A DNA stretch of 64,000 nt from Actinomadura craniellae (GTDB lineage: Bacteria > Actinomycetota > Actinomycetes > Streptosporangiales > Streptosporangiaceae). Within the stretch, counting starts at the first letter, position 1; every line of letters begins with the position of its first letter. The position numbers were made by a program, and so were the translations under genes. Below are positions 1 to 64,000 of the stretch, one piece after another. The stretch covers positions 1 through 64,000 of the forward strand of contig NZ_QLYX01000002.1 in NCBI RefSeq assembly GCF_003289645.1, given 5' to 3'. The notes below the pieces were generated by a model. The model was not told the DNA's origin. It made no database searches and saw only the letters and a list, made by a program, of their open reading frames with translations.

Positions 1-108
1 ACTCACCCGTTCGCCGCTCGAGTACCCCGAAGGGCCTTTCCGCTCGACTTGCATGTGTTAAGCACGCCGCCAGCGTTCGTCCTGAGCCAGGATCAAACTC
101 TCCATCAA
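1..108 (-). rRNA. rrs: 16S ribosomal RNA, 5' end only
   Basis: The reverse complement contains the universal 27F site (AGAGTTTGATCCTGGCTCAG) followed by the conserved GACGAACGCTGGCGGCGTGC block and the start of the V1 region. Only about the first 100 nucleotides of the gene are present; the rest lies left of the window. The mature 5' end is placed near base 105-109 by comparison with other actinobacterial 16S genes, so it is uncertain by a few bases. An rrn leader and promoter lie upstream on the same strand. Confidence 0.97.
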
Positions 109-377
109 GGCCACACGACACACCCACAAAGCAGGCAGGCGCGCCAAACCTCGGAAAATCCAAACCCAGCAAACACAACCCCCCACAAAAAGAAGGGCTG
201 CGCATTGCCTCAAAGAAATCCCCACCCCAGATCCTACAGACCCAGAGCAACGGGGTGACCCCCCACAACATGGGAGGCCGAAAGGCACTGGCTTTTAACA
301 CGCTGTTGAGTTCTCAAGCAACAGACACACCCAGCCGGTAGCCGCTTCCGCGGCATCCCCTCCGGGGCAACCCTTCA
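109..377 (-). other. rRNA operon leader with processing and antitermination motifs
   Basis: The stretch between the rrn promoter and the 16S gene has no coding look and a lower GC content than its surroundings. On the minus strand it carries GAGAACTCAACAGCGTGTT (about bases 290-318), a motif common to actinobacterial pre-16S leaders, and a CTTTTTGTGGGG stretch (bases 181-192) resembling boxA. These are the usual elements for antitermination and precursor processing. The short open frames here are not credible genes. Confidence 0.7.
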
Positions 378-405
378 AGCTTACCCCACTCTACCCTGGC
401 GTCAA
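378..405 (-). promoter_or_regulatory. rrn promoter
   Basis: Read on the minus strand: TTGACG (405-400), a 16-base spacer, then TAAGCT (383-378). This is a good housekeeping sigma-70 pair placed about 270 bases upstream of the 16S 5' end, as expected for an rrn P1-type promoter. Other rrn promoters may lie in 406-700; I could not pick them out. Nothing else is seen between 406 and the nitroreductase gene start. Confidence 0.55.
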
Positions 406-702
406 ACTCATCTTCTTCAAGATCTTTTTGACGGGCTTCGCGGGCCCCGAGACACCCACCAGTAACTCTCACTGGGGCTCCTCGGGATCGCCCTCGGGCC
501 GGCCACCTTGCGGCGTCCTGCATCCCGTGTGGGCAGGTTCATCATCGTACCCCATCCTCGGATCACCTAAACCGGGCCCTGGCGCAACTTCTCCCATGGC
601 GATCCGTCCCATGCGGTACGGTTCCGCCCACCCTCGGCACGTTCCGGACTCCGGTCCGGCGCTCTCCCAGGCCACGCCACCGGCCGGGGAAGGGACGGCA
701 GC

Positions 703-1461
703 ATGACCGCACACGTCGGCCCCCGTGGCTCCGCGGAACGTCTCGTCATCGCGGCGACCATCGGCCCGACCATCCACGACACCCATGCCTGGCGCTTCCA
801 ACCGGCTCCCGGCCTGATCGAAATCGTCGCCGACCCCGCCCGGTTCCGTCCCCGGCGTGACCCGAGGGCCAGGGAGGTGCACCTGAGCTGCGGTGCCGCG
901 CTGACCAACCTGCGGCTGGCCGCCGCCCAGCTCGGCCGGCAGCCGGTGTTCCGCCTGCTGCCCGACCCGTCCCGCCCCGCCCTGCTGGCCACGGCCCGGC
1001 TGTCGGGCCGGCATCGTGTCTGCCGCAGCGAGCGCCTGATGTACGCGGCGACGCTACGGCCGTTCCCCGCCCTCCCCGCAGCCGGCGTTCCCCCGCCACG
1101 AACCGTTCTGACCGAGCTCGCCGAGGCGGCCCGGCTCGAGGGTGCCGCGCTCCGGTTCGCGCCCCAGGATCCGGCGACCGCCGTGCTGGTCACCGGAGGC
1201 GACTCCCCCGCCCAGTGGCTGCGGGCGGGCCAGGCGTTGCAGCGCGTGCTGCTCACGGCCTCGATCCATGCCGTCTCGGCGTCCTTCGCCTACGCCGTGG
1301 ACGGCGGCCCGCCACGGGACCGCCTGCACCACGGGGACGTTCCGCAGGTGGTGTTGCGGCTGGCCCGGCGGACGCTACCCCGGCATCGCGCGGTACACCA
1401 CGAGCTCGAACGACACCGGGACGGTGACGGGGTCCGGCAGCCGGGCCACGCGCTCTCGTAG
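703..1461 (+). CDS. Acg-like nitroreductase, internally shortened (probable remnant)
   Basis: Belongs to the Acg/Rv2032 group of flavin nitroreductase-fold proteins: residues 14-32 (IAATIGPTIHDTHAWRF) match the family's APSxHNTQPW segment, and WLRAGQALQRVLLTAS and PQVVLRLARR match the C-terminal core. The frame gives 252 residues against about 310-330 for the family. A block seems missing before the VTGGDSPAQWLRAGQ segment, and the normal C-terminal tail is replaced by residues that simply read the antisense of the neighbouring methyltransferase gene (84 bases of overlap, tail to tail). ATG follows GGGGAAGGGA. It may still be translated, but I think flavin binding is lost. Family assignment is fairly secure, function is not. 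Confidence 0.6.
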   Translation: MTAHVGPRGSAERLVIAATIGPTIHDTHAWRFQPAPGLIEIVADPARFRPRRDPRAREVHLSCGAALTNLRLAAAQLGRQPVFRLLPDPSRPALLATARLSGRHRVCRSERLMYAATLRPFPALPAAGVPPPRTVLTELAEAARLEGAALRFAPQDPATAVLVTGGDSPAQWLRAGQALQRVLLTASIHAVSASFAYAVDGGPPRDRLHHGDVPQVVLRLARRTLPRHRAVHHELERHRDGDGVRQPGHALS

Positions 1462-2202
1462 TTCCGCGCCCGGGATGTGATGGGCGCTCGGCCCCATCCC
1501 CACCAGGGTCAGCACCTCCGGATGGGGCAGCACGAGCTCGTCCTCCCGGATCTCCCCGTCCTCCCGGCGGAACCGGCCGGCCAGTGCCTCGCCGACCCGG
1601 TCTGCCTTGCGTGGATCCACCGTCAACAGCCCGAGCGCCTCGACCAGCGGGCCGAGGTGCCGGGCCGTCGGGGTCACCACGTACAGCGTCCCGCCGGGCC
1701 GCAGCACGCGGTGGAACTCGGCGGCGTTGCGCGGCGCGAACACGTTCAGTACCGCGTCCGCCGCGGCGTCGCGCAACGGCAGCGGCCGCCACAGGTCCGC
1801 CACCACCGCACCGATCCGGGGGTGGGCGCGGGCGGCCCGGCGCATCGCGTGCTTGGAGACGTCCAGCGCCACGCCCGTGACGTCTGCGGCCTTCCCGAGC
1901 ACGGCCGCCAGGTGGTGGCCGGTGCCCGCTCCCGCGTCCACCACGCATCCACCGCCGACCCGGTCCGCGAGCAGGTCGGTGAGGGCGCCGAACCGGCCGG
2001 CACCAAGGAACTCCGCGCGGGCCCGCACCATGTCGGCCGTGTCGGCGGTGCCCGGCCGGACATGCCCGGGCAGCAGGTTCACGTAACCCTGCCGGGCCAC
2101 GTCGAACGCGTGCCCGGCGGGGCAGCGCAGCATCCCGGGAGCCGCCGAGAGGCCCGCCTGGCACACCGGGCAGCGCAGGAGGTCGACGATGTCATTCAGC
2201 AC
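1375..2202 (-). CDS. RlmA-family 23S rRNA (guanine-N1)-methyltransferase
   Basis: 275 residues. The N-terminus has the zinc finger typical of RlmA/TlrB proteins (Cys11-P-V-Cys14 and Cys27-P-A-G-His31), followed by a class I SAM-binding fold with motif VVDAGAGTGHH near residue 88 and the family's NVFAPRNAAEFHRVLRPGG segment. Family members methylate G745 or G748 of 23S rRNA in the exit-tunnel region; TlrB-type enzymes give macrolide resistance in producers. Which position this one uses cannot be told here. It starts 7 bases after the thioredoxin stop codon, so the two are likely one transcript. Confidence 0.88.
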   Translation of the reverse strand: MLNDIVDLLRCPVCQAGLSAAPGMLRCPAGHAFDVARQGYVNLLPGHVRPGTADTADMVRARAEFLGAGRFGALTDLLADRVGGGCVVDAGAGTGHHLAAVLGKAADVTGVALDVSKHAMRRAARAHPRIGAVVADLWRPLPLRDAAADAVLNVFAPRNAAEFHRVLRPGGTLYVVTPTARHLGPLVEALGLLTVDPRKADRVGEALAGRFRREDGEIREDELVLPHPEVLTLVGMGPSAHHIPGAELRERVARLPDPVTVPVSFELVVYRAMPG

Positions 2203-2209
2203 GGGACGG

Positions 2210-2563
2210 TCAGGACGGCAGCCTCTTGCGGACGTCTTCCATGTCCAGCTCGCGCACCCGCTCGATCACGCTCTCCAGGGCGCGCGGGGACAGGGCGCGC
2301 GCCTCGGAGTAGACGATCACTCCGTCGCGGATGGCCATCACCGTGGGGATGGACCGCACGTCGAACCGCTGCGCCAGCCCCTGCTCGGCATCCGTGTCGA
2401 TCTTGCCGAAGACGATGTCGGGGTGCGTCTCGGACGACTTCTCGAAGACCGGGCCGAAGCGCCGGCACGGGGGGCACCAGGTGGCCCAGAAGTCGACCAG
2501 GACGATTCCCTCGCCCTGCGCCACCGCGTCAAAGGTCTTCTCGGTGAGCGTGACCGTCGCCAT
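2210..2563 (-). CDS. trxA: Thioredoxin (CPPC active site)
   Basis: 117 residues, the normal length of a single-domain thioredoxin. FWATWCPPC places the redox pair at Cys30 and Cys33, and the cis-proline lies in the RSIPTVMAIRDG segment. The CPPC centre differs from the common CGPC and is found in several actinobacterial thioredoxins. It reduces cytosolic protein disulfides with thioredoxin reductase. GAGGAG lies upstream of the ATG. It is the first gene of a two-gene unit with the rRNA methyltransferase and is divergent to the sigma factor gene. Confidence 0.92.
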   Translation of the reverse strand: MATVTLTEKTFDAVAQGEGIVLVDFWATWCPPCRRFGPVFEKSSETHPDIVFGKIDTDAEQGLAQRFDVRSIPTVMAIRDGVIVYSEARALSPRALESVIERVRELDMEDVRKRLPS

Positions 2564-2694
2564 GTCAGAAGCTCCTCGTATGGGGGTATCAGGCGGTAGA
2601 GCGGTGAAGTGCTTCCCCGGTATTCCCCAGTGGGAATCACGGAGCGGTAATCAACGTTGTCAGGTCAGGGAGATCGCACCGAAGAAGGGTCAGG

Positions 2695-3648
2695 ATGGCT
2701 GCAACCCGTGCCAAGGGCACCAAGGTCGAGACCCCCGACAAGGACCTGGTCGGAGCATATCTCGACGCGATCGGACGCACACCCCTGCTGGACGCCCAGC
2801 AGGAGGTCGACCTGGCGAAGGCGATCGAGGGAGGCCTGTACGCCGAGCACCTGCTCGAAGAGGGGCCGTTCCCCGGGGGCACGTCGCCGGAGGAGCTTCA
2901 GGCGGTCGTCGACGCCGGATTGCGCGCCAAGCAACGCTTCGTCGAGGCGAACCTGCGGCTGGTGGTCTCCATCGCCCGCAAGTACCCGACCGACGCGCTT
3001 CCGCTGATTGATCTGATCCAGGAGGGCAACCTGGGGTTGATGCGCGCGGTGGAGAAGTTCGACTACCGCCGCGGCTTCAAGTTCTCCACCTACGCGACCT
3101 GGTGGATCCGGCAGGCGATCGGGCGCGGGCTGAGCCACACGGCCCGCACCATCAGGTTGCCGGTGCACGTGGAGGAGGAGCTGTCGCGGCTGCGGCGGGC
3201 CGAGCGCTCGCTCGGCCGTGAGCTGGGGCGCGAGCCCACCCGGGACGAGCTGGCGGCGGCACTGAGCGTCACCCCGGCCCATGTCACCGAGTTGCTGCGG
3301 TGGCGGCGCGACCCCGCGAGCCTGGACGCGACCGTCGACGACGCGGGCGAGACGGCGATGGGCGATCTGCTGGAGGACCCCGAGGGCGTCACTCCGGAGG
3401 CCGAGATCCTGGCCCTGGACGATCTCGTGGGCCTGACCCGGCTGCTCTCCCAGCTGTCGGCCCGGGAGGCGGCGATCGTGCGCGCCCGGTTCGGCCTCGA
3501 CGACGGCCAACCGCTGTCGTACGCGCAGATCGGGGCGCGGTACGGGCTCAGCCACAACCGGGTCCGCCAGATCACCGACCGGTCGCTGCGCCGGCTACGG
3601 CAGCTGGCGGCCGAGGAGGAGCGGCCCGGCCGCGCCGTGGCGGCCTGA
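2695..3648 (+). CDS. Group 2 RNA polymerase sigma factor (HrdB/SigB-like, sigma-70)
   Basis: 317 residues with regions 1.2 to 4 but no long acidic N-terminal domain. Region 1.2/2.1 begins at DLVGAYLDAIGRTPLL. Region 2.3-2.4 contains FKFSTYATWWIRQAI, almost identical to primary sigma factors, so it should recognise housekeeping-like -10 elements. Region 4 ends with a helix-turn-helix around LSYAQIGARYGLSHNRVRQI. The missing region 1.1 and the size fit a non-essential group 2 factor such as HrdA, HrdD or mycobacterial SigB. It is not the RsbW-controlled stress type. ATG follows AGAAGGGTCAGG. It is divergent from thioredoxin, which may hint at redox or stationary-phase use, but no operator is visible. 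Confidence 0.9.
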   Translation: MAATRAKGTKVETPDKDLVGAYLDAIGRTPLLDAQQEVDLAKAIEGGLYAEHLLEEGPFPGGTSPEELQAVVDAGLRAKQRFVEANLRLVVSIARKYPTDALPLIDLIQEGNLGLMRAVEKFDYRRGFKFSTYATWWIRQAIGRGLSHTARTIRLPVHVEEELSRLRRAERSLGRELGREPTRDELAAALSVTPAHVTELLRWRRDPASLDATVDDAGETAMGDLLEDPEGVTPEAEILALDDLVGLTRLLSQLSAREAAIVRARFGLDDGQPLSYAQIGARYGLSHNRVRQITDRSLRRLRQLAAEEERPGRAVAA

Positions 3649-3704
3649 CCTGTCCGGTCGCCTTCGGCGGGCGGGCACGTCGCCACCACGGTGCGGGCGG
3701 GGGT

Positions 3705-3732
3705 TTGGCACTCCGCCAAGGTGGCTTAGCCT
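3705..3732 (+). promoter_or_regulatory. Leaderless promoter of DAHP synthase
   Basis: TTGGCA (3705-3710), a 16-base spacer and TAGCCT (3727-3732). The -10 ends 8 bases before the GTG start at 3741, so transcription would begin at or within one or two bases of the start codon. No Shine-Dalgarno sequence is present, consistent with leaderless mRNA, which is common in actinobacteria. Confidence 0.5.
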
Positions 3733-3740
3733 TGGGTCGT

Positions 3741-5090
3741 GTGAGCACCGAACAGAGCACGTTCGATCTCGATTCCTGGCGTACCCGGCCCGCCCTGCAG
3801 CAGCCGCAGTGGGATGACCCGGAGGAGGTCCGGTCCGCCACCGCGGAACTGGCCGGGTTGCCGCCGCTGGTCTTCGCCGGCGAGTGCGACCAGCTCAAGG
3901 AACGGCTGGCCGCGGTGGCCCGTGGCGAGGCCTTCGTCCTCCAGGGCGGTGACTGCGCCGAGACCTTCTCGGGCGCGTCCGCCGACGCGGTCCGCAACAA
4001 GCTCAAGACGCTGCTGCAGATGGCGGTGGTGCTCACCTACGCCGCGAGCGTGCCGGTGGTGAAGATCGGCCGGATGGGCGGGCAGTTCGCCAAACCGCGC
4101 TCCAAGCCGACCGAGACCCGCGACGGGGTGGCGTTGCCCGCCTACCGCGGCGACGCCGTCAACGGCCTGGAGTTCACCCCGCAGGCGCGGCGGAACGACC
4201 CGAGCCGGCTGGTCCGGGCCTACCACTGCTCGGCGGTCACGCTGAACCTGTGCCGGGCCTTCACCACGGGTGGGTACGCGGACCTGCGTCAGGCACACGC
4301 ATGGAACCAGGACTTCGTGGCGGGCAGCCCCGCCGGGCAGCGCTACGAGCGGCTGGCCGGAGAGATCGACCGGGCGCTGTCGTTCATGGCGGCCTGCAAG
4401 ATCGACCCCGAGGAGTTCCACGGGGTGGAGTTCTACTCCAGCCACGAGGCATTGATCCTGGAGTACGAGCGGGCGCTGACCCGCATCGACGCCCGTACGG
4501 GCCTGCCCTACGACGTCTCGGCGCACATGGTGTGGATCGGCGAGCGCACCCGTGACCTCGACGGCGCGCACGTGGAGTTCCTGCGGCAGATCCGCAACCC
4601 GATCGGGGTCAAGCTGGGCCCGACGACCTCTCCCGACGACGCGCTGGCGCTGATCGACCGGCTGAACCCCGACCGCGAGCCGGGCCGGCTGACGTTCATC
4701 ACCCGGATGGGGGCCGGGCGCATCCGGGACGGGCTGCCGCCGCTGGTCGAGAAGGTCTCCCAGAGCGGCGCACCGGTGGCGTGGGTCTGTGATCCGATGC
4801 ACGGCAACACCTTCGAGGCACCGAGTGGCCACAAGACCCGGCGGTTCGACGACGTCCTCGACGAGGTCGCCGGGTTCTTCGAGGTGCACCGGGCGCTGGG
4901 CACCCATCCGGGCGGCATCCACATCGAGTTCACCGGCGACGACGTGACCGAGTGTGTGGGCGGCGGCCACGAGATCGTCGAGGACGACCTGCACCAGCGT
5001 TACGAGACGGCCTGCGACCCCCGGCTCAACCGGAGCCAGTCGCTGGACCTGGCGTTCATGGTGGCGGAGATGTACCGCGAGACGCGCTGA
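3741..5090 (+). CDS. aroG: 3-deoxy-7-phosphoheptulonate synthase, class II
   Basis: 449 residues, the plant/mycobacterial class II type. It joins phosphoenolpyruvate and erythrose 4-phosphate in the first step of the shikimate pathway. Visible family motifs are VLQGGDCAETF near residue 67, KIGRMGGQFAKPRS, WIGERTRDLDGAHVEF, GVKLGPTTSP, CDPMHGNT and HIEFTGDDVTECVGGG, which carry the manganese and PEP ligands. The open frame extends far upstream, but the GTG at 3741 gives the family N-terminus (STEQSTFDLDSWR). It sits immediately downstream of a -10 box and has no ribosome binding site. It stands alone, not in an aro operon. Confidence 0.93.
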   Translation: MSTEQSTFDLDSWRTRPALQQPQWDDPEEVRSATAELAGLPPLVFAGECDQLKERLAAVARGEAFVLQGGDCAETFSGASADAVRNKLKTLLQMAVVLTYAASVPVVKIGRMGGQFAKPRSKPTETRDGVALPAYRGDAVNGLEFTPQARRNDPSRLVRAYHCSAVTLNLCRAFTTGGYADLRQAHAWNQDFVAGSPAGQRYERLAGEIDRALSFMAACKIDPEEFHGVEFYSSHEALILEYERALTRIDARTGLPYDVSAHMVWIGERTRDLDGAHVEFLRQIRNPIGVKLGPTTSPDDALALIDRLNPDREPGRLTFITRMGAGRIRDGLPPLVEKVSQSGAPVAWVCDPMHGNTFEAPSGHKTRRFDDVLDEVAGFFEVHRALGTHPGGIHIEFTGDDVTECVGGGHEIVEDDLHQRYETACDPRLNRSQSLDLAFMVAEMYRETR

Positions 5091-5184
5091 GGGACGTTCC
5101 CCCGCCCGGTTCAGGCGGTGCCCGCCACCGCCCTCGGCTCGCTCGGTCGCTGCCCGGACCGCACGGCCGCTCCGCGCCTTCGGC

Positions 5185-5553
5185 TCAGACGGTCACTTCG
5201 GCCCAGACGACCTTGCCGCCCGGTACCGGCTCGGCGCCCCAGTTCTCGGCGTACTCGTCGACGATCAGCAGGCCTCGGTGGGCCTCGTCCATCGGGCCGG
5301 GAACGATCAGCCGGGGCAGCCGGGCGGCCCGGTCACGGACTTCGATCCGGACCCGTCCATCCTGGTGGGACAGCCGCAGTTCCAGTGTGGTCCCGGCGTG
5401 GCGGACGGCGTTGGCGACCAGTTCGGCCACGATGGCGGTGACCTGCTCCTCGCGTTCCAGCAGCGCCCAGGTGCGCATCGCCCGGGTGGCGGCTCGGCGC
5501 GCGTATTCGACCGCCTCCGTTTTGGGGGCGGCACGGAGCGTGGTCTGAGTCAT
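5185..5553 (-). CDS. RsbW-like anti-sigma/serine kinase ATPase
   Basis: 122 residues forming a single GHKL (HATPase_c_2) domain. The N-box is ELVANAVRHAG (about residues 43-53), and the G-box region ends in HRGLLIVDEYAENWG. Such proteins bind a sigma factor or phosphorylate a STAS antagonist on serine. ATG starts 4 bases after the STAS stop codon, so the two proteins are probably made together from the SpoIIE-STAS-kinase unit. The target sigma factor is not encoded nearby. Confidence is high for the fold, moderate for the anti-sigma role. Confidence 0.85.
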   Translation of the reverse strand: MTQTTLRAAPKTEAVEYARRAATRAMRTWALLEREEQVTAIVAELVANAVRHAGTTLELRLSHQDGRVRIEVRDRAARLPRLIVPGPMDEAHRGLLIVDEYAENWGAEPVPGGKVVWAEVTV

Positions 5554-5557
5554 GGCC

Positions 5558-5881
5558 TCATCCGTCGGCGGCCGGGTCTCCGATCAGGAACTTGTCGAGA
5601 CCAGTGGTCCGCAGAACGTTCTCCACCCTGCCGTAGGCTCCCGTCACGGTGAACGTCGCGCTCTGCGCCCTGGCGTGCTTGTAGGCGCGGACCAGGACGT
5701 TCAGCCCGGAGGAGTCACAGAAGTCGACGGCGGTGAGGTCGACCACGATCACCTTGTTGCCCGCATCGACCAGTTCGGTGAGCCGTTCGCGCAGCTCCTC
5801 CGAGGAGTGCAGGTCGATGGAACCGCGCGCGGCAACCGTCGCGCGGCCGTCCTGTTGTGTCGTATGCAAGGCAAGCCCCAC
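5558..5881 (-). CDS. STAS-domain anti-sigma factor antagonist (RsbV-like)
   Basis: 107 residues, one STAS domain. The phosphorylatable serine lies in VDFCDSSGLNVLVRAYK (Ser-Ser-Gly-Leu motif near residues 57-60), and the GSIDLHSSEELRERL segment is typical. In the partner switch, the dephosphorylated form binds the RsbW-like kinase and frees its target. GTG start. The gene lies between the SpoIIE-type phosphatase (45 bases upstream) and the kinase (4 bases downstream), so all three parts of a switch are co-encoded. Confidence 0.88.
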   Translation of the reverse strand: MGLALHTTQQDGRATVAARGSIDLHSSEELRERLTELVDAGNKVIVVDLTAVDFCDSSGLNVLVRAYKHARAQSATFTVTGAYGRVENVLRTTGLDKFLIGDPAADG

Positions 5882-5926
5882 ACCGCCACCCTAGAACATG
5901 TTTCGCCCGAGGCGCGATCGCACGGC

Positions 5927-8080
5927 TCAGGAGACGCGCAACACGATCAGTGCCACGTCGTCGCCGGAGGGCTCGGGGCCGTAGTCGCGGACGGCCCGCT
6001 GGATGTGCGCGGCGACCGCCCCGGCGCTCAGCCCGGCGCACTCGGCGAGGAGCCGTTCCAGCCCTTGGGCGTCGCCGAGCAGCCGGTTGCCGGCCCGCCG
6101 CTCGGTCACCCCGTCGGTGACGCACAGCAGGACCTGTCCCCGGTGCAGTTCGATGGTGTCGGCGGTGAAGTCGACCTCGTCGAACACCCCCAGCAGGGGT
6201 TGGGGCGTGCCGACCTCCCGCACCCGGCCGTCGGGGTCGAGCACCAGCGGGGGCGGATGGCCGGCGCTGACCATCGCGATCCGCATCCCGTCGGCGCCGG
6301 GCCGGGGGGTGATCTCGCCGTGCAGCAGGGTCAGCAGCCGGCTGCGGGCGCCCTCGCCGAGGATGAGCGCGTTCAGCCTGGCCAGCACGGCCGGTACGCG
6401 CATGCCCTCGGCGGCGAGGATGCGCATCGCCTGCCGGGCCAGCCCGGTGACGGCCGCGGCGGCCGGCCCGGTGCCGCACACGTCGCCTATCGCGAAGCGC
6501 CAGGTGGGCCGGCCGGTGGTCGGGTCGGGGGCGCAGCTGAAGACGTCGTAGAAGTCGCCGCCGACCTCGCTGCCCTCGCCCGCGGGTTCGTACACCACGG
6601 CCACCTCCAGCCCCGGGATGGCGGGGATGTCGGGAGGCAGCAGGCTGCGTTGCAGCGCCTGGCTCATCGCCGTCTGGGCGGAGTAGAGGCGGGCGTTGTC
6701 GACGGCCAGCGCGGCCCGCCGGCTCAGCTCCTCGGCCAGGTCGAGCGCGCCGCGGGGGAAGTGGTCGCCGGCCGGCCGGCCAATGACGATCATGCCGATC
6801 CGGCGGCCCCGGGCGACCATCGGGAACCCGTAGACGGTGTCGTCGGCGATCGGGCCGGCCGTCTCCCGGGCGGACTCCGGTGCCGCGCTCCAGGCGGGCC
6901 AGGGGCCGGGTACCTCGATCGGCGGGCCGGGCGGCAGGTGGTCGAGCAACCCGCGCAGGCCGTCCGACTTGTTCTCGTCGGTGTGCCAGACATAGGAGGG
7001 GCCGGCGGTCCCGGTGTCGTCCACGGTGTAGACGGCGCACCAGGTGGCCAGCCTGGGTACCACGAGTTGGGCCACGAGCGCCATGGTGCGCTCCTGGTCG
7101 AGGGTGCCGGCGAGCAGGTCGCTGGCCTCGGCGACGAAGCTCAGCCAGCCCCGCCAGGACCGCTCGAGCTCGCCGAGGCGGGCACGTTCCAGGGTGAGCG
7201 CCATCTCATCGGCGATCCGGGCGATCCGGGAGCCGTCGGACTCCTCGAACCTGCCGGGTTCGGCGGCCGTCGCGACGAGCAGCCCGATGAGCCGTCCCTG
7301 GGCCTGGAGCGGGGCGCCGACCAGGGAGCCGGCGCGCATCGCCGTGGCGAGCGGCCGGTCGGCCCCGTCCCGCCACACCCAGGGGGTACCGCCGATGTCT
7401 CCGGCGCCGCCCATGGTCAGCTGGGTCGTCGGGACGTCGGCGGGCAGCCCGGCGGACGCCTCCAGGGTGAGCCGGCCGTCGCGCTCGGCCAGCAGCACGG
7501 CCGCGCCGTCGGCCGACAGCAGGTCGCGGACGGCGTCGACGGTGCCCGCCACGGCGTCCACGGCCATGTCGGCACGGGACCGCCGCGCCTCCACCGGCGG
7601 GGCGGCGGAGACGGTGAAGTCGACCGGGAGCGGCGCGGGGCCGGTGGCCCCCCGGGAGAGGCGGAACCAGATGCCCTTGGTCGTCCGGTCGTAGTTCACC
7701 CCCCAGGCGGTGGCGAGCCGGGCCACCGACGGCAGGCCCCGCCCGCCGGACGCCTCGAGGCCGGGCATGGCGGGGCGGCGCAGCGGGTGGTGGTCGCAGA
7801 CTTCGATCTGCAGGTCGTCGTCCTCCAGCCGGCAGCGGACCTCGAACGCGGTCCCGGCGTAGGCGACCGCGTTGGTGGCCAGTTCGCTGGTGGCCAGCAC
7901 CGCGTCGTCGGCGAGTTCGGGCACCTGCCAGTCGGTCAGCACCTCGCGCACGTAGCGGCGTGCCTCGGCCACCGAGCCGGCGGAAGAGGGGAAGTGGGCG
8001 GACGCCGTCAGCGGGCCCGCCGGCCGGGTGCCGTCCTGCGGCGGCCCGGAGTCGGTCTGCTCCACCGTCTGCCGCTCCAA
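5927..8080 (-). CDS. SpoIIE/RsbU-type PP2C phosphatase with ATPase and GAF domains
   Basis: 717 residues. About 25-140 is a GHKL ATPase domain of the RsbW sort (LATSELATNAVAYAG). About 150-300 and 330-480 look like two GAF-type sensor domains. About 490-717 is a SpoIIE/PP2C phosphatase with metal-binding aspartates in GGDFYDVF, AIGDVCGTG and SGDDVALIVL. It should dephosphorylate the STAS protein encoded next in the unit; having its own kinase-like domain means one chain may both phosphorylate and dephosphorylate antagonists. The start is TTG at 8080, 6 bases after GGGAG. No membrane segment is visible, so the signal should be cytosolic. It is divergent to the HAMP-rich kinase. Confidence 0.88.
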   Translation of the reverse strand: MERQTVEQTDSGPPQDGTRPAGPLTASAHFPSSAGSVAEARRYVREVLTDWQVPELADDAVLATSELATNAVAYAGTAFEVRCRLEDDDLQIEVCDHHPLRRPAMPGLEASGGRGLPSVARLATAWGVNYDRTTKGIWFRLSRGATGPAPLPVDFTVSAAPPVEARRSRADMAVDAVAGTVDAVRDLLSADGAAVLLAERDGRLTLEASAGLPADVPTTQLTMGGAGDIGGTPWVWRDGADRPLATAMRAGSLVGAPLQAQGRLIGLLVATAAEPGRFEESDGSRIARIADEMALTLERARLGELERSWRGWLSFVAEASDLLAGTLDQERTMALVAQLVVPRLATWCAVYTVDDTGTAGPSYVWHTDENKSDGLRGLLDHLPPGPPIEVPGPWPAWSAAPESARETAGPIADDTVYGFPMVARGRRIGMIVIGRPAGDHFPRGALDLAEELSRRAALAVDNARLYSAQTAMSQALQRSLLPPDIPAIPGLEVAVVYEPAGEGSEVGGDFYDVFSCAPDPTTGRPTWRFAIGDVCGTGPAAAAVTGLARQAMRILAAEGMRVPAVLARLNALILGEGARSRLLTLLHGEITPRPGADGMRIAMVSAGHPPPLVLDPDGRVREVGTPQPLLGVFDEVDFTADTIELHRGQVLLCVTDGVTERRAGNRLLGDAQGLERLLAECAGLSAGAVAAHIQRAVRDYGPEPSGDDVALIVLRVS

Positions 8081-8204
8081 CGCGGGCTCCCTGGGCTCGA
8101 AGAGGGGATACGGAACTCATCCATCGTGACAGACTGCTCATTGTGCGGCCCACAGGCGTGTCCGTCGTTCCGGGCGCACAGATCGTGGGCCAGGAGGAAA
8201 GCCT

Positions 8205-12347
<4,143 letters not shown>

Positions 12348-12367
12348 TGCGATCAGGAGAGTTCAGA

Positions 12368-13009
12368 GTGGACAAGGCGAGAATCCTGCTCGTGGACGAC
12401 CGCGAGGAGAACCTCATCGCGCTGGAGGCCATTCTCAGCTCGCTCGACCAGGAGCTGATCCGGTCCCGGTCCGGTGAGGAGGCGCTGAAGGCGCTGCTGA
12501 CCGACGAGTACGCGGTGATCCTGCTCGATGTCGTCATGCCGGGCATGGACGGTTTCGAGACGGCGCGCGACATCAAGCGCCGCAAGAAGACCCGCGACAT
12601 ACCGATCATCTTCCTGACGGCCGTGGACAGCGACCCCGACTACGCGTTCCGCGGCTATGCGGCAGGCGCCGTCGACTTCATCGCCAAACCGTTCGACCCG
12701 TGGGTGCTGCGCGCCAAGGTGTCGGTGTTCGTGGAGCTGTACAACAAGAACCGGCAGCTGCGCGAGCAGGCGACGCTGCTGCGGGAACAGGCCGCGCTGC
12801 TGCGCACCCGGCTGTCCGACGACGCCGAGGAGCCGCTGGACGAGCCGCTGCTGGTGGAGCTGACCCAGCGGGTGGAGACCGTCGAGGAACAGGTCGCGGT
12901 GGTGTCCGACCAGGCGCCGGAGCCGCTACGGCCCGCCGTCGCCGAGTTGGGCGCCCGGGTCGAGGCGTTGCGGACCCGGCTGGCGGGGCTGCGCACCCCG
13001 GGCCACTGA
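12368..13009 (+). CDS. Response regulator receiver protein with coiled-coil tail
   Basis: 213 residues. A receiver domain covers about residues 1-120 (ILLVDDREENLIALEAIL, phosphoacceptor in AVILLDVVMPGMDG, conserved Lys in DFIAKPFDP). The rest is a charged coiled coil with no DNA-binding domain, so output is probably by protein contact. An in-frame ATG at 12347 overlaps the kinase stop, but GTG at 12368 has AGGAG 8 bases upstream and begins directly at the receiver fold, so I prefer it. It should take phosphate from the hybrid kinase encoded just upstream or link it to the SpoIIE switch; the partner is inferred. Confidence 0.88.
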   Translation: MDKARILLVDDREENLIALEAILSSLDQELIRSRSGEEALKALLTDEYAVILLDVVMPGMDGFETARDIKRRKKTRDIPIIFLTAVDSDPDYAFRGYAAGAVDFIAKPFDPWVLRAKVSVFVELYNKNRQLREQATLLREQAALLRTRLSDDAEEPLDEPLLVELTQRVETVEEQVAVVSDQAPEPLRPAVAELGARVEALRTRLAGLRTPGH

Positions 13010-13081
13010 CCCGGACACCGCCCGGCCCTCCTCACTCGCTACGCGGACCACTCGTCCCTCGCGGTCCACTCCGCTCCCTCG

Positions 13082-14482
13082 TCAGCCCAGGCGGGTGCGG
13101 GCGGCGGCGATGCGGGCGAGGGTGGTCTCGCGGCCCAGGATCTCCAGCGACTCGAACAGGGGCAGCCCGACGGTGCGGCCGGTCACCGCGACCCGGACGG
13201 GCGCCTGGGCCTTGCCGAGCTTGAGGCCGTGTGCGGTGCCGACCGCCTCCAGCCGGGTCTTGAGCTCCTCGGCCGTCCAGGGCGCGTCGCGGTAGGCGTC
13301 CTCGGCACCGGCGAGCAGTTCGGCGGCGGGGCCCTTCATGCCCTTGTTCCAGGCGGCCTCGTCGAAGGGCGGCTCAGGCAGGAAGGCGAAGTCGACCATC
13401 TCCACGATCTCCGCCAGCACCGCCACCCGGGTCTGGGCCAGCGAGGCGAGCCGCTCGAACACGGCCGGGTCGTAGGAGTCCCACGGGGCGCGGGCCGGGT
13501 CGAGCCAGGGCCGGCACTCCGCAGCGAACCGCTCGACCGGCAGCGCCCGGACGTACTCGCCGTTGATCGCGCGCAGCTTCTTGACGTCGAAGAACGCGGG
13601 TGAGGAGTTGACGTCCTCGATCCGGAACTCGGCCTCGATGTCCTTCCAGGGGACGATCTCGCGGTCCCCGGAGGGCGCCCAGCCCAGCAACATGAGGTAG
13701 TTGCGCATGGCCTCGGGCAGGTAGCCCTCGGCCCGGTAGTCCTCCAGGGCGACCTTGTCGCGGCGCTTGGACAGCTTCTGCCGCTTCTCGTTGACGATCA
13801 CCGGGACGTGCGCCCAGACGGGCGGTTCGGCGCCCAGCGCCGTCCACAGCAGCTGCTGCTTGGGGGCGTTGGACAGGTGCTCCTCGCCGCGGACCACGTG
13901 GGTGATCCGCTGCTGGATGTCGTCGACGGCGTTGGCCAGCAGGAACGTCACCGACCCGTCCGCACGGGCGACGACGAAGTCCTCCAGTACGGCGTTCTCG
14001 AACACGGGGTTGCCGCGGATCAGGTCGACCACGGTGGTCTGGCCCTCGTCGGGGGTGCGGAACCGCACGGCCCGGCCCGGGCCGGGGCCGAGCCCGCGGT
14101 CGCGGCAGAACCCGTCGTAGCCCTTGTGCTGGTCGCCGGTGCGGGCGATGACGTCGTCGCGGGTGCAGTCGCAGTAGTAGGCCCGCCCCTGGTCCATCAG
14201 GGTGCGCAGCGCCTCGGCGTGCTGGGCCGCCCCGGCGGACTGGAAGTACGGGCCCTCGTACTCGTCGCCGTCCATGCCGAGCCAGGCCAGCGCCCGGATG
14301 ATCCCCTCGGTCCACTCGGGGCGGTTACGGGAGGTGTCGGTGTCCTCGATCCGCAGGACGAGCGCGCCGCCGGACTGCCGGGCCATGACCCAGTTGAACA
14401 GGGCGGACCGGGCACCGCCGACGTGGAACATGCCGGTCGGCGAGGGCGCGAAACGAACACGGATCGAAGACGTGGCAGACAT
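13082..14482 (-). CDS. gltX: Glutamyl-tRNA synthetase
   Basis: 466 residues, the usual bacterial length. The HIGH motif is in [20 protein letters not shown] (near residue 12-31) and the KMSKS equivalent is KLSKR near residue 240. The class I catalytic domain is followed by an anticodon-binding helical domain from about residue 330. It attaches glutamate to tRNA-Glu; in actinobacteria it usually also charges tRNA-Gln for GatCAB. It is convergent with the response regulator and 22 bases upstream of the DinB-type gene on the same strand. No tRNA gene is adjacent. Confidence 0.97.
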
Positions 14483-14504
14483 GGCCCCCAGCGTAGTGGG
14501 CCGA

Positions 14505-15089
14505 TCAGGGCCGCCACGCCGGGTCGCGCCCGGCCAGGCCCAGCGCCCGGTCGAGCGGGGGCGCGCCGGCGGGCACCGGGACCTCCGGGCCGAAGATCTC
14601 GTACTCCCGGCCCATCTCCGCCATCCCGGCGACCTCCTGCCGCAGGGCCCGGGCCGTCTCGTCGTCGAGGGAGAGCTTCTGGCCGGTGGCCACGGCCAGG
14701 TCCCAGCCGTGCAGCAGCCACTCGGCGAACAGCATCCCGGCGGTGAACCGGGCGGGCATGGTGACGTCCCCGCCGCTGAGGTTCGTCTCGCCGGTCCACG
14801 CCGCGGGGTCGTCCCAGGCGCGCACGGCGGCGCGGACCTGCTCGGCGTAGCGGGCGGCCCAGCCGGGTTCGGCGGTGTGGTCGTGGCCCTCCTCGGGTCC
14901 GTCGGGGTAGGGGCCCTTGCGCGCGGCGGCCTCGGCTCGGGTCCCCGTCCAGTGGATCAGGTGGTTGATCAGTGCCCGGACGTCGTAGTCGGCGCAGGGC
15001 GTGCGGCCGCCCATCCGGTCGGAATCGACTCCCGCCACGACCTCCAGTACGGCCTCCGCCGCCGGGGTCATCATCGGCCGCAGTTCCAT
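14505..15089 (-). CDS. Mycothiol-dependent-type DinB/maleylpyruvate isomerase family protein
   Basis: 194 residues of the TIGR03086/MDMPI-N family: a DinB-like four-helix bundle with metal-ligand histidines visible in [10 protein letters not shown] and [15 protein letters not shown]. Members include mycothiol-dependent maleylpyruvate isomerase, but most have no known substrate. The open frame runs far upstream. The ATG at 15089 has AGGAGG 9 bases before it, whereas the ATG 21 bases earlier has none. It is divergent from an AraC-type regulator, which may control it. Confidence 0.82.
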
Positions 15090-15176
15090 CGGTGCGTTCC
15101 TCCTGCTCATCGGGTCGGACGTCCAACGTAGGACGATCACTTCCGGACCGTCTTGAACAAATGCGACACTGGTCAC

Positions 15177-15998
15177 ATGGCCGAGGGGACGCTGGGGAGC
15201 ACGCGCGGCATCCTGCGCCCGCAGCGGGGGCTGGAGCGGTTCCGCCTGTCCCGCCGGGAGCCCGCGGCCGACCTGGCGCCGTTCGTGGAAAACATCTGGA
15301 TCCTGAACTGGGATCTCGTCGGGCAGGAGCCGCACCGGCAGCAGGTGCTGACCCATCCGGCGGTGCACCTGACGTTCACCACCGGCGGGCGGGCGCACGT
15401 CGCGGGCGTGGTGCGCGGGGTGTTCACCGAGACGATCGAGGAACGCGGCCGGGTGGTCGGGATGCGTTTCCGGCCGGGCGGTTTCCGGCCGTTCCTCGGC
15501 GGGCCGGTGTCCGATCTGACCGATCGTTTCGTGCCCGTCCCCGACCTGTTCGGCCCGGAGGGGCGCGCGGCGGGCGACGCGATCCTCGCCACCGAGGACA
15601 CCGACACGGCCGTCCTGCTGCTGGAGGACTTCCTGCGCACCCGGCGGCCGGAGCCCGATCCGATGGTCGACGAGGTGGCCGCGATCGTGGCGGAGATCGG
15701 CGCCGACCCGTCGATCGTCCGGGTGGACGGGCTCGCCGCCGAGCTGGGGGTGGGCGTCCGGTGGTTGCAGCGGTTGTTCGGCGAGTACGTCGGGGTGGGG
15801 CCCAAGTGGGTGATCCGCCGGTACCGGATGCACGAGGCGGCCGACCGGGTGGCCCGGGGCCGGGAGCTCGACTGGCCGGCGCTGGCCGCCGAGCTGGGGT
15901 TTTCCGACCAGGCGCACTTCGTGCGGGAGTTCACCGCCACGGTGGGCGTGTCCCCCACCCGGTATGCCCGCGACTGCGCCGATAAAGTCGGTTCGTGA
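15177..15998 (+). CDS. AraC-family transcriptional regulator
   Basis: 273 residues. The N-terminal half is a DUF6597-like sensor domain ([29 protein letters not shown]), and the C-terminal half is an AraC double helix-turn-helix ending in [24 protein letters not shown]. An upstream in-frame TTG at 15153 is possible, but ATG at 15177 gives the expected N-terminus. The start is 87 bases from the divergent DinB-type gene, its likely target. The stop overlaps the Nudix start (GTGA), so the two are translationally coupled. The effector is unknown. Confidence 0.87.
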
Positions 15999-16636
15999 AC
16001 GCATCCGGCCCCTTGGCGAGTTTGACCGCCTTCCGCACGGCCGTCGCCGCCAGATTCGCGGAGTTCGAGCCCGTCACGATCCCCGACTCCCCCGGCGGCC
16101 GCCGGGCCGCGGTGGTGCTGTGCGTGGTGGAGCGGGGACCCGGGAACCTCAGCGTGATCGTGATCAAGCGCGCGTACCGCGGCCGGAACCCCGGCCAGTG
16201 GGGGCTGCCCGGCGGGCGGCTCGACGACGGCGAGGGGCCCGAGCAGGCCGCGCTGCGCGAGCTGCACGAGGAGCTCGGGCTGCGGGTGGATCCGTCGGAC
16301 GTGCTGGGCCGGCTCGACGACTTCCCGGCCTCGTCCGGGTTCGTGATCACCCCGATCGTGATCGCACCCGACGATCCGGGGCCGGTGGAGCACAGCCCCG
16401 ACGAGGTGCATTCGGTGCATTACGTCGGGCTGGGCCGGCTGATGGCCGATGACGATGACCTGGTGCGCTGGGTGCCGCAGCTCGACGGCGGGCGGCTGCT
16501 CCAGCTCCGGCTGGCCGAGCGGATGGTGATCCACGCCCCCACCGGGGCGATGCTGTGGCAGTTCCGCGAGGTCGCCCTGTTCGGCCGGCACACCCGGGTC
16601 GCCCACTTCCTGCAGCCGGACTGGACCAGGCGATGA
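15995..16636 (+). CDS. Nudix hydrolase, CoA-pyrophosphatase-like
   Basis: 213 residues with a perfect Nudix box beginning [20 protein letters not shown] and ending EELGL at about residues 74-97 (pattern Gx5Ex7REUxEExGU), preceded by [13 protein letters not shown]. The length and sequence around the box resemble the NUDT7/8 or YeaB coenzyme A pyrophosphatase group, but the substrate cannot be read with certainty. GTG start within the AraC gene's stop (4-base overlap). It is convergent with the HAD gene, with only 8 bases between them. Confidence 0.85.
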
Positions 16637-16644
16637 GCGGGACG

Positions 16645-17175
16645 CTAGGACGCGCCGGACTCTGAGGGGTCGGCCCGAAGAGCCGTCAGCCAGGCGCGGG
16701 CCCGGTCGAGGTGGCCTTCGAGCAGGCCCTTGAGGGGGTTGACCGACACCAGCAGGTGCGGGCCGACGTGCAGGAGGTCCGTCAGGCGCTCGGCGACGTC
16801 GGGCTCGTCCTCGAACCAGACGAACGGCCGGCCGGCCGCCCAGTCGGCGACGTGGCGGGCCTTCCAGGCGCCCAGCGTGCCGCCCGCCACCTCGCCCGGG
16901 AAGCGCGGGATGGGGACGTGCGGCAGGGGGTCGGGCAGGCCGATCCTGGGCGCGATCCACTCGTTGGCGCTGTCGCACCAGTAGCTGCCCCAGGCCAGCT
17001 CCGCTCCGGTCTCTTCGGCCAGTTCCAGGAGCATCCGGCCGTGCGCCGCGTTCAGCCACAGCTTGAACGTGACCCCGTCGGGCGACACGCGGTGCCGCCG
17101 GTAGCTCCGGTTCGGTCGGGTGAACGGGTTCAGCACCCCGTCGACATCGATCAAGATCACCGGCCCCGTGTTCAT
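16645..17175 (-). CDS. HAD-like hydrolase of unknown substrate
   Basis: 176 residues. The first HAD motif is ILIDVDGVLNP (residues 7-17), with nucleophile Asp10 and Asp12. A later WFEDEPDV segment supplies the acidic metal ligands. Proteins of this sort are widespread and uncharacterised in actinomycetes. It starts with ATG on the minus strand and is followed 42 bases later by the unrelated ARPP-like gene's stop codon. Phosphatase activity on a small molecule is the most likely role but is inference. Confidence 0.75.
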   Translation of the reverse strand: MNTGPVILIDVDGVLNPFTRPNRSYRRHRVSPDGVTFKLWLNAAHGRMLLELAEETGAELAWGSYWCDSANEWIAPRIGLPDPLPHVPIPRFPGEVAGGTLGAWKARHVADWAAGRPFVWFEDEPDVAERLTDLLHVGPHLLVSVNPLKGLLEGHLDRARAWLTALRADPSESGAS

Positions 17176-17217
17176 ATCTGGACCGTATGCCGGAACCGTC
17201 CCGGGTGGAATGTCTTT

Positions 17218-18357
17218 TTACCGCCCGCGCCGGACCCGGGCGCGGTAACCGTCCATCACGTCCTGGCGGATCAGGGACCCGAATCCGGCGCGTTCGAGGC
17301 GCAGGCCGAGCTGGGCGGCGTCGGTGCCCAGCTCGGCGGCGGTGTCCTCGACGTGCCAGTCGTTGCGGGCCAGCGCGGCGAGCAGGTGGCCGCGCCGGAC
17401 CTGCTGCTCCGACAGCCGGTAGGTCTTCAGGTAGGCGGCCCGTCCGGCCCCGTCGGTGACGATCTCGCCAAGGTGGTTCTCGCGGCCGCGGGCGAACGAC
17501 GGCAGGAACCGGCTCAGCCGGAACTCCCCCACCTCGTGGACGTGCTGGTGGGTGTACTCGCCCGCCAGCAGGCCGCGGGACATCACGCCGTCGTGGAAGT
17601 CCGTCCAGGCGGCGGTCTGGGCGGCCGCCCGGGCGCGCAGGTCCGCGAGGGTGCGCACCCCGGCGTCGTCGATCCGCGCGCCGAACGCCGGCACCGGCGC
17701 GCTCAGCAGCGCGTAGTGGTAGATCAGCTCGCCGAACAGGTCGAGCAGGAGCGTGTCGTGCAGGACCCGGTAGTCGTCGGGGTGCGGGACGACGAAGGCG
17801 GTGGCGAGGGCGTCGGCGGCGTAGACCAGCACCCCGCACTGGCCGGGGTGGATCTCGAAGACCCGTAGCGCCTCGTCCAGCCCCTGGACGGCGGCCCCGG
17901 TGTAGCTCTCCTCGCAGCGCGGGGACAGCCCGTTGCGGATCGCCCGGTCGGACCACTCCTGCCAGCGCGTCGCGGGACCGCCGAAGTGCAGTGCCAGGTA
18001 GCCCTCCAGCGCCAGGTGCAGCGGCAGGAAGCGCAGCCGGTCCTTGTCGACGCGGCGGGCCATCCGGCGGTGGAACCTGAGCCGGGCGCGGCCGGGCGGG
18101 CGGGACTCGCCGGGCTGGTCGAGATGGGTGCCGTACACGGCCTCGGGCCCGGCGCCGAAGTTCAGCACGAAGGCGTGCGGGATGTAGGAGACGTAGGCGG
18201 CGCGCGGCCCGACCTGGACCACGCCCAGACCCTCGTCGTAGGTCTCCGGGGCCAGCCGCAGCCCGGGAACCGGCTCATCGCGCACCAGCGGCACCAGCCG
18301 CACCCCGCCCCAGACCTGGGACGGCCGGGCCGTGAGGCCGGTCAGGTCGATGCTCAC
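17218..18357 (-). CDS. Conserved protein coupled to the TROVE/vWA gene (ARPP-2-like)
   Basis: 379 residues with no enzyme motif that I recognise. The N-terminal segment (WGGVRLVPLVRD, then AYVSYIPHAFVLNFG) and the middle resemble the ARPP proteins linked in the literature to Ro60/TROVE RNA-repair gene neighbourhoods. The family name is from memory and tentative. The last 60 residues (LLAALARNDWHVEDTAAELGTDAAQLG) look like a Fis-type helix-turn-helix. The start is GTG at 18357, whose GTGA overlaps the stop of the TROVE/vWA gene, so the two proteins are coupled and probably act together. Confidence 0.65.
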   Translation of the reverse strand: MSIDLTGLTARPSQVWGGVRLVPLVRDEPVPGLRLAPETYDEGLGVVQVGPRAAYVSYIPHAFVLNFGAGPEAVYGTHLDQPGESRPPGRARLRFHRRMARRVDKDRLRFLPLHLALEGYLALHFGGPATRWQEWSDRAIRNGLSPRCEESYTGAAVQGLDEALRVFEIHPGQCGVLVYAADALATAFVVPHPDDYRVLHDTLLLDLFGELIYHYALLSAPVPAFGARIDDAGVRTLADLRARAAAQTAAWTDFHDGVMSRGLLAGEYTHQHVHEVGEFRLSRFLPSFARGRENHLGEIVTDGAGRAAYLKTYRLSEQQVRRGHLLAALARNDWHVEDTAAELGTDAAQLGLRLERAGFGSLIRQDVMDGYRARVRRGR

Positions 18358-19742
18358 GCAGCCTCCCCCAGGAAACGGTCGATCCGCCGAGACAGGTGGG
18401 CGCGCAGTTCGGCCAGGCCGGTGCGGCCCTCGGCGAACTGGGCGAGTTCGACCAGCGCGGGCAGGTCCTCGGCGTCGCGGATGCCGGCGGTCGGCACGGT
18501 CGGCGCCAGCCGCCGGACGTCGAAGCCGGCGGCGTCGTACACCGGGTTGAGGTGGACGACGCTGACCCGCCGGTCCGGGTCGAGCCGGGTGCGCCAGATG
18601 CGCAGCACCTCCGCGGCCAGGCCGGGCGGGGCGTTGTCCCGGCCGTCGGAGACGATGACGAGACGGTCGGGGGCACGCTCCAGACCGGCCAGGATCCGGT
18701 CGCCCAGCGGGGTGGGGCCGTGGGGGTGGAGCAGCAGCGCGTCCGACCGGCCCGACAGCCACAGCGGCGCGTAGTCGGCGGCCAGCACCTCCAGCAGGTG
18801 GTGCGCGGCCAGCGCGACCGCGAGCGGGCGGCGGCGCTTGTGCCCGGAGCCGTAGGCGGAGAAGCTGTCGTCGAGTACGGCGACGACCCTCCCCCAGCGG
18901 CCGGCCTGGTCGCCGGCGGCGCGGCGGGCGGCGGCGCGCAGCGCGCCGGTCAGCTCGGCCCGGCGGGCGGCGCGGTCGTCGAGTGACAGGCCCAGCGTGT
19001 AGGAGGCCAGCCGGGTCAGCGGCATCCGGGTCAGGTCGGCCGCGACGGCGCCCGCCTTCAGCCGGGCCGCGGACTCCTGCAGGCGGAGCCGTTCCAGCCG
19101 GGTCAGCCGGGGCTCGATCCGCTCCAGGAAGGCGGCGCGGTCGATGCGGTGCGCGGCGGCGAAGCCCTCCGCGACGGTGTAGGGAAGGTCGTAGATCGCG
19201 GTCGTGTCGTAGTGCGCCCGGCGCCAGCTGTCCAGCAGCGGGGTGTCGAACCGGACGGCCTTGCGGTGGGAGCGGAAGAGGAACGCGCCCAGTTCCCCGT
19301 CCAGGGGGAGGTGGGCGTGCCGGGCCGCGCGCTTGAGGGCACCCCGGTACTTGACCGCGTCCAGGGCCGGGTCGGGGCGGGCGGCCAGCCAGTCGCGCAT
19401 GATCGCGCGGGTGCGCCGGTTGTTGGTCCGGGCCCGGCGCAGTTCGCCGAACAGCCGGTAGACGCGCTGCGGCGGCAGCAGGTCCAGCCGGCGGGCGATC
19501 AGCCGGCCTTCGGTCCGGCGCTGCGCCGCGGTGGCCTCGGCCGCGGTGGCCAGGAGGTTGCGGACCATCAGGGCCGCGTTGTGGTCGTTGATGTCGAGGG
19601 CCAGCGTCGCCGCGTACAGGTCCCGGTAGTTGCCCAGCAGGTAGGCGTGCAGGAAGTCCAGGGAGAGGCGCTGCTCGCGGGCGGTGGAGTGGAACTCGCG
19701 CTGGCCGGTGGCGGTGATCGCGGCGTTGACGAACAGCAGCAC
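18354..19742 (-). CDS. TROVE/Ro60-like protein with von Willebrand A domain
   Basis: 462 residues from the GTG at 19742. The N-terminal 270 residues are helical and Arg-rich, like the HEAT-type TROVE ring. The C-terminal part is a vWA domain with a full MIDAS: DDSFS near residue 290 and VIVSDGRDN later. TROVE proteins bind Y RNAs and misfolded RNA. Codons upstream of the GTG still look coding (THADLVAAEDV), yet no ATG, GTG or TTG lies in frame. An ATC at 19778 follows AGGGAGGG by 4 bases and may be the real start, making the protein 12 residues longer. The partner gene overlaps by 4 bases. Confidence 0.72.
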   Translation of the reverse strand: MLLFVNAAITATGQREFHSTAREQRLSLDFLHAYLLGNYRDLYAATLALDINDHNAALMVRNLLATAAEATAAQRRTEGRLIARRLDLLPPQRVYRLFGELRRARTNNRRTRAIMRDWLAARPDPALDAVKYRGALKRAARHAHLPLDGELGAFLFRSHRKAVRFDTPLLDSWRRAHYDTTAIYDLPYTVAEGFAAAHRIDRAAFLERIEPRLTRLERLRLQESAARLKAGAVAADLTRMPLTRLASYTLGLSLDDRAARRAELTGALRAAARRAAGDQAGRWGRVVAVLDDSFSAYGSGHKRRRPLAVALAAHHLLEVLAADYAPLWLSGRSDALLLHPHGPTPLGDRILAGLERAPDRLVIVSDGRDNAPPGLAAEVLRIWRTRLDPDRRVSVVHLNPVYDAAGFDVRRLAPTVPTAGIRDAEDLPALVELAQFAEGRTGLAELRAHLSRRIDRFLGEAA

Positions 19743-19800
19743 GTCCTCGGCGGCGACGAGGTCGGCGTGGGTCTCGATCGGGCCCTCCCTGCGAGGTGGT

Positions 19801-19890
19801 GGGGCCGGCCGGGGAATGGGGGCGCGAGCTGCGAATCATCGCTGTAAAGGCGGGTTCCGGAAGTCGCACCGAAGTCCCGCGGCCGGCCCC
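19801..19890 (-). ncRNA. Structured RNA candidate upstream of the TROVE/vWA gene
   Basis: The 90 bases are closed by a perfect 10-bp inverted repeat, GGGGCCGGCC with GGCCGGCCCC. Inside, on the minus strand, are a GCGGG/CCCGC stem with an inner UUCGG/CCGGA helix and a GCGA-UGAU-UCGC hairpin, giving a three-way-junction shape. It could be a 5' UTR element or a Y-RNA-like partner of the TROVE protein. High GC makes chance stems common, so this is weak evidence without covariation. A second hairpin (ATGTAC/GTACAT, 19946-19973) lies further upstream. The rest of 19743-20049 shows no gene. Confidence 0.25.
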
Positions 19891-20049
19891 GGCACGGTAA
19901 CACCGGGCCCGCACCCCGGTCCCCCGGTTTTTCGGCGGGTCGGACATGTACGGATCTCCACCGGGTGGTACATCCGGCGCGAGCCCGCACCCGTGCCGGC
20001 GTCCCGGACGGAACCGGCCGCCCGGGCACGGGGGCGGGCCCGGTGCGGG

Positions 20050-20412
20050 TCAGGGGCGGTAGGTGCCGAAGTACCAGGTGTTGCCCTCCAGGTCGCGGCA
20101 GGCGTAGTCGCGCGAGCCGTACGGCTGGTCGGTCAGTTCCCGGATGATCTCGGCGCCGGCGGCTTTGGCCCGGTCGTGGTGGGCGTCGGGATCGTCCACC
20201 GCGATGTAGATGCTTCCCACCTCCATGTCGGCGCCGCCGAGCATCAGGATGCCGGTGTCGTAGATCATCTCGGCATGGGCGATCGTCCCGTCGTCGTCGC
20301 GGTGGACGCTGTGCGGGGTGAGGCCGAAGGCCTTCTCCAGCCAGCCGATCGCCTTCTCCGGGTCCTCGTACCGCAGCAGGGGGTACATCGTGCGCCTGGT
20401 CTGTTCGCTCAT
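20050..20412 (-). CDS. VOC/glyoxalase-superfamily protein
   Basis: 120 residues, a single glyoxalase/bleomycin-resistance-type domain similar to the PhnB-like or YciA-like groups (LLRYEDPEKAIGWLEKAFGL at the start; GNTWYFGTYRP at the end). Histidine and glutamate positions at HAEM and near the C-terminus suggest metal binding, but the substrate is unknown. ATG start on the minus strand. It is separated by about 50 bases from the TetR gene and may be the last gene of that unit. Confidence 0.8.
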   Translation of the reverse strand: MSEQTRRTMYPLLRYEDPEKAIGWLEKAFGLTPHSVHRDDDGTIAHAEMIYDTGILMLGGADMEVGSIYIAVDDPDAHHDRAKAAGAEIIRELTDQPYGSRDYACRDLEGNTWYFGTYRP

Positions 20413-20463
20413 GCGGCGAGCATGCCGCGGCGGGCCGGGCGCGGTCTTGGACGTTTGCGACCG

Positions 20464-21096
20464 TCAGCGGGACCGGGCCGCGTCGCGTTCGGCGGCCAGG
20501 CGGCGGGTCTCCGCCGAGACGGGGGCGGCCAGGATCGCGGTGACCATGTCGATCAGATGGCTGGTGAACAGGCGGTCGTCGGCGCGCGGGCCGGAGCGGG
20601 CACGGCGGGCCAGCTCGATCGCGGCGTACAGGATGGCGGCGAACCGCCGGTGCAGCCGGGCGGCGTCGGCCTCCAGCAGCGGTTCGACCAGGGCGCGCCA
20701 GCGGTGGATGCTGTCGACCGGGTCCTCGGGTGGGACCACGGGGGCGGGGCGGTTGAGCAGCCCCGCCCAGATCTGCAGGAACTCCGGCCCGCCGGACGGG
20801 TCGGCGAGCTTGGCCGCCGCCGGGCGCACCAGGGCGGCGGCGAGCTGCCGGATGTCCGGCTCGCCCGCCGCCTCGTAGGCGTCCAGCAGCGCGTGCCGCC
20901 GGGCGTCCACGTCCGGCAGGTGCTTGGCCAGGATCGCGCGGATCACCCCGGCCCGGTCCTTGAAGTGGTACTGGACGGCGATGGCGTTGCGCGCCCCCGC
21001 GGCCTGGTTGATCTCGCGCAGGCTGACGGCGTCGAGGCCGCGTTCGGCGAACAGCCGCTCCGCGGCCTCCAGCAGCCGGACCCTGGTGTCACTCAC
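20464..21096 (-). CDS. TetR-family transcriptional regulator
   Basis: 210 residues. The N-terminal helix-turn-helix is LLEAAERLFAERGLDAVSLREINQ, followed by a ligand-binding helical domain. GTG start, 30 bases after the stop of the acyl-CoA dehydrogenase gene on the same strand, so it is probably co-transcribed and autoregulated. The likely operator is the palindrome in the region between the dehydrogenase and the divergent kinase gene. An acyl-CoA or fatty acid ligand is a reasonable inference. Confidence 0.88.
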   Translation of the reverse strand: MSDTRVRLLEAAERLFAERGLDAVSLREINQAAGARNAIAVQYHFKDRAGVIRAILAKHLPDVDARRHALLDAYEAAGEPDIRQLAAALVRPAAAKLADPSGGPEFLQIWAGLLNRPAPVVPPEDPVDSIHRWRALVEPLLEADAARLHRRFAAILYAAIELARRARSGPRADDRLFTSHLIDMVTAILAAPVSAETRRLAAERDAARSR

Positions 21097-21126
21097 GGGG
21101 GTCGCTCACCTGTCCTTCCGCCCGGG

Positions 21127-22419
21127 TCAGGTGTTGCCGACCTCGAGCTCCAGCAGCTCGGCGTAGCGCTCGCGGGCGGCGGCACGGCGGGTGGGCAGGT
21201 GGCCGGACGGCCACATCCCCTCGACCGGCTCGTAGTCCTTGAGCAGCTGCCGGGCCAGCGTGATCTTGTGGACCTCGGTGGGCCCGTCGGCGATGCCCAG
21301 CGCCTGGGCGCCCAGCAGCATGCCGGTGAAGGGCATCTCGCCGGAGACGCCGAGCGCGCCATGCAGGTGCATCGCCCGCTGGACGACGTCGTGGAACACC
21401 TTGGGCAGGGCGGCCTTGACCGCGGCGATGTCCTTGCGGACCTTCTTGTAGTCCTGGTGCTTGTCGATCAGCCAGGCGGTGCGCAGCACCAGCAGCCGGA
21501 ACTGCTCCATCTCGATCCAGCTGTCGGCGATCTTCTCCTGGGTCATCTGGAGGCGCGCCAGCGGGCCGGACCGGGTCTGCCGGGACACCGCCCGCTCGCA
21601 CATCATGTCGAACGCCTTGCGCACCTGGGCGATCGTACGCATCGCGTGGTGGATGCGGCCACCGCCGAGCCGGGTCTGCGCGATGGCGAACGCGCCGCCC
21701 TCCTCGCCGAGCAGGCTCTCGGCCGGTACCCGGACGTCCTCGTAGCGCAGGTAGCCGTGCGAGCCCTCGCGCTCGCCGCCGACGCCCACATTGCGGACGA
21801 TGGTCACCCCGGGGGTGTCGGCGGGCACGAGGAACATCGACATGCCCTGGTAGGCGCTGACGTCGGGGTTGGTCACCACCATCACGATGAGGAACTCGGC
21901 GTGCTTGGCGTTGGAGGAGAACCACTTCTCACCGTTGATCACCCAGCCGTCGCCGTCGCGCACCGCCCGGGTGGTGAACAGGGTGGGGTCGGAGCCGCCG
22001 TGCGGCTCGGTCATCGAGTAGCTGGAGGAGATCTCGCCGTCGAGCAGCGGGCGCAGGTACTTCTTCTTCTGCTCCTCGGTGCCGAAGTGGGCGATGATCT
22101 CGGCGTTCCCGGAGTCGGGGGCCTGGCAGCCGAAGACCGACGGCGCCCACCGGGAACGGCCGAGGATCTCGTTCAGCAGCGCCAGTTTGACCTGGCCGTA
22201 GCCGGCGCCGCCGAGTTCGGGACCCAGGTGGCAGGCCCACAGCCCGCGCTCCCGCACCTGCTGCTGCAACGGCCGGACGATCTTGATGTAGCGGGGGTCG
22301 GCCTTGTCGTAGGGGTCACCGAGCACCAGGTCCAGCGGCTCGACCTCGGTACGGACGAACTCGTCGGCCCAGTCGAGCCGTTCCTGGTACTCGGGGTCGG
22401 TCTCGAAATCCCATGCCAT
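21127..22419 (-). CDS. Acyl-CoA dehydrogenase, ACAD10/11-like
   Basis: 430 residues, a full-length FAD acyl-CoA dehydrogenase. Motifs include SYSMTEPHGGSDPT (FAD/substrate), INGEKWFSSNAKHAEF, and the ACAD10/11-group signature GRIHHAMRTIAQVRKAFDMMCERAVSR. The frame is open far upstream, but ATG at 22419 follows GAGAGGAG and gives the family N-terminus (MAWDFETDPEY). It is divergent from an APH-fold kinase, the same two activities that are fused in mammalian ACAD10/11 and separate in the Pseudomonas Lva pathway. There the kinase phosphorylates a 4-hydroxyacyl-CoA and the dehydrogenase-like enzyme removes the phosphate. I infer that role here. Confidence 0.9.
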   Translation of the reverse strand: MAWDFETDPEYQERLDWADEFVRTEVEPLDLVLGDPYDKADPRYIKIVRPLQQQVRERGLWACHLGPELGGAGYGQVKLALLNEILGRSRWAPSVFGCQAPDSGNAEIIAHFGTEEQKKKYLRPLLDGEISSSYSMTEPHGGSDPTLFTTRAVRDGDGWVINGEKWFSSNAKHAEFLIVMVVTNPDVSAYQGMSMFLVPADTPGVTIVRNVGVGGEREGSHGYLRYEDVRVPAESLLGEEGGAFAIAQTRLGGGRIHHAMRTIAQVRKAFDMMCERAVSRQTRSGPLARLQMTQEKIADSWIEMEQFRLLVLRTAWLIDKHQDYKKVRKDIAAVKAALPKVFHDVVQRAMHLHGALGVSGEMPFTGMLLGAQALGIADGPTEVHKITLARQLLKDYEPVEGMWPSGHLPTRRAAARERYAELLELEVGNT

Positions 22420-22467
22420 GGGGGCTCCTCTCACCTCGCCCTGATAATCGCCTCTCCTCAGGAAGTA

Positions 22468-22479
22468 ATGCAAGTGCAT
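22468..22479. promoter_or_regulatory. Palindromic operator candidate between the dehydrogenase and kinase genes
   Basis: ATGCA-AG-TGCAT is a perfect 5-2-5 palindrome in the 109-base region between two divergent genes. A wider GTAA...TTAC pairing surrounds it. It is the best-placed site for the TetR protein encoded at the end of the dehydrogenase unit. Confidence 0.4.
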
Positions 22480-22528
22480 CAATGTTACCCTCCGATCCCC
22501 GTAGGCGACCTTGGAACCGGAGTGAGCC

Positions 22529-23584
22529 GTGGCCGACATCGACCCCGCCCTCGTGGACTTCGCCGTGCTCGCGGACTGGATGGACGCCCAGGGGCTGCCC
22601 GGCGGGCCCATCGAGGAGGCGGTGCAACTCGGCGGCGGAACGCAGAACATCCTGCTCCGTTTCACCCGGGGCGGCCGGGCGTACGTGCTGCGCCGCGGCC
22701 CCCGGCACCTGCGGTCCAGGACGAACGAGGTGCTGCGCCGGGAGGCCCGGGTGCTCGCCGCGCTGGACGGCGGCGACGTTCCCGCGCCCCGGCTGATCGC
22801 GGCCTGCCCGGACGAGAACGTCATGAACGGCGCGGTCTTCTACCTGATGACGCCGGTCGACGGCTTCAACGCCACCGTCGCGCTGCCCGAGCCGTTCGCG
22901 AGTGACGCGGCGCTACGGCACCGGATGGGGCTCGACGCGGCGGCGGCGCTGTCGGCCCTCGCCGCGGTCGACCACGAGGCGGTGGGACTGGCGGACTTCG
23001 GCCGCCCGGCGGGCTTCCTGGAGCGGCAGGTCGGCCGGTGGACGGCCGAACTGGAGTCCTACGGCGCACTGGAGGGCTACCCCGGCCCGGAGATCCCCGG
23101 GCTGGCGGAGGTGGCCGGCTGGCTGGAGGCCAACCGGCCCACCACCTGGCGACCGGGCATCATGCACGGCGACTACCACCTGGCCAACCTGATGTTCGCC
23201 CACGACGCCCCCCGGGTGGCCGCGATCGTGGACTGGGAGATGTGCACGATCGGCGACCCGCTGCTGGACCTGGGCTGGCTGCTGGCCACCTGGCCGGGCG
23301 ACGACGACAGCGCCGCCATCGCCGGGCCGCTGGGGCTGGCGGGCGGCCTGCCGACCACCGACGAACTGATCGCCCGCTACGCCGAACGCCCCGCGGCGAC
23401 CGCGGGGCGGGACCTGGCGTCGATCACCTGGTACACGGTCATGGCCTGCTTCAAGCTCGGCATCGTGCTGGAAGGCACGCACGCCCGGGCCTGCGCGGGC
23501 AAGGCGCCCAAGGAGACCGGCGACCTGCTGCACTCCGTCACGCTCGGACTGTTCGGGCGGGCCCGCACCCTCATCAAAGCTTAG
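22529..23584 (+). CDS. APH-fold phosphotransferase, ACAD10/11 kinase-type
   Basis: 351 residues. The kinase fold shows the Brenner motif HGDYHLANLM (catalytic Asp and Asn) and the metal-binding VDWEMCTIGDPLLDLGWLLA segment near residues 210-255, the pattern of the phosphotransferase half of ACAD10/11 and of LvaA-like proteins, not of antibiotic kinases. It should phosphorylate the hydroxyl of 4-hydroxyacyl-CoAs for the divergent dehydrogenase. GTG start after GGAG. An iron box overlaps its stop codon but belongs to the downstream transporter genes. Confidence 0.9.
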   Translation: MADIDPALVDFAVLADWMDAQGLPGGPIEEAVQLGGGTQNILLRFTRGGRAYVLRRGPRHLRSRTNEVLRREARVLAALDGGDVPAPRLIAACPDENVMNGAVFYLMTPVDGFNATVALPEPFASDAALRHRMGLDAAAALSALAAVDHEAVGLADFGRPAGFLERQVGRWTAELESYGALEGYPGPEIPGLAEVAGWLEANRPTTWRPGIMHGDYHLANLMFAHDAPRVAAIVDWEMCTIGDPLLDLGWLLATWPGDDDSAAIAGPLGLAGGLPTTDELIARYAERPAATAGRDLASITWYTVMACFKLGIVLEGTHARACAGKAPKETGDLLHSVTLGLFGRARTLIKA

Positions 23585-23599
23585 GTTAGCCTTAGCTAA
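23581..23599. promoter_or_regulatory. Iron box upstream of the ABC half-transporter pair
   Basis: TTAGGTTAGCCTTAGCTAA closely matches the IdeR/DmdR consensus (TTAGGTTAGGCTAACCTAA). It overlaps the stop codon of the kinase gene and lies about 80 bases before the transporter start. A half-match, GGTTAGGCTTCC, follows at 23618-23629. It implies derepression of the exporter under iron starvation. Confidence 0.8.
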
Positions 23600-23679
23600 A
23601 TTATTTACCGGGTTTTCGGTTAGGCTTCCGGCGCGACGGAGCGCCCGCCCCCGGGCCCCGTACGGCGACGGAGGTGCGG

Positions 23680-25392
23680 GTGGGCGCTGCAAGAGCGCCG
23701 GGACGACGGGTCCTGGTAGGAGCGATCAGGAGCCGGGGCCGAGACGTGACCCTGAGCACGCTGCTGGCCACCGGCCACCAGGCCGGCGAGGCCCTGGTCC
23801 CCGTGGTGATCGGCGTGGTGATCGACCAGGCGGTGACCGGAGGCGACACCGGCGCGCTGGTGCGCTGGCTGGTGGTCCTCGGGCTGGTCTTCGCCGGGCT
23901 GTCCTACAGCTTCCGGTTCGGCGCCCGGTTCCAGGAGAGGGGCGCCGAACGCGCCGAGCACGCCCTCCGGCTACAGATCACCGAGCGGGTGCTGGACGCC
24001 CGCGGCGGGGCCGAGCAGGGCCGGCTGCCAGGCGCCCTGGCCAACATCGCCACCGGCGACGCCCGCCGGGTCGGCGCGGTGAACCTGGTGCTGCCCGCCG
24101 GGTTCTCCGCGATCGCCGGCCTGCTGGTCGGCGCCACCATGCTGCTGCGGGTCTCGGTGCCGCTCGGGCTGCTGGTCTTCCTCGGCCTGCCGCCGGTGCT
24201 CTGGCTGGCCCACCGGCTGGGCCGGCCGCTCGAACGGCGCAGCGAGGACGAGCAGGAGCGCGCGGCGCACGCCTCCGGGGTGGCGGCCGACCTGGTCACC
24301 GGGCTGCGGGTGCTCAAGGGAATCGGCGCGGAACGCGCGGCGGTCGACCGCTACCGGCGGACCAGCCAGGACTCGCTGGCGGCCACCCGGCGAGCCGCCG
24401 GCGCCCAGGCCTGGCTCGGCGGCGCCATGGTCACCCTGACCGGCGTGTTCATCGCGGCGGTCGCGCTGGTCGGCGGGCGGCTGGCCGCCGCCGACGAGAT
24501 CAGCGTCGGGGAGCTCGTGGCGGCCGTCGGGCTGGCGCAGTTCCTGCTCACCCCGCTGTCGATCCTGTCGTGGGTGAACGGCGAGCTGGCCCAGGCGCGC
24601 GCGTCCGCCGGCCGGATCGCCGAGTTGCTGGCCGCCCCGCCGGCCGTGCCCTCCGGCACCGCCGCACCGCCGGAGCCCGTCCGCGGCCGGATCCGGCTCG
24701 CCGGCGTCTCGCACGCCGCGCTGCGCAACCTGGACCTGGAGACCGCCCCGGGCGAGATGCTGGGCGTGGTGGCCCGCGACCCCGCCGCCGCCACCGCCCT
24801 GCTCGCCTGCCTGGGCCGCGACCTGGACCCCGCCGCGGGCGAAGTGGAGCTGGACGGGGTATCGCTGCGCGACCTGGATCCGGCCGACGTGCGCGCCGCC
24901 GTCCTGGTGGCCGGGCACGACGCCGAACTGTTCGAGGGCACCCTGCTCGACAACGTCACCGCCTGCCGTCCCGAACCGGCGGCCGAGACCGTACCGGAGG
25001 CCGTGACGGCGGCGATGCGGGCGGCGGCCGCCGACGAGGTGGCGCGGGCGCTGCCCGAGGGGACGGCGACCCCGGTCGCCGAGCGGGGGCGGTCGCTGTC
25101 CGGCGGGCAGCGGCAGCGGGTGGCGCTGGCCCGGGCGCTGGCCGCCGACCCCCCCGTCCTGGTCGTCCACGACCCGACCACCGCGGTCGACGCGGTGACC
25201 GAGGCCCGGATCGCGGCCGGGCTGCGCGAGGCCCGGCGGGGCCGCACGACCATCGTGGTGGCCACCAGCCCGGCCCTGCTGGCCGTCGCCGACCGGGTGG
25301 TGGTCGTCGAGGACGGCGCGGCGGTCGCCGAGGGCTCCCATTTCGACCTGGTCCGCGACCACGCGGGTTACCGATCGGCGGTGTTGTCGTGA
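23680..25392 (+). CDS. ABC half-transporter A with degenerate nucleotide-binding site
   Basis: 570 residues: six-helix transmembrane domain (about 1-310), then a nucleotide-binding domain. The signature [15 protein letters not shown] is intact, but the Walker A lysine loop is missing (VVARDPAAATALL), Walker B reads VLVVHDPTTAVD, the Q-loop glutamine is lost (VAGHDAELF) and the H-loop histidine is replaced (VVATSPALL). It can therefore only contribute the signature to its partner's site. GTG at 23680 has GGAGG 5 bases upstream; an in-frame GTG lies two codons earlier. It overlaps the partner gene by 4 bases. The iron box and the NRPS neighbourhood suggest siderophore export, or import in the manner of IrtAB. 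Confidence 0.88.
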   Translation: MGAARAPGRRVLVGAIRSRGRDVTLSTLLATGHQAGEALVPVVIGVVIDQAVTGGDTGALVRWLVVLGLVFAGLSYSFRFGARFQERGAERAEHALRLQITERVLDARGGAEQGRLPGALANIATGDARRVGAVNLVLPAGFSAIAGLLVGATMLLRVSVPLGLLVFLGLPPVLWLAHRLGRPLERRSEDEQERAAHASGVAADLVTGLRVLKGIGAERAAVDRYRRTSQDSLAATRRAAGAQAWLGGAMVTLTGVFIAAVALVGGRLAAADEISVGELVAAVGLAQFLLTPLSILSWVNGELAQARASAGRIAELLAAPPAVPSGTAAPPEPVRGRIRLAGVSHAALRNLDLETAPGEMLGVVARDPAAATALLACLGRDLDPAAGEVELDGVSLRDLDPADVRAAVLVAGHDAELFEGTLLDNVTACRPEPAAETVPEAVTAAMRAAAADEVARALPEGTATPVAERGRSLSGGQRQRVALARALAADPPVLVVHDPTTAVDAVTEARIAAGLREARRGRTTIVVATSPALLAVADRVVVVEDGAAVAEGSHFDLVRDHAGYRSAVLS

Positions 25393-27158
25393 CGGCTGTC
25401 GCGCAGGAGGAACGCGAGCTGCTGCCCCGGGCGAGCGGGGCACGGGTCCGCGCCACGGTGGGCGAGCTGCTGCGCCCGCACCGGGGGCTGCTGGTGGCCG
25501 GCTTCGGGATCCTGGTGGCGTCCACCGCGATCGGCCTGCTCATCGCGCCCCTGCTCGGGTACGTCGTCGACCTGGTGGTCGACGGGCGGCCGCCCGACGC
25601 GATCACCACGCCGGTGGTGCTGCTGGTCGCGGTCGCCGTCGCGCAGGGGATGACGGGCGCGGCCGGCGTGTCCCTGATCGCCCGGCTCGGCGAGGGGGTG
25701 CTGGCGACGCTGCGCGAGCGTTTCGTGGAACGTGCCGTGCACCTGCCGCTGGAACGGGTGGAGGCCGCCGGATCCGGCGACCTGTCCTCCCGGGTCACCA
25801 ACGACGTGTCGGTGATCGCCGAGGCGGTGCGCCGGGCACTGCCCGAACTGGCCCGGTCCGCGCTCACCATCGTGCTGACCCTGGTGGGGCTGGCCGTGCT
25901 GGACTGGCGGTTCATGCTCGCCGCGCTGCTGGCCGCCCCGATCCAGATCAACACCGTGCGCTGGTACCTGCGGAACGCACCGCAGGTGTACACCGCGCAC
26001 CGGGTCGCGGTCGGCGCCCAGCAGCAGCAGTTGCTCGACACGGTGGGCGGGGCGGGCACGGTCCGCGCGCTGGGCCTGGCCGACGAGCACGTGGCGCGGG
26101 TGACCCGGCGCTCGCTGTCGGCGGTGGACCTGGCGCTGCGCGGCATCCGGCTGCTGACCCGCTTCTACGCCCGGCTCAACCTCGCCGAGTACATCGGGCT
26201 CACCGCCGTGCTGGTGACCGGTTTCCTGCTGGTCCGCGGCGGCCACGCCAGCATCGGCACCGCCACCGCCGCCGCGCTGTACTTCCACAGCCTCTTCACC
26301 CCGCTCAACCTCGCCCTCGGCCTGGTGGACGACGCCCAGTCCGCCCTGGTCAGCCTGGCCCGCCTGGTCGGCGTCACCGACCTCGCGCACGAGGCGCCCG
26401 CGGCGGCGCCGGCGCGGCCGGAGTCCGCGGGGGTGCCGGTGAAGCTGGCCGGGGTGGGGCACGCCTACCGGCCGGGGCACCCGGTGCTGCACGGCGTCGA
26501 CCTGGAGATCGCCGCGGGCGAGCGGGTCGCGCTGGTCGGCGCCAGCGGGGCCGGGAAGACCACGCTGGCCAAGCTGATCGCGGGCGTCCACCGGCCGACC
26601 GCCGGCTCGATCTCCCTGGGCGGCGTCGAGCCCGGGGACGGGCGGACGGCCGCGCTGATCACCCAGGAGGTGCACGTCTTCGCCGGGACGCTCGCCGACG
26701 ACCTGCGGCTGGCCCGCCCGGACGCCACCGACGAGGAGCTGTCGGCCGCGCTCGACCGGGTCGGCGCGCTGGACTGGGTGCGGGCCCTGCCCGAGGGGCC
26801 GCGGACCGTGGTCGGCGAGGGCGGCCACCGCCTCACCGTGGCCCAGGCCCAGCAGCTCGCCCTGGCCCGGCTGGTGCTCGCCGATCCCCCGGTCGCCGTG
26901 CTCGACGAGGCCACCGCGGAGGCCGGTAGCGCCGGCGCCCGCGAACTGGAGCTCGCCGCCGACCGGGCGCTGGCCGGCCGGACCGCACTGATCGTGGCGC
27001 ACCGCCTCACCCAGGCCGCCGCCGCCGACCGCGTGGTGGTGCTGGACGCCGGCCGGGTCGTCGAGAGCGGCGCCCACGACGAGCTGGCCGCCCGCCCCGA
27101 CGGGCGGTACGCCGCCCTCTGGCGGGCCTGGTCCGACACCCGCCGGGACGAGGGGTAG
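25389..27158 (+). CDS. ABC half-transporter B with intact Walker sites
   Basis: 589 residues: transmembrane domain (about 25-330) and a nucleotide-binding domain with Walker A GASGAGKTT, Q-loop ALITQEVHVF, Walker B VAVLDEATAEAG and H-loop LIVAHRL. Its signature reads LTVAQAQQ instead of LSGGQ, and the D-loop aspartate is lost. The defects mirror those of the first half-transporter: together they form one complete ATP site (this Walker A with that LSGGQ) and one dead site. GTG start overlaps the previous stop (GTGA). A 19-bp hairpin downstream ends the unit. Confidence 0.9.
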   Translation: MTAVAQEERELLPRASGARVRATVGELLRPHRGLLVAGFGILVASTAIGLLIAPLLGYVVDLVVDGRPPDAITTPVVLLVAVAVAQGMTGAAGVSLIARLGEGVLATLRERFVERAVHLPLERVEAAGSGDLSSRVTNDVSVIAEAVRRALPELARSALTIVLTLVGLAVLDWRFMLAALLAAPIQINTVRWYLRNAPQVYTAHRVAVGAQQQQLLDTVGGAGTVRALGLADEHVARVTRRSLSAVDLALRGIRLLTRFYARLNLAEYIGLTAVLVTGFLLVRGGHASIGTATAAALYFHSLFTPLNLALGLVDDAQSALVSLARLVGVTDLAHEAPAAAPARPESAGVPVKLAGVGHAYRPGHPVLHGVDLEIAAGERVALVGASGAGKTTLAKLIAGVHRPTAGSISLGGVEPGDGRTAALITQEVHVFAGTLADDLRLARPDATDEELSAALDRVGALDWVRALPEGPRTVVGEGGHRLTVAQAQQLALARLVLADPPVAVLDEATAEAGSAGARELELAADRALAGRTALIVAHRLTQAAAADRVVVLDAGRVVESGAHDELAARPDGRYAALWRAWSDTRRDEG

Positions 27159-27290
27159 CCCGCATCCCGGGCGGTCGGCGGGGTGCGTCCCGGGAGGAGG
27201 GGTAGCCCGCGCCCCAGGCGGTGGGCAAGGTGCGCCCCGGGGCGAGGGGTGGCCCGCGCGGTGGGCGGGGGTGCGTCCCCGCCGGCCCCG
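27150..27290 (+). repeat. 47-bp tandem repeat over the transporter stop codon
   Basis: Three imperfect copies start at 27150, 27197 and 27244, each beginning GAGGGGT(A/G)GCCCGC. The first copy contains the last codons and the TAG stop of the half-transporter B gene, so the array seems to come from duplication of that gene's 3' end. No coding function is seen. Confidence 0.75.
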
Positions 27291-27327
27291 GGCCGGCCGC
27301 CCGGACGAGCGGCCGGCCCGGGGCCGG
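27282..27327 (+). terminator. 19-bp hairpin terminator of the ABC transporter unit
   Basis: A perfect 19-bp stem, CCGGCCCCGGGCCGGCCGC with its exact complement at 27309-27327, closes an 8-base loop (CCGGACGA). There is no U-run, as is usual for high-GC actinobacterial terminators. It lies between the transporter pair and the next gene, 91 bases before that gene's start. Confidence 0.7.
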
Positions 27328-27417
27328 TGCCGGCGGGCTCACCGAACCGGACGTACGATCGACGGCTGGGCCGCCGGACTCCCCGGGCGGCCACGCAGTC
27401 AGCCCCAGGAGACCGTG

Positions 27418-28194
27418 ATGGACCCCGCGCACGCCGCCCTGCTCGCCGGAGCGGGCTTCCTGGCCGGTGTCTGCAACGCCGTCGCCGGCGGCGGCACCCT
27501 GCTGACCTTCCCCGCGCTGCTGGCGACCGGGTTGCCGCCGGTGGCGGCCAACGTCACCAACACGGTGGCCGTCTGGCCGGGGTACCTGGGCGGGACGGCG
27601 GCCTTCCGGGAACGGCTGCGCGAACGGCGGCCGCTGATCGCCCGGCTGCTGGTCACGGCCCTGCTCGGCGGGGTGGTCGGCACCGTGCTGCTGCTGGCCG
27701 CACCGGCCGAGGTGTTCGACGCCGTGGTGCCCTACCTGGTGCTCGGGGCCACCGCGATCTTCGGTCTCCAGCCGATGCTGACGCGCCGGCTGAACCGGCG
27801 GCGGTCCGCGGACACCGCTGACGGTACCGGCTCCGAGGACCGGACGGTCGGTGCGCCGCTCACCGCGGCGATGTTCCTGGGCGGGGCCTACGGCGCCTAC
27901 TTCGGTGGCGGGCTGGGCTTCATCCTGCTCGCCGTGCTCATGCTCGGCGTGAGCGCCGAGCTCAGGTTCCTCAACGGCGTGAAGGCGCTGCTGTCCCTGG
28001 GGGTCAACACGGTCGCCCTGCTGGTGTTCGTCGTCTTCGGGGACGTCCACTGGCTCTCGGTCGCGATCATCGGCCCGCTCTGCCTGCTCGGCGGCGTGGT
28101 CGGCGGGCGGCTGGCCCAGCGGCTCTCCGCGACCGCGCTCCGCACGGTGGTCGTGGTGTTCGGGCTCGCCGTCGGCGTCGCCATGCTCCGCTGA
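27418..28194 (+). CDS. TSUP (TauE/SafE) family permease
   Basis: 258 residues, about seven to eight hydrophobic segments in two related halves, with glycine-rich LAGVCNAVAGGGTLLTFPALL near the N-terminus and MFLGGAYGAYFGGGLGFILLAV in the second half, typical of the sulfite/sulfoacetate exporter superfamily. The substrate is not deducible. ATG follows AGGAG by 5 bases; the longer open frame upstream lies in the GC-rich hairpin region. It lies inside the siderophore locus but has no iron box of its own, so a link to iron is doubtful. It is convergent with mbtH. Confidence 0.85.
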   Translation: MDPAHAALLAGAGFLAGVCNAVAGGGTLLTFPALLATGLPPVAANVTNTVAVWPGYLGGTAAFRERLRERRPLIARLLVTALLGGVVGTVLLLAAPAEVFDAVVPYLVLGATAIFGLQPMLTRRLNRRRSADTADGTGSEDRTVGAPLTAAMFLGGAYGAYFGGGLGFILLAVLMLGVSAELRFLNGVKALLSLGVNTVALLVFVVFGDVHWLSVAIIGPLCLLGGVVGGRLAQRLSATALRTVVVVFGLAVGVAMLR

Positions 28195-28251
28195 GCGTGC
28201 GGCCGGGGCCCGGCTGCCCGCGTGCCGGGAACGGGGCCGTCCGCACGCGGA

Positions 28252-28275
28252 CCGGGCCACCGGCAGGTGGCCCGG
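28252..28275. terminator. Bidirectional terminator between the TSUP permease and mbtH
   Basis: CCGGGCCACC, loop GGCA, GGTGGCCCGG: a perfect 10-bp stem with a tetraloop, ending 1 base before the mbtH stop codon and lying between two convergent genes. A further GCGTGCGG...CCGCACGC pairing lies on its left. Confidence 0.65.
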
Positions 28276-28276
28276 A

Positions 28277-28498
28277 TCAGCCGGTGGAGCGGGTCTCCAT
28301 GCTCTCGACCAGGCTCCTGGGGCGCAGGTCGGTCCAGTTGGCCTCGACGTAGGCCAGGCAGGCGTCCCGGGTGTCCTCGCCGAAGGCCGTGGTCCAGCCG
28401 GCGGGGATCTCGGCGAAGGACGGCCACAGCGAGTGCTGGCCCTCGTCGTTGACGAGCACCAGGTAGCGGCCGTCGGCGTCCTCGAACGGGTTGGTCAC
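28277..28498 (-). CDS. MbtH-like NRPS chaperone
   Basis: 73 residues, the exact size of the MbtH family, with its signature residues: [19 protein letters not shown] at the start, [13 protein letters not shown] in the middle and WTDLRPRSL at the end. MbtH proteins bind adenylation domains and are needed for their folding or activity. GTG start at 28498 with AAGGAG 6 bases upstream, 38 bases after the NRPS stop and on the same strand, so it is the last gene of the binding protein-NRPS-mbtH unit. It most likely serves the A domains of that NRPS. Confidence 0.96.
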
Positions 28499-28536
28499 GT
28501 GCGTCTCCTTGAACGGGTTGCGGATGGTCCGGCCGG

Positions 28537-31500
28537 TCACGCGCCGGGCGGCAGGGTCGAGAGCGGGCGGGCGGGGTCGGCGGTGGCGGCGGCCAGCAGG
28601 CGCAGCAGGTCGCCGGTGATCCGGCGGGCGGTCGCCGGGTCGAACAGGTCGGTGTCGTACTCCAGCAGGCACTCCACCGGGTCGTCGCCGCGAGGCTCGT
28701 AGAGGCTCAGCGCGAGGTCGGCCCGGACCGCGCCGGTGTCCACGGGCTCGAAGCCGCCGCCGAGGTCGGCCAGGCCTGCGGCCTCGTGCTGGATGATCAT
28801 CACCTGGGGGAACGTCCGGGGCAGGTCGAGGTCGGCGGCGACCGCGTCGAACGGGACGTCCTGCCGGTCGAGGGCGGCCAGCGTGGTCTCGCGGACCCGG
28901 CCCAGGAGGTCGCCGAACGAGGGGTCGCCCCCGGTGTCGGTGCGCAGCACGACGGTGTTGAAGAAGCAGCCGACCAGGTCGGTCAGCGCTTCCTCGGAGC
29001 GGCCCGCCGTCCGGGCGCCGATCGGCAGGTCCGGGCCCGCGCCGTACCGGGTGAGCAGCGCGGCGAAAGCGGCATGGACCACCATGAACAGGCTCGTCCC
29101 GCTCTGCCGGGCGAGCCGGTCGGCGGCCCGGTGCAGGTCGGCGTCGAGCTCGAACTCCACCAGGTCGGCGCGGCCGCCCGGTGCGGCCGGGCGCGGCCGG
29201 TCGGCGGGCAGGGGCAGCTCGGCGGGCAGGTCTCGCAGGGTCCGGCGCCAGTAGCCGAGCTGCCGGCCGCCGGGGCTCTGCCGGTCGGCGAGGTCGCCGA
29301 GCAGGTCGTGCGCCCACACCGTGTAGTCCGCGTAGCCGACGGGCAGCGGCGCCCAGTCGGGGGCGCGGCTGGCGTGGCGGGCCCGGTACGCCTCGGTCAG
29401 GTCGCGGGCCAGCGGCACCGTGGACCATTCGTCGGCGGCCTCGTACCGCAGCGTCAGCAGCAGCGCCCGCGCGCCCGACCCGTCGGTGAGCAGCCGGGCC
29501 CGCAGCGGCGCGTCCGGCGCGGACCGGGCCAGTTCCGCGATCCGCCCGTCCAGGTCCGCGCACTCCTGAAGCTCCAGTTCCGGTGCGGGCGCCGGCCGCT
29601 GGACGACCCGCCCCGCCTCCTCGGCGAGGACGGTGCGCAGCGGCTCGTGCCGGGCGGCGACGTCGGCCAGGGCCGCCGCCAGGGCGGCGACGTCCAGGTC
29701 ACCGGGCAGGCGGAACGCGAACGCCAGGTCCCAGGCGGACCGGGGCCGGGCCCACTGGGCCCGCTGGACGGGCGCCGCGGGCAGCACCCCGGGACGGGCC
29801 ACGGGACGCAGCGCCGGCCGGGCCGCCGCTCCCCCGGCGCCCTCCAGCAGGGCGGCCAGCCCGGCCACGGTGGGCGCGTCGAAGACGTCCCGCAGGGCCG
29901 GGTCGGCGTCGAGGTCCGCGCGGATCCGGCCGAGCAGCCGCATCGCCGCCATGGAGTGGCCGCCCAGTTCGAAGAAGTTGTCGTGCACCCCCACCTCGGG
30001 CAGGTCGAGGATCTCGGCGAACAGCCCGGCCAGGTCATGCTGCAGCGGGGTCTCCGGCCGCGCCCCGCCGGCGCCGGCCGACCAGTCGGGAGCGGGCAGC
30101 GCGCGGCGGTCGAGCTTGCCGTTGGGGGTCAGCGGCAGCGGCCCGTCCAGGACCACCACCGCGGCGGGCACCATGTAGTCGGGCAGGAACCGCGCCACGT
30201 GCGCGCGCACCTGTGCCGGGTCGGCGGAGGCCCCGGGGGCACCCGCCGGAACCACGTAGCCGATCAGCCGGGCCGACTCGCCCTGCCGGTCGACCACAAC
30301 GGCCGCCTGCGTCACGTCCGGGTGCCCGACCAGCGCCGCCTCGATCTCGCCGGGCTCGATCCGGTAGCCCCGGACCTTCACCTGGTCGTCGCTGCGGCCC
30401 AGGAAGTCCAGAATGCCCTCGGGGCGCCAGCGGGCGCGGTCACCGGTGCGGTACATGCGGGTGCCGGGCGGGCCGAAGGGGCAGGCCACGAACCGCTCGG
30501 CGGTCAGGCCCGGCCGGCCCAGGTAGCCGCGGGCCAGCCCGCGCCCGGCGATGTAGAGGTCGCCGGCGACGCCCGGCGGGACCGGGCGCAGCCGCTCGTC
30601 CAGGACGTAGGCGGTGGTGTTGGGGTCGGGGCGGCCGATCGGGACGGGGCCCGTCCAGCCGGGCTCGGCGTCCCAGAGGGTGGAGTTGACCGTGGCCTCG
30701 GTCAGCCCGTACGCCCCGAACAGCCGCAGCCGGGCCGCCCACCGCCCGATCAGGTCGGGCGGTACCGTCTCGGTCCCCACCAGCAGGGTGGCACCCTCGG
30801 GCAGCTCGCAGTTCGGTGGCAGCGCCCCCACCAGGGACGGCGGCAGGATCATGGTGGTGATCGCCTGCTCGGCCAGGAAGTCGCACAGCTCCTTGCCGGG
30901 CAGCCGGACCTCCTCGGGGGCCAGCACCAGCCGGCCGCCCCAGCACAGCGCCATGGACAGCTCGAACACCGCCACGTCGAAGCCCACCGAGGCGAACTGG
31001 AGCACGTGGCTGTCGCGGGTGAGGCCCATCCGGTCGGTCGCGGTGGCGACCAGGCTGGCGATGCCCTCGTGCGGGACCACCGCGCCCTTGGGGCGGCCGG
31101 TCGAGCCCGAGGTGTAGATGACGTAGGCGGCCTGGTCGAGGTCCACCGGGACGCCCGGGTCGTCGTCGGCGAGCCCGGCCAGCTCCGCGGCGACCGCAGG
31201 GTCGTCCAGCAGCAGCGGCGAGGAGCCGGAGGAGCCGGGAACGCTGCCGGCCACCTCCCCAGTGGCGACGACGACGCTCGCCCCGGAGTCGGCCAGCATG
31301 TACGCCAGCCGGTCCGCGGGGTGCTTGAGGTCCAGCGGGAGGTAGGCCGCGCCGAGCTTGAGCGCGCCGAGCACGGTGGCGACCATGTCCGCGGTGCGCG
31401 GCACCGCCACGCCGACCACGTCCTCGGCGGCCACGCCGCGCCCCGCGAGCAGCCGGGCGATCCGGTTGGCCCGGGCGTTCAGCTCCGCGTAGGTGACGGT

Positions 31501-34500
31501 GCGGGAGCCGTCCACCACCGCGACGGCCCCGGGGCGCTCGCGCACCCGCTGCTCGAACATCGTGTGCAGCGGCAGTTCCGGCACCGGCCGGGCGGTGGCG
31601 TTGAACTCCGCCAGCACCCGGTGCCGCTCGGCGGTGTCGAGCAGGTCGAGTTCCCGCACCGGGCGGTCCGGGTCGGCCGCGACGGCGGCGACCAGCCGGT
31701 TCAGGCGGGCGGCGACGTCCTCGGCCGCCGCGCGGTCGAACACGTCGTGGCGGTACTCGATCACGCAGCCGACCCGTCCGCTGTCATCGCGCTCGGCGAA
31801 GCTGAAGACCAGGTCGAACTTGGCGGTCCGGATCTCGACCGGCTCGTCGGTCACGGTCAGCCCCGGCAGGGCGAACCCGCCGGCGGGCCGGTTGCGGTAG
31901 CCGACCATCACCTGGAAGAGCGGGTTGCGGCCGGGCGAGCGGACCGGGTTCAGCTCCTCCACCACGGCCTCGAACGGCACGTCCTGGTGGGAGAAGGCGG
32001 CCAGGTCCGTCTCGCGGACCCGCTCGACCAGTTCGGCGAAGGTCGGGGCGCCCGACACGTCGGCGCGCAGCACCAGCGTGTTGACGAAGAACCCGACCAG
32101 CTCGTCCAGGGCCTCGTCGGTACGGCCCGCCACGGGGGCGCCCAGCGGGATGTCGGTGCCGGCGCCCAGCCGGTACAGCAGGGCGGCGACCGCGGCCTGA
32201 AGCACCATGAACATGCTCGCGCCGGTCCGGCGGCCCAGCTCGCGCAGCCCCCGGCAGGCGGCCGGGTCGAGCTCGATCTCCAACTCGCCGCCGGCCGTGC
32301 CGGGGCGGGCGGCCGGGGTGCGGCCCCCGGGCAGTTCCAGCTGTTCGGGGGCGCCGGCCAGCGCGTCCCGCCAGTAGGAGAGCTGCCGGGCGCCCAGGCC
32401 GTCGGGCAGCCAGCCGCCCGCCGGGTCCGCGCCGAGCAGGTCGCGCTGCCAGAGGGCGTAGTCGGCGTACTGGACCGGCAGCGGCTCCCATGCGGGGGCC
32501 CGGCCGGCGCGCCGGGCCGTGTAGGCGGCGGCCAGGTCGTGCAGGAAGGGCCCGTCGGACCACTCGTCGGTGGTGATGTGGTGCAGCAGCACGACGAGCA
32601 CGTGCTCGTCGATGGCGACCCGGAGCACGGTGGCCCGCAGCGGGACCTCAGCCGTCAGGTCGAAGGGGCGCTCCACCAGTTCCTCGACCAGGCCGGGGGC
32701 GTGGTCGAGGACGTCCACGACCGGGTCGGCAAAGTCCAGGACGCGCTGGTAGGGGTGCCCGTCGCGCTCACCGAACACCGTGCGCAGCGCCTCGTGCCGG
32801 CCCGCGACGTCGGCGAGCGCGGCCCGCAGCGCGGCCACGTCGAGCTCGCCGCGCAACCGGAACGTCAGCGGGAAGTTGTAGGCCGCCGAGGCCCCTTCGA
32901 GCTGCTGGATCACCCACAGCCGGCGCTGGGCGTACGACAGCGGCAGCTCGGCCGGGCGTTCGGCGGGCACCAGGGCGGGCCGGGCGGGGGCGGTCCGCTC
33001 GGCCGCGCGCACCGCCAGTTCGGCGGGGGTGGGCGCCTCGAACAGGTCGCGGATGGCCAGTTCGGCGGGCAGCGCCGCGCGCGCCCGGCTGACCAGCCGG
33101 GTGGCCAGCAGCGAGTGGCCGCCCAGGTCGAAGAAGGAGTCCTCGGCGCCGACCCGCTCCAGCCCGAGGACCTCGGCGAACAGCGCGCACAGCGTCTCTT
33201 CGGCCGGGGTGGCCGGCGGGCGGCTCACCGGGGCCGCTGCGACGTCGGGGGCGGGCAGCGCCCGCACGTCGAGCTTGCCGTTGACGGTCAGCGGCAGCCG
33301 ATCCACCGGCACCAGCGCGGCGGGCACCATGTAGCCGGGCAGCCGGGCCTTGAGGTGGTCGCGCAGCGCGGTGCCGGCGAGCTCGGCGCCACCGGCCGGG
33401 ACGACGTAGCCGATCAGGCGGGTGACCCCGCCCGGGCCGGCGGTGTCGGCGACCACGGCGGCGTGCGCCACCGCGGGGTGCTCGTCAAGCACCGCCTCGA
33501 TCTCGCCCAGCTCGACCCGGTAGCCGCGGATCTTGACCTGGTCGTCGGTGCGGCCCAGGAAGTCCAGGTTCCCGTCGGGCCGCCGGCGGACCAGGTCGCC
33601 GGTGCGGTACATCCGGGCGCCGGGCGCGCCGTGCGGGTCGGCGACGAACCGCTCGGCGGTCAGGCCGGGCCGCTCGTGGTAGCCGCGGGCCAGGCCGACG
33701 CCCGCGATGTACAGCTCGCCGGGGGCGCCGGGCGGCACCGGGCGCAGCGCGGAGTCGAGCACGTAGCCGCGGGTGTTCCAGATCGCGCGCCCCACCGTGG
33801 GGGTGGCGCTGTCGCCGGTGCCGGCGCCGAGGGTGTTGATGGTGTACTCGGTCGGCCCGTAGAGGTTGTAGCCGAACGTCCCCTCGGTGTCGCGCAGCCG
33901 GGCCCACACCGTCTCGGAGACGGCCTCGCCGCCGAGCAGGACCAGCACCGGGCGGTGCCGGCCCGGGCCGTCCGCCAGCAGGCCCTCCTCGATCAGGTGG
34001 TGGGCGTAGGTGGGGGTGACGTTGACGACGTCGACGCGGTGCCGGTCGCAGTAGGCCACCAGCGCCTCGGCGTCGCGGCGCAGTTCCTCGTCGCAGACGT
34101 GCACCTCGTGGCCCTCGACGAGCCAGAGCAGTTCCTCCCAGGACATGTCGAAGGCGAAGGAGACGGTGTGCGCGATGCGCAGCCGGCGTCCCCCGGCCGC
34201 GGCAATCGCCGGCTCGAAGATCGCCTCCCGGTGGTTGAGCTGCATGTTCGTCAGCCCCCGGTACGGGGTGACGACGCCCTTGGGACGGCCGGTCGAGCCG
34301 GAGGTGTAGATCACGTACGCCGGGTGTTCCAGCCGGCCGGGCCGGCCGGGGGCGAACTCCGCCCGCTCGGCCGCGGTGAGGTCGGTGCCGGGCAACCCGC
34401 CCAGTTCGGCCGCCACCGCGGGGTCGTCCAGGGGCAGCGTCGCCGGGCCGCCGGCACCGGGCAGGCCCAGCCGGGCCGCCACGGCGGTGGTGGTGAGGAC

Positions 34501-37500
34501 GCAGCCGGGAGCGGTGTCCTCGATCATCAGGCGCAGCCGTTCGGCGGGGTGGTCGAGGTCCAGCGGCAGGTACGCGGCGCCGGTGCGCAACACCGCGAAC
34601 AGCGCGACGACCATGTCGGTCGAGCGCGGCAGCGCCAGCGCCACCACCCGCTCCGGGCCGGCCCCGCGGGCGAGCAGCAGCCGGGCGAACCGGTTGATCC
34701 GGGCGTCCAGCTCCGCGTAGGTCAGCCGCTCGTCGCCGCAGACCAGGGCCACCTCGGCCGGGGTGCGGGCGGCCTGCTCGGCCAGCAGCTCGGCGATGGT
34801 CTCCGTTCCGGCCGGGCGGGCGGTGGACCCCCACTCGGCGGCGAGCAGCGCGCGCTCTGCCGCGGGCAGCAGGTCGAGCGTGCCCACCCGGGCCGCCATG
34901 CCGCCGGCCAGCCGCTCCAGCGCGGTGACGTAGCGGGCGAGGAGGGTGTCGGCGGCCGTGGCGTCGAAGACGTCGGTGCGGTGGATGAGCATCACCCGCA
35001 CCCGCTCCCCCGGGGTCACCACCAGGGTGAGCGGGTAGTGGGTGGCGTCGACGCCGCCCGACCCGACGATGCCGTGCCGGGCCCGCAGATCGGCGGCGGC
35101 GTTCTCGTCGTGGAAGTTCTGCAACACGTACAGGGTGTCGAACAGCAGGTCGTGCCCGGCGGCGCGCTGGATCTCGCCCAGCCCCAGGTACTCGTGCGGC
35201 ATCATCGCCGCCCGCTCGGCCTGCACCCGCCGCAGCAGGTCCAGCACCGGTTCGCGGGGGTCGAGGGTGATCCGGGCCGGGACGGTGTTCAGGAACAGCC
35301 CGATGGTGTTCTCGACATCCGGGATCTCCGGAGGACGGCCCGCCACGGTGGTGCCGAACACCACGTCGTCGCGGCCGGTCAGGCCGGCGAGCACCAGCCC
35401 CCAGGCGGCACTGAACGCGGCGTTGGGGGTCAGGCCGTGCCGCCGGAGCCCGGTCCGCAGCCGGTCGGCGAGCCCGGCGGGCAGTTCGATCCGGCGCTGC
35501 TCGGGGATGGCCGGCTCGGGGTCCCGGCCGGCGGGGCCCGCCAGGGTCGGCTCGGCCAGGCCGGCCAGCGCGTCCCGCCACGCGCCCGCGGCGGCGCCGG
35601 CGTCCTGGCGGGACAGCCAGGTCAGGTAGTCGCCGTAGGAGCCGGGCCGGGGCAGGCCCCGGTCGTCGCCGGCGCGCTCGTACAGGGTGAACAGCTGCTC
35701 CAGGAACAGCGCCGCCGACCACCCGTCCCACAGGATCAGGTGGTGGCTGAGCACCAGGCGGTCGCGCCCGTCGCCCAGCCGCAGCAGCATCAGCCGGAAC
35801 AGCGGCGGGGCGGCCAGGTCGAACCGGCGCCGCCGGTCGGCCGCCAGCAGTTCCGTGACGCGGGCCGCGCGCTCGGCCTCGCCCAGCCCGGACAGGTCGA
35901 TCTCGGTCAGCGGCGTCTCGGGTGCGGCGGCGACGAACTGCACCGGGCGGGAGAGGCCGTCGCCGGTGAACCCGGCGCGCAGGCCGGGGTTGCGGGCCAG
36001 CAGGGCGGTCAGCGCGGCGCGCAGCCGGTCGGCGTCGACGCGGCGCTCGAAGTCGAAGACGTCCTGTGCGGTGTAGACGTCCAGGGCGGTCTGGTCGTAC
36101 CCGGCGTGGAAGTACAGGCCCTCCTGGAGCGGGGACAGCGGCCAGATGTCGGCGAGGGGGCCGGGGCACACCCGCTCGACCGTGTCGATCTCGTCCTGGG
36201 AGAGGTCGAGCGCGGTGAGGTCGGAGGGGGTGAGCCCGCCGGCCCCGCCGGCGCCCGCCGCCAGTTCGCGCAGCGCCGCGAGCCAGCCCTCGGCCAGTTC
36301 CCGGACGTCGCCTGCGGCGAGGGCGCCCTCGGGCCAGGTCCAGGTGGCGCGCAGCCGGGGGCCCTGCGGGGTGTCCTCGCAGACCGCGTCGATCTGCAGG
36401 GCGTGGGCCAGGCCCAGCCCGGCGTCGCCGGGGAGGGCGAGCGCGTCGGACTCGGGGGCGGGGGTCCAGTCGTCCTCGCGGGCGGCGGGGAACCGCCCGT
36501 AGTAGTGGAACAGGACCTGCGCCCGGGCCGCCCCGGCCAGCAGCGGGGCGGTCTGCGCGTTGAGGTGGCGCAGCATCCCGTGGCCGATTCCGCCGTCGGG
36601 CACCTCGCGGAGCCGTTCCTTGACGTGCTTGAGGGTGCCGGGCGCGTCCGGCCGCGACTCCAGCCGGACCGGCTGCACGCTGGTGAACCAACCGATGGTG
36701 CGCGCCAGGTCGAGCCCGTCGGCGACGTCCTCGCGGCCGTGCCGCTCCACGTCGACGAGCAGGTCGCCGGGCTCCCCCGGGCGCCGGGTGACGGCCAGCC
36801 GGAACGCGGCCAGCAGCACGTCCGTGACGTCGCCCCGCACCGCGGCGGGCACCTCGGTCAGCAACGGCAGCGTGGCGGCGGCGTCCAGCCGGACCTCGTG
36901 CCGCCGGGCCGGGCCACCGGCCGCCGGGGGCCGGCCCGGGACCAGGCCCGGGATCAGGTCGGCGCCGGGGGCGAGGGTGCGCGCCCAGTGTTCCAGTTCG
37001 GCGAGCCGGGCCGGGCTCTGCGCCTGCTCGACCATCGCCCGGGCGAAGCCGCGCAGCGAGGTGCCGACGGGGTCCAGTTCCGGGACGCGCCCGGCGGCGA
37101 CCGCCGGCCAGGCGGCGGCCAGGTCGCCGAGGAGGATGCGCCAGGACACCCCGTCCACCACCAGGTGGTGCACGGCCAGGATCAGCCGGCCGGGCCGGTC
37201 GCCCCGGTCCAGCCAGACCGCCTGGACCATGGTTCCGGCGTCGGGGTCGAGCCGGTCCGCGGCGGCGTCGAACTCGGCGGCGACGAGCGCGTGCAGGGCG
37301 GCGTCGTCCAGGCCGGTGGCGTCCGCGCGCCGCAGCAGGTCGGCGGCCCGGACGCTGCCGGCGGGCCGGGTCTCCAGCGACCAGAGCAGGCCGCCGATCC
37401 GGGTGAGTTTCAGCCGCAGCCCGTCGTGCCGGTCGAGCACGGCCTGGAGCACGGCGGCCAGCGCCGCCTCGTCCGCGCCCGCGGGGACGCGCAGCAGGTT

Positions 37501-40500
37501 CGGCAGGGTGTACCGGCCGATCTCGCCGCCCAGCTCGCGCAGCCAGTGCACCACCGGCAGCAGGGGCACCTCGCCGATGCCGTCGGGGTCGGGCGCCGGG
37601 GCCGCGACGGCCTCCTCGGGGCCGGTGGCGGCGGCCAGCGCCGCGGGGGTGCGGTGCCGGAACACGTCACGGGGACTGATCGCGTACCCGCGGCGGCGGG
37701 CCTTGCCGGCGACCGCGATGGACAGGATGCTGTCGCCGCCGAGCACGAAGAAGTCCTCGTCGACGCCCGCCTCGGGCAGTCCGAGCACCTCGGCGAAGAT
37801 CTCGCAGAGCGCGCGTTCCCGGTCGTCGCGGGGAGCGCGCGCCCGGTCGTCGCGCGGGGCGCGCTCCGCGGCCGGGGCGGGCAGGGCGGCGCGGTCGAGC
37901 TTGCCGCTGGGGGTCAGCGGCAACTCCGCCAGCGGGACGATCGCGGCGGGCACCATGGGTTCGGGCAGGGTCGCGGCCAGCGCGGCGCGCAACGCCCCGG
38001 GGTCCGGGGTCGCGCCGGGGGCCGGGACGACGTAGCCGACGAGCCGGGCCGCTCCGGGCCCGTCCTGGCGTGCGATCACCGCGGCCCGGGCCACGCCCGG
38101 CTCGCGGAGCAGGGCGGCCTCGACCTCGCCGGGCTCGACCCGGTTGCCGCGGATCTTGATCTGGTGGTCGGTGCGTCCCAGGTACTCCAGGTCGCCCGCG
38201 GCGGTCAGCCTGACCAGGTCGCCGGTGCGGTACATCCGGGTGCCGGGCGGGCCGAAGGGGTCGGCCACGAAGCGCTCGGCGGTCAGCCCGGCGCGGCCGT
38301 GGTAGCCGCGGGCGAGCTGGGCGCCGGCGAGGTAGAGCTCACCGGGGACGCCCGGTGGCACCGGCCGCAGGCAGCCGTCCAGGACGCGCAGCGCGGTGTT
38401 CCAGACCGGGGCGCCCAGCGCCGGTTCCCGCCCGCCGGCGCCGGGCCAGTAGGTGACCTGGACGGCCGCCTCGGTGGGCCCGTAGAAGTTGTCCATCGGC
38501 ACGCCGGTCAGCGCCAGCCAGCGGTCGGCCAGGTCGCCGGTGAGCGCCTCGCCGCCGCTGGAGGCCCAGCGCAGGCTCGCCGCCCAGCCGGGGTCGGCGG
38601 TGACCTCGTCGGTGGACAGGAACGCCTCGATCATCGAGGGGACGAAGGTGATGGCGCTGACCCGCCGGTCGCGGATCAGCCCGGCGAGGTATGCCGGGTC
38701 GCGGTGGCCGCCGGGCTCGGGCAGCACCATCCCGGCGCCGGCGTACAGCGGCCAGAAGATCTCCCAGACGGAGGTGTCGAAGCCCGGGGAGGCCAGCGGC
38801 AGCATCCGGTCGGGGGTGTCCAGCGGCATGCGGTCCTGGGTCCAGGCGAGCTGGTTGACGATCGCCCGGTGGGAGACCGGCACGCCCTTGGGCCGGCCGG
38901 TGGACCCGGAGGTGTAGATCAGGTACGCCGGGTGGTCGGGCCGGGCCGGCACCGGCTCCGCGGCCGGCTCACCGGGCCCGCCGTCGACCGTCATGACGTC
39001 GACCGGCACCGCGGGCAGGGTGACGCCGGGGACGGTGACCAGGAGGCGGGCACCGGAATCGGCGATCATGTACGCCAGCCGGTCGGCCGGCAGGTCGACG
39101 TCGAGCGGCAGGTAGGCGGCGCCCGCCCGCAGCACGCCCAGCAGGGCCACGACGAGCTCCGCCGAGCGCGGGACGGCGACGGCGACGACCTCCTCGGGGC
39201 CGGCGCCCCGGGCGGCCAGCCGGCCGGCCAGTTCCGCGGCGCGGCGGTCGAGCCCGGCGTAGGTCAGCTCCGCGTCACCGCAGACCACCGCGACCGCGTC
39301 CGGGGTGCGGGCCGCGCGGTCGGCGACGGCGGCGGCCAGCGTGGTGTCGGGCACCGGGCGGGCGGGGCCGGTGAGGGCGGCCCGGACCCGGTCGAGCCCG
39401 GACCCGGTCAGCACTTCGGTGCGGGCCACCGGGCGGGCGGGGTCGGCGGTGATCGCGGCCAGCACGGCGGACAGCCCCTCGGCGACGTGGTGCACGGTGC
39501 CGGGGTCAAGCCGGTCGGCGTCGTACTCCAGCCGCAGCTCCAGCCGTCCCCCGGCGCCGGGCAGGACGACCAGGGCGAGCGGGTAGTGCGAGGCGTCCAC
39601 GACCTCGAAGCCGGTGATCTCGACGGTGCCGCCGGGGTCGCGCGGCGTGCCCTGCGCGGGGTAGTTCTCGACGACCACCAGGGTGTCGAACAGCTCGCCG
39701 AGCCCGGCCAGCCGCTGCACCTCCGGCAGCCCGACGTACTGGTGGTCGAGCAGCCGTGTCTGTTCCTCCTGGACCCGGTCCAGCACCGCGCCCAGGGCGT
39801 CGCCCGGGCTCCACCGCAGCCGGATCGGCAGCGTGTTGATGAACAGGCCCGCCATCGACTCGATGCCCGTGACCTCGGCCTCGCGGCCGGAGACCGTGCT
39901 CCCGAACACCACGTCCCGGCGGCCGGTGAGGCGGCCGAGCAGCACGCCCCAGGCCCCGTGCAGCACGCCGCTCAGGGTCAGGCCGCGCTCCCGGGCCCGG
40001 GCCGTGAGGGCGGTGCCGGCGCCGCCCGGCAGGTCGACGCGCAGGCGCTCGAACCGGGACGGCACCCGCCCGGGTTCGAGTTCGGGCACCAGCCGGGTCG
40101 GCCCGTCCAGCCCGTGCAACGCGTCCCGCCAGGCGCGGTGCGCCGCGGTCCGGTCGAGCCCGGCCAGGTGGGTCAGGTAGTCGCGGTAGGGGGTGACCGG
40201 CGGCATCCGGGGCGGCTCGCCGCCCGGCGCGTACAGCGCCATCAGGTCCCGCAGGATGATCGCCACCGACCAGCCGTCGGCGATGATGTGGTGGTGGGTG
40301 AGCAGCAGCCGGTGCCGCTCCGGCCCGAGCCGCAGCAGCGCGCAGCGCAGCAGCGGCGGCCGGCCCAGGTCGAACCGCTCGGCCCGCTCGGCCGCGGCCT
40401 CGGCGCGCAGCCCGGGCTCCGGGTCGGCCAGGTGTGACAGGTCCGCCTCCCGCCAGGACGGTTCGGCGCCGTCGGCGACGAACTGCACGGCCCGGCCGTC

Positions 40501-43500
40501 GGCGCGCTGCCGGAACCCGGCCCGCAGCGGGGCGTGCCGCTCCAGCAGGGCCCGTACCGCGCGGCGCAGCGCCGCGGCGTCGACCGGCCCGCTCAGCTCG
40601 ATCGTCTGCTGGACCAGGTAGGCGTCCTCGGCGGACTCGTCGAACAGGGCGTGGAAGACCAGCCCCTCCTGGAGGGGGGCCAGCGGGAGCACCTCGGTCA
40701 GGCCGGGCACGGCCGCGGCCAGGTCGTCCAGCTCGTCCTGGTCCAGCCCCGCCAGCGGCACGTCGGAGGGGGTGAGCCCGCCGGCGCCCGGGCGGGCGGC
40801 GTGGTCGGTCAGCGCGGCCAGCGCGGCGAACCAGCCCTCGGCCAGGTCGCGCACGGTGTCCTCGTCCAGCAGGTCGGCGGGCCAGGCCCAGGTGACGCCC
40901 AGCCCCATGCCGTCGGCCCGGTCCTCGGTGAAGGCGTTGATCTCCAGGGTGTAGGGCGCCACCGGCATGGCGGTGTCGAACCCGCCGGCCAGCACCCCGG
41001 TGCCGGGCAGCGCCGTCCAGGGCGTGCCGGCCGTCTCGTCGACGGCGAACCGGCCCAGGTAGTTGAAGCTGATCTGCGGGACGGGCAGTTCCGCCAGCCG
41101 CGGCGCGGTCTCCGGGTTGAGGTACCGCAGCAGGCCGTAGCCCAGCCCGTGGTCGGGCAGTTCGCGCAGCCGCTCCTTGGTGCGCTTGATCGCCCGGCCG
41201 GCGTCGTCCTCCCCGGCCAGCGCCCGGGCGACGTCGATCCCGGCCAGGTCCAGGCGGACGGGGAAGATACTGGTGAACCAGCCCAGGGTGCGCGACAGGT
41301 CGGTGCCCGCGACGGCCTGCTCCTCCCGGCCGTGCCCTTCCAGCGCGACCAGCACCGACGGCTCGTCGCCCAGGCCGCGGCGGGTCCGCCAGTCGGCGAC
41401 GGCCAGCGCCAGCGCGGTGAGCAGCACGTCGTTGACGCCGCCGCGGAACGCCGCGGGCAGCGTGGTCAGCAGCGGGACGGTGCGCTCGGCCGGCAGCCGC
41501 AGGGTCAGCCGCCGCACCGACGCGAGGTCGGCGACCGGGTCGAGCGGGCGGGCGGTCAGCGCCGGGTCGGGGCCGTCCGCCATCCGGGTCCACAGCTCCA
41601 GTTCCGCCGCCCGGCCGGGGCGGACGGCCTCCTCGGCCAGCGCCCGCGCCCAGCGGCGGAACGACGTGCCGCCGTCGGGGGGTTCCGGCCGCCGGTCCTC
41701 GGCCACGGCCGTCCAGGCGGTGGCCAGGTCGGGCAGCAGGATCCGCCAGGTGACGCCGTCGACCACGGCGTGGTGGATCACGATCAGCAGCCGGCCGGGG
41801 CGGGCGGCGCCCGCGTCGGCCCAGACGAACTGGATCATCACCCCGGTCTCGGGGGCGAGCCGCCGGTACGCGGCCTCCGTCTCGGCGTCGAGGTCGGCGT
41901 CCTCCGGCACCCGGCGGATCACGGACCCGGCGGGCACCGCGCCGGGCGGTTCGACCACCAGCGAGCCGGGTCCGGCCTCCGTGGCGCGGACCAGCCGGGC
42001 GCGCAGCGCCCCGTGGGCGTCGAGGACCGCCTGCACCACCCGGTCGAGCTGTTCGCCGGTCATTCCGGCCGGGGTGGCCACCGCCATCGACTGGCTGAAC
42101 CCGTCGATCGGCCCGCCGCACTCGTCCAGCCAGCGCAGGATGGGCGTCAGCGGGAGCTCGCCCACCCCGGCCTCCGGCGGCTCGGCCGCCGTCCCCGCCG
42201 CGACCGCCGCCAGCGGCGCCAGCTCGGCGACCGTGCGGTACTGGAAGATCTGCCGGGGGGTGAGCACCAGGCCCGCCTGGCGGGCCCGGATGACCAGCTG
42301 GATGGCGACGATGCTGTCGCCGCCCAGCGCGAAGAAGTCGTCCTCGACGCCCACCTCCGGCAGGCCCAGGACCTCCGCGTACAGGGCGCACAGCAGTTCC
42401 TCGCGGGCGCCGCGGGGCTTGGTCCCGCCGGTCAGCGCCGCGTAGTCGGGCGCCGGCAGGGCGGCCCGGTCCAGCTTGCCGCTGGTGTTCATCGGCAGGC
42501 GGTGCAGCGGGACGAACGCCGCGGGCACCATGTAGTCCGGCAACCGCTCGGCGGCGTACGTCCGCAGCGCCTTGGTCAGCGCGCCCACGTCGCGGAAACC
42601 GGCCGGTACGCCGGCGTGCTCGCGCGGGTCCCGCGAGTCACGGGCCGGGCGGTAGGGGCGGGCGGGCTCGTCCAGGGCGAACACCGCCTCCAGCGCACCG
42701 TCGGCGGCCCCGGCGGCCCAGGTGACTGCCGTCCGGTAGCCCAGCCGGGCGCCCAGCGCGTGCAGTTCCTCCGGGTCCACCCCGGGTTCCCCGGCCGGGG
42801 TGCCGTCCAGCGCGTGCAGTGCGGCCAGGTCGGCGGTCAGCCGGGCGTTGGGCACTCCGGTGACCCGCAGCCGGGCGGGCCGGTCCGCCGTGAGCGCCGC
42901 GGCCAGCGCGTCCGGACCGGTCCAGGGCAGCACGGTCTCGGCCGGGGCCGGGCGGGGGGCCGCCTTGCGCAGCACGGCGTCGTACCGGTACCGGCTCAGC
43001 TCGTTGTGGTGGCGGGCGCGCTGGATCTGCAGGTCGGTGCACTCGACGCCGTCGATGACGTGTTCGAGGGCGGGGAAGAAGCCCGGGTCCAGCAGCAGCT
43101 CCGGCTCCCAGGCCAGGGCGCGCTCGACCTCGGCGCGGGCGTCGGGCCCCGGGCCCGCCACCGCCGCCCGCAGGCAGCGCAGCAGCCCCTGGTGGCGCAC
43201 GTCGCCGACGAACACGTGCCCGCCCGGCACCAGCAGGTCCACGGCGCGGCGCAGCACGTCGACGAGGTAGCCGCCGCCCGGGAAGTACTGCACGACGGAG
43301 TTGATCACGATCGTGTCGAAGTGGCCCTCGGGCAGGCCGGACAGGTCGTGCGCGGGGCGGGCCAGCAGCTTCACCCGCTCGGCGAGGTCCGGCACCCGGC
43401 CCACCTGCTCCCGCAGGACCGCGATGGCCTCCTCCGACAGGTCCAGGCCCCAGTACTCCTCGGCGCCGGGCGCGACCCGTGACAGGATCAGGCCGCTGCC

Positions 43501-45804
43501 CACGCCGATCTCCAGCACCCGGCGGGGCCGCAGCGCGGTGATCCGTTCCACGGTGGCGTCCCGCCAGGCGCGCATCTCGGCCAGCGGGATGGGGTGCCCG
43601 TCGTAGGTGCTGTTCCAGCCCGCGAAGTTCTCGGTGAAGTCCTCGGTCCGGGCCGCGGTGTACAGCAGTTCGTGCAGGCCCTTCCACTCGCCGACCCGGG
43701 CCCGCTCGGCGCTGCCGTTCCCGGCGGCCGTGCCGGTCGCCGGGACGACGTAGGCCACCAGCCGGCGGTCGCCCGGCCGGTCCTCCCGGACCACGACGGC
43801 GGCCTGGGCCACGGTGTCGTGGGCGGCCAGCACCGACTCGATCTCGCCCGGCTCGATCCGGAAGCCGCGGACCTTCACCTGGTCGTCCACCCGGCCCAGG
43901 AACTCCAGCCGGCCGCCCTGCTCGCCCGGGGCGAGCCAGCGGACGAGGTCGCCGGTGCGGTAGAGGCGGGAGCCGGGCGGGCCGTAGGGGTCGGCGACGA
44001 ACCGCTCGGCGGTGAGCCCGGGGCGGCCGAGGTAGCCGCGGGCCAGCCCGGGGCCGCCGAGGTACAGCTCGCCCGGCACGCCGGGCGGGACCGGCCGGAG
44101 CCGGGCGTCGAGCACGTACGCCCGGGTGTCGGGGTCGGGGCCGCCGATCGGCACGATGCCGCCGGGCGGGGTGGCGGGGTCGCACAGGCCGAGCGTGGAG
44201 TTGACCGTCGCCTCGGTCGGGCCGTACGCGTTGAACATGCGGCGGCCGTGCGCCCAGCGGGCGACCAGTTCCGGGGACACCCGTTCGGTGCCGGCCAGCA
44301 GTGTGGCGCCGGCCGGCAGCTCACAGTCGTCGGGCATGGCCGCCAGCAGCACCGGCGGCAGGATCATGAAGGTGGCGCCGTGCTCGCGGGCGTAGTCGGC
44401 CAGCGGCGGCCCGGGCACCCGCCGCTCGGCGGGCACGACCACCAGCCGGCCGCCCGACAGCAGCCCCAGGCACAGGTCCCAGAAGGCGACGTCGAAGCTG
44501 GGCGAGGCGAACTGCAGGACGCGGCTGTCGGGGCCGACCCCGAACCGCTCGCTCTGGGTGGCCACCAGCTTGGCCACCCCGGTGTGGGACAGCACCACGC
44601 CCTTGGGGCGCCCGGTGGACCCGGAGGTGTAGATCACGTACGCGGCGTTGAGCGGCGACAGCGCGACCTCGGGTGCGGTGGTGGGCGCCGCCGCGAGCTG
44701 CGGGGAATCGGGAGAGCCGATCGTCAGCCGGGCCATGCCCTCGGCGGCCGGGACGTGCTCGTCCAGCTCGGCGGTGGTGACCAGGCAGGTCGGGGACGCG
44801 TCCGCCAGCATGTAGGCGATCCGGTCCGCGGGGTGGTCGGGGTCGATGGGCAGGTACGCGGCGCCCGCCTTGAGCACGGCCAGCTCGGCGATGATCATCT
44901 CGGCCGAGCGGGGCAGCGCCAGGGCGACCACCTGTTCGGGTCCCGCGCCCAGGCCGGCCAGCACGTGCGCCAGCCGGTTGGCCCGGGCGTCGAGCTCGGC
45001 GTAGGTCAGCTCGGTGTCCTCGAAGACCAGCGCGACGGCGTCGGGACGGCGCCGGACCTGGACCGCGAACAGCTCCGGCAGCGTCGCCGCGGGCCGGCCG
45101 GAGGCGGTGGCGTTCCACTCCACCAGCACCTGGCGCAGCTCGGCCTCCGGCAGCACCGCCAGGTCGCCCACCGGCCGGTCGGGGTGGGCCTGGACGTCGG
45201 CCAGCAGGGTCTCCAACTGCCCGAGCAGCCGGTCGGCGGTGGCGGTGTCGAAGAGATCGGTCCGGTAGGCCAGCGTGACGCCGGCGGTGGTCACCTCCAG
45301 CGCCAGGTCGACCCCCTCGGGGACGGGCGCCCCGTCCACCGCGAGGGCGGTGTTGAACAGCACCGAACCGCCGCGGAACGGTTCGGGCCGCAACTCCGCG
45401 ACGATCTCGGCGAGCGGGACCCGGTGGTCCCGGGCGGCGGCCAGAGCCGCCTCGGCCCGCTCGACCAGGGCCGCGAAGGGCAGGTCGCCGCTCACCTGGA
45501 GCCGGAGCGGCAGCGGGTCGTGCGACCCCTCGGCGAACCCGATCACCAGGTCGCCGCCACCGCCCCAGCGGTGCAGCAGCGCGGCGAGCACCGCCGGGCC
45601 CGCCGCCGCGGTGAACCGGCCGCCGGCCGGCCTCGGGCCGCGCCGCCCGAGGCCGGCCGACGACGCGGCCGCATGCGAGCGGTCGGCCGGGAGCGCCGTT
45701 GCACCGGGCGGTGACGCGAGCGTCTCGCGCCAGTGCCCGAGGCGTTCCCGCCCGGCCGCGTTCCCAACATCACCGGAATGACCGGACACCGATGACAGCG
45801 TCAT
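28537..45804 (-). CDS. Tetramodular siderophore NRPS, 5755 aa
   Basis: Domain order: C-lobe remnant (1-230); A1 (238-700) with inserted N-methyltransferase (705-950, SAM motif VLEIGVGSG near 763) and A10 near 1110; T1 (Ser1164); E1 (1213-1690); DCL-type C2 (1700-2140); A2 (2165-2640); T2 (Ser2692); E2 (2740-3190); DCL-type C3 (3215-3640); A3 (3668-4180); T3 (Ser4231); LCL-type C4 (4283-4715); A4 (4745-5235); T4 (Ser5284); terminal C5 (5335-5755). No thioesterase. Carriers before E domains read LGGDS, the others LGGHS. A-domain codes: A1 DVWILGAVN, A2 DTWTSGFVQ, A3 DMENLGLIN (the N5-hydroxyornithine code), A4 DVFILGAVN. C5 has Arg-Tyr for the catalytic His pair. The layout parallels erythrochelin synthetase, with N-methylation added. 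It is co-directional with mbtH and the binding-protein gene. Confidence 0.97.
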
Positions 45805-45862
45805 TTCCCCGACTCCCCGACTTCCAGACTCCGTACTCGGTGGTGGTGATGCGTGGGCGCGT

Positions 45863-46876
45863 TCAGCGAGCCAGCAGCGGCAGCAGCTGGTCGAGCGCGT
45901 ACGGGATGCTCAGCACGGTCATGAAGGACAGCGCCGCGCCGACCGGCGGCTCCTCGTAGGGAACGAACAGGGCCCGGTTCTCCTGGGCGACCTTGAGGGT
46001 CTTGTAGACCCGGTCGTTCTTGACGTTCTTCTCGGCGGCGGGGTCGCTGTTCAGGAAGACCAGCCGGTCGACCTCGACCAGGTCGAGCCGCTCGGAACCG
46101 ATCTCCGCCGCGTACTCCTTGCCGACCGCCTGGACGATCTTGGGGGGGACGGCGAAGCCGAGCGACTTCATGAAGTCGACCTTGGGGTCGGTCGGGGCGA
46201 ACACGGCGTACTTGCCGGGCTCGTAGGCCTCGACGACGGCGACGGTCTTGCCGGCCCACTGCGGGTACTGCTTGCGGGCGTCGGCGAACCGCTTCTCGAT
46301 ACCGGCGATCAGGTCGTTCATGCGCTTCTCTTCGCCGAGGGCGCGACCGATCACCCGGGACATCTCCTGCCAGGGCATGGCGTAGTCGTCGTACTTGGGA
46401 GACTGCCCGACGGTCGGGGCGATCTTGGAGAGCTTCTCGTACTGGCCCTTGTTCATGCCCGAGTACTGGGCGATGATCAGGTCCGGCCGGAGCGCGGCGA
46501 TCTTCTCGATCTGGAAGTCGTCACGCTCGCCGACGATGGTGGGCGGGGTGGACCCCCACAGCGGCTGCGTCCAGGGCCACTTGCCGTACGGGCGCTCCTT
46601 GAACCAGTCGATGGCGCCGACCGGCTTCACCCCGAGGGCGAGCACCGCGTCGTGGTCGCTCAGGCCGAGCGTCACCACCCGGGTGGGCTTGGACTTGATC
46701 TCGGTGGTGCCGTACTTGTGCTGGATGCTCACCGGGAAGGCGGCGCCTGCCGGGGAGGCACCGCCGGTGGCGGCCTTCTCCTCCTCGCCGCCACAGGCGG
46801 CCAGCGCCAGGGCGAGGACGAGCGCGAGCAGTACCGCCACGAAACGTGGGGCGGCGAGCCGGGGGGATATGGACAT
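45863..46876 (-). CDS. Ferric-siderophore ABC transporter substrate-binding lipoprotein
   Basis: 337 residues. It starts with a lipoprotein signal peptide whose lipobox is LALAACGG (Cys near 27), then a FepB/FhuD-type type III binding fold: [23 protein letters not shown] and [14 protein letters not shown]. It captures the ferric siderophore outside the membrane for the FecCD/ATPase importer encoded divergently. ATG at 46876 has AGAGGAAC upstream, and an iron box lies 61 bases before it. The gene is 58 bases upstream of the NRPS on the same strand, so uptake protein, synthetase and MbtH probably share one iron-controlled transcript. Confidence 0.93.
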
Positions 46877-46936
46877 CGGTTCCTCTTCGGGGATCGGGGG
46901 CACGGTCCAATCGTTCGTGGACCAGCCAAGCGATAC

Positions 46937-46955
46937 TAAGGTGAGCCTTACCTAA
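46937..46955. promoter_or_regulatory. Iron box before the siderophore-binding protein gene
   Basis: TAAGGTGAGCCTTACCTAA matches the IdeR/DmdR-type box on both half-sites. It should control the minus-strand unit of binding protein, NRPS and mbtH, whose first start codon is 61 bases away. Confidence 0.82.
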
Positions 46956-46992
46956 TCACAAGGTCGCCCGGCTATTGCCCCATCCCGCCCGC

Positions 46993-47011
46993 TAAGGTAT
47001 GCCTGCCCTAA
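46993..47011. promoter_or_regulatory. Iron box before the FecCD permease genes
   Basis: TAAGGTATGCCTGCCCTAA is an iron-box match that overlaps a TAATAT element (47009-47014) usable as a -10 for the plus-strand permease unit. It also covers an upstream ATG at 46999, which argues that this ATG is not the permease start. Confidence 0.72.
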
Positions 47012-47031
47012 TATCCGCAGATAGGGTTTTC

Positions 47032-48081
47032 GTGACCATAACCAAGAATTCGCCGCCCTTGGAGATACCCCCGGCGACCCGAGCCCGAACCGTACGGCTG
47101 ACGCTGCTGTTGCTCGCGGCGGTGGCGGCGCTGGCGCTGATGTGCCTGCCGTCGATCGCGGTGGGCAGCCGGGCGGTACCGCTCGGCGATGTGGTGCAGG
47201 TCCTGACCGGTTCCGGCGATCCCCGGGTCGACGCGATCGTCTGGGGCGTCCGGGTGCCGCGCACCCTGCTCGGCCTGCTCGCCGGCGCGGCCCTGGGCCT
47301 GGCCGGCGCGGTGATGCAGGCGCTCACCCGCAACCCGCTCGCCGACCCCGGCCTGATGGGCGTCAGCGCGGGCGCCGCCTTCGCCATGGTGCTGGCCATC
47401 AGCCTGTTCGGGCTGTCCTCACTGTACGGCTACATTTGGTTCGCCTTCGCGGGCGCGCTGGCCGCCAGCGTGGTCGTGTACGTGCTCGGCGGGATGGGCC
47501 GGAGCGGTTCGACGCCGGTCAAGCTGGCACTGGCCGGAGTCGCCGTCACCTTCCTGCTGACCTCGATCACCCGGGGCATCGCGCTGGTCGACCCGGAGGC
47601 ACTCGACCGCTACCGGTTCTGGTCGGCCGGTTCCCTGGCCGGCCGCGGTACCGGCGTGCTGCTCCAACTCCTGCCGTTCGTGGCCGTCGGCGTGGTGCTC
47701 GCGCTGGCCCTGGCCCCCGCGCTCAACAGCCTCGGCCTGGGCGACGACGTGGCCGCGTCGCTGGGCCGCCGGGTAGGCCTGATCCGGTTGCAGGGCGCCC
47801 TGGCCGTGACGCTGCTCACCGGTGCGGCGGTGGCGGTGGTCGGCCCGGTCGTTTTCGTCGGCCTGGTGGTGCCCCACGCCGCCCGCGTGATCACCGGCCC
47901 GGACCACCGCTGGCTGCTGCCGTTCTCGATGGTCCTGGCCCCGCTGCTGCTGCTGGCCGCCGACACCCTCGGCCGGGTGGTGGCCCGGCCCGAGGAGATC
48001 AACGTGGGCATCGTCGCCGCGTTCCTCGGGGCCCCCTTCTTCATCCTCCTGGTCCGCCGCCGCCGGCTGGCCGAGCTGTGA
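47032..48081 (+). CDS. FecCD-family iron-siderophore permease 1
   Basis: 349 residues, about ten membrane helices of the BtuC/FecCD fold. Motifs: GVRVPRTLLGLLAGAALGLAG, MQALTRNPLADPGLMGVSAGAA, and the C-terminal VGPVVFVGLVVPHAAR, which contacts the ATPase. GTG at 47032 is preferred over the ATG at 46999 because that ATG lies inside the iron box and next to the -10 element; the mRNA leader would then be very short. It overlaps the second permease gene by 4 bases. With its partner it forms the heterodimeric inner-membrane channel for the ferric siderophore. Confidence 0.92.
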   Translation: MTITKNSPPLEIPPATRARTVRLTLLLLAAVAALALMCLPSIAVGSRAVPLGDVVQVLTGSGDPRVDAIVWGVRVPRTLLGLLAGAALGLAGAVMQALTRNPLADPGLMGVSAGAAFAMVLAISLFGLSSLYGYIWFAFAGALAASVVVYVLGGMGRSGSTPVKLALAGVAVTFLLTSITRGIALVDPEALDRYRFWSAGSLAGRGTGVLLQLLPFVAVGVVLALALAPALNSLGLGDDVAASLGRRVGLIRLQGALAVTLLTGAAVAVVGPVVFVGLVVPHAARVITGPDHRWLLPFSMVLAPLLLLAADTLGRVVARPEEINVGIVAAFLGAPFFILLVRRRRLAEL

Positions 48082-49133
48082 GCGCCGCCACCGGCCTGCG
48101 GCGGCCCGCCGTCCGGCTGTCCCGCCCGCCCGTCTCCGCGGTGGTGCGCCCGCGGGTCCTGCTGACCTGCCTGGGCCTGGCCGTGGCCGTCTTCGCGGTG
48201 TGCTGCGCCGGGCTGAGCATCGGTGACTACCCCGTCCCGCTCGCCGACGTGGTCCCCGCGCTGTGGGGGGCCGGCGACGGCGGCTCCGTGTTCATCGTGC
48301 AGGAGCTGCGGCTGCCCCGGGTGCTGGTCGGCCTGCTCGTGGGGGCGGCGTTCGGCGTCTCCGGAGCGATCTTCCAGGCCATGACCCGCAACCCGCTGGC
48401 CAGCCCCGACATGATCGGCATCAGTGCCGGGGCCGACACGGCCGTGGTCGCCGGGATCGTGCTCGGCGTCGGCGCGGGGCTCGGCGCCCCGGCCCTCGGC
48501 CTGCTCGGCGCGCTGGCCAGCGCGGCACTGATCTACGTGCTGGCCTGGCGGCGCGGTACGACCGGCTACCGGATCGTGCTGGTCGGGATCGGCATCTCCT
48601 GGATGTGCGTCAGCGCCACCGAGTGGCTGCTGACCAAGGCCCGGCTGCACCAGGCCCAACAGGCGCTGGGCTGGCTGGTCGGCAACCTGAACGCCCGCGG
48701 CTGGGAGCACGTGCGCCCGCTGGCCCTGGCCCTGGCCGTGCTGCTGCCCGCCGCGCTCCTGATGACGCACCGGCTGCGGGCGCTGCAGTTCGGCGACGAG
48801 GTCGCCGCGGGGCTGGGCGTCCCGGTGCAGCGGGCCCGGCTGGTCCTGGTGCTGGTCGGGGTCGGCCTGATCGCCTTCGGCACCGCGGCGGCCGGGCCGA
48901 TCGCCTTCGTGGCGCTGGTCGCGCCGCAGGTCGCGCTGCGGCTGGCCGGCACGGCCGGGCCGCCGCTGCTGACGTCCGCGCTGACCGGTGCGCTGATCGT
49001 GTCGGCCAGTGACCTGTTCGCCCAGCGGTTCTTCGACAGCGACCTGCCGGTCGGAGTGGTGACGGGCGTGCTGGGCGCGCCGTTCCTGCTGTGGCTGCTC
49101 GCCCGGACCAACCGTTCCGGATCAGGAGGCTGA
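48078..49133 (+). CDS. FecCD-family iron-siderophore permease 2
   Basis: 351 residues with the same FecCD helices: [42 protein letters not shown] and [19 protein letters not shown]. The GTG start overlaps the previous stop (GTGA), and its own stop is 1 base before the ATG of the ATPase gene. The open frame extends upstream inside the first permease gene, but that part is a shadow. It pairs with the first permease to form the transmembrane channel. Confidence 0.93.
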
Positions 49134-49134
49134 A

Positions 49135-49956
49135 ATGTCCCACTCACCGCACCGGCCCGAGCTGCGGGCGCACGGCCTCCGGCTGGGTTACGACGACCGG
49201 GTCGTGGTCGACGGCCTCGACCTGACGCTCCCGCCCGGCAAGATCAGCGTGATCGTGGGCGCCAACGCCTGCGGCAAGTCCACCCTGCTGCGGGCGCTGG
49301 CCCGGCTGCTGGCGCCCCGGTCGGGCGAGGTGCATCTGGACGGGCAGGCGATCCACTCGCTGCCCACCCGGCAGGTGGCGCAGCAACTGGGCATCCTGCC
49401 GCAGCAACCGGTCGCGCCCGAGGGGCTGACGGTGCTCGACCTGGTGGGTCAGGGCAGGGCGCCGCACCAGTCGTGGTGGCGGCAGTGGTCGGCCGGCGAC
49501 GAGCACGCCGTCGCGGCGGCGCTGGAGGCCACCGGGATGCTCGAACACGCGCACCGCCCGGTGGACGAACTGTCGGGCGGGCAGCGGCAGCGGGCGTGGA
49601 TCGCGATGGCGGTGGCCCAGGGCACCCCCGTCCTGCTGCTCGACGAGCCGACGACCTTCCTGGACCTCGCGCACCAGATCGACGTCCTCGACCTGATCGT
49701 CGATCTCAACCGGCGGGAGGGCCGGACGGTGGCGATGGTGCTGCACGACCTGAACCAGGCCTGCCGCTACGCCGACCACGTGATCGCGATGAAGGCCGGC
49801 CGCGTCGTCGCCGAGGGCCCGCCGGCCGGGATCGTCACCGGCGAGCTGGTGGAGGAGGTGTTCGACCTGCGCTGCCAGGTCGTCCCGGACCCGGTCAGCG
49901 GCACTCCCCTGGTCATTCCGATCGGCCGCCACCACACCGCGCCCGCCCCCCTGTGA
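49135..49956 (+). CDS. Iron-siderophore importer ATPase (FepC-like)
   Basis: 273 residues. Walker A is [11 protein letters not shown] near residue 43, the signature is [15 protein letters not shown], Walker B is [12 protein letters not shown] and the H-loop is MVLHDLNQA. These are the hallmarks of FepC/FhuC-type ATPases that power FecCD importers. AGGAGG lies 5 bases before the ATG, and the previous permease stop is 1 base upstream, so it is the last gene of the iron-controlled importer unit. It is convergent with the monooxygenase gene. Confidence 0.95.
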
Positions 49957-49984
49957 ACGCGTGCCGGGGGGCGGGCGGTACCGG

Positions 49985-51301
49985 TCAGGGGGTGAGGGCG
50001 TAGGTGTCCGGGGCCGCGGTGCGGCGCGCCGCGAGCGAGCGGACGATCTCGCCCGCCCGGACGGCGGTGTTGGACAGCAGGGTGGAGGTGAGGCCGTGGG
50101 TGTGCTCGGTGGCACCCTGCACGTAGATCCCGCAGCTCAGCTCCGGAGCGGTGGCGATCCGGTAGTCGCGCTCGACCCGCAGCCCGCCCTCCGGCCGGCG
50201 CAGGCAGTACTCCCCCGCCTCGCCCAGCAGGGTCAGCGGGTCGCCGGGCCGGTAGCCGGTCGCGTACACCAGCGCGTCGGCCCGCAGTTCGGCGCGGTCG
50301 CCGGTCGGCAGGAACTCCACCGTGGCGCGGAGCCCGTCGCCGTCCTCGGCGACGGCGACGAGGCGGGAGGCGTTGAGGATCCGCAGCCGCTCGGCGCCCT
50401 GCACCTTCTCCTGGTAGGCCCGGCGGTAGAGCTCGTCGATCAGGTCCAGGTCGACCGCCGAGTAGTTGGTGGAGTGGTGGTAGTCCATGAGCATCCGCTT
50501 CACCGACTCCGGGGCGGCGTAGTAGTCCTCGACCGCCCCCGGGTCGAAGATCCGGTTGGCGAAGGAGCTGTCGTCGGCGGGCGTGTAGCCGTACTTGGCG
50601 AAGACCGCGCAGACCTCGGCGCCGGGGAAGGTGCGGTGCAGGTGGTCGGCGGTCTCGGCGGCGCTCTGCCCGGCTCCGACCACGATCACCCGGCGCGGGT
50701 CGGTGAGCCCGGGCAGCCGGTGGAGCAGGTCGTTGCTGTGCCAGACGCGCTCGCCGGCCACCACGCCCTTGGGCAGCACGGGCTCCAGCCCGGCCGCGAT
50801 CACCAGGTTCCGGGTGCGGGTGGTGGCGAGTTCGTCGGCGCCGTCGCCCCGGCGTACGACGACGTCGAAGTACTCGACCGTTCCATTTTCGCCGGCGACC
50901 GGCCGGACGGCGACCACCTCGGAGCCGTACTCGACCTCATGGGGAAACCGGGCGGCGGCCCACTCCAGGTAGTCGTGAAACTCCAGCCGGGAGGGGAACA
51001 TGGTCTTGTGGTTGATGAAGTCGGCCAGCCGCCCCCTGTCCTGCAGGTAGTGCAGGAAGCTGAAGGAGCTCCCCGGGTTCCGCATGGTGACCAGGTCCTT
51101 CAGGAAGGACACCTGCATGGTGGCGTCCTCCAGGAGCATGCCGCGATGCCAGCCGAAGGCGGGTTGCCGCTCGAAGAAGACCGCGTCGAGCGCCTGGCCG
51201 GTCTGCTCGCGATGCTCGCGCAGCGCGATCGCCAGGGCCAGGTTCGAGGGGCCGAAGCCGATGCCGACCAGATCGCGGACATGCTCGTACGAGGGGGACA
51301 T
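49985..51301 (-). CDS. L-ornithine N5-/lysine N6-monooxygenase
   Basis: 438 residues of the SidA/IucD/PvdA family, FAD- and NADPH-dependent hydroxylases of the side-chain amine. FAD motif DLVGIGFGPSNLALAI at the start, the family's HRGMLLEDATMQVSFLKDLV segment, NADPH motif VIVVGAGQSAAETADHL and the C-terminal ATGYRPGDP. In this cluster it should make N5-hydroxyornithine, since A3 of the NRPS carries the hydroxyornithine code. ATG at 51301 follows GGAAAGGG by 6 bases; a GTG nine codons earlier has no such site. A perfect iron box lies about 75 bases upstream. Confidence 0.94.
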   Translation of the reverse strand: MSPSYEHVRDLVGIGFGPSNLALAIALREHREQTGQALDAVFFERQPAFGWHRGMLLEDATMQVSFLKDLVTMRNPGSSFSFLHYLQDRGRLADFINHKTMFPSRLEFHDYLEWAAARFPHEVEYGSEVVAVRPVAGENGTVEYFDVVVRRGDGADELATTRTRNLVIAAGLEPVLPKGVVAGERVWHSNDLLHRLPGLTDPRRVIVVGAGQSAAETADHLHRTFPGAEVCAVFAKYGYTPADDSSFANRIFDPGAVEDYYAAPESVKRMLMDYHHSTNYSAVDLDLIDELYRRAYQEKVQGAERLRILNASRLVAVAEDGDGLRATVEFLPTGDRAELRADALVYATGYRPGDPLTLLGEAGEYCLRRPEGGLRVERDYRIATAPELSCGIYVQGATEHTHGLTSTLLSNTAVRAGEIVRSLAARRTAAPDTYALTP

Positions 51302-51375
51302 GGGCGCCCTTTCCAGGAACGTACTCACGAGAACTCGGGGGAACGGGAGCGCCGGAACGCGCCGCCCATATTACC

Positions 51376-51394
51376 TTAGGTAAGGCTTACCTAA
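51376..51394. promoter_or_regulatory. Iron box before the N-monooxygenase gene
   Basis: TTAGGTAAGGCTTACCTAA is a perfect 19-base dyad and the strongest iron box in the window. It lies between the divergent monooxygenase and formyltransferase genes, nearer the first. Confidence 0.88.
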
Positions 51395-51461
51395 GAATGG
51401 CAAGCCTGACCACACCCAAGCACCGCCCGCCAGGGGCTGTCAAGGACCCCTCCACACCACT

Positions 51462-51480
51462 GTAGGTTAGGCTCCCCTAA
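51462..51480. promoter_or_regulatory. Iron box before the formyltransferase gene
   Basis: GTAGGTTAGGCTCCCCTAA matches the iron-box consensus at 16 of 19 positions. It lies 43 bases before the formyltransferase start. With the box at 51376 it makes a two-box divergent control region. Confidence 0.75.
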
Positions 51481-51523
51481 CAAAGGTTCTCCTAATCTTC
51501 CCCCCTGCCCGAGGAGAAAACGT

Positions 51524-52471
51524 ATGCGGGTCGTCATGTTCGGCTACCAGACCTGGGGCCACCGCACGCTGCAGGCCCTCGTGGACGCCGGCCACGAAAT
51601 CCCCCTGGTGGTGACCCACCCGCCCAGCGACCACGCCTACGAGAAGATCTGGGACGACTCGGTGGCCGACCTCGCCGCCGAGCACGGCCTGCCCGTCCTG
51701 CTGCGCAACCGCCCCGACGACGAGGAGCTGATGAGCCGGCTCAAGGAGGCCGACCCCGACGTCATCGTCGCCACCAACTGGCGGACCTGGATCCCGCCGC
51801 GCATCTTCGACCTGCCCCGGTACGGCACCCTCAACGTGCACGACTCGCTGCTGCCCAAGTACGCCGGCTTCGCCCCGCTGATCTGGGCGCTGATCAACGG
51901 CGAGAAGGAGGTCGGCGTGACCGCGCACATGATGACCGAGGAGATGGACGCGGGCGACGTCGTCCTCCAGCGGGCGGTGCCCGTGGGCGACACCGACACC
52001 GCCGCCGACCTGTTCCACCGGACCCTGGAACTGTTCGGCCCAATCACCGTGGACGGGCTGGAGCTGATCGCCTCCGGCCGCACCGACTGGGCCCGGCAGG
52101 ACCGTTCCCAGGCCAGCTTCTTCCACAAGCGGTCCATCGAAGACAGCCGGATCGACTGGACCTGGCCCGCCGAGGACCTCGACCGGCTGATCCGCGCCCA
52201 GTGCGACCCCTACCCCAACGCCTTCACCCACCGCGGCGGCGAGCGCATCCGCGTCATCAAGGCGTCGGTGTCCAAGGGGATCTACGGCGGCACCCCGGGC
52301 CGTATCTTCATCCGCGAGGGGGACGGGGTGGTGATCGTCGCCGGGGCCGAGGCGCGGCGCGGCCGCAGCCACGGCCTGGTCATCGAGCGGATCCGGCTCG
52401 ACGACGGCACCGAACTGCCGGCCACCGAGTACTTCACCACCATGGGCGGCTACCTCACGAGCCACCCGTGA
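51524..52471 (+). CDS. N5-hydroxyornithine formyltransferase-like protein (methionyl-tRNA formyltransferase fold)
   Basis: 315 residues. The N-terminal formyltransferase domain carries the catalytic Asn-His-Asp set in LNVHDSLLPKYAGF and MTEEMDAGDVV, followed by a C-terminal Fmt-like barrel. Dedicated copies of this kind (such as CchA of coelichelin) use formyl-tetrahydrofolate to formylate N5-hydroxyornithine, creating the hydroxamate. Its iron box, the divergent ornithine hydroxylase and the NRPS support that role over initiator-tRNA formylation. GAGGAG precedes the ATG. Its stop overlaps the M20 peptidase start by 4 bases. Confidence 0.9.
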   Translation: MRVVMFGYQTWGHRTLQALVDAGHEIPLVVTHPPSDHAYEKIWDDSVADLAAEHGLPVLLRNRPDDEELMSRLKEADPDVIVATNWRTWIPPRIFDLPRYGTLNVHDSLLPKYAGFAPLIWALINGEKEVGVTAHMMTEEMDAGDVVLQRAVPVGDTDTAADLFHRTLELFGPITVDGLELIASGRTDWARQDRSQASFFHKRSIEDSRIDWTWPAEDLDRLIRAQCDPYPNAFTHRGGERIRVIKASVSKGIYGGTPGRIFIREGDGVVIVAGAEARRGRSHGLVIERIRLDDGTELPATEYFTTMGGYLTSHP

Positions 52472-53727
52472 GGGACCGGCTCGCCGCCGCCCTGGCCGCC
52501 GAGACCGGCGCCCTGACCAGGCTGCTCACCGAACTGGTCCGGATCCCCAGCCCGGGCGGCTCGCCCGGCGAAGTGGCGATCCAGTCCCGCCTGGCGGAAT
52601 GGCTGCGCGCCGAGGGCCTGGACGTCGACCACTGGCGGTTGCCGCTGGCGGACTTGACCGCACGGCCGGACTTCCCCGGCATGGAGGTCCCGCGGGTGGA
52701 GGCCTGGGGCGTCGCCGCCCGGCTGCCCGGCAGCGGCGGCGGCCGGTCGCTGATGTTCAACGGGCACGTCGATGTGGTACCGCCCGGTGAACCGGCGGCC
52801 TGGCGCGAGTGCGGACCCTACGACGCGCTGGTCCGCGACGGGATGCTGTACGGGCGCGGCGCCTGCGACATGAAGGGCGGCCTGGTCGCCGCCCTGTTCG
52901 CGGTGCGGGCGCTGCGCCGGTGCGGGATCCGGCTGCGCGGCGACCTGATCGTCGCCTGCGTGGCCGGCGAGGAGGACGGCGGGCTCGGCACCTACGGTCT
53001 GCTCGACCGGGGCTGGCGGGCGGACGCCTGCGTGATCCCCGAGCCCACCGGGCTGGACGTGGTCCCCGCCAACGCGGGCGCGCTGACCTTCCGGCTGAAG
53101 GTCACCGGCCGGGCGGCGCACGCGGCCCGCCGCACCGCGGGAATCAGCGCGGTCGAGCGGTTCTGGCCGGTCTTCGCCGCGCTGCGCGAGCTGGAGGCGC
53201 GGCGCAACGCCGACGTCGACCTGCTGATGCGCCGCTGGGACGTCCCGTACGCGATCGAGGTCGGCACCGTGCACGCCGGCGACTGGGCGGCCACCGTGCC
53301 CGGCGAGCTGGTCGCCGAGGGCCGGATCGGCGTGGCGCTGGGCGAGCCGGTGGAGGCGGCCCGGCAGGCCCTGGAGGACGCGGTCACCGGCCACGGCGCC
53401 GAGGTCGAGTGGTGGGGCGGCCGGTTCGCGGCCGGCCCGCCGCCCGCCGGTGACCTGGTGGCGCGGCTGGCCGCCGCCCATCGGGCGGCGGCCGGCCGTG
53501 CACTGGACTCACCGGACGTCTGGGGCGCCCCATACGGGAGCGACCTGCGGCTGCTCGCCGCGGCGGGCGTCCCCACCGTCCAGTACGGCCCGGGCGAGCT
53601 CGACCGGATGCACGCTCCGGACGAGCGCGTGCGGATCTCCGAGGTGGTCACCGCGGCGCACGCGCTGGCCCTGCTCGCCCTGGACCACTGCGGGACGGCT
53701 CCCGGGGCGGCTGGGGTCAGCCCTTGA
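52468..53727 (+). CDS. M20-family metallopeptidase/deacylase
   Basis: 419 residues, ArgE/DapE-type. Zinc ligands appear in FNGHVDVVP (His), YGRGACDMKGG (Asp), the catalytic Glu pair in CVAGEEDGG, then IPEPTG and the C-terminal RMHAPDE (His). A dimerisation lid domain lies between. The family hydrolyses N-acyl-amino acids and small peptides. GTG start inside the formyltransferase stop (GTGA), so it belongs to the siderophore unit. It might remove a protecting acyl group, supply ornithine, or open the ferric siderophore to free iron; the sequence does not decide. It overlaps the next gene tail to tail by 11 bases. Confidence 0.9.
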   Translation: MRDRLAAALAAETGALTRLLTELVRIPSPGGSPGEVAIQSRLAEWLRAEGLDVDHWRLPLADLTARPDFPGMEVPRVEAWGVAARLPGSGGGRSLMFNGHVDVVPPGEPAAWRECGPYDALVRDGMLYGRGACDMKGGLVAALFAVRALRRCGIRLRGDLIVACVAGEEDGGLGTYGLLDRGWRADACVIPEPTGLDVVPANAGALTFRLKVTGRAAHAARRTAGISAVERFWPVFAALRELEARRNADVDLLMRRWDVPYAIEVGTVHAGDWAATVPGELVAEGRIGVALGEPVEAARQALEDAVTGHGAEVEWWGGRFAAGPPPAGDLVARLAAAHRAAAGRALDSPDVWGAPYGSDLRLLAAAGVPTVQYGPGELDRMHAPDERVRISEVVTAAHALALLALDHCGTAPGAAGVSP

Positions 53728-54340
53728 ACGGCTGGGGCGCGCCCTTCTCGCCGGCGCCGGAGCCCCAGGAGAGGACCTCGTACTTGACGTCGTTCAGGTG
53801 GCCGGCGCCCACCCCGGCGTCGTAGTTGCTGGACGGCTTCCCGCCGTCGTAGAGGTAGCGGAAGGTGTAGGTGTCGAGGTCGAGCATGACGCCGCGGTGC
53901 GACGGCTCGCCCGGCCCGCGGTCACCGACGAAGCCGGTCACGCTGCGGCCCTGGTAGGTCACCCTGACCTTGCTGTGCAGCGGCCAGCTCGGGCTGGCGA
54001 ACAGGCCCTTCTGCATCGGCTTGCCGCCGGCGGGCGCGCCGGTGTCGCCCCGCACACCCGACCCGTCGTCCCAGAAGTAGGACGCCTTGGTGGTGCCGGA
54101 GGCCAGGGCCCGAGAGCGCATCTCGGGCGCGGCGGCGCCCTGGCGTTTCTGGATCTTCCACACCGGTCGCTCGGAGTCCCTCGCGAGTGCCAGTTCCTGG
54201 GACTGCGCGGCCGCACGGTTCCCGGTCGGCTCCTCGTTGGCGGCGTTGGCGACCTTGGTCGCGGCCCCGGCGGCGACGCCGCCGACGAACACGGCTCCGA
54301 GGATCCCGGCGACGGCCGTGTTGAGCGCTTGCTGCTTCAT
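53717..54340 (-). CDS. Secreted double-psi beta-barrel (RlpA-like) protein
   Basis: 207 residues. A signal peptide or single N-terminal membrane helix (MKQQALNTAVAGILGAVFVG) is followed by a low-complexity linker. The C-terminal half resembles the RlpA/expansin double-psi barrel: VRVTYQGRSVTGFVGDRGPGE, then RGVMLDLDTYTFRYL. The asparagine/aspartate catalytic pattern of lytic transglycosylases is not clear, so cell-wall binding is safer than catalysis. ATG at 54340 has AAAGGA upstream. It ends within the M20 gene's last codons and does not look part of the siderophore pathway. Confidence 0.72.
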   Translation of the reverse strand: MKQQALNTAVAGILGAVFVGGVAAGAATKVANAANEEPTGNRAAAQSQELALARDSERPVWKIQKRQGAAAPEMRSRALASGTTKASYFWDDGSGVRGDTGAPAGGKPMQKGLFASPSWPLHSKVRVTYQGRSVTGFVGDRGPGEPSHRGVMLDLDTYTFRYLYDGGKPSSNYDAGVGAGHLNDVKYEVLSWGSGAGEKGAPQPFKG

Positions 54341-54908
54341 GGAAATCCTTTCCGGGGTGACGGGAACCGTTTCGCTTCGACTCGGGTATGCGGAAACGGC
54401 CCCGGGAGAGGGCATGGACGTCTGTCAGGGAGTGCCGTCACAAGGACCGCGAAAGCGGCTCCGCAAATGCCTTTCCGGCGCACTGTGATACCGCGGCGGA
54501 AAATTGCATGGAGATCACCGGATCGAACCCGACCGCCTGTATCCATGCAGGTCAGCAAGATGGGAACGAGGGTGGTGGCCACTCCGGCCGGAAGCCGGGA
54601 GCTGACGGCTATGCGCTATGGGCTATACGAAGTTGGTGGGCTCTTGACCCCGCTTGGTGCCACATATAAGCATACGAGAACCAGAACAGCCAAATCTTTG
54701 GGGTTTAATCCAGAATGAAGGTAGATCTTTTTGGCCCGGGCCTGGCTCAGGAGACCCGACCATTCTTCGAAAAGGCCTGTGGAATAAGGGATGGCGCCCG
54801 ATCGGGCCGCTCCCCGCCGCCGGGCCGGATCGGGAGAGACCGGTAAAGCACCGGTACGCCACCCCGGAACGGGCCGTAGTACCACGAGCACCCATCGTGT
54901 CTGGCACC
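54341..54908. other. Intergenic region with an AT-rich stretch and a promoter candidate
   Basis: About 570 bases without a convincing gene. Codon bias in the short open frames is not that of the neighbours. Bases 54615-54780 are clearly less GC-rich than the rest. TTGACC (54644-54649) and TATAAG (54665-54670), 15 bases apart, could be a promoter for the permease on the right, giving a 240-base leader that contains CCCGATCGGG/ATCGGG inverted repeats and two ACCGGT words. No riboswitch class or Zur box could be recognised. Confidence 0.4.
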
Positions 54909-55946
54909 ATGATTGCCATGACCGACCGAGCCGGGGCAGGGACGGCCGCCGAGGACGATCTGTATCCGCCCCCCGATTGGGCCGCCCGGCGCACCGCGCC
55001 GGGAACCCGGGCCCTGCTGACCTTCGCCGCGCTGGCCGCCCTGCTGGTCGCGGGCCGCCTCTGGGTCGCCCCCGAGGTGGGCGGGCGGGCGCTGGACGCC
55101 TGGACGACCATCTTCGTCGCCATCTGCGTCCAGGCGCTGCCCTTCCTGGTCTTCGGCGTCGCGCTGTCCGCGGCCATCACGGCGTTCGTGCCGCCCGGCG
55201 TCTGGAACCGGCTGCTTCCGCGGCGGCCCGGCCTGGCCGTACCCGTCGCCGGCGCAGCCGGGGCGGTACTGCCGGGCTGCGAGTGCGCCTCGGTCCCGGT
55301 GGCGAGCGGGCTGATGGCGCGCGGGGTGGCGCCCGCGGCGGCGCTGACGTTCCTGCTGGCGGCCCCCGCGATCAATCCCATCGTGCTGATCGCGACCGCG
55401 GTGGCGTTCCCCGGTCAGCCCGAGATGGTGCTGGGGCGGTTCGGCGCCTCGCTGCTGGTCGCCGTGCTGGCGGGCTGGGCGTGGCTGCTGTTCGGCCGGG
55501 GCGAGTGGCTGAAGATCCCCGCCCGCCCGCACGCCGAGGCCGGCCGGCGCTGGGAGGCGTTCCGCCAGGCCATGCGGCACGACATCATGCATGCCGGAGG
55601 GTTCCTCGTGGTCGGCGGCGTCGCGGCCGCCACCATCAACGTCGTGGTACCGGCCGAGTGGGTGACCGGGATCGCCGGGATCCCCTGGGCCGCGGTGCTG
55701 ACGCTGGCGGTGCTGGCGGTGCTGATGTCGATCTGTTCGGAGGCCGACGCGTTCGTGGCGGCCAGCCTGAGCCAGTTCTCCCCCACCGCCAAGCTCACCT
55801 TCCTGGTGGTCGGCCCGATGGTGGACCTCAAGCTCATCGCCCTGCAGACCGGCTTCTTCGGCCGCCGGTTCGCGGTGCGATTCATTCCACTGACCTTCGC
55901 CCTGGCGGTGGGGGTCAGTTCCCTGGTGGGATGGGTGCTGTTGTGA
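54909..55946 (+). CDS. YcgR/ArsP-type (UPF0718) permease
   Basis: 345 residues, eight or more membrane helices. The cysteine motif GCECASVPVASGLM in the middle and the repeated half near MSICSEADAFVAASLSQFSP are typical of the UPF0718/DUF318 permeases, which include organoarsenical efflux ArsP and the YcgR protein. The following gene is its usual YcgQ-type partner, which points to divalent metal handling in the manner of the Zur-controlled ycgRQ genes. Start choice is uncertain: ATG 54909, ATG 54918 or GTG 54897, none with a clear ribosome binding site. It overlaps the partner by 4 bases. Confidence 0.85.
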   Translation: MIAMTDRAGAGTAAEDDLYPPPDWAARRTAPGTRALLTFAALAALLVAGRLWVAPEVGGRALDAWTTIFVAICVQALPFLVFGVALSAAITAFVPPGVWNRLLPRRPGLAVPVAGAAGAVLPGCECASVPVASGLMARGVAPAAALTFLLAAPAINPIVLIATAVAFPGQPEMVLGRFGASLLVAVLAGWAWLLFGRGEWLKIPARPHAEAGRRWEAFRQAMRHDIMHAGGFLVVGGVAAATINVVVPAEWVTGIAGIPWAAVLTLAVLAVLMSICSEADAFVAASLSQFSPTAKLTFLVVGPMVDLKLIALQTGFFGRRFAVRFIPLTFALAVGVSSLVGWVLL

Positions 55947-56671
55947 CGAAGTCTGCGCAGAACCTCCTGCTGATCACGCTCGGCGCCGCCACGCTGTGGA
56001 TCACCGTGGCCACCGACGAGTACCTCAACTACGTCAAGCCGTGGTTCCGCTGGGCTCTGATCGCCGCAGCGGTGGCGGTGGTCGTGCTGGGCGCCGCCGG
56101 GCTGCGCCGCGAATGGCACGACGCCGACGACCACGACGACCACGGGCACGACGACCACGGGCACCACGGCCCGCGGGTGGCCTGGCTGCTCTGCCTGCCG
56201 GCGCTGGGCATCTTCCTGATCGCGCCGCCGGCGCTGGGCTCCTTCACCGCCGACCGCAACTCCACCCGGACCGCGGCGCCGCCCGCCCCCGACGAGGGCT
56301 ACGGCGCGCTGCGTCCGACCGGAGGCCCGCTGGCCATGACGATCAGCGAGTTCATCGGCCGCTCGTTCGAGGCGCAGACAGGCGACCCCGGCACGCTGCG
56401 GGGCATCCCGGTCCAGCTGTCGGGCTTCGCGGCACCGCGGCCCCAAGGAGAGGGCTGGTACCTCACCCGGCTGCGGATGGCCTGCTGCGCGGGCGACGCG
56501 ATCCCGATGCGGGTCATCGTGCACGGCGCGGCCCGGCCCAAGACCGACACGTGGGTGTCGGTGGTCGGCACCTGGATGCCGCCCACCGCGGGTGCGCCCG
56601 TCACCGGAGTGCACGAGGTGCGGGCGCAGCACACACGGCCGATCAAGAAGCCCAAGAACCAGTACGAGTGA
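55943..56671 (+). CDS. TIGR03943/YcgQ-family membrane protein with histidine-rich loop
   Basis: 242 residues. Two N-terminal membrane helices, a histidine/aspartate-rich loop (DDHDDHGHDDHGHHG) and a third helix are followed by a C-terminal domain with RMACCAGDAIPM. The histidine cluster is likely to bind zinc or a similar metal. GTG start overlaps the permease stop (GTGA), so the two work together, probably as a two-component metal transporter of the YcgR/YcgQ kind. No regulator is nearby. Confidence 0.85.
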   Translation: MTKSAQNLLLITLGAATLWITVATDEYLNYVKPWFRWALIAAAVAVVVLGAAGLRREWHDADDHDDHGHDDHGHHGPRVAWLLCLPALGIFLIAPPALGSFTADRNSTRTAAPPAPDEGYGALRPTGGPLAMTISEFIGRSFEAQTGDPGTLRGIPVQLSGFAAPRPQGEGWYLTRLRMACCAGDAIPMRVIVHGAARPKTDTWVSVVGTWMPPTAGAPVTGVHEVRAQHTRPIKKPKNQYE

Positions 56672-56747
56672 CGGGGAGTCCCGGCAGCCACAGGGCCCAC
56701 GGCGTCGGGGGCTCCGGCCGGCCCGGCGGAACCGCCGGGCCCTCGGT

Positions 56748-57086
56748 TCAGGGGTACATCGGCGCCAGTGGCTGACCCGGCGCGCCGACCGGGTACGGCG
56801 CCGGCATCGGGTCATGCCGGGGCTCGAACTCGTGCGCCGGCGCGCCGACCGCCTGGTGGCGGCCCGCGAGCACAGCACGGTACTCGCTCAGCATCATCAT
56901 CAGCACTCGCGCGGAGTCGGCGTCCATGCGCACCAGGGCGCTCGGCCGGCCGGCGGCGTCGACGTACGGGGATACCGCCGGAGTGTCCGACGTCGCCCCC
57001 GGTCTGAGGGTCTGCCGCAGTTCCTCGCGCAGTTCATGCGCGAGGCGCAGCGCTTCTCGGTCACTGGCGTTCAGATGTCCTGTCAT
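56748..57086 (-). CDS. Hypothetical protein divergent to an XRE regulator
   Basis: 112 residues, not recognised. The first half is helical and charged (SDREALRLAHELREELRQTL), the middle is VRMDADSARVLMMMLSEYRAVL, and the tail is proline-rich and disordered. ATG at 57086 has GGAGAG 6 bases before it; the ATG 14 codons earlier is less well placed. In actinomycetes a small gene commonly sits beside a DUF5753 XRE regulator; this one is in that position but is not a DUF397 protein. It is probably controlled by the regulator. Confidence 0.6.
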   Translation of the reverse strand: MTGHLNASDREALRLAHELREELRQTLRPGATSDTPAVSPYVDAAGRPSALVRMDADSARVLMMMLSEYRAVLAGRHQAVGAPAHEFEPRHDPMPAPYPVGAPGQPLAPMYP

Positions 57087-57143
57087 CGCGATCTCTCCAA
57101 GGAGTTCACGTGGCCCTGTCCGGGCCATCCTGTCCTGATCTAC

Positions 57144-57174
57144 TGTGCAGGTGCAAGATCTGATGCACGTGCAT
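57144..57174. promoter_or_regulatory. Palindromic operator candidate between the hypothetical and XRE genes
   Basis: ATGCACGTGCAT (57163-57174) is a perfect 12-base palindrome preceded by the related TGTGCAGGTGCAA (57144-57156). Both lie between divergent genes, where the XRE protein would be expected to bind. Confidence 0.4.
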
Positions 57175-57285
57175 TCTCACAGAATCAACGCGGCGGCCGC
57201 TGTGCGGCCCCCCGGCAGGCGGCTGGACATGAAAGACTGGACACCCGACGTGCCCAGGCCCGGCCCCTCCCGAGGAGCGCCTTTC

Positions 57286-58203
57286 ATGAGCCCCAGTCCG
57301 GTGGACACCGGCGACGTCACCCCGTCCGGCGGACAGGTCCTGTCCTACCCGCGCGGCGGGCCGACGGCGCTGCGCATGCTGCTGGGCACCCAGTTACGAC
57401 GGCTGCGCGAGGGACACGGGATCTCCACCGAGGACGCCGGGCACGCGATCCGCGGCTCGCACTCCAAGATCAGCCGGATGGAGAACGGCCGGGTCGGGTT
57501 CAAGCACCGCGACGTCGCCGACCTGCTGACCCTCTACGGCGTGACCGATCCGAAGGATCGCGAGTCACTGCTCGACCTGGCGCGACAGGCCAACACCCCG
57601 GGCTGGTGGCACCAGTACAACGACGTCCTCCCCTCCTGGTTCGAGGTCTACATCGGCCTCGAACAGGCGGCCGCCCTCATCCGCACCTACGAGGTCCAGT
57701 TCGTCCCCGGCCTGCTGCAGACCGAGGACTACGCCCGCGCCGTCATCAGGCTGGGTCACCCCGACGCCCCCGCCGCCGAGATCGAACGCCGCGTCAACGT
57801 CCGGATGACCCGGCAGCGGCGCATCCACAACGGCCCCGACCGGCTGCGCTTCTGGGCCGTCGTGGACGAGGCCGCGCTGCGCCGGCCGCTGGGCGGCCGG
57901 GACGTGATGCGCACCCAGCTACGGCACCTGATCCACCTCACCGAGGCCAACACGGTCACACTGCAGGTGATCCCGTTCGACGCGGGCGGGCACGCCGCCG
58001 CCGGCGGGCCCTTCTCGATCCTGCGCTTCACGGAGCGCGACCTCTCCGACGTCGTCTACCTGGAGCAGCTCACCAGCGCGCTCTACCTGGAGAAGTCCGA
58101 CGACATCGACCGGTACCGGCATGTGATGGACCGCCTCGCCGTGGAGGCGCGACCCGCCCCGGCCACCCAGGGCCTGCTCGAGGAACTGCTCGATCGACTC
58201 TGA
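57286..58203 (+). CDS. XRE-family regulator with DUF5753 domain
   Basis: 305 residues. An N-terminal helix-turn-helix (LLGTQLRRLREGHGISTEDAG, then SHSKISRMENGRVGF) is followed by the DUF5753 domain (FVPGLLQTEDYARAVI, TVTLQVIPFDAGGHAA, VVYLEQLTSALYLEK). These regulators are numerous in actinomycetes and are usually tied to development or small partner proteins. GAGGAG lies before the ATG at 57286; the frame is open further upstream into the operator region. It ends 7 bases from the convergent VOC gene. Confidence 0.9.
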   Translation: MSPSPVDTGDVTPSGGQVLSYPRGGPTALRMLLGTQLRRLREGHGISTEDAGHAIRGSHSKISRMENGRVGFKHRDVADLLTLYGVTDPKDRESLLDLARQANTPGWWHQYNDVLPSWFEVYIGLEQAAALIRTYEVQFVPGLLQTEDYARAVIRLGHPDAPAAEIERRVNVRMTRQRRIHNGPDRLRFWAVVDEAALRRPLGGRDVMRTQLRHLIHLTEANTVTLQVIPFDAGGHAAAGGPFSILRFTERDLSDVVYLEQLTSALYLEKSDDIDRYRHVMDRLAVEARPAPATQGLLEELLDRL

Positions 58204-58210
58204 TCCGGGG

Positions 58211-58651
58211 TCAGCCGTCGACCGGGACAATGGCGGGACGGCCGTCCGGGCCGACGCTCCAGCCCGGGTTGTGGCAGACCTCCCAGCGGAACCCGGCCGG
58301 GTCGGCGAAGTAGCCGTGGAAGCCGCCGAAGGCGGCGGGCTGCGGCTCCTTCAGGATCGCCGCACCGGCCGCGGCGGCCCGGTTCATCACCTCGACGACC
58401 TCCTTCTCGCCGCCCACGTTGTGCGCCAGCGTCATCCCGGTCGGTCCGCCGGCCGGGGCGGTGCCGCCGAGGTCCTTCTCCAGGTCCTCCGCGCCGAAGA
58501 GGGCGAGCGCCAGCCCGTGCCCGACCTGGAGGAAGACGATCTCCCCCTCGACCTCGGTCATGGGCTCCCAGCCCAGCCCCTCGACGTAGAAGCGGCGGGC
58601 GGCGGCCAGGTCCGGCACGCCGAGCGTGATCAGGTCGACTCGTGGTTGCAT
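58211..58651 (-). CDS. VOC/glyoxalase-superfamily protein
   Basis: 146 residues, one VOC domain with paired beta-alpha-beta-beta-beta units: VDLITLGVPDLAAARRFYVE at the start and GYFADPAGFRWEVCHNPGW at the end, the pattern of the YcgJ/LapB-like glyoxalase proteins. Substrate unknown. ATG at 58651 follows GGGGAGAGAG. It is convergent with the XRE gene. Upstream lies a region with repeated GGAATC words that may be its control site. Confidence 0.82.
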   Translation of the reverse strand: MQPRVDLITLGVPDLAAARRFYVEGLGWEPMTEVEGEIVFLQVGHGLALALFGAEDLEKDLGGTAPAGGPTGMTLAHNVGGEKEVVEVMNRAAAAGAAILKEPQPAAFGGFHGYFADPAGFRWEVCHNPGWSVGPDGRPAIVPVDG

Positions 58652-58720
58652 GTCGGTCTCTCTCCCCAGTGGACGGCGGGTCACGCCATCCTCCCGCTCC
58701 GACCGTTGTTCCGTATTGTC

Positions 58721-58773
58721 GGAATCGGCCACGCTCCTCCGGAAACGATTCCGTGGAATAGTTGAAGATTCCA
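58721..58773. promoter_or_regulatory. Cluster of GGAATC inverted repeats
   Basis: GGAATCG (58721-58727) pairs with CGATTCC (58746-58752), and GGAAT pairs with ATTCC again just to the right. The cluster lies between the divergent VOC gene and the small hypothetical gene in a locally AT-richer stretch. A regulator site is possible; no matching regulator is known here. Confidence 0.3.
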
Positions 58774-58873
58774 CCGAATCCCCGCATGCTGTCCCGTGTG
58801 CGCGAACCATCCGTCGCGCCGAATTCCACAGACAGCGTCGTTCCCACCCCACGACCGCCGACAGGACACATGA

Positions 58874-59140
58874 ATGTTCGAGATCTGGGAGACCGGCGAA
58901 CCGACCAGGTTCATCACCGGTGCCGACACCCTGGAAGTGGCACTCGACAAGGTCGACACCATGTGCCGGCTCCGGCACGACCAGGAATCCGCCGACATCG
59001 AGCGCTCCCAGGGCGGTTACACCTTCGAGATCCGTGACCAGGGCGGTGTGGCCCTCGCCCGGCTGACCTACCAACCCGACGTGTCGCGCCCCTACCAGAG
59101 CGTGATCGTGGAGGAACTGCTGCGGCGCACCGGCCCCTGA
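58874..59140 (+). CDS. Small conserved hypothetical protein
   Basis: 88 residues of mixed alpha/beta look (MFEIWETGEPTRFITGADTL, then GGYTFEIRDQGGVALARLTY). I do not recognise the family. Codon use is like the neighbours, and ATG follows ACAGGAC. It stands alone and downstream of the GGAATC repeat cluster. Probably real because of its codon bias and compact fold-like pattern. Confidence 0.6.
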   Translation: MFEIWETGEPTRFITGADTLEVALDKVDTMCRLRHDQESADIERSQGGYTFEIRDQGGVALARLTYQPDVSRPYQSVIVEELLRRTGP

Positions 59141-59349
59141 GCGGGAATCACCGCCACCCGTAGCCGCGCACCCGGCGACTCGTCCTTACTTCAGATCCCG
59201 GTGTTTCCGATGCCGATCGCCGCTAACCCGCCGGTAATGCAGAGCAGCGCGGTAGCTTCGCCTGAACAGGGCCGCCTCCGGAACCACCCGCCCCCACCCC
59301 GAACGGACGGGCCCGCGCCGGAGCCGTCCGCCAGCGTCGAGGAGCCCTC

Positions 59350-59727
59350 ATGCCCGAACCGACATCGCCGCCCCAGCCGGAGTCCGTGGAGCCGTCCGTC
59401 CGGCAGGTCCACGCGCTCACCGGGCTCATCGGCCCACCCGGGATCGAGGACCGGCTGGCCGAGATCCGGCGGGCCGCTCCGACCGGCGAACCCGCGGGCC
59501 TGGCACTGCTCGCCGAACTCATCGAGCTGAGCGCCGACGACGACCCCGACTTCGCCCGCGCGGACGAACTCTACAAGTCCGCCCAGGCCGCGCTCCCGGC
59601 CGGCTGGGAGAAGGTCGTCACCGCGGCGGCCCTGGGCCGGCTCGCCGTCGACCCGGCACTGGACGCCGACTCCGCCGACCCACGCGCCACGCGCCCGGAA
59701 CGAGACGGCGCCGCTGCGGGCCGGTGA
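59350..59727 (+). CDS. Hypothetical helical protein
   Basis: 125 residues, acidic and rich in alanine, mainly helical (LAGLALLAELIELSADDDPDF, FARADELYKSAQAALPAGWEKV), with disordered ends. It has no recognisable domain. GGAG lies 5 bases before the ATG. The gene is followed by the DUF4291 remnant on the same strand. It might be a small adaptor or unknown actinomycete protein. Confidence 0.5.
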   Translation: MPEPTSPPQPESVEPSVRQVHALTGLIGPPGIEDRLAEIRRAAPTGEPAGLALLAELIELSADDDPDFARADELYKSAQAALPAGWEKVVTAAALGRLAVDPALDADSADPRATRPERDGAAAGR

Positions 59728-59843
59728 ACCCGCCCGCCTCCCGGAGGCCATGACCCGACCCGACCGGAAATTCGGTGGCTTCGGGCGGTACCGGCCCCTA
59801 CGGTCGGATCTGCGGGTATTCGGACGGCACCGGCGTCCGGCGG

Positions 59844-60111
59844 ATGACGGCAGGGAGCACGGTGGACCGCGAGATCCGGGCCGACCACGATCGCGACACC
59901 ATCGTGGTCTACCAGGCCTACGGCCCGGCGATCGCGCGCCCCGCGCTGGCCGCGCAGCGGTTCGTCCCGCCGTTCTCGACCGGGCGGATGACCTGGATCA
60001 AACCGTCGTTCCGCTGGCTGATGCACCGCAGACCGGGCCAAGCGCCTGCTCCCCCCGGAGCGGGTCTATCCCCTGCCGCCCGACCTCGCCCGCCGGCTCG
60101 GCATGCGCTGA
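59844..60111 (+). pseudogene. DUF4291 pseudogene with internal deletion and frameshift
   Basis: The first 50 codons encode the DUF4291 N-terminus ([20 protein letters not shown], then [19 protein letters not shown]). Immediately after, the family's C-terminal end ([20 protein letters not shown], then RLGMR and TGA) follows in a different frame. About 100 codons between LMHR and RAKRLL are missing, so the protein cannot be made intact. Full-length members have about 190-200 residues. In the original frame translation would run on into the convergent gene. Confidence 0.75.
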
Positions 60112-60112
60112 G

Positions 60113-60128
60113 CCGGCGGAACCGCCGG
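60113..60128. terminator. Short hairpin between the DUF4291 remnant and the DsbA gene
   Basis: CCGGCGG-AA-CCGCCGG, a perfect 7-bp inverted repeat between two convergent genes, ending 1 base before the DsbA-family stop codon. The 2-base loop means the innermost pairs are open. Likely a bidirectional terminator. Confidence 0.45.
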
Positions 60129-60129
60129 T

Positions 60130-60756
60130 TCAGCTCGCGCCGCCGAAGTCCGGCTCTCCGGTGAGGGTGCGCTTGAGCTCGAAGAACCCCGGAACGCCGG
60201 CCAGTAGGAGCAGCCCATCCCAGAGCCGGCCGGCCCGCTCGCCCTGGGGAGCCGGGGAGATCACCGGGCCGAAGAACGCCGGCCGCCGGCCGTCCTCCGT
60301 CGGCGGGAGGGCGAGGATCGGGGTGCCGACCCCTTCGCCGACCAGATCGACGCCGGCCTGGTGGGAGGCGCGCAGCGGGCCGTCGTACTCCGGCGACCAG
60401 GCAGCGCCGGCCAGTTCCGTCGGCAGCCCGGCGTCGTCCAGGGCGGGTTCGAACCCGCTCTCCTCGGCCCGCACGATGAAGCGGGTGCCCATCGCGGTGT
60501 ACAGCCGGCCGAGCGCGGCGTGGCCGTGCTCCTGCTGCACGGCCGCGCAGAGCCGGGCCGGGAGCCAGAGGTAGCCTTCCGGGTCGCCCTCGGGGTCGTC
60601 GTCACGGTGCTCGTTGAGCACCGACAGGCTCATCACGTTCCAGCGGATCTCGATCGGCCGGACCCGCGCCGCCTCCAGCAGCCACCGGGAGGTGATCCAC
60701 GTGTACGGGCACGAGGGATCGAACCAGAAGTCCACAAGGTGTTTCCCCGGCACCAT
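60130..60756 (-). CDS. DsbA-family protein, Rv2466c mycothiol-dependent reductase-like
   Basis: 208 residues of the thioredoxin-like DsbA fold. The segment [20 protein letters not shown] resembles Rv2466c, a mycothiol-linked oxidoreductase that activates nitro prodrugs. Rv2466c has a CPWC centre; here it is CPYT, so only the first cysteine remains, fitting a monothiol (S-transferase or reductase) mechanism. Downstream, [15 protein letters not shown] and [11 protein letters not shown] are family segments. ATG at 60756 follows GGAGGTGG. The role in mycothiol redox is inferred. Confidence 0.82.
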
Positions 60757-60801
60757 CCACCTCCGCGTCGGTTACCCGTCCACGTTAACCTCGCCGGGCA
60801 G

Positions 60802-61587
60802 TCAGGGCTTGCGGCCGACCCCGCCGATGTACCACCCGGCACTACGCCTCGTGGCCCGGACCGGGCGCCAGTCCTCCACCATGACCAGGCCGGGTTCGAC
60901 CAGTTCGAGGCCGCCGAACATTTCGGCGACCTGTCCGGGGGATGTGACGGTGAAGGCGGAGCCGGCCGACTCGACGATCCGGCGCACCCGCTCGAAGGCC
61001 TCCGCGGGCTGCCGCTGGTCACTGACATGGGACAGCACCAGGTGGCTGCCGGACGGCAGCGCGTCGGTCAGCGTCCGAACGATCTTCCGCTGGTCGTGCT
61101 CCACGCCCACCAGGTGCAGGACGGCGGTCAGCAGCAGGCCCACCGGCCGGTCGAAGTCGATCACCGCCCGCACCTCGGGGTGTTCCAGGATCTCCCGGGG
61201 CCGGCGCACGTCGGCGTACACCGAACGCATCGGCTCGTGCTCCGCGGCGATCTCCCGCCAGGCCGCCACCACTTCGAGATCGTGGTCCACACACGCCACC
61301 GCGGCGTCCGGCCGGTGCCGGCGGGCCACCTGGTAGACGTTGCCCCAGGCCGGCAGCCCCACCCCGATGTCGAGGAACTGCCCGACGCCCTGCCGGGCGA
61401 GGTAGTCCACGGCGCGGACCAGGAAGGAACGGTTCTCCACCCCGGGCATCCCCCGCAGTTGCATGGCCTCGTCCAGGGCGCCGAGCACCGCCAGATCGGC
61501 GGAGGTACCGCTGCGCGCTCCGATCGACTCGTTGTAGATCCGGGCGCTGGAAATCCTCCGGCGTTTCGGCCGTCCGGCCTCGTTCAC
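60802..61587 (-). CDS. SAM-dependent methyltransferase (PF04672 family)
   Basis: 261 residues of the actinomycete S-adenosyl methyltransferase family. Near the start is SSARIYNESIGARSG (related to the family's ARVYDYLLGG), then VGQFLDIGVGLPAWGNVYQVA with the SAM-binding glycines and VACVDHDLEVV. It ends with ARRSAGWYIGGVGRK, matching the usual C-terminus. Substrate unknown; homologues occur in large numbers and are not tied to one pathway. GTG at 61587 follows AGGGGA by 5 bases; the open frame extends far upstream without a better start. Confidence 0.85.
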   Translation of the reverse strand: MNEAGRPKRRRISSARIYNESIGARSGTSADLAVLGALDEAMQLRGMPGVENRSFLVRAVDYLARQGVGQFLDIGVGLPAWGNVYQVARRHRPDAAVACVDHDLEVVAAWREIAAEHEPMRSVYADVRRPREILEHPEVRAVIDFDRPVGLLLTAVLHLVGVEHDQRKIVRTLTDALPSGSHLVLSHVSDQRQPAEAFERVRRIVESAGSAFTVTSPGQVAEMFGGLELVEPGLVMVEDWRPVRATRRSAGWYIGGVGRKP

Positions 61588-61938
61588 GCTGGTCCCCTGC
61601 CCGCCGCCCGCCGCACCGTTCCTTCGGCCGTCCGCACGAGAACAGATCTTGAACGGTGCCGGAGGCCGGGTTTGCCCGGTGCCCCTCTCCCGTGGCGCCC
61701 GGTGAGCGGGTCGGCGCGCCGATCCGGGTTCCGCTCGTGAACGGTGTCCTGCTCTTTCGGACACCGGTGATGGCCAATCCTTGGGCCGATACGGGACAGG
61801 CGCGTAGCCGAGGAAGGAGAAACCCGGAGGGCGGTGCGGAAACATGCTGCGCGCACGGGCGGGGCCGGCATCCGCGCCGGTGCATGGAAGGCGTGTCGAC
61901 AAGCGATACCGCCGTGCGCGGTACCGGGGAGGAGTTCC
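61588..61938. other. Divergent intergenic region with a perfect inverted repeat
   Basis: About 350 bases between the methyltransferase and the secreted-protein gene with no credible gene. CGGTGTCC (61742-61749), a 9-base spacer and GGACACCG (61759-61766) form a perfect 8-bp inverted repeat in the middle, which may be an operator or a small hairpin. No other signal is clear. Confidence 0.4.
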
Positions 61939-62412
61939 ATGAGAGGGCCTGTCTTCATCGCGGCGGTGACGTTCTCGGCGGCGAGTGCCGTGCTCGGCGG
62001 GTCGGCCGCGGCCGAGAGCGTCCCCCGCAAGCAGATGTGCTCCACCGTCCGGGATGGCCTGGTGTGCATCAGCGTGACCGGCCGCCCGGGCGAGAAGGGC
62101 CTGGTCGGCGTCCGGTACCAGCGCGGCGACGATTCCACCGGCCGGGTCCGGATCGGCTGGCAGGGCAACCGGGCCGACGTCCCGACCCGCCTGTCGGAGG
62201 AGATGAAGGTCTCGCCCAACGGCACCGTCGCGCGCAACTGGCGGATCACCGTGCCCCGCGGGTGCGTGCGCGCCCTGGTCCAGGAGGCCGCCGGGGCCGG
62301 CATGGCCGTCCGCCCGGGCCCCTGGCAGTGCGACAAGCAGCAGCTCCAGCTTTCCGACCTCTCCCGGGGCGAAGGGGCGGGCGGCCCGGCCCCGGCCACC
62401 GGCCGGATCTGA
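61939..62412 (+). CDS. Small secreted hypothetical protein
   Basis: 157 residues. A clear signal peptide (MRGPVFIAAVTFSAASAVLG, cleavage near AAAES, residue 25) is followed by a basic domain with four cysteines (KQMCSTV, LVCISV, RGCVRAL, WQCDKQ), probably two disulfides. No known family recognised. ATG follows GGGGAGGAG by 5 bases. It is separated from the convergent HPF-like gene by a strong hairpin. Confidence 0.7.
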   Translation: MRGPVFIAAVTFSAASAVLGGSAAAESVPRKQMCSTVRDGLVCISVTGRPGEKGLVGVRYQRGDDSTGRVRIGWQGNRADVPTRLSEEMKVSPNGTVARNWRITVPRGCVRALVQEAAGAGMAVRPGPWQCDKQQLQLSDLSRGEGAGGPAPATGRI

Positions 62413-62427
62413 AACCACCGGCCGGCT

Positions 62428-62460
62428 CCCGGGCGCGCGCCGGTGCGGCGCGCGCCCGGG
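62428..62460. terminator. 14-bp bidirectional terminator hairpin
   Basis: CCCGGGCGCGCGCC, loop GGTGC, GGCGCGCGCCCGGG: a perfect 14-bp stem between two convergent genes. Confidence 0.7.
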
Positions 62461-62465
62461 CCGGT

Positions 62466-62771
62466 TCAGCCGGCCTGGCGGTGCCGGGTGCGCAGCGCCA
62501 ACCGGGTGCGGAGCAGCCCGACGGCCTGGGCCGGGGTGGGTGCGGCGGCCTGGGCGCGCACCCGGCGCCCGCCGAGTTCGACATCGGCCTGGACGAGAGC
62601 GGGCCGGGGCAGTGCCGGATCGGCGAGAACGCTCAGCGTGACCCGTACCGCGGAGATCGGCTCGGTGGAGTCCGCCAGCACCTCGCGGACCACCCGGCCG
62701 GCGCGCTCGGTGTCGGCCTCGTCGACGGCCCCTGAAGTCAGGAACCGGATGGGCGGAACATCGTTCTGCAT
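62466..62771 (-). CDS. HPF/RaiA-like small protein
   Basis: 101 residues. The middle and end (AVRVTLSVLADPALPRPALV, QADVELGGRRVRAQAAAPTP, QAVGLLRTRL) resemble the beta-beta-alpha core seen in the actinobacterial ribosome-hibernation (S30AE/HPF) family proteins, but it is a single short domain without the long C-terminal dimerisation part. It may be a stress-linked ribosome-binding protein. ATG has GGAGGAACG upstream. It is divergent to the DUF4383 gene, which has a stress-type promoter. The family link is moderate. Confidence 0.55.
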   Translation of the reverse strand: MQNDVPPIRFLTSGAVDEADTERAGRVVREVLADSTEPISAVRVTLSVLADPALPRPALVQADVELGGRRVRAQAAAPTPAQAVGLLRTRLALRTRHRQAG

Positions 62772-62907
62772 CGTTCCTCCTTCTGTCTGTGGCCGTACGG
62801 CCCCTGGTTCGGCCGTACAACGGATAGACCGAGGAGCCCTTCCCGAGGTTCACATCCGACCCGGTGGAACGGCGAGAGCTTCGTCACTCCGCCCCTGGAG
62901 AAAGTGC

Positions 62908-62932
62908 GTGTCACCCTGTTTCGGATGGGTAT
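62908..62932 (+). promoter_or_regulatory. SigB/SigF-type stress promoter candidate
   Basis: GTGT (62908-62911), a 15-base spacer and GGGTAT (62927-62932) fit the stress sigma pattern GNNT-N14/16-GGGTAT. The element is 40 bases before the DUF4383 start codon. Confidence 0.5.
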
Positions 62933-62971
62933 GCGAACACTCCAGCGTCTGACCGAAACGGGGTAACGACC

Positions 62972-63448
62972 ATGAGCCATACCTCCGCCCAGACCACGTC
63001 CACACGCGTCAAGAGCGCGCTGCAGAAAGCGGCCCTGACGCTGGGCGCGATCTTCCTGCTGCTGGGGATCCTCGGGTTCATCCCCGGCATCACCACCAAC
63101 TACGACGCGATGAAGTTCGCCGGCCACACGTCCGACGCCAAGCTGTTCGGCCTGTTCCAGGTCTCGGTCCTGCACAACATCATCCACCTGCTGCTCGGCG
63201 TGGCGGGTCTGGCGATGGCGAAGACGTCGAGCCTGGCCAAGGCGTTCCTGATCGGCGGCGGTGTGATCTCCCTGATCATGTGGTTGTACGGCCTGTTCGT
63301 CGGGCCGACCAGCGGGGCCAACTTCGTCCCGTTCAACGCCGCCGACAACTGGCTGCACCTGGTGCTGGGTGTGGTCATGATCGGGCTCGGCGCGCTGCTC
63401 GGCCGCCAGCACACACCCGCCCGGACCTCCCGGGGCCGCGCGGTGTGA
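62972..63448 (+). CDS. DUF4383 membrane protein
   Basis: 158 residues with four membrane helices: LTLGAIFLLLGILGFIPGIT, NIIHLLLGVAGLAMA, FLIGGGVISLIMWLYGLFVG and LHLVLGVVMIGLGALLG. This is the DUF4383 family, common in actinomycetes and often stress-induced, with no known activity. The start is ATG at 62972, with only a weak GGGGT site before it; the frame is open for 36 codons upstream, but that part covers the putative promoter. Confidence 0.85.
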   Translation: MSHTSAQTTSTRVKSALQKAALTLGAIFLLLGILGFIPGITTNYDAMKFAGHTSDAKLFGLFQVSVLHNIIHLLLGVAGLAMAKTSSLAKAFLIGGGVISLIMWLYGLFVGPTSGANFVPFNAADNWLHLVLGVVMIGLGALLGRQHTPARTSRGRAV

Positions 63449-63811
63449 CCGCCGTCCCGTCCCGGTCGCCCGGCCGGCTCACCGAAGGCGGCCGGGCGGG
63501 ACAGGTGGGTCCGCCGCACGCGCTCCGGTTCCCGACAGGACCGTGGCGCCCTGCCGCAGATCGGGTGCCCGAACGCTTGTAAACCCCGGTTTCCGTGGTC
63601 TTCACCACCTACTCATGCAGTCCCGCAACCGCGCTGATAGCGCGTATTCACCCACCCGCACCAGCCAATTTCAAATTTGGAACGCGGCAATTCACAATGC
63701 CCCTGAGCAGGCAACTCTTTGGAAACCTCAGTAGCTTATTTTGAATACATCACGTTCGACCGGCTGGATGCATAACGCGCTCAGCGACCATGAAAGTGGT
63801 GAACCCACGTG
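63449..63811. other. Intergenic region before otsA
   Basis: About 360 bases, less GC-rich than the surroundings in 63600-63800, without a credible gene. AAACC-CC-GGTTT (63581-63592) and CAAATTTG (63672-63679) are small palindromes. This is probably the control region of otsA, but no promoter could be assigned with confidence. Confidence 0.4.
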
Positions 63812-64000
63812 ATGGATGAGAGCAAGTTCGTCGTCGTCGCAAATCGACTGCCGGTGGATCGCACAGTCAAACCGGACGGGACGGCGGGCTGGCGGCGCAG
63901 CCCCGGAGGGTTGGTGACGGCGATCGGCCCGGTCATGCGCAGCCGCGACGGCGCCTGGCTGGGCTGGGCCGGCGCCGCAGGCGAGAAACTCGATCCCTTC
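63812..64000 (+). CDS. otsA: Trehalose-6-phosphate synthase, N-terminal part
   Basis: 63 codons before the window ends. [12 protein letters not shown] followed by [16 protein letters not shown] and [12 protein letters not shown] are the N-terminal glucose-6-phosphate/UDP-glucose region of OtsA (GT20 family). It makes trehalose 6-phosphate from UDP- or GDP-glucose and glucose 6-phosphate, used for osmotic and stress protection. ATG at 63812; GTG at 63809 is an alternative. The gene is cut by the right edge, so completeness is unknown. Confidence 0.9.

Follow-up and report, generated by a model that had tools for sequence, protein, structure and literature searches.

The window analysed here is a stretch of 64,000 nucleotides from Actinomadura craniellae (contig NZ_QLYX01000002.1, positions 1 to 64,000). 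It holds a siderophore locus built around a large gene for a nonribosomal peptide synthetase (NRPS) with the domain order partial C - A1(N-MT) - T - E - C - A2 - T - E - C - A3 - T - C - A4 - T - Cterm (Table 1). An MbtH-like ORF, for which no NCBIfam match was obtained, lies directly downstream of the NRPS gene. The putative ornithine N5-monooxygenase scored below the cut-off of the NCBIfam N-monooxygenase model. Further, a gene for an ArgE/DapE-family deacylase (52201-53727, plus strand), which could trim an acylated siderophore precursor, is found after the formyltransferase gene. A 909-aa ORF (17218-19947, minus strand) with a strong match to ARPP-2 (E 2e-123) is apparently unrelated to the siderophore cluster.

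Table 1. Features of the siderophore locus in the window.
Feature	Position	Strand	Basis or remark
Two ABC exporter half-transporters, probable siderophore export	23674..27158	+	
MbtH-like protein, 73 aa	28277..28498	-	Translation inspected by eye
NRPS, four modules, 5755 aa	28537..45804	-	Open frame
Terminal C domain, aa 5299-5755, no acceptor module after it	28540..29910	-	PF00668, AlphaFold2, Foldseek
His5673-Glu5674, invariant HE in place of C7-region QN	28783..28788	-	Alignments
C3 motif RYEAADEWS, aa 5453-5461	29422..29448	-	Translation
A4 domain, code DVFILGAVNK	30205..31467	-	Limits approximate
Module-4 C domain, aa 4247-4716, canonical HHITTDEWS	31657..33066	-	Comparator paralogue within the protein
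A3 domain, code DMENLGLINK	33385..34662	-	Limits approximate
Module-3 C-domain motif HHLILWDG, one residue longer than HHxxxDG	35716..35745	-	Translation
Siderophore-binding protein	45863..46903	-	Peripla_BP_2
Fe-siderophore importer	46999..49956	+	Two FecCD permeases and ATPase
FecCD permeases	46999-48081 and about 48144-49133	+	
Importer ATPase	49135-49956	+	
Putative ornithine N5-monooxygenase, 447 aa	49985..51328	-	Sequence MSPSYEHVRDLVGIGFGPSNLALAIAL, partly by eye
Formyltransferase, 315 aa, for N5-formyl-N5-hydroxy-ornithine	51524..52471	+	PF00551 and PF02911

At the N-terminus of the NRPS (45100-45804, minus strand) the starter C domain is cut down to its C-terminal part, and A1 is combined with an N-methyltransferase (N-MT). 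In related synthetases described below the starter C domain is complete and the N-MT is absent; the two arrangements seem to be alternative modes of N-terminal capping which replace each other. Two more very large NRPS loci are present in the same genome (G000:C12:389000-417400 and G000:C1:195000-226000, with frames of 9543 aa, and of 6792 plus 3567 aa), and the two largest NRPS frames of these loci terminate in thioesterases.

The C-terminal end of the synthetase was the main subject of this work. Pfam model PF00668 matched the terminal C domain at 28552-29757 (E 3.3e-48). An ordinary C domain has an acceptor T domain downstream; here the NRPS stops at 28537 and the MbtH-like ORF comes next. 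The earlier note had reported that the motif HHxxxDGWS is altered in this domain, with Arg5453-Tyr5454 in place of His-His, and this was confirmed by translation and by the codons at 29448-29422 (CGG TAC GAG GCC GCC GAC GAA TGG TCC, with TAC for Tyr). HHxxxDG with its catalytic second His is therefore absent from the terminal domain (RYEAADE); the remaining C and E domains of the same NRPS retain a His-rich motif. A change from His to Tyr is a single transition (CAC, TAC).

The structure prediction that the earlier note had named as a check returned an intact domain: the AlphaFold2 model, for which ordinary C domains served as relatives, has a complete C fold with a pLDDT of 89.1 and a pTM of 0.87. 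In Foldseek searches the model came closest to the C domains of DhbF and FscG (TM 0.86-0.87; 0.87 to 5u89 / DhbF), with somewhat lower values for the teicoplanin X domain (4tx2; TM 0.83) and for HtmB2-CT (8z0q; TM 0.81). The last of these is also a bacterial terminal C-type domain, from a Streptomyces assembly line, but shares only 28% identity. X domains of glycopeptide synthetases are C folds of the terminal module with the catalytic His replaced (HRxxxDD), and depart from LCL domains at the equivalents of His126, Arg278 and Asn335. A function as an X-like platform that recruits a trans-acting tailoring enzyme would fit the replaced His and the TM value of 0.83. However, ordinary C domains match better, the residue is Tyr and not Arg, and no P450 was detected among the neighbouring ORFs scanned with Pfam (a subset of the ORFs). 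Moreover, an X domain recruits P450s and is followed by a thioesterase, whereas none stands behind the domain studied here. With RYEAADE in place of HRxxxDD, the candidate was rejected, and such a platform is hardly to be expected. The CT domains of fungal NRPSs (TqaA type) are likewise C-like terminal domains, which release the chain by intramolecular aminolysis and take no acceptor substrate. They are restricted to fungi, however, and match the terminal domain weakly in sequence (E 4e-10); they retain the catalytic His (HxxxDxxS), where the terminal domain has Tyr, and this assignment was likewise dropped.

Relatives of the terminal domain were sought in genomes of the same family (first 299, later 343), in 395 genomes of the same class and in 121 Streptomyces genomes. 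Counted were distinct terminal C domains that stop within about 50 residues of the stop codon (n = 38); wherever the entire gene was read, they stood at the C-terminus of a four-module NRPS. In a tree that included internal C domains as well, all terminal ones grouped into one clade with an SH-like support of 0.999. The second position of the motif is occupied by Tyr in 30 of the 38 domains, by His in six and by Pro in two. Among the Tyr members, 28 read HY, one DY and one, that of the window, RY. Arg at the first His was seen in the window only, the sole other departure at this position being Asp in one member. Tyr at the second His is thus the norm of the clade, and Arg at the first His a peculiarity of this strain. 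The motif is unusual beyond chance, given that HH was present in 433 of 439 readable background C and E domains and HY in none. All 36 aligned members have D-x-W-S and, in the C7 region, a His-Glu pair; two members added later show HY, DEWS and HHE. A scan of named genome contigs yielded mainly C domains of Nocardia and Rhodococcus with HH, and no member of the clade.

The HH and HP forms all belong to one genus in the tree and are nested within the HY forms; judged from this topology, Tyr is the ancestral state throughout the terminal clade. The framing of the earlier note, a loss of histidines in this particular protein, is therefore misleading. Because six members have HH (L104, L107, L110, L111, L115 and L230) and two have HP (L105 and L229), neither His nor Tyr at this position is strictly bound to function; the rest of the clade signature is retained in these eight. 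The tolerance of Tyr, His and Pro at this position also argues that no general base is required there. Many clade members (e.g. L124, L125 and L137) end in RRNDS or RRN at the stop codon; this tail probably represents an in-frame translation of the next gene's Shine-Dalgarno sequence and not a protein motif.

Selection on the domain was estimated from close pairs, which gave dN/dS values of 0.24-0.49 in the terminal domain, compared with 0.15-0.37 in the module-4 C domain. As these values are well below 1, the terminal domain is under purifying selection and is not decaying. Decay and sequencing error were both ruled out by the frame that is open to its end, by the MbtH-like ORF after it, by the clade-wide nature of the change and by the selection. 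Mean identity across the clade was 62% for the terminal domain, 70% for the module-4 C domain and 79-81% for the A domains; the terminal domain thus evolves faster than its neighbours, under slightly more relaxed selection. Such behaviour would suit what we regard as the strongest rival to a dedicated release function, also raised by the earlier note: a catalytically silent domain that shields or positions the peptidyl-T4 thioester while a diketopiperazine (DKP) closes spontaneously. The variation at the position of the catalytic His (Tyr, His, Pro) points the same way, and spontaneous loss of DKPs from dipeptidyl thioesters, known in other NRPSs, provides a precedent. Against a non-catalytic holder speak the low dN/dS, the invariance of D-x-W-S and His-Glu, and the fact that the terminal domain is kept at the end in every member read. 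We consider it rather unlikely. Probably, the terminal domain is not a broken C domain but one specialised in release by ring closure.

The earlier note had also stated that a thioesterase is missing, and this held: no PF00975 gene is present within the window, the nearest on the contig lying at about 383 kb. As thioesterases do exist elsewhere in the genome of A. craniellae, a separate (trans) thioesterase or hydrolase might free the chain, with the terminal domain as a relic, in the manner inferred for kineochelin and cahuitamycin assembly lines without cis thioesterase (papers on both). A relic, however, is at odds with the purifying selection on the domain and its intact modelled fold. Given the lack of a candidate gene in the window, trans release was set aside as very improbable.

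Set against the module-4 C domain from the respective protein, the terminal domain showed further differences. The C7 core RNPLF(Q), present in the module-4 paralogues, is missing in the terminal clade, which has HE where ordinary domains mostly have QN; several additional fixed positions also differ. Background domains with HE at the equivalent position have Asn before it and retain HH. According to Rausch et al. (PMC1894796), the catalytic residues include the second His and Asn335 (VibH numbering). In the terminal domain the second His is changed, and so are both candidate Asn positions in the C7 region, for which reason the equivalence of His-Glu and Asn335 is not certain in the alignments.

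The predicted substrate codes allowed the synthetase to be linked to a known siderophore. The window codes are DVWILGAVNT (A1) and DTWTSGFVQK (A2), together with those listed in Table 1 for A3 and A4. Across the clade, those of A3 and A4 hardly vary. The A2 code is variable: that of the window (domain at about 37600-38900, minus strand) fits no substrate that could be named, and elsewhere in the clade a Ser code, DAWDFGCVQK, DALAFGVVQK and DPLTFGVVQK occur. A literature search with the ten-letter codes gave no match. The clade member L201 was assigned to CP029197.1, the genome of Streptomyces venezuelae ATCC 10712 (PMC8788739, PMC7357120), at 7.72-7.74 Mb, inside BGC29 (7,704,299-7,757,163), to which foroxymithine is attributed as product. 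Foroxymithine was detected in strain NRRL B-65442, with a tentative match to the gene cluster (PMC9769785), and foroxymithine mutants lose that siderophore (PMC11005364). The codes of L201 are DVWIVGAVNK, DVWHFSLVDK, DMWNLGLINK and DVFILGAVNK for A1 to A4, of which the second is the classical code for Ser, the residue that foroxymithine has at this position.

We take foroxymithine to be acetyl-formylhydroxyOrn - Ser - cyclo(hydroxyOrn - formylhydroxyOrn), in which the hydroxyOrn side chain bears Ser. It would thus end in a DKP of hydroxy-ornithine and formyl-hydroxy-ornithine, a composition that presumably also agrees with the formula C22H37N7O11. From this order of residues we infer that A1 and A4 read as N5-formyl-N5-hydroxy-ornithine and A3 as N5-hydroxy-ornithine, in agreement with the code shared by A1 and A4, from which that of A3 differs. 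The window has the following traits of the foroxymithine type: (i) four modules, a terminal C domain and no thioesterase in the window; (ii) codes of A1, A3 and A4 that are the same as, or nearly identical to, those of the foroxymithine synthetase; (iii) a putative ornithine N-monooxygenase and a formyltransferase in the cluster. The terminal domain of L201 reads HYLAVDEWS plus HHE, and its module-3 C motif is altered as well. Absent from the window is Ser at position 2 (DTWTSGFVQK versus DVWHFSLVDK). As A2 lacks the Ser code, and as other members of the clade vary here too, the window was placed in the clade and not identified as foroxymithine itself. It further differs from L201 in having an N-MT, a truncated starter C domain, two E domains and RY for HY; in L201 the starter C domain is full-length, the N-MT is absent and no E domains could be seen. 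The N-methyl group, the A2 code and the E domains of modules 1 and 2 are points against a foroxymithine-like DKP end.

A different end would result if the terminal residue were unformylated hydroxy-ornithine, and the domain, or chemistry alone, formed a cyclic hydroxamate with a six-membered ring, such as albisporachelin has (PMC6024995). That compound likewise has four residues, with N-methyl-formyl-hydroxy-ornithine at position 1 (PMC6024995), and cyclic hydroxy-ornithine termini are common among actinobacterial siderophores. On the other hand, A4 has the code of A1, a residue that needs its formyl group to bind iron, while A3 has another; codes of identical type are found at the S. venezuelae foroxymithine locus, and module 4 lacks the methyltransferase that albisporachelin would require. 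The common code of A1 and A4 and the match to the foroxymithine codes led us to drop this quite unlikely alternative.

The extra residue in the HHxxxxDG motif of the module-3 C domain is Trp. A motif of the HHLILWDG type was found in nearly all members whose gene spans module 3 (window, L201, L124-L143); two Streptomyces members carry the variant HHLVAWDGWS. The pattern occurred in five of the 121 Streptomyces genomes, three of the five being clade members. The same motif precedes DMWNLGLIN-type A domains in three other, scabichelin-like NRPSs of Streptomyces (L192-L194). This C domain would couple residue 2 to hydroxy-ornithine, and its altered motif may be a sign that the side-chain hydroxylamine is acylated.

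Release of DKPs by a terminal C domain is an accepted idea for this class of siderophores (erythrochelin, foroxymithine). EtcD, the erythrochelin synthetase of Saccharopolyspora erythraea, presumably also has four modules and a terminal C domain, and forms a DKP between residues 3 and 4; its product differs, as we take it, in being acetylated and not formylated. C domains that act as release domains have been reviewed (PMC11546977).

Taken together, we propose, with a probability of roughly two in three, that the terminal domain evolved from an ordinary C domain and serves a foroxymithine-type siderophore synthetase as its dedicated release domain, closing a DKP between residues 3 and 4. Of the two release modes considered by the earlier note, DKP closure is thus the one favoured by the near-identical codes, the same type of NRPS and the terminal domain at the foroxymithine locus, where the product ends, as we assume, in a DKP. 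In the proposed route, A1 would load N5-formyl-N5-hydroxy-ornithine, to be N-methylated and epimerised, and A2 a residue without a named code, also epimerised; A3 and A4 would load N5-hydroxy-ornithine and N5-formyl-N5-hydroxy-ornithine, respectively. The altered module-3 C domain would couple residue 2 to the side-chain hydroxylamine of hydroxy-ornithine and so leave its alpha-amine free for ring closure. The terminal domain would hold the tetrapeptidyl-T4 thioester at its donor side, and this alpha-amine would attack the T4 thioester of its own chain, yielding the DKP and free enzyme. With nucleophile and thioester both part of the same molecule, a C domain's acceptor-side parts and its catalytic His would have become dispensable; Tyr would have replaced His, and the invariant His-Glu would have arisen in the C7 region. 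An active homologue with the same substitution and normal condensation activity, regarded by the earlier note as counter-evidence, is matched in part: L201 places a Tyr homologue in a producing system, but its function there would be release and not ordinary condensation.

A more specific version, which we offer tentatively as a possibility, is that of a new C-domain active site. The His of HHxxxDG would have been given up for Tyr and the acceptor-side C7 deleted, and the invariant His-Glu would have taken over catalysis or alignment of the intramolecular attack. This site would be paired with a module-3 C domain remodelled by the inserted Trp (HHxxxxDG) for acylation of the side-chain hydroxylamine. 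The openly licensed papers searched contained no mention of the exchange for Tyr, of the changed C7 or of the module-3 motif that goes with them, and no experiment on the terminal domain was found.

What the second His of HHxxxDG does is still a matter of debate. The present clade, in which release domains naturally carry Tyr and close relatives carry His or Pro, makes the question directly testable, the more so as it has a genetically tractable, producing member in S. venezuelae. In addition, the signature of a terminal HYxxxDEWS plus HHE, and of HHLILWDG before an A domain with the code DM[EW]NLGLINK, predicts tris-hydroxamate siderophores that end in a DKP. By this measure, the predicted type would be encoded in 26 of 343 genomes of the family (about 8%) and in seven of the 121 Streptomyces genomes sampled (6%).

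Follow-up and report, generated by a model that had tools for sequence, protein, structure and literature searches.

The window, by which we mean the whole 64,000-nucleotide stretch of DNA analysed here, comes from a genome of 7.5 Mb and contains a run of genes in which two ABC exporter-fold half transporters are followed, in order, by an NRPS, a siderophore-binding protein, two FecCD permeases, an ATPase, an L-ornithine/lysine N-monooxygenase (NMO), a formyltransferase (FMT) and an M20-type metallohydrolase, referred to below as M20 (Table 1). The joint presence of NMO, formyltransferase, NRPS and FecCD importer identifies this as a formyl-hydroxamate NRPS siderophore cluster, and from its content we infer that FMT acts on hydroxyornithine. 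A sequence-only reading of the same DNA had used erythrochelin as its frame of reference. This needed correcting, since erythrochelin carries acetyl groups, whereas in this cluster we find a formyltransferase, and the first module of the NRPS includes a methyltransferase domain. The ABC exporter-fold pair (23674-27158) could export the siderophore or, in an IrtAB-like manner, could take it up; similar pairs recur beside the NRPS in many related clusters, and one follows FMT and M20 in a Catellatospora locus (L045). No tRNA was found within the window.

Table 1. Features of the siderophore cluster and of the FMT-M20 junction, in window coordinates.
Feature	Position	Strand	Basis or remarks
Iron-box-like site ahead of the ABC exporter-fold pair	23581..23599	.	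Consensus scan
ABC exporter-fold half transporter	23674..25392	+	Iron-box-like site at 23581-23599
ORF with second ABC exporter-fold half transporter	24570..27158	+	True start probably further in
Four-module NRPS, 5755 aa	28537..45804	-	A-MT-T-E-C-A-T-E-C-A-T-C-A-T-terminal C, with an N-terminal C-like remnant
Siderophore-binding protein (Peripla_BP_2)	45863..46903	-	Pfam
Iron-box-like site between binding protein and FecCD permease 1	46937..46955	.	Consensus scan, 3 mismatches
FecCD-type importer permease 1	46999..48081	+	Pfam, NCBIfam
ORF with FecCD-type permease 2 in its C-terminal half	47142..49133	+	Pfam match from residue 351; start of ORF provisional
Siderophore importer ATPase	49135..49956	+	Pfam, NCBIfam
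NMO, divergent to FMT	49985..51328	-	PF13434, 368 bits
Iron-box-like site, NMO/FMT intergenic	51376..51394	.	2 mismatches to TTAGGTTAGGCTAACCTAA; 0 expected in shuffles
Second iron-box-like site, upstream of FMT	51462..51480	.	Consensus scan, 3 mismatches
FMT, 315 aa	51524..52471	+	Formyl_trans_N and Formyl_trans_C (Pfam)
GTGA, 4-bp overlap of M20 start with FMT stop	52468..52471	+	Sequence
M20 (ArgE/DapE-type) metallohydrolase	52468..53727	+	Pfam, NCBIfam, GC3, structure model
Span of conserved M20 residues (H100 to H382)	52765..53613	+	Alignment

The M20 ORF is intact and complete, starts with GTG and encodes 419 aa; its GC3 of 0.95, together with matches to Peptidase_M20 (PF01546, 131.1 bits against a Pfam gathering score of 24.6) and to the M20_dimer domain (46.2 bits against 21), marks it as a real gene. 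Within NCBIfam the protein passes the cut-off of the ArgE/DapE subfamily (TIGR01910, 256.3 bits against 217.6) and falls short of the equivalog models for ArgE (TIGR01892, 140.3 against 297.7) and DapE (TIGR01900, 93.3 against 304.2; TIGR01246, 78.7 against 361.8), so that none of the equivalog cut-offs was reached among the 25 NCBIfam families listed. Residues H100, D102, D134, E168, E169, E192, H218 and H382 are invariant across 48 aligned homologues and, if we take their metal-binding and catalytic roles from the usual M20 pattern (in which H218 is not among the metal ligands and catalytic acid residues compared), the metal site appears intact. An AlphaFold2 model (pLDDT 93.4, pTM 0.92) finds its best solved match in 3pfo (Z 46.0, rmsd 2.7 over 406 residues), the putative acetylornithine deacetylase RPA2325 of Rhodopseudomonas palustris, which shares the two-domain M20 fold and is also the best sequence match in the PDB, at 30-33% identity and with a title that says only 'putative'. 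Entries for DapE, 5-nitroanthranilate aminohydrolase and ArgE rank after it; ArgE (7rsf/8uw6) and DapE (5vo3, 7uoi) have the fold in common with M20 but are only about 21-23% identical to it. Since inspection of the sequence by eye revealed no signal-peptide-like start, the enzyme is presumably cytosolic. Compared with its relatives, the window's M20 has about 10 residues fewer after residue 307 and one extra near residue 114. The 3' end of the M20 gene is overlapped by a few bases by a convergent minus-strand ORF (53717-54415, 232 aa, GC3 0.91) that matched nothing in Pfam or NCBIfam, and further downstream (54791-58203) lie a TIGR03943-family permease subunit and a Sco1979-family regulator that are apparently unrelated to the cluster.

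The overlap of the M20 start with the FMT stop, which the sequence-only reading had pointed out, is borne out: the GTG start (52468-52470) and the TGA stop (52469-52471) combine as GTGA. When identical loci that had been fetched twice were entered once, 17 of the 22 distinct FMT-linked junctions measured had this 4-bp overlap, four lay at +1/+2 and one at +88; the junction is thus no product of chance. We scored iron-box-like sites by their mismatches to TTAGGTTAGGCTAACCTAA, which we take to be the iron-box consensus, and with up to 3 mismatches on both strands obtained six matches, against none in 100 shuffles; they include sites at 23581, 46937, 51376 and 51462. Because two such sites lie between NMO and FMT, FMT and M20 are probably carried on one iron-regulated transcript. 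Comparable sites occur near FMT in most of the relatives scanned. A search of 51300-54500 for sigma-70-like promoters and terminator-like sites found none.

We counted both genes across 297 genomes of the family, finding M20 matches at 1e-60 in 89 and FMT matches at 1e-90 in 72; by coordinates, the two are adjacent in 16 of the 72 FMT-bearing genomes, the window included, while the other 56 have no adjacent M20. Thirty FMT loci were read in sequence. A 250-genome sample of Catellatospora's family contained M20 at 1e-75 in 38 genomes and FMT at 1e-120 in 68, with the genes adjacent in seven. When 394 genomes were sampled across the class, 59 matched M20 at 1e-75. Those relatives at 58-64% identity whose surroundings could be read stand beside unrelated genes, and one such relative occurs in a Chloroflexota bin, where the 11 kb that could be read contain no siderophore genes. 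Stand-alone relatives from further actinobacterial families (L231-L246) have a conserved neighbourhood that includes ORFs presumably UvrD-like, PDZ/Lon-like, ABC1-like and ThiF-like from the look of their sequences; the gene may originally have resided in this setting.

All FMT-linked M20 proteins form a single clade, of 23 rows with support 100/98 in a smaller tree; in a larger tree with added stand-alone relatives they are contained in a clade of 31 rows with support 97/87. With identical genomes counted once, this clade represents 26 distinct genomes of our sample, from two families, and FMT lies directly upstream of M20 in 24 of them. The two exceptions are an importer-linked Actinocorallia copy (L087) and a displaced copy in genome G661 (L254) that is adjoined by unrelated ORFs in its 1.5-kb flanks. 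Both are nested inside the clade, among the FMT-labelled rows, and for this reason a strict clade of all those rows was rejected (p-AU 0.0005). At least three changes of FMT linkage are required on the larger tree. We regard a single recruitment from a stand-alone deacylase, followed by later moves, as the simplest story that these trees suggest. Only six positions set the FMT-linked clade apart, and the conserved catalytic residues are not among them, so no shift in specificity is visible in the core.

We compared clusters that have M20 with clusters that lack it, by nine-letter A-domain signatures taken from one alignment and used only for comparison between clusters. Each of three signature classes includes clusters of both kinds: G037, G097, G218, G275 and G272 with M20 versus G084 without in class 1, where all genomes have genus code g38 except G097 (g67); G132, G044, G179, G062 and G069 versus G094, G263 and G248 in class 2; and G016 and G102 versus G268, G098, G064, G280, G274 and G200 in class 3, which is three-module and coelichelin-like. 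These matches allow one variable letter in places, with only partial signatures for G272 and G200, and position 3 of the third-module signature may be misaligned, because it differs from the known hydroxyornithine code. A search at 1e-6 gave no M20, among the matches listed, in the stretches fetched around the M20-less clusters, and G084, G094, G263 and G248 are absent from the genome-wide M20 matches at 1e-60. In an FMT tree of 47 rows, 22 of them with M20, presence of the gene is scattered and many forks are weak. Since clusters with matching signatures exist with and without M20, and most FMT-bearing relatives have no M20 beside FMT, M20 does not appear to be an assembly step: the comparison of signatures suggests that it is accessory and dispensable for siderophore assembly. 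Related clusters that lack the gene yet agree in A-domain signatures and in NRPS layout weaken the earlier proposal that M20 trims an acylated intermediate in a dedicated step of biosynthesis, although such agreement falls short of proof of identical products.

In Actinocorallia sp. API 0066 (L042, identical with locus L087 of G074), the M20 gene closes a FecCD-FecCD-ATPase-M20 run, and its ATG start and the stop codon of the ATPase gene overlap as ATGA. This ATPase and that of the window share 77% identity, and an iron-box-like site with 4 mismatches lies upstream of the run. FMT, NMO, binding protein and NRPS are found on a separate contig, with no M20 in the 386 bases between FMT and the contig end, and with no cluster-type FecCD or ATPase in the 24.9 kb read. 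This arrangement is what a role on the uptake side predicts, and it is seen in only one genome. Conversely, four loci (G252, G134, G271 and C. bangladeshensis) keep FMT and M20 with no importer in the stretch read, and in C. bangladeshensis, where NMO is about 4 kb away, an iron-box-like site (4 mismatches) belongs to the pair itself. The linkage of M20 to FMT is therefore tighter than its linkage to the importer, NMO or NRPS. This favours a substrate with a formyl-hydroxyornithine unit, and the main rival reading is then editing at the FMT step.

A second set of M20 genes beside FecCD importers (genus g4, 48-55% identical) was considered as uptake linkage and rejected, because in 11 of the 12 loci L062-L073, whose M20 is about 50-54% identical, the ATPase/FecCD set is convergent and not in one operon with M20, about 0.06-2.4 kb away and mostly within one genus, and because these M20 proteins form a separate branch of the tree. 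At L074-L081, an ATPase/FecCD set occurs only at L075, about 7 kb away. The M20 genes of L062-L073 lie near ORFs that, from the look of their sequences, we take to be DUF1349-like and GroES-like.

Our best explanation, to which we assign a probability of roughly 45%, is that M20 is a cytosolic amidohydrolase acting on metabolites that contain formyl-hydroxyornithine, on the side of turnover or quality control. The enzyme would be a metal-dependent member of the ArgE/DapE subfamily that probably goes back to a single recruitment of a stand-alone deacylase widespread among actinobacteria, co-translated with FMT from a putatively iron-regulated promoter and accessory to, rather than part of, assembly. 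Its predicted substrates would be either the imported siderophore, whole or in fragments, or monomers that are faulty or in excess, and the bond cut would be the formyl C-N bond or a peptide bond; hydrolysis would destroy ligand groups and return iron and hydroxyornithine. The comparison across actinobacteria suggests that the enzyme more likely serves siderophore breakdown or correction than assembly. Against this explanation stand the restriction of the importer-only arrangement to a single genome, the four FMT-M20 loci with no importer in the stretch read and the absence of catalytic residues from the clade-specific positions. The activity may also be older than, and unrelated to, siderophores, as the relatives at 58-64% identity are solitary and have unrelated neighbours. 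A narrower version, in which a dedicated amide-cutting hydrolase breaks formyl-hydroxamate siderophores in the cell, by deformylation or peptide cleavage, as a route of iron release or recycling, is speculative, although we would give it some weight; under it, the M20 gene is common to FMT operons and, once, to an importer operon. Of the roles offered by the sequence-only reading, hydrolysis of the siderophore for iron release is the one that best fits the Actinocorallia importer-operon copy, yet the tighter tracking of FMT counts against it. We rejected the idea that M20 stands in for a missing iron reductase, since SIP-type reductases (PF08021) were found in 38 of 38 genomes tested, although G218 and G069 gave only weak or partial matches, and offered no contrast; another route of iron release is thus probably available, which counts against our best explanation.

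Editing coupled to FMT, in which M20 as a deformylase takes off formyl groups that are misplaced or in excess and so balances hydroxyornithine and formyl-hydroxyornithine for the NRPS modules, would account for the position of M20 after FMT in nearly the whole clade, across different NRPS layouts, and for the C. bangladeshensis pair, and a deformylase activity (YlmB) occurs within the ArgE/DapE group. Editing cannot be generally required, as M20 is not adjacent to FMT in 56 of the 72 genomes of the family with FMT, and it leaves the importer-linked Actinocorallia copy unexplained; we consider it unlikely, though the strongest of the rivals. Somewhat harder to credit is that M20 is a passenger, an unrelated housekeeping deacylase or general peptidase captured by the operon and with no siderophore-specific role. 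The wider family is often stand-alone, its closer relatives have unrelated neighbours, and FMT-linked and stand-alone proteins have a catalytic core in common, but the overlapping, co-directional linkage is kept over two families and several NRPS types, and iron-box-like sites accompany the gene in both FMT and importer contexts.

The remaining two possibilities place M20 nearer to biosynthesis. Trimming of an acyl group or terminal residue, giving M20-bearing strains a different final siderophore, would suit an exo-acting deacylase or peptidase, as M20 enzymes are, in an operon with a biosynthetic gene; given that M20 may be present or absent inside each of the three signature classes and is kept at the Actinocorallia locus without biosynthetic genes, we think this improbable. 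Least probable to us is the deacetylation of N-acetylornithine to supply the pathway with ornithine under iron starvation, another of the roles proposed from the sequence. Membership of the ArgE/DapE subfamily speaks for it, but it is weakened by the failure to reach the ArgE cut-off and by the presence of ArgJ in the source genome (339 bits against a cut-off of 298), and M20 is linked to FMT and not to NMO, the ornithine-using step.

Hydroxamate clusters of the coelichelin, foroxymithine and erythrochelin types resemble that of the window in combining NMO, an acyl-group transferase, NRPS, a FecCD importer and iron-box-like sites. We know of no M20 gene in clusters of these types, whereas in the window FMT is followed by a member of the clade that follows FMT in almost all of its genomes. 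The earlier statement that an M20 enzyme lies outside the known erythrochelin pathway agrees with our literature search, in which no such gene turned up; nor did searches of open-licence papers on scabichelin, coelichelin and M20 with siderophores find a description of an FMT-M20 pairing. Hydrolysis is an established means of iron release from ester siderophores. The main texts of PMC6024995 and PMC4599437 mention neither M20 nor a peptidase. According to PMC11800396, hydroxamate siderophores usually release iron by reduction, and hydrolysis of the peptide backbone of a hydroxamate siderophore is claimed there, in 2025, as a first report. The amphibactins of that study are alike in that proteolytic cleavage of a peptidic hydroxamate siderophore is proposed, and differ in that other bacteria and another siderophore are concerned and M20 has 0 occurrences in the main text.

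The conserved, probably iron-regulated M20 partner of FMT is a defined candidate enzyme for the hydrolysis of hydroxamate siderophores, and clusters with matching signatures, such as G084 and its genus mates, provide natural pairs with and without the gene. If M20 is an editing deformylase, it would explain how the two hydroxyornithine pools are kept in balance.
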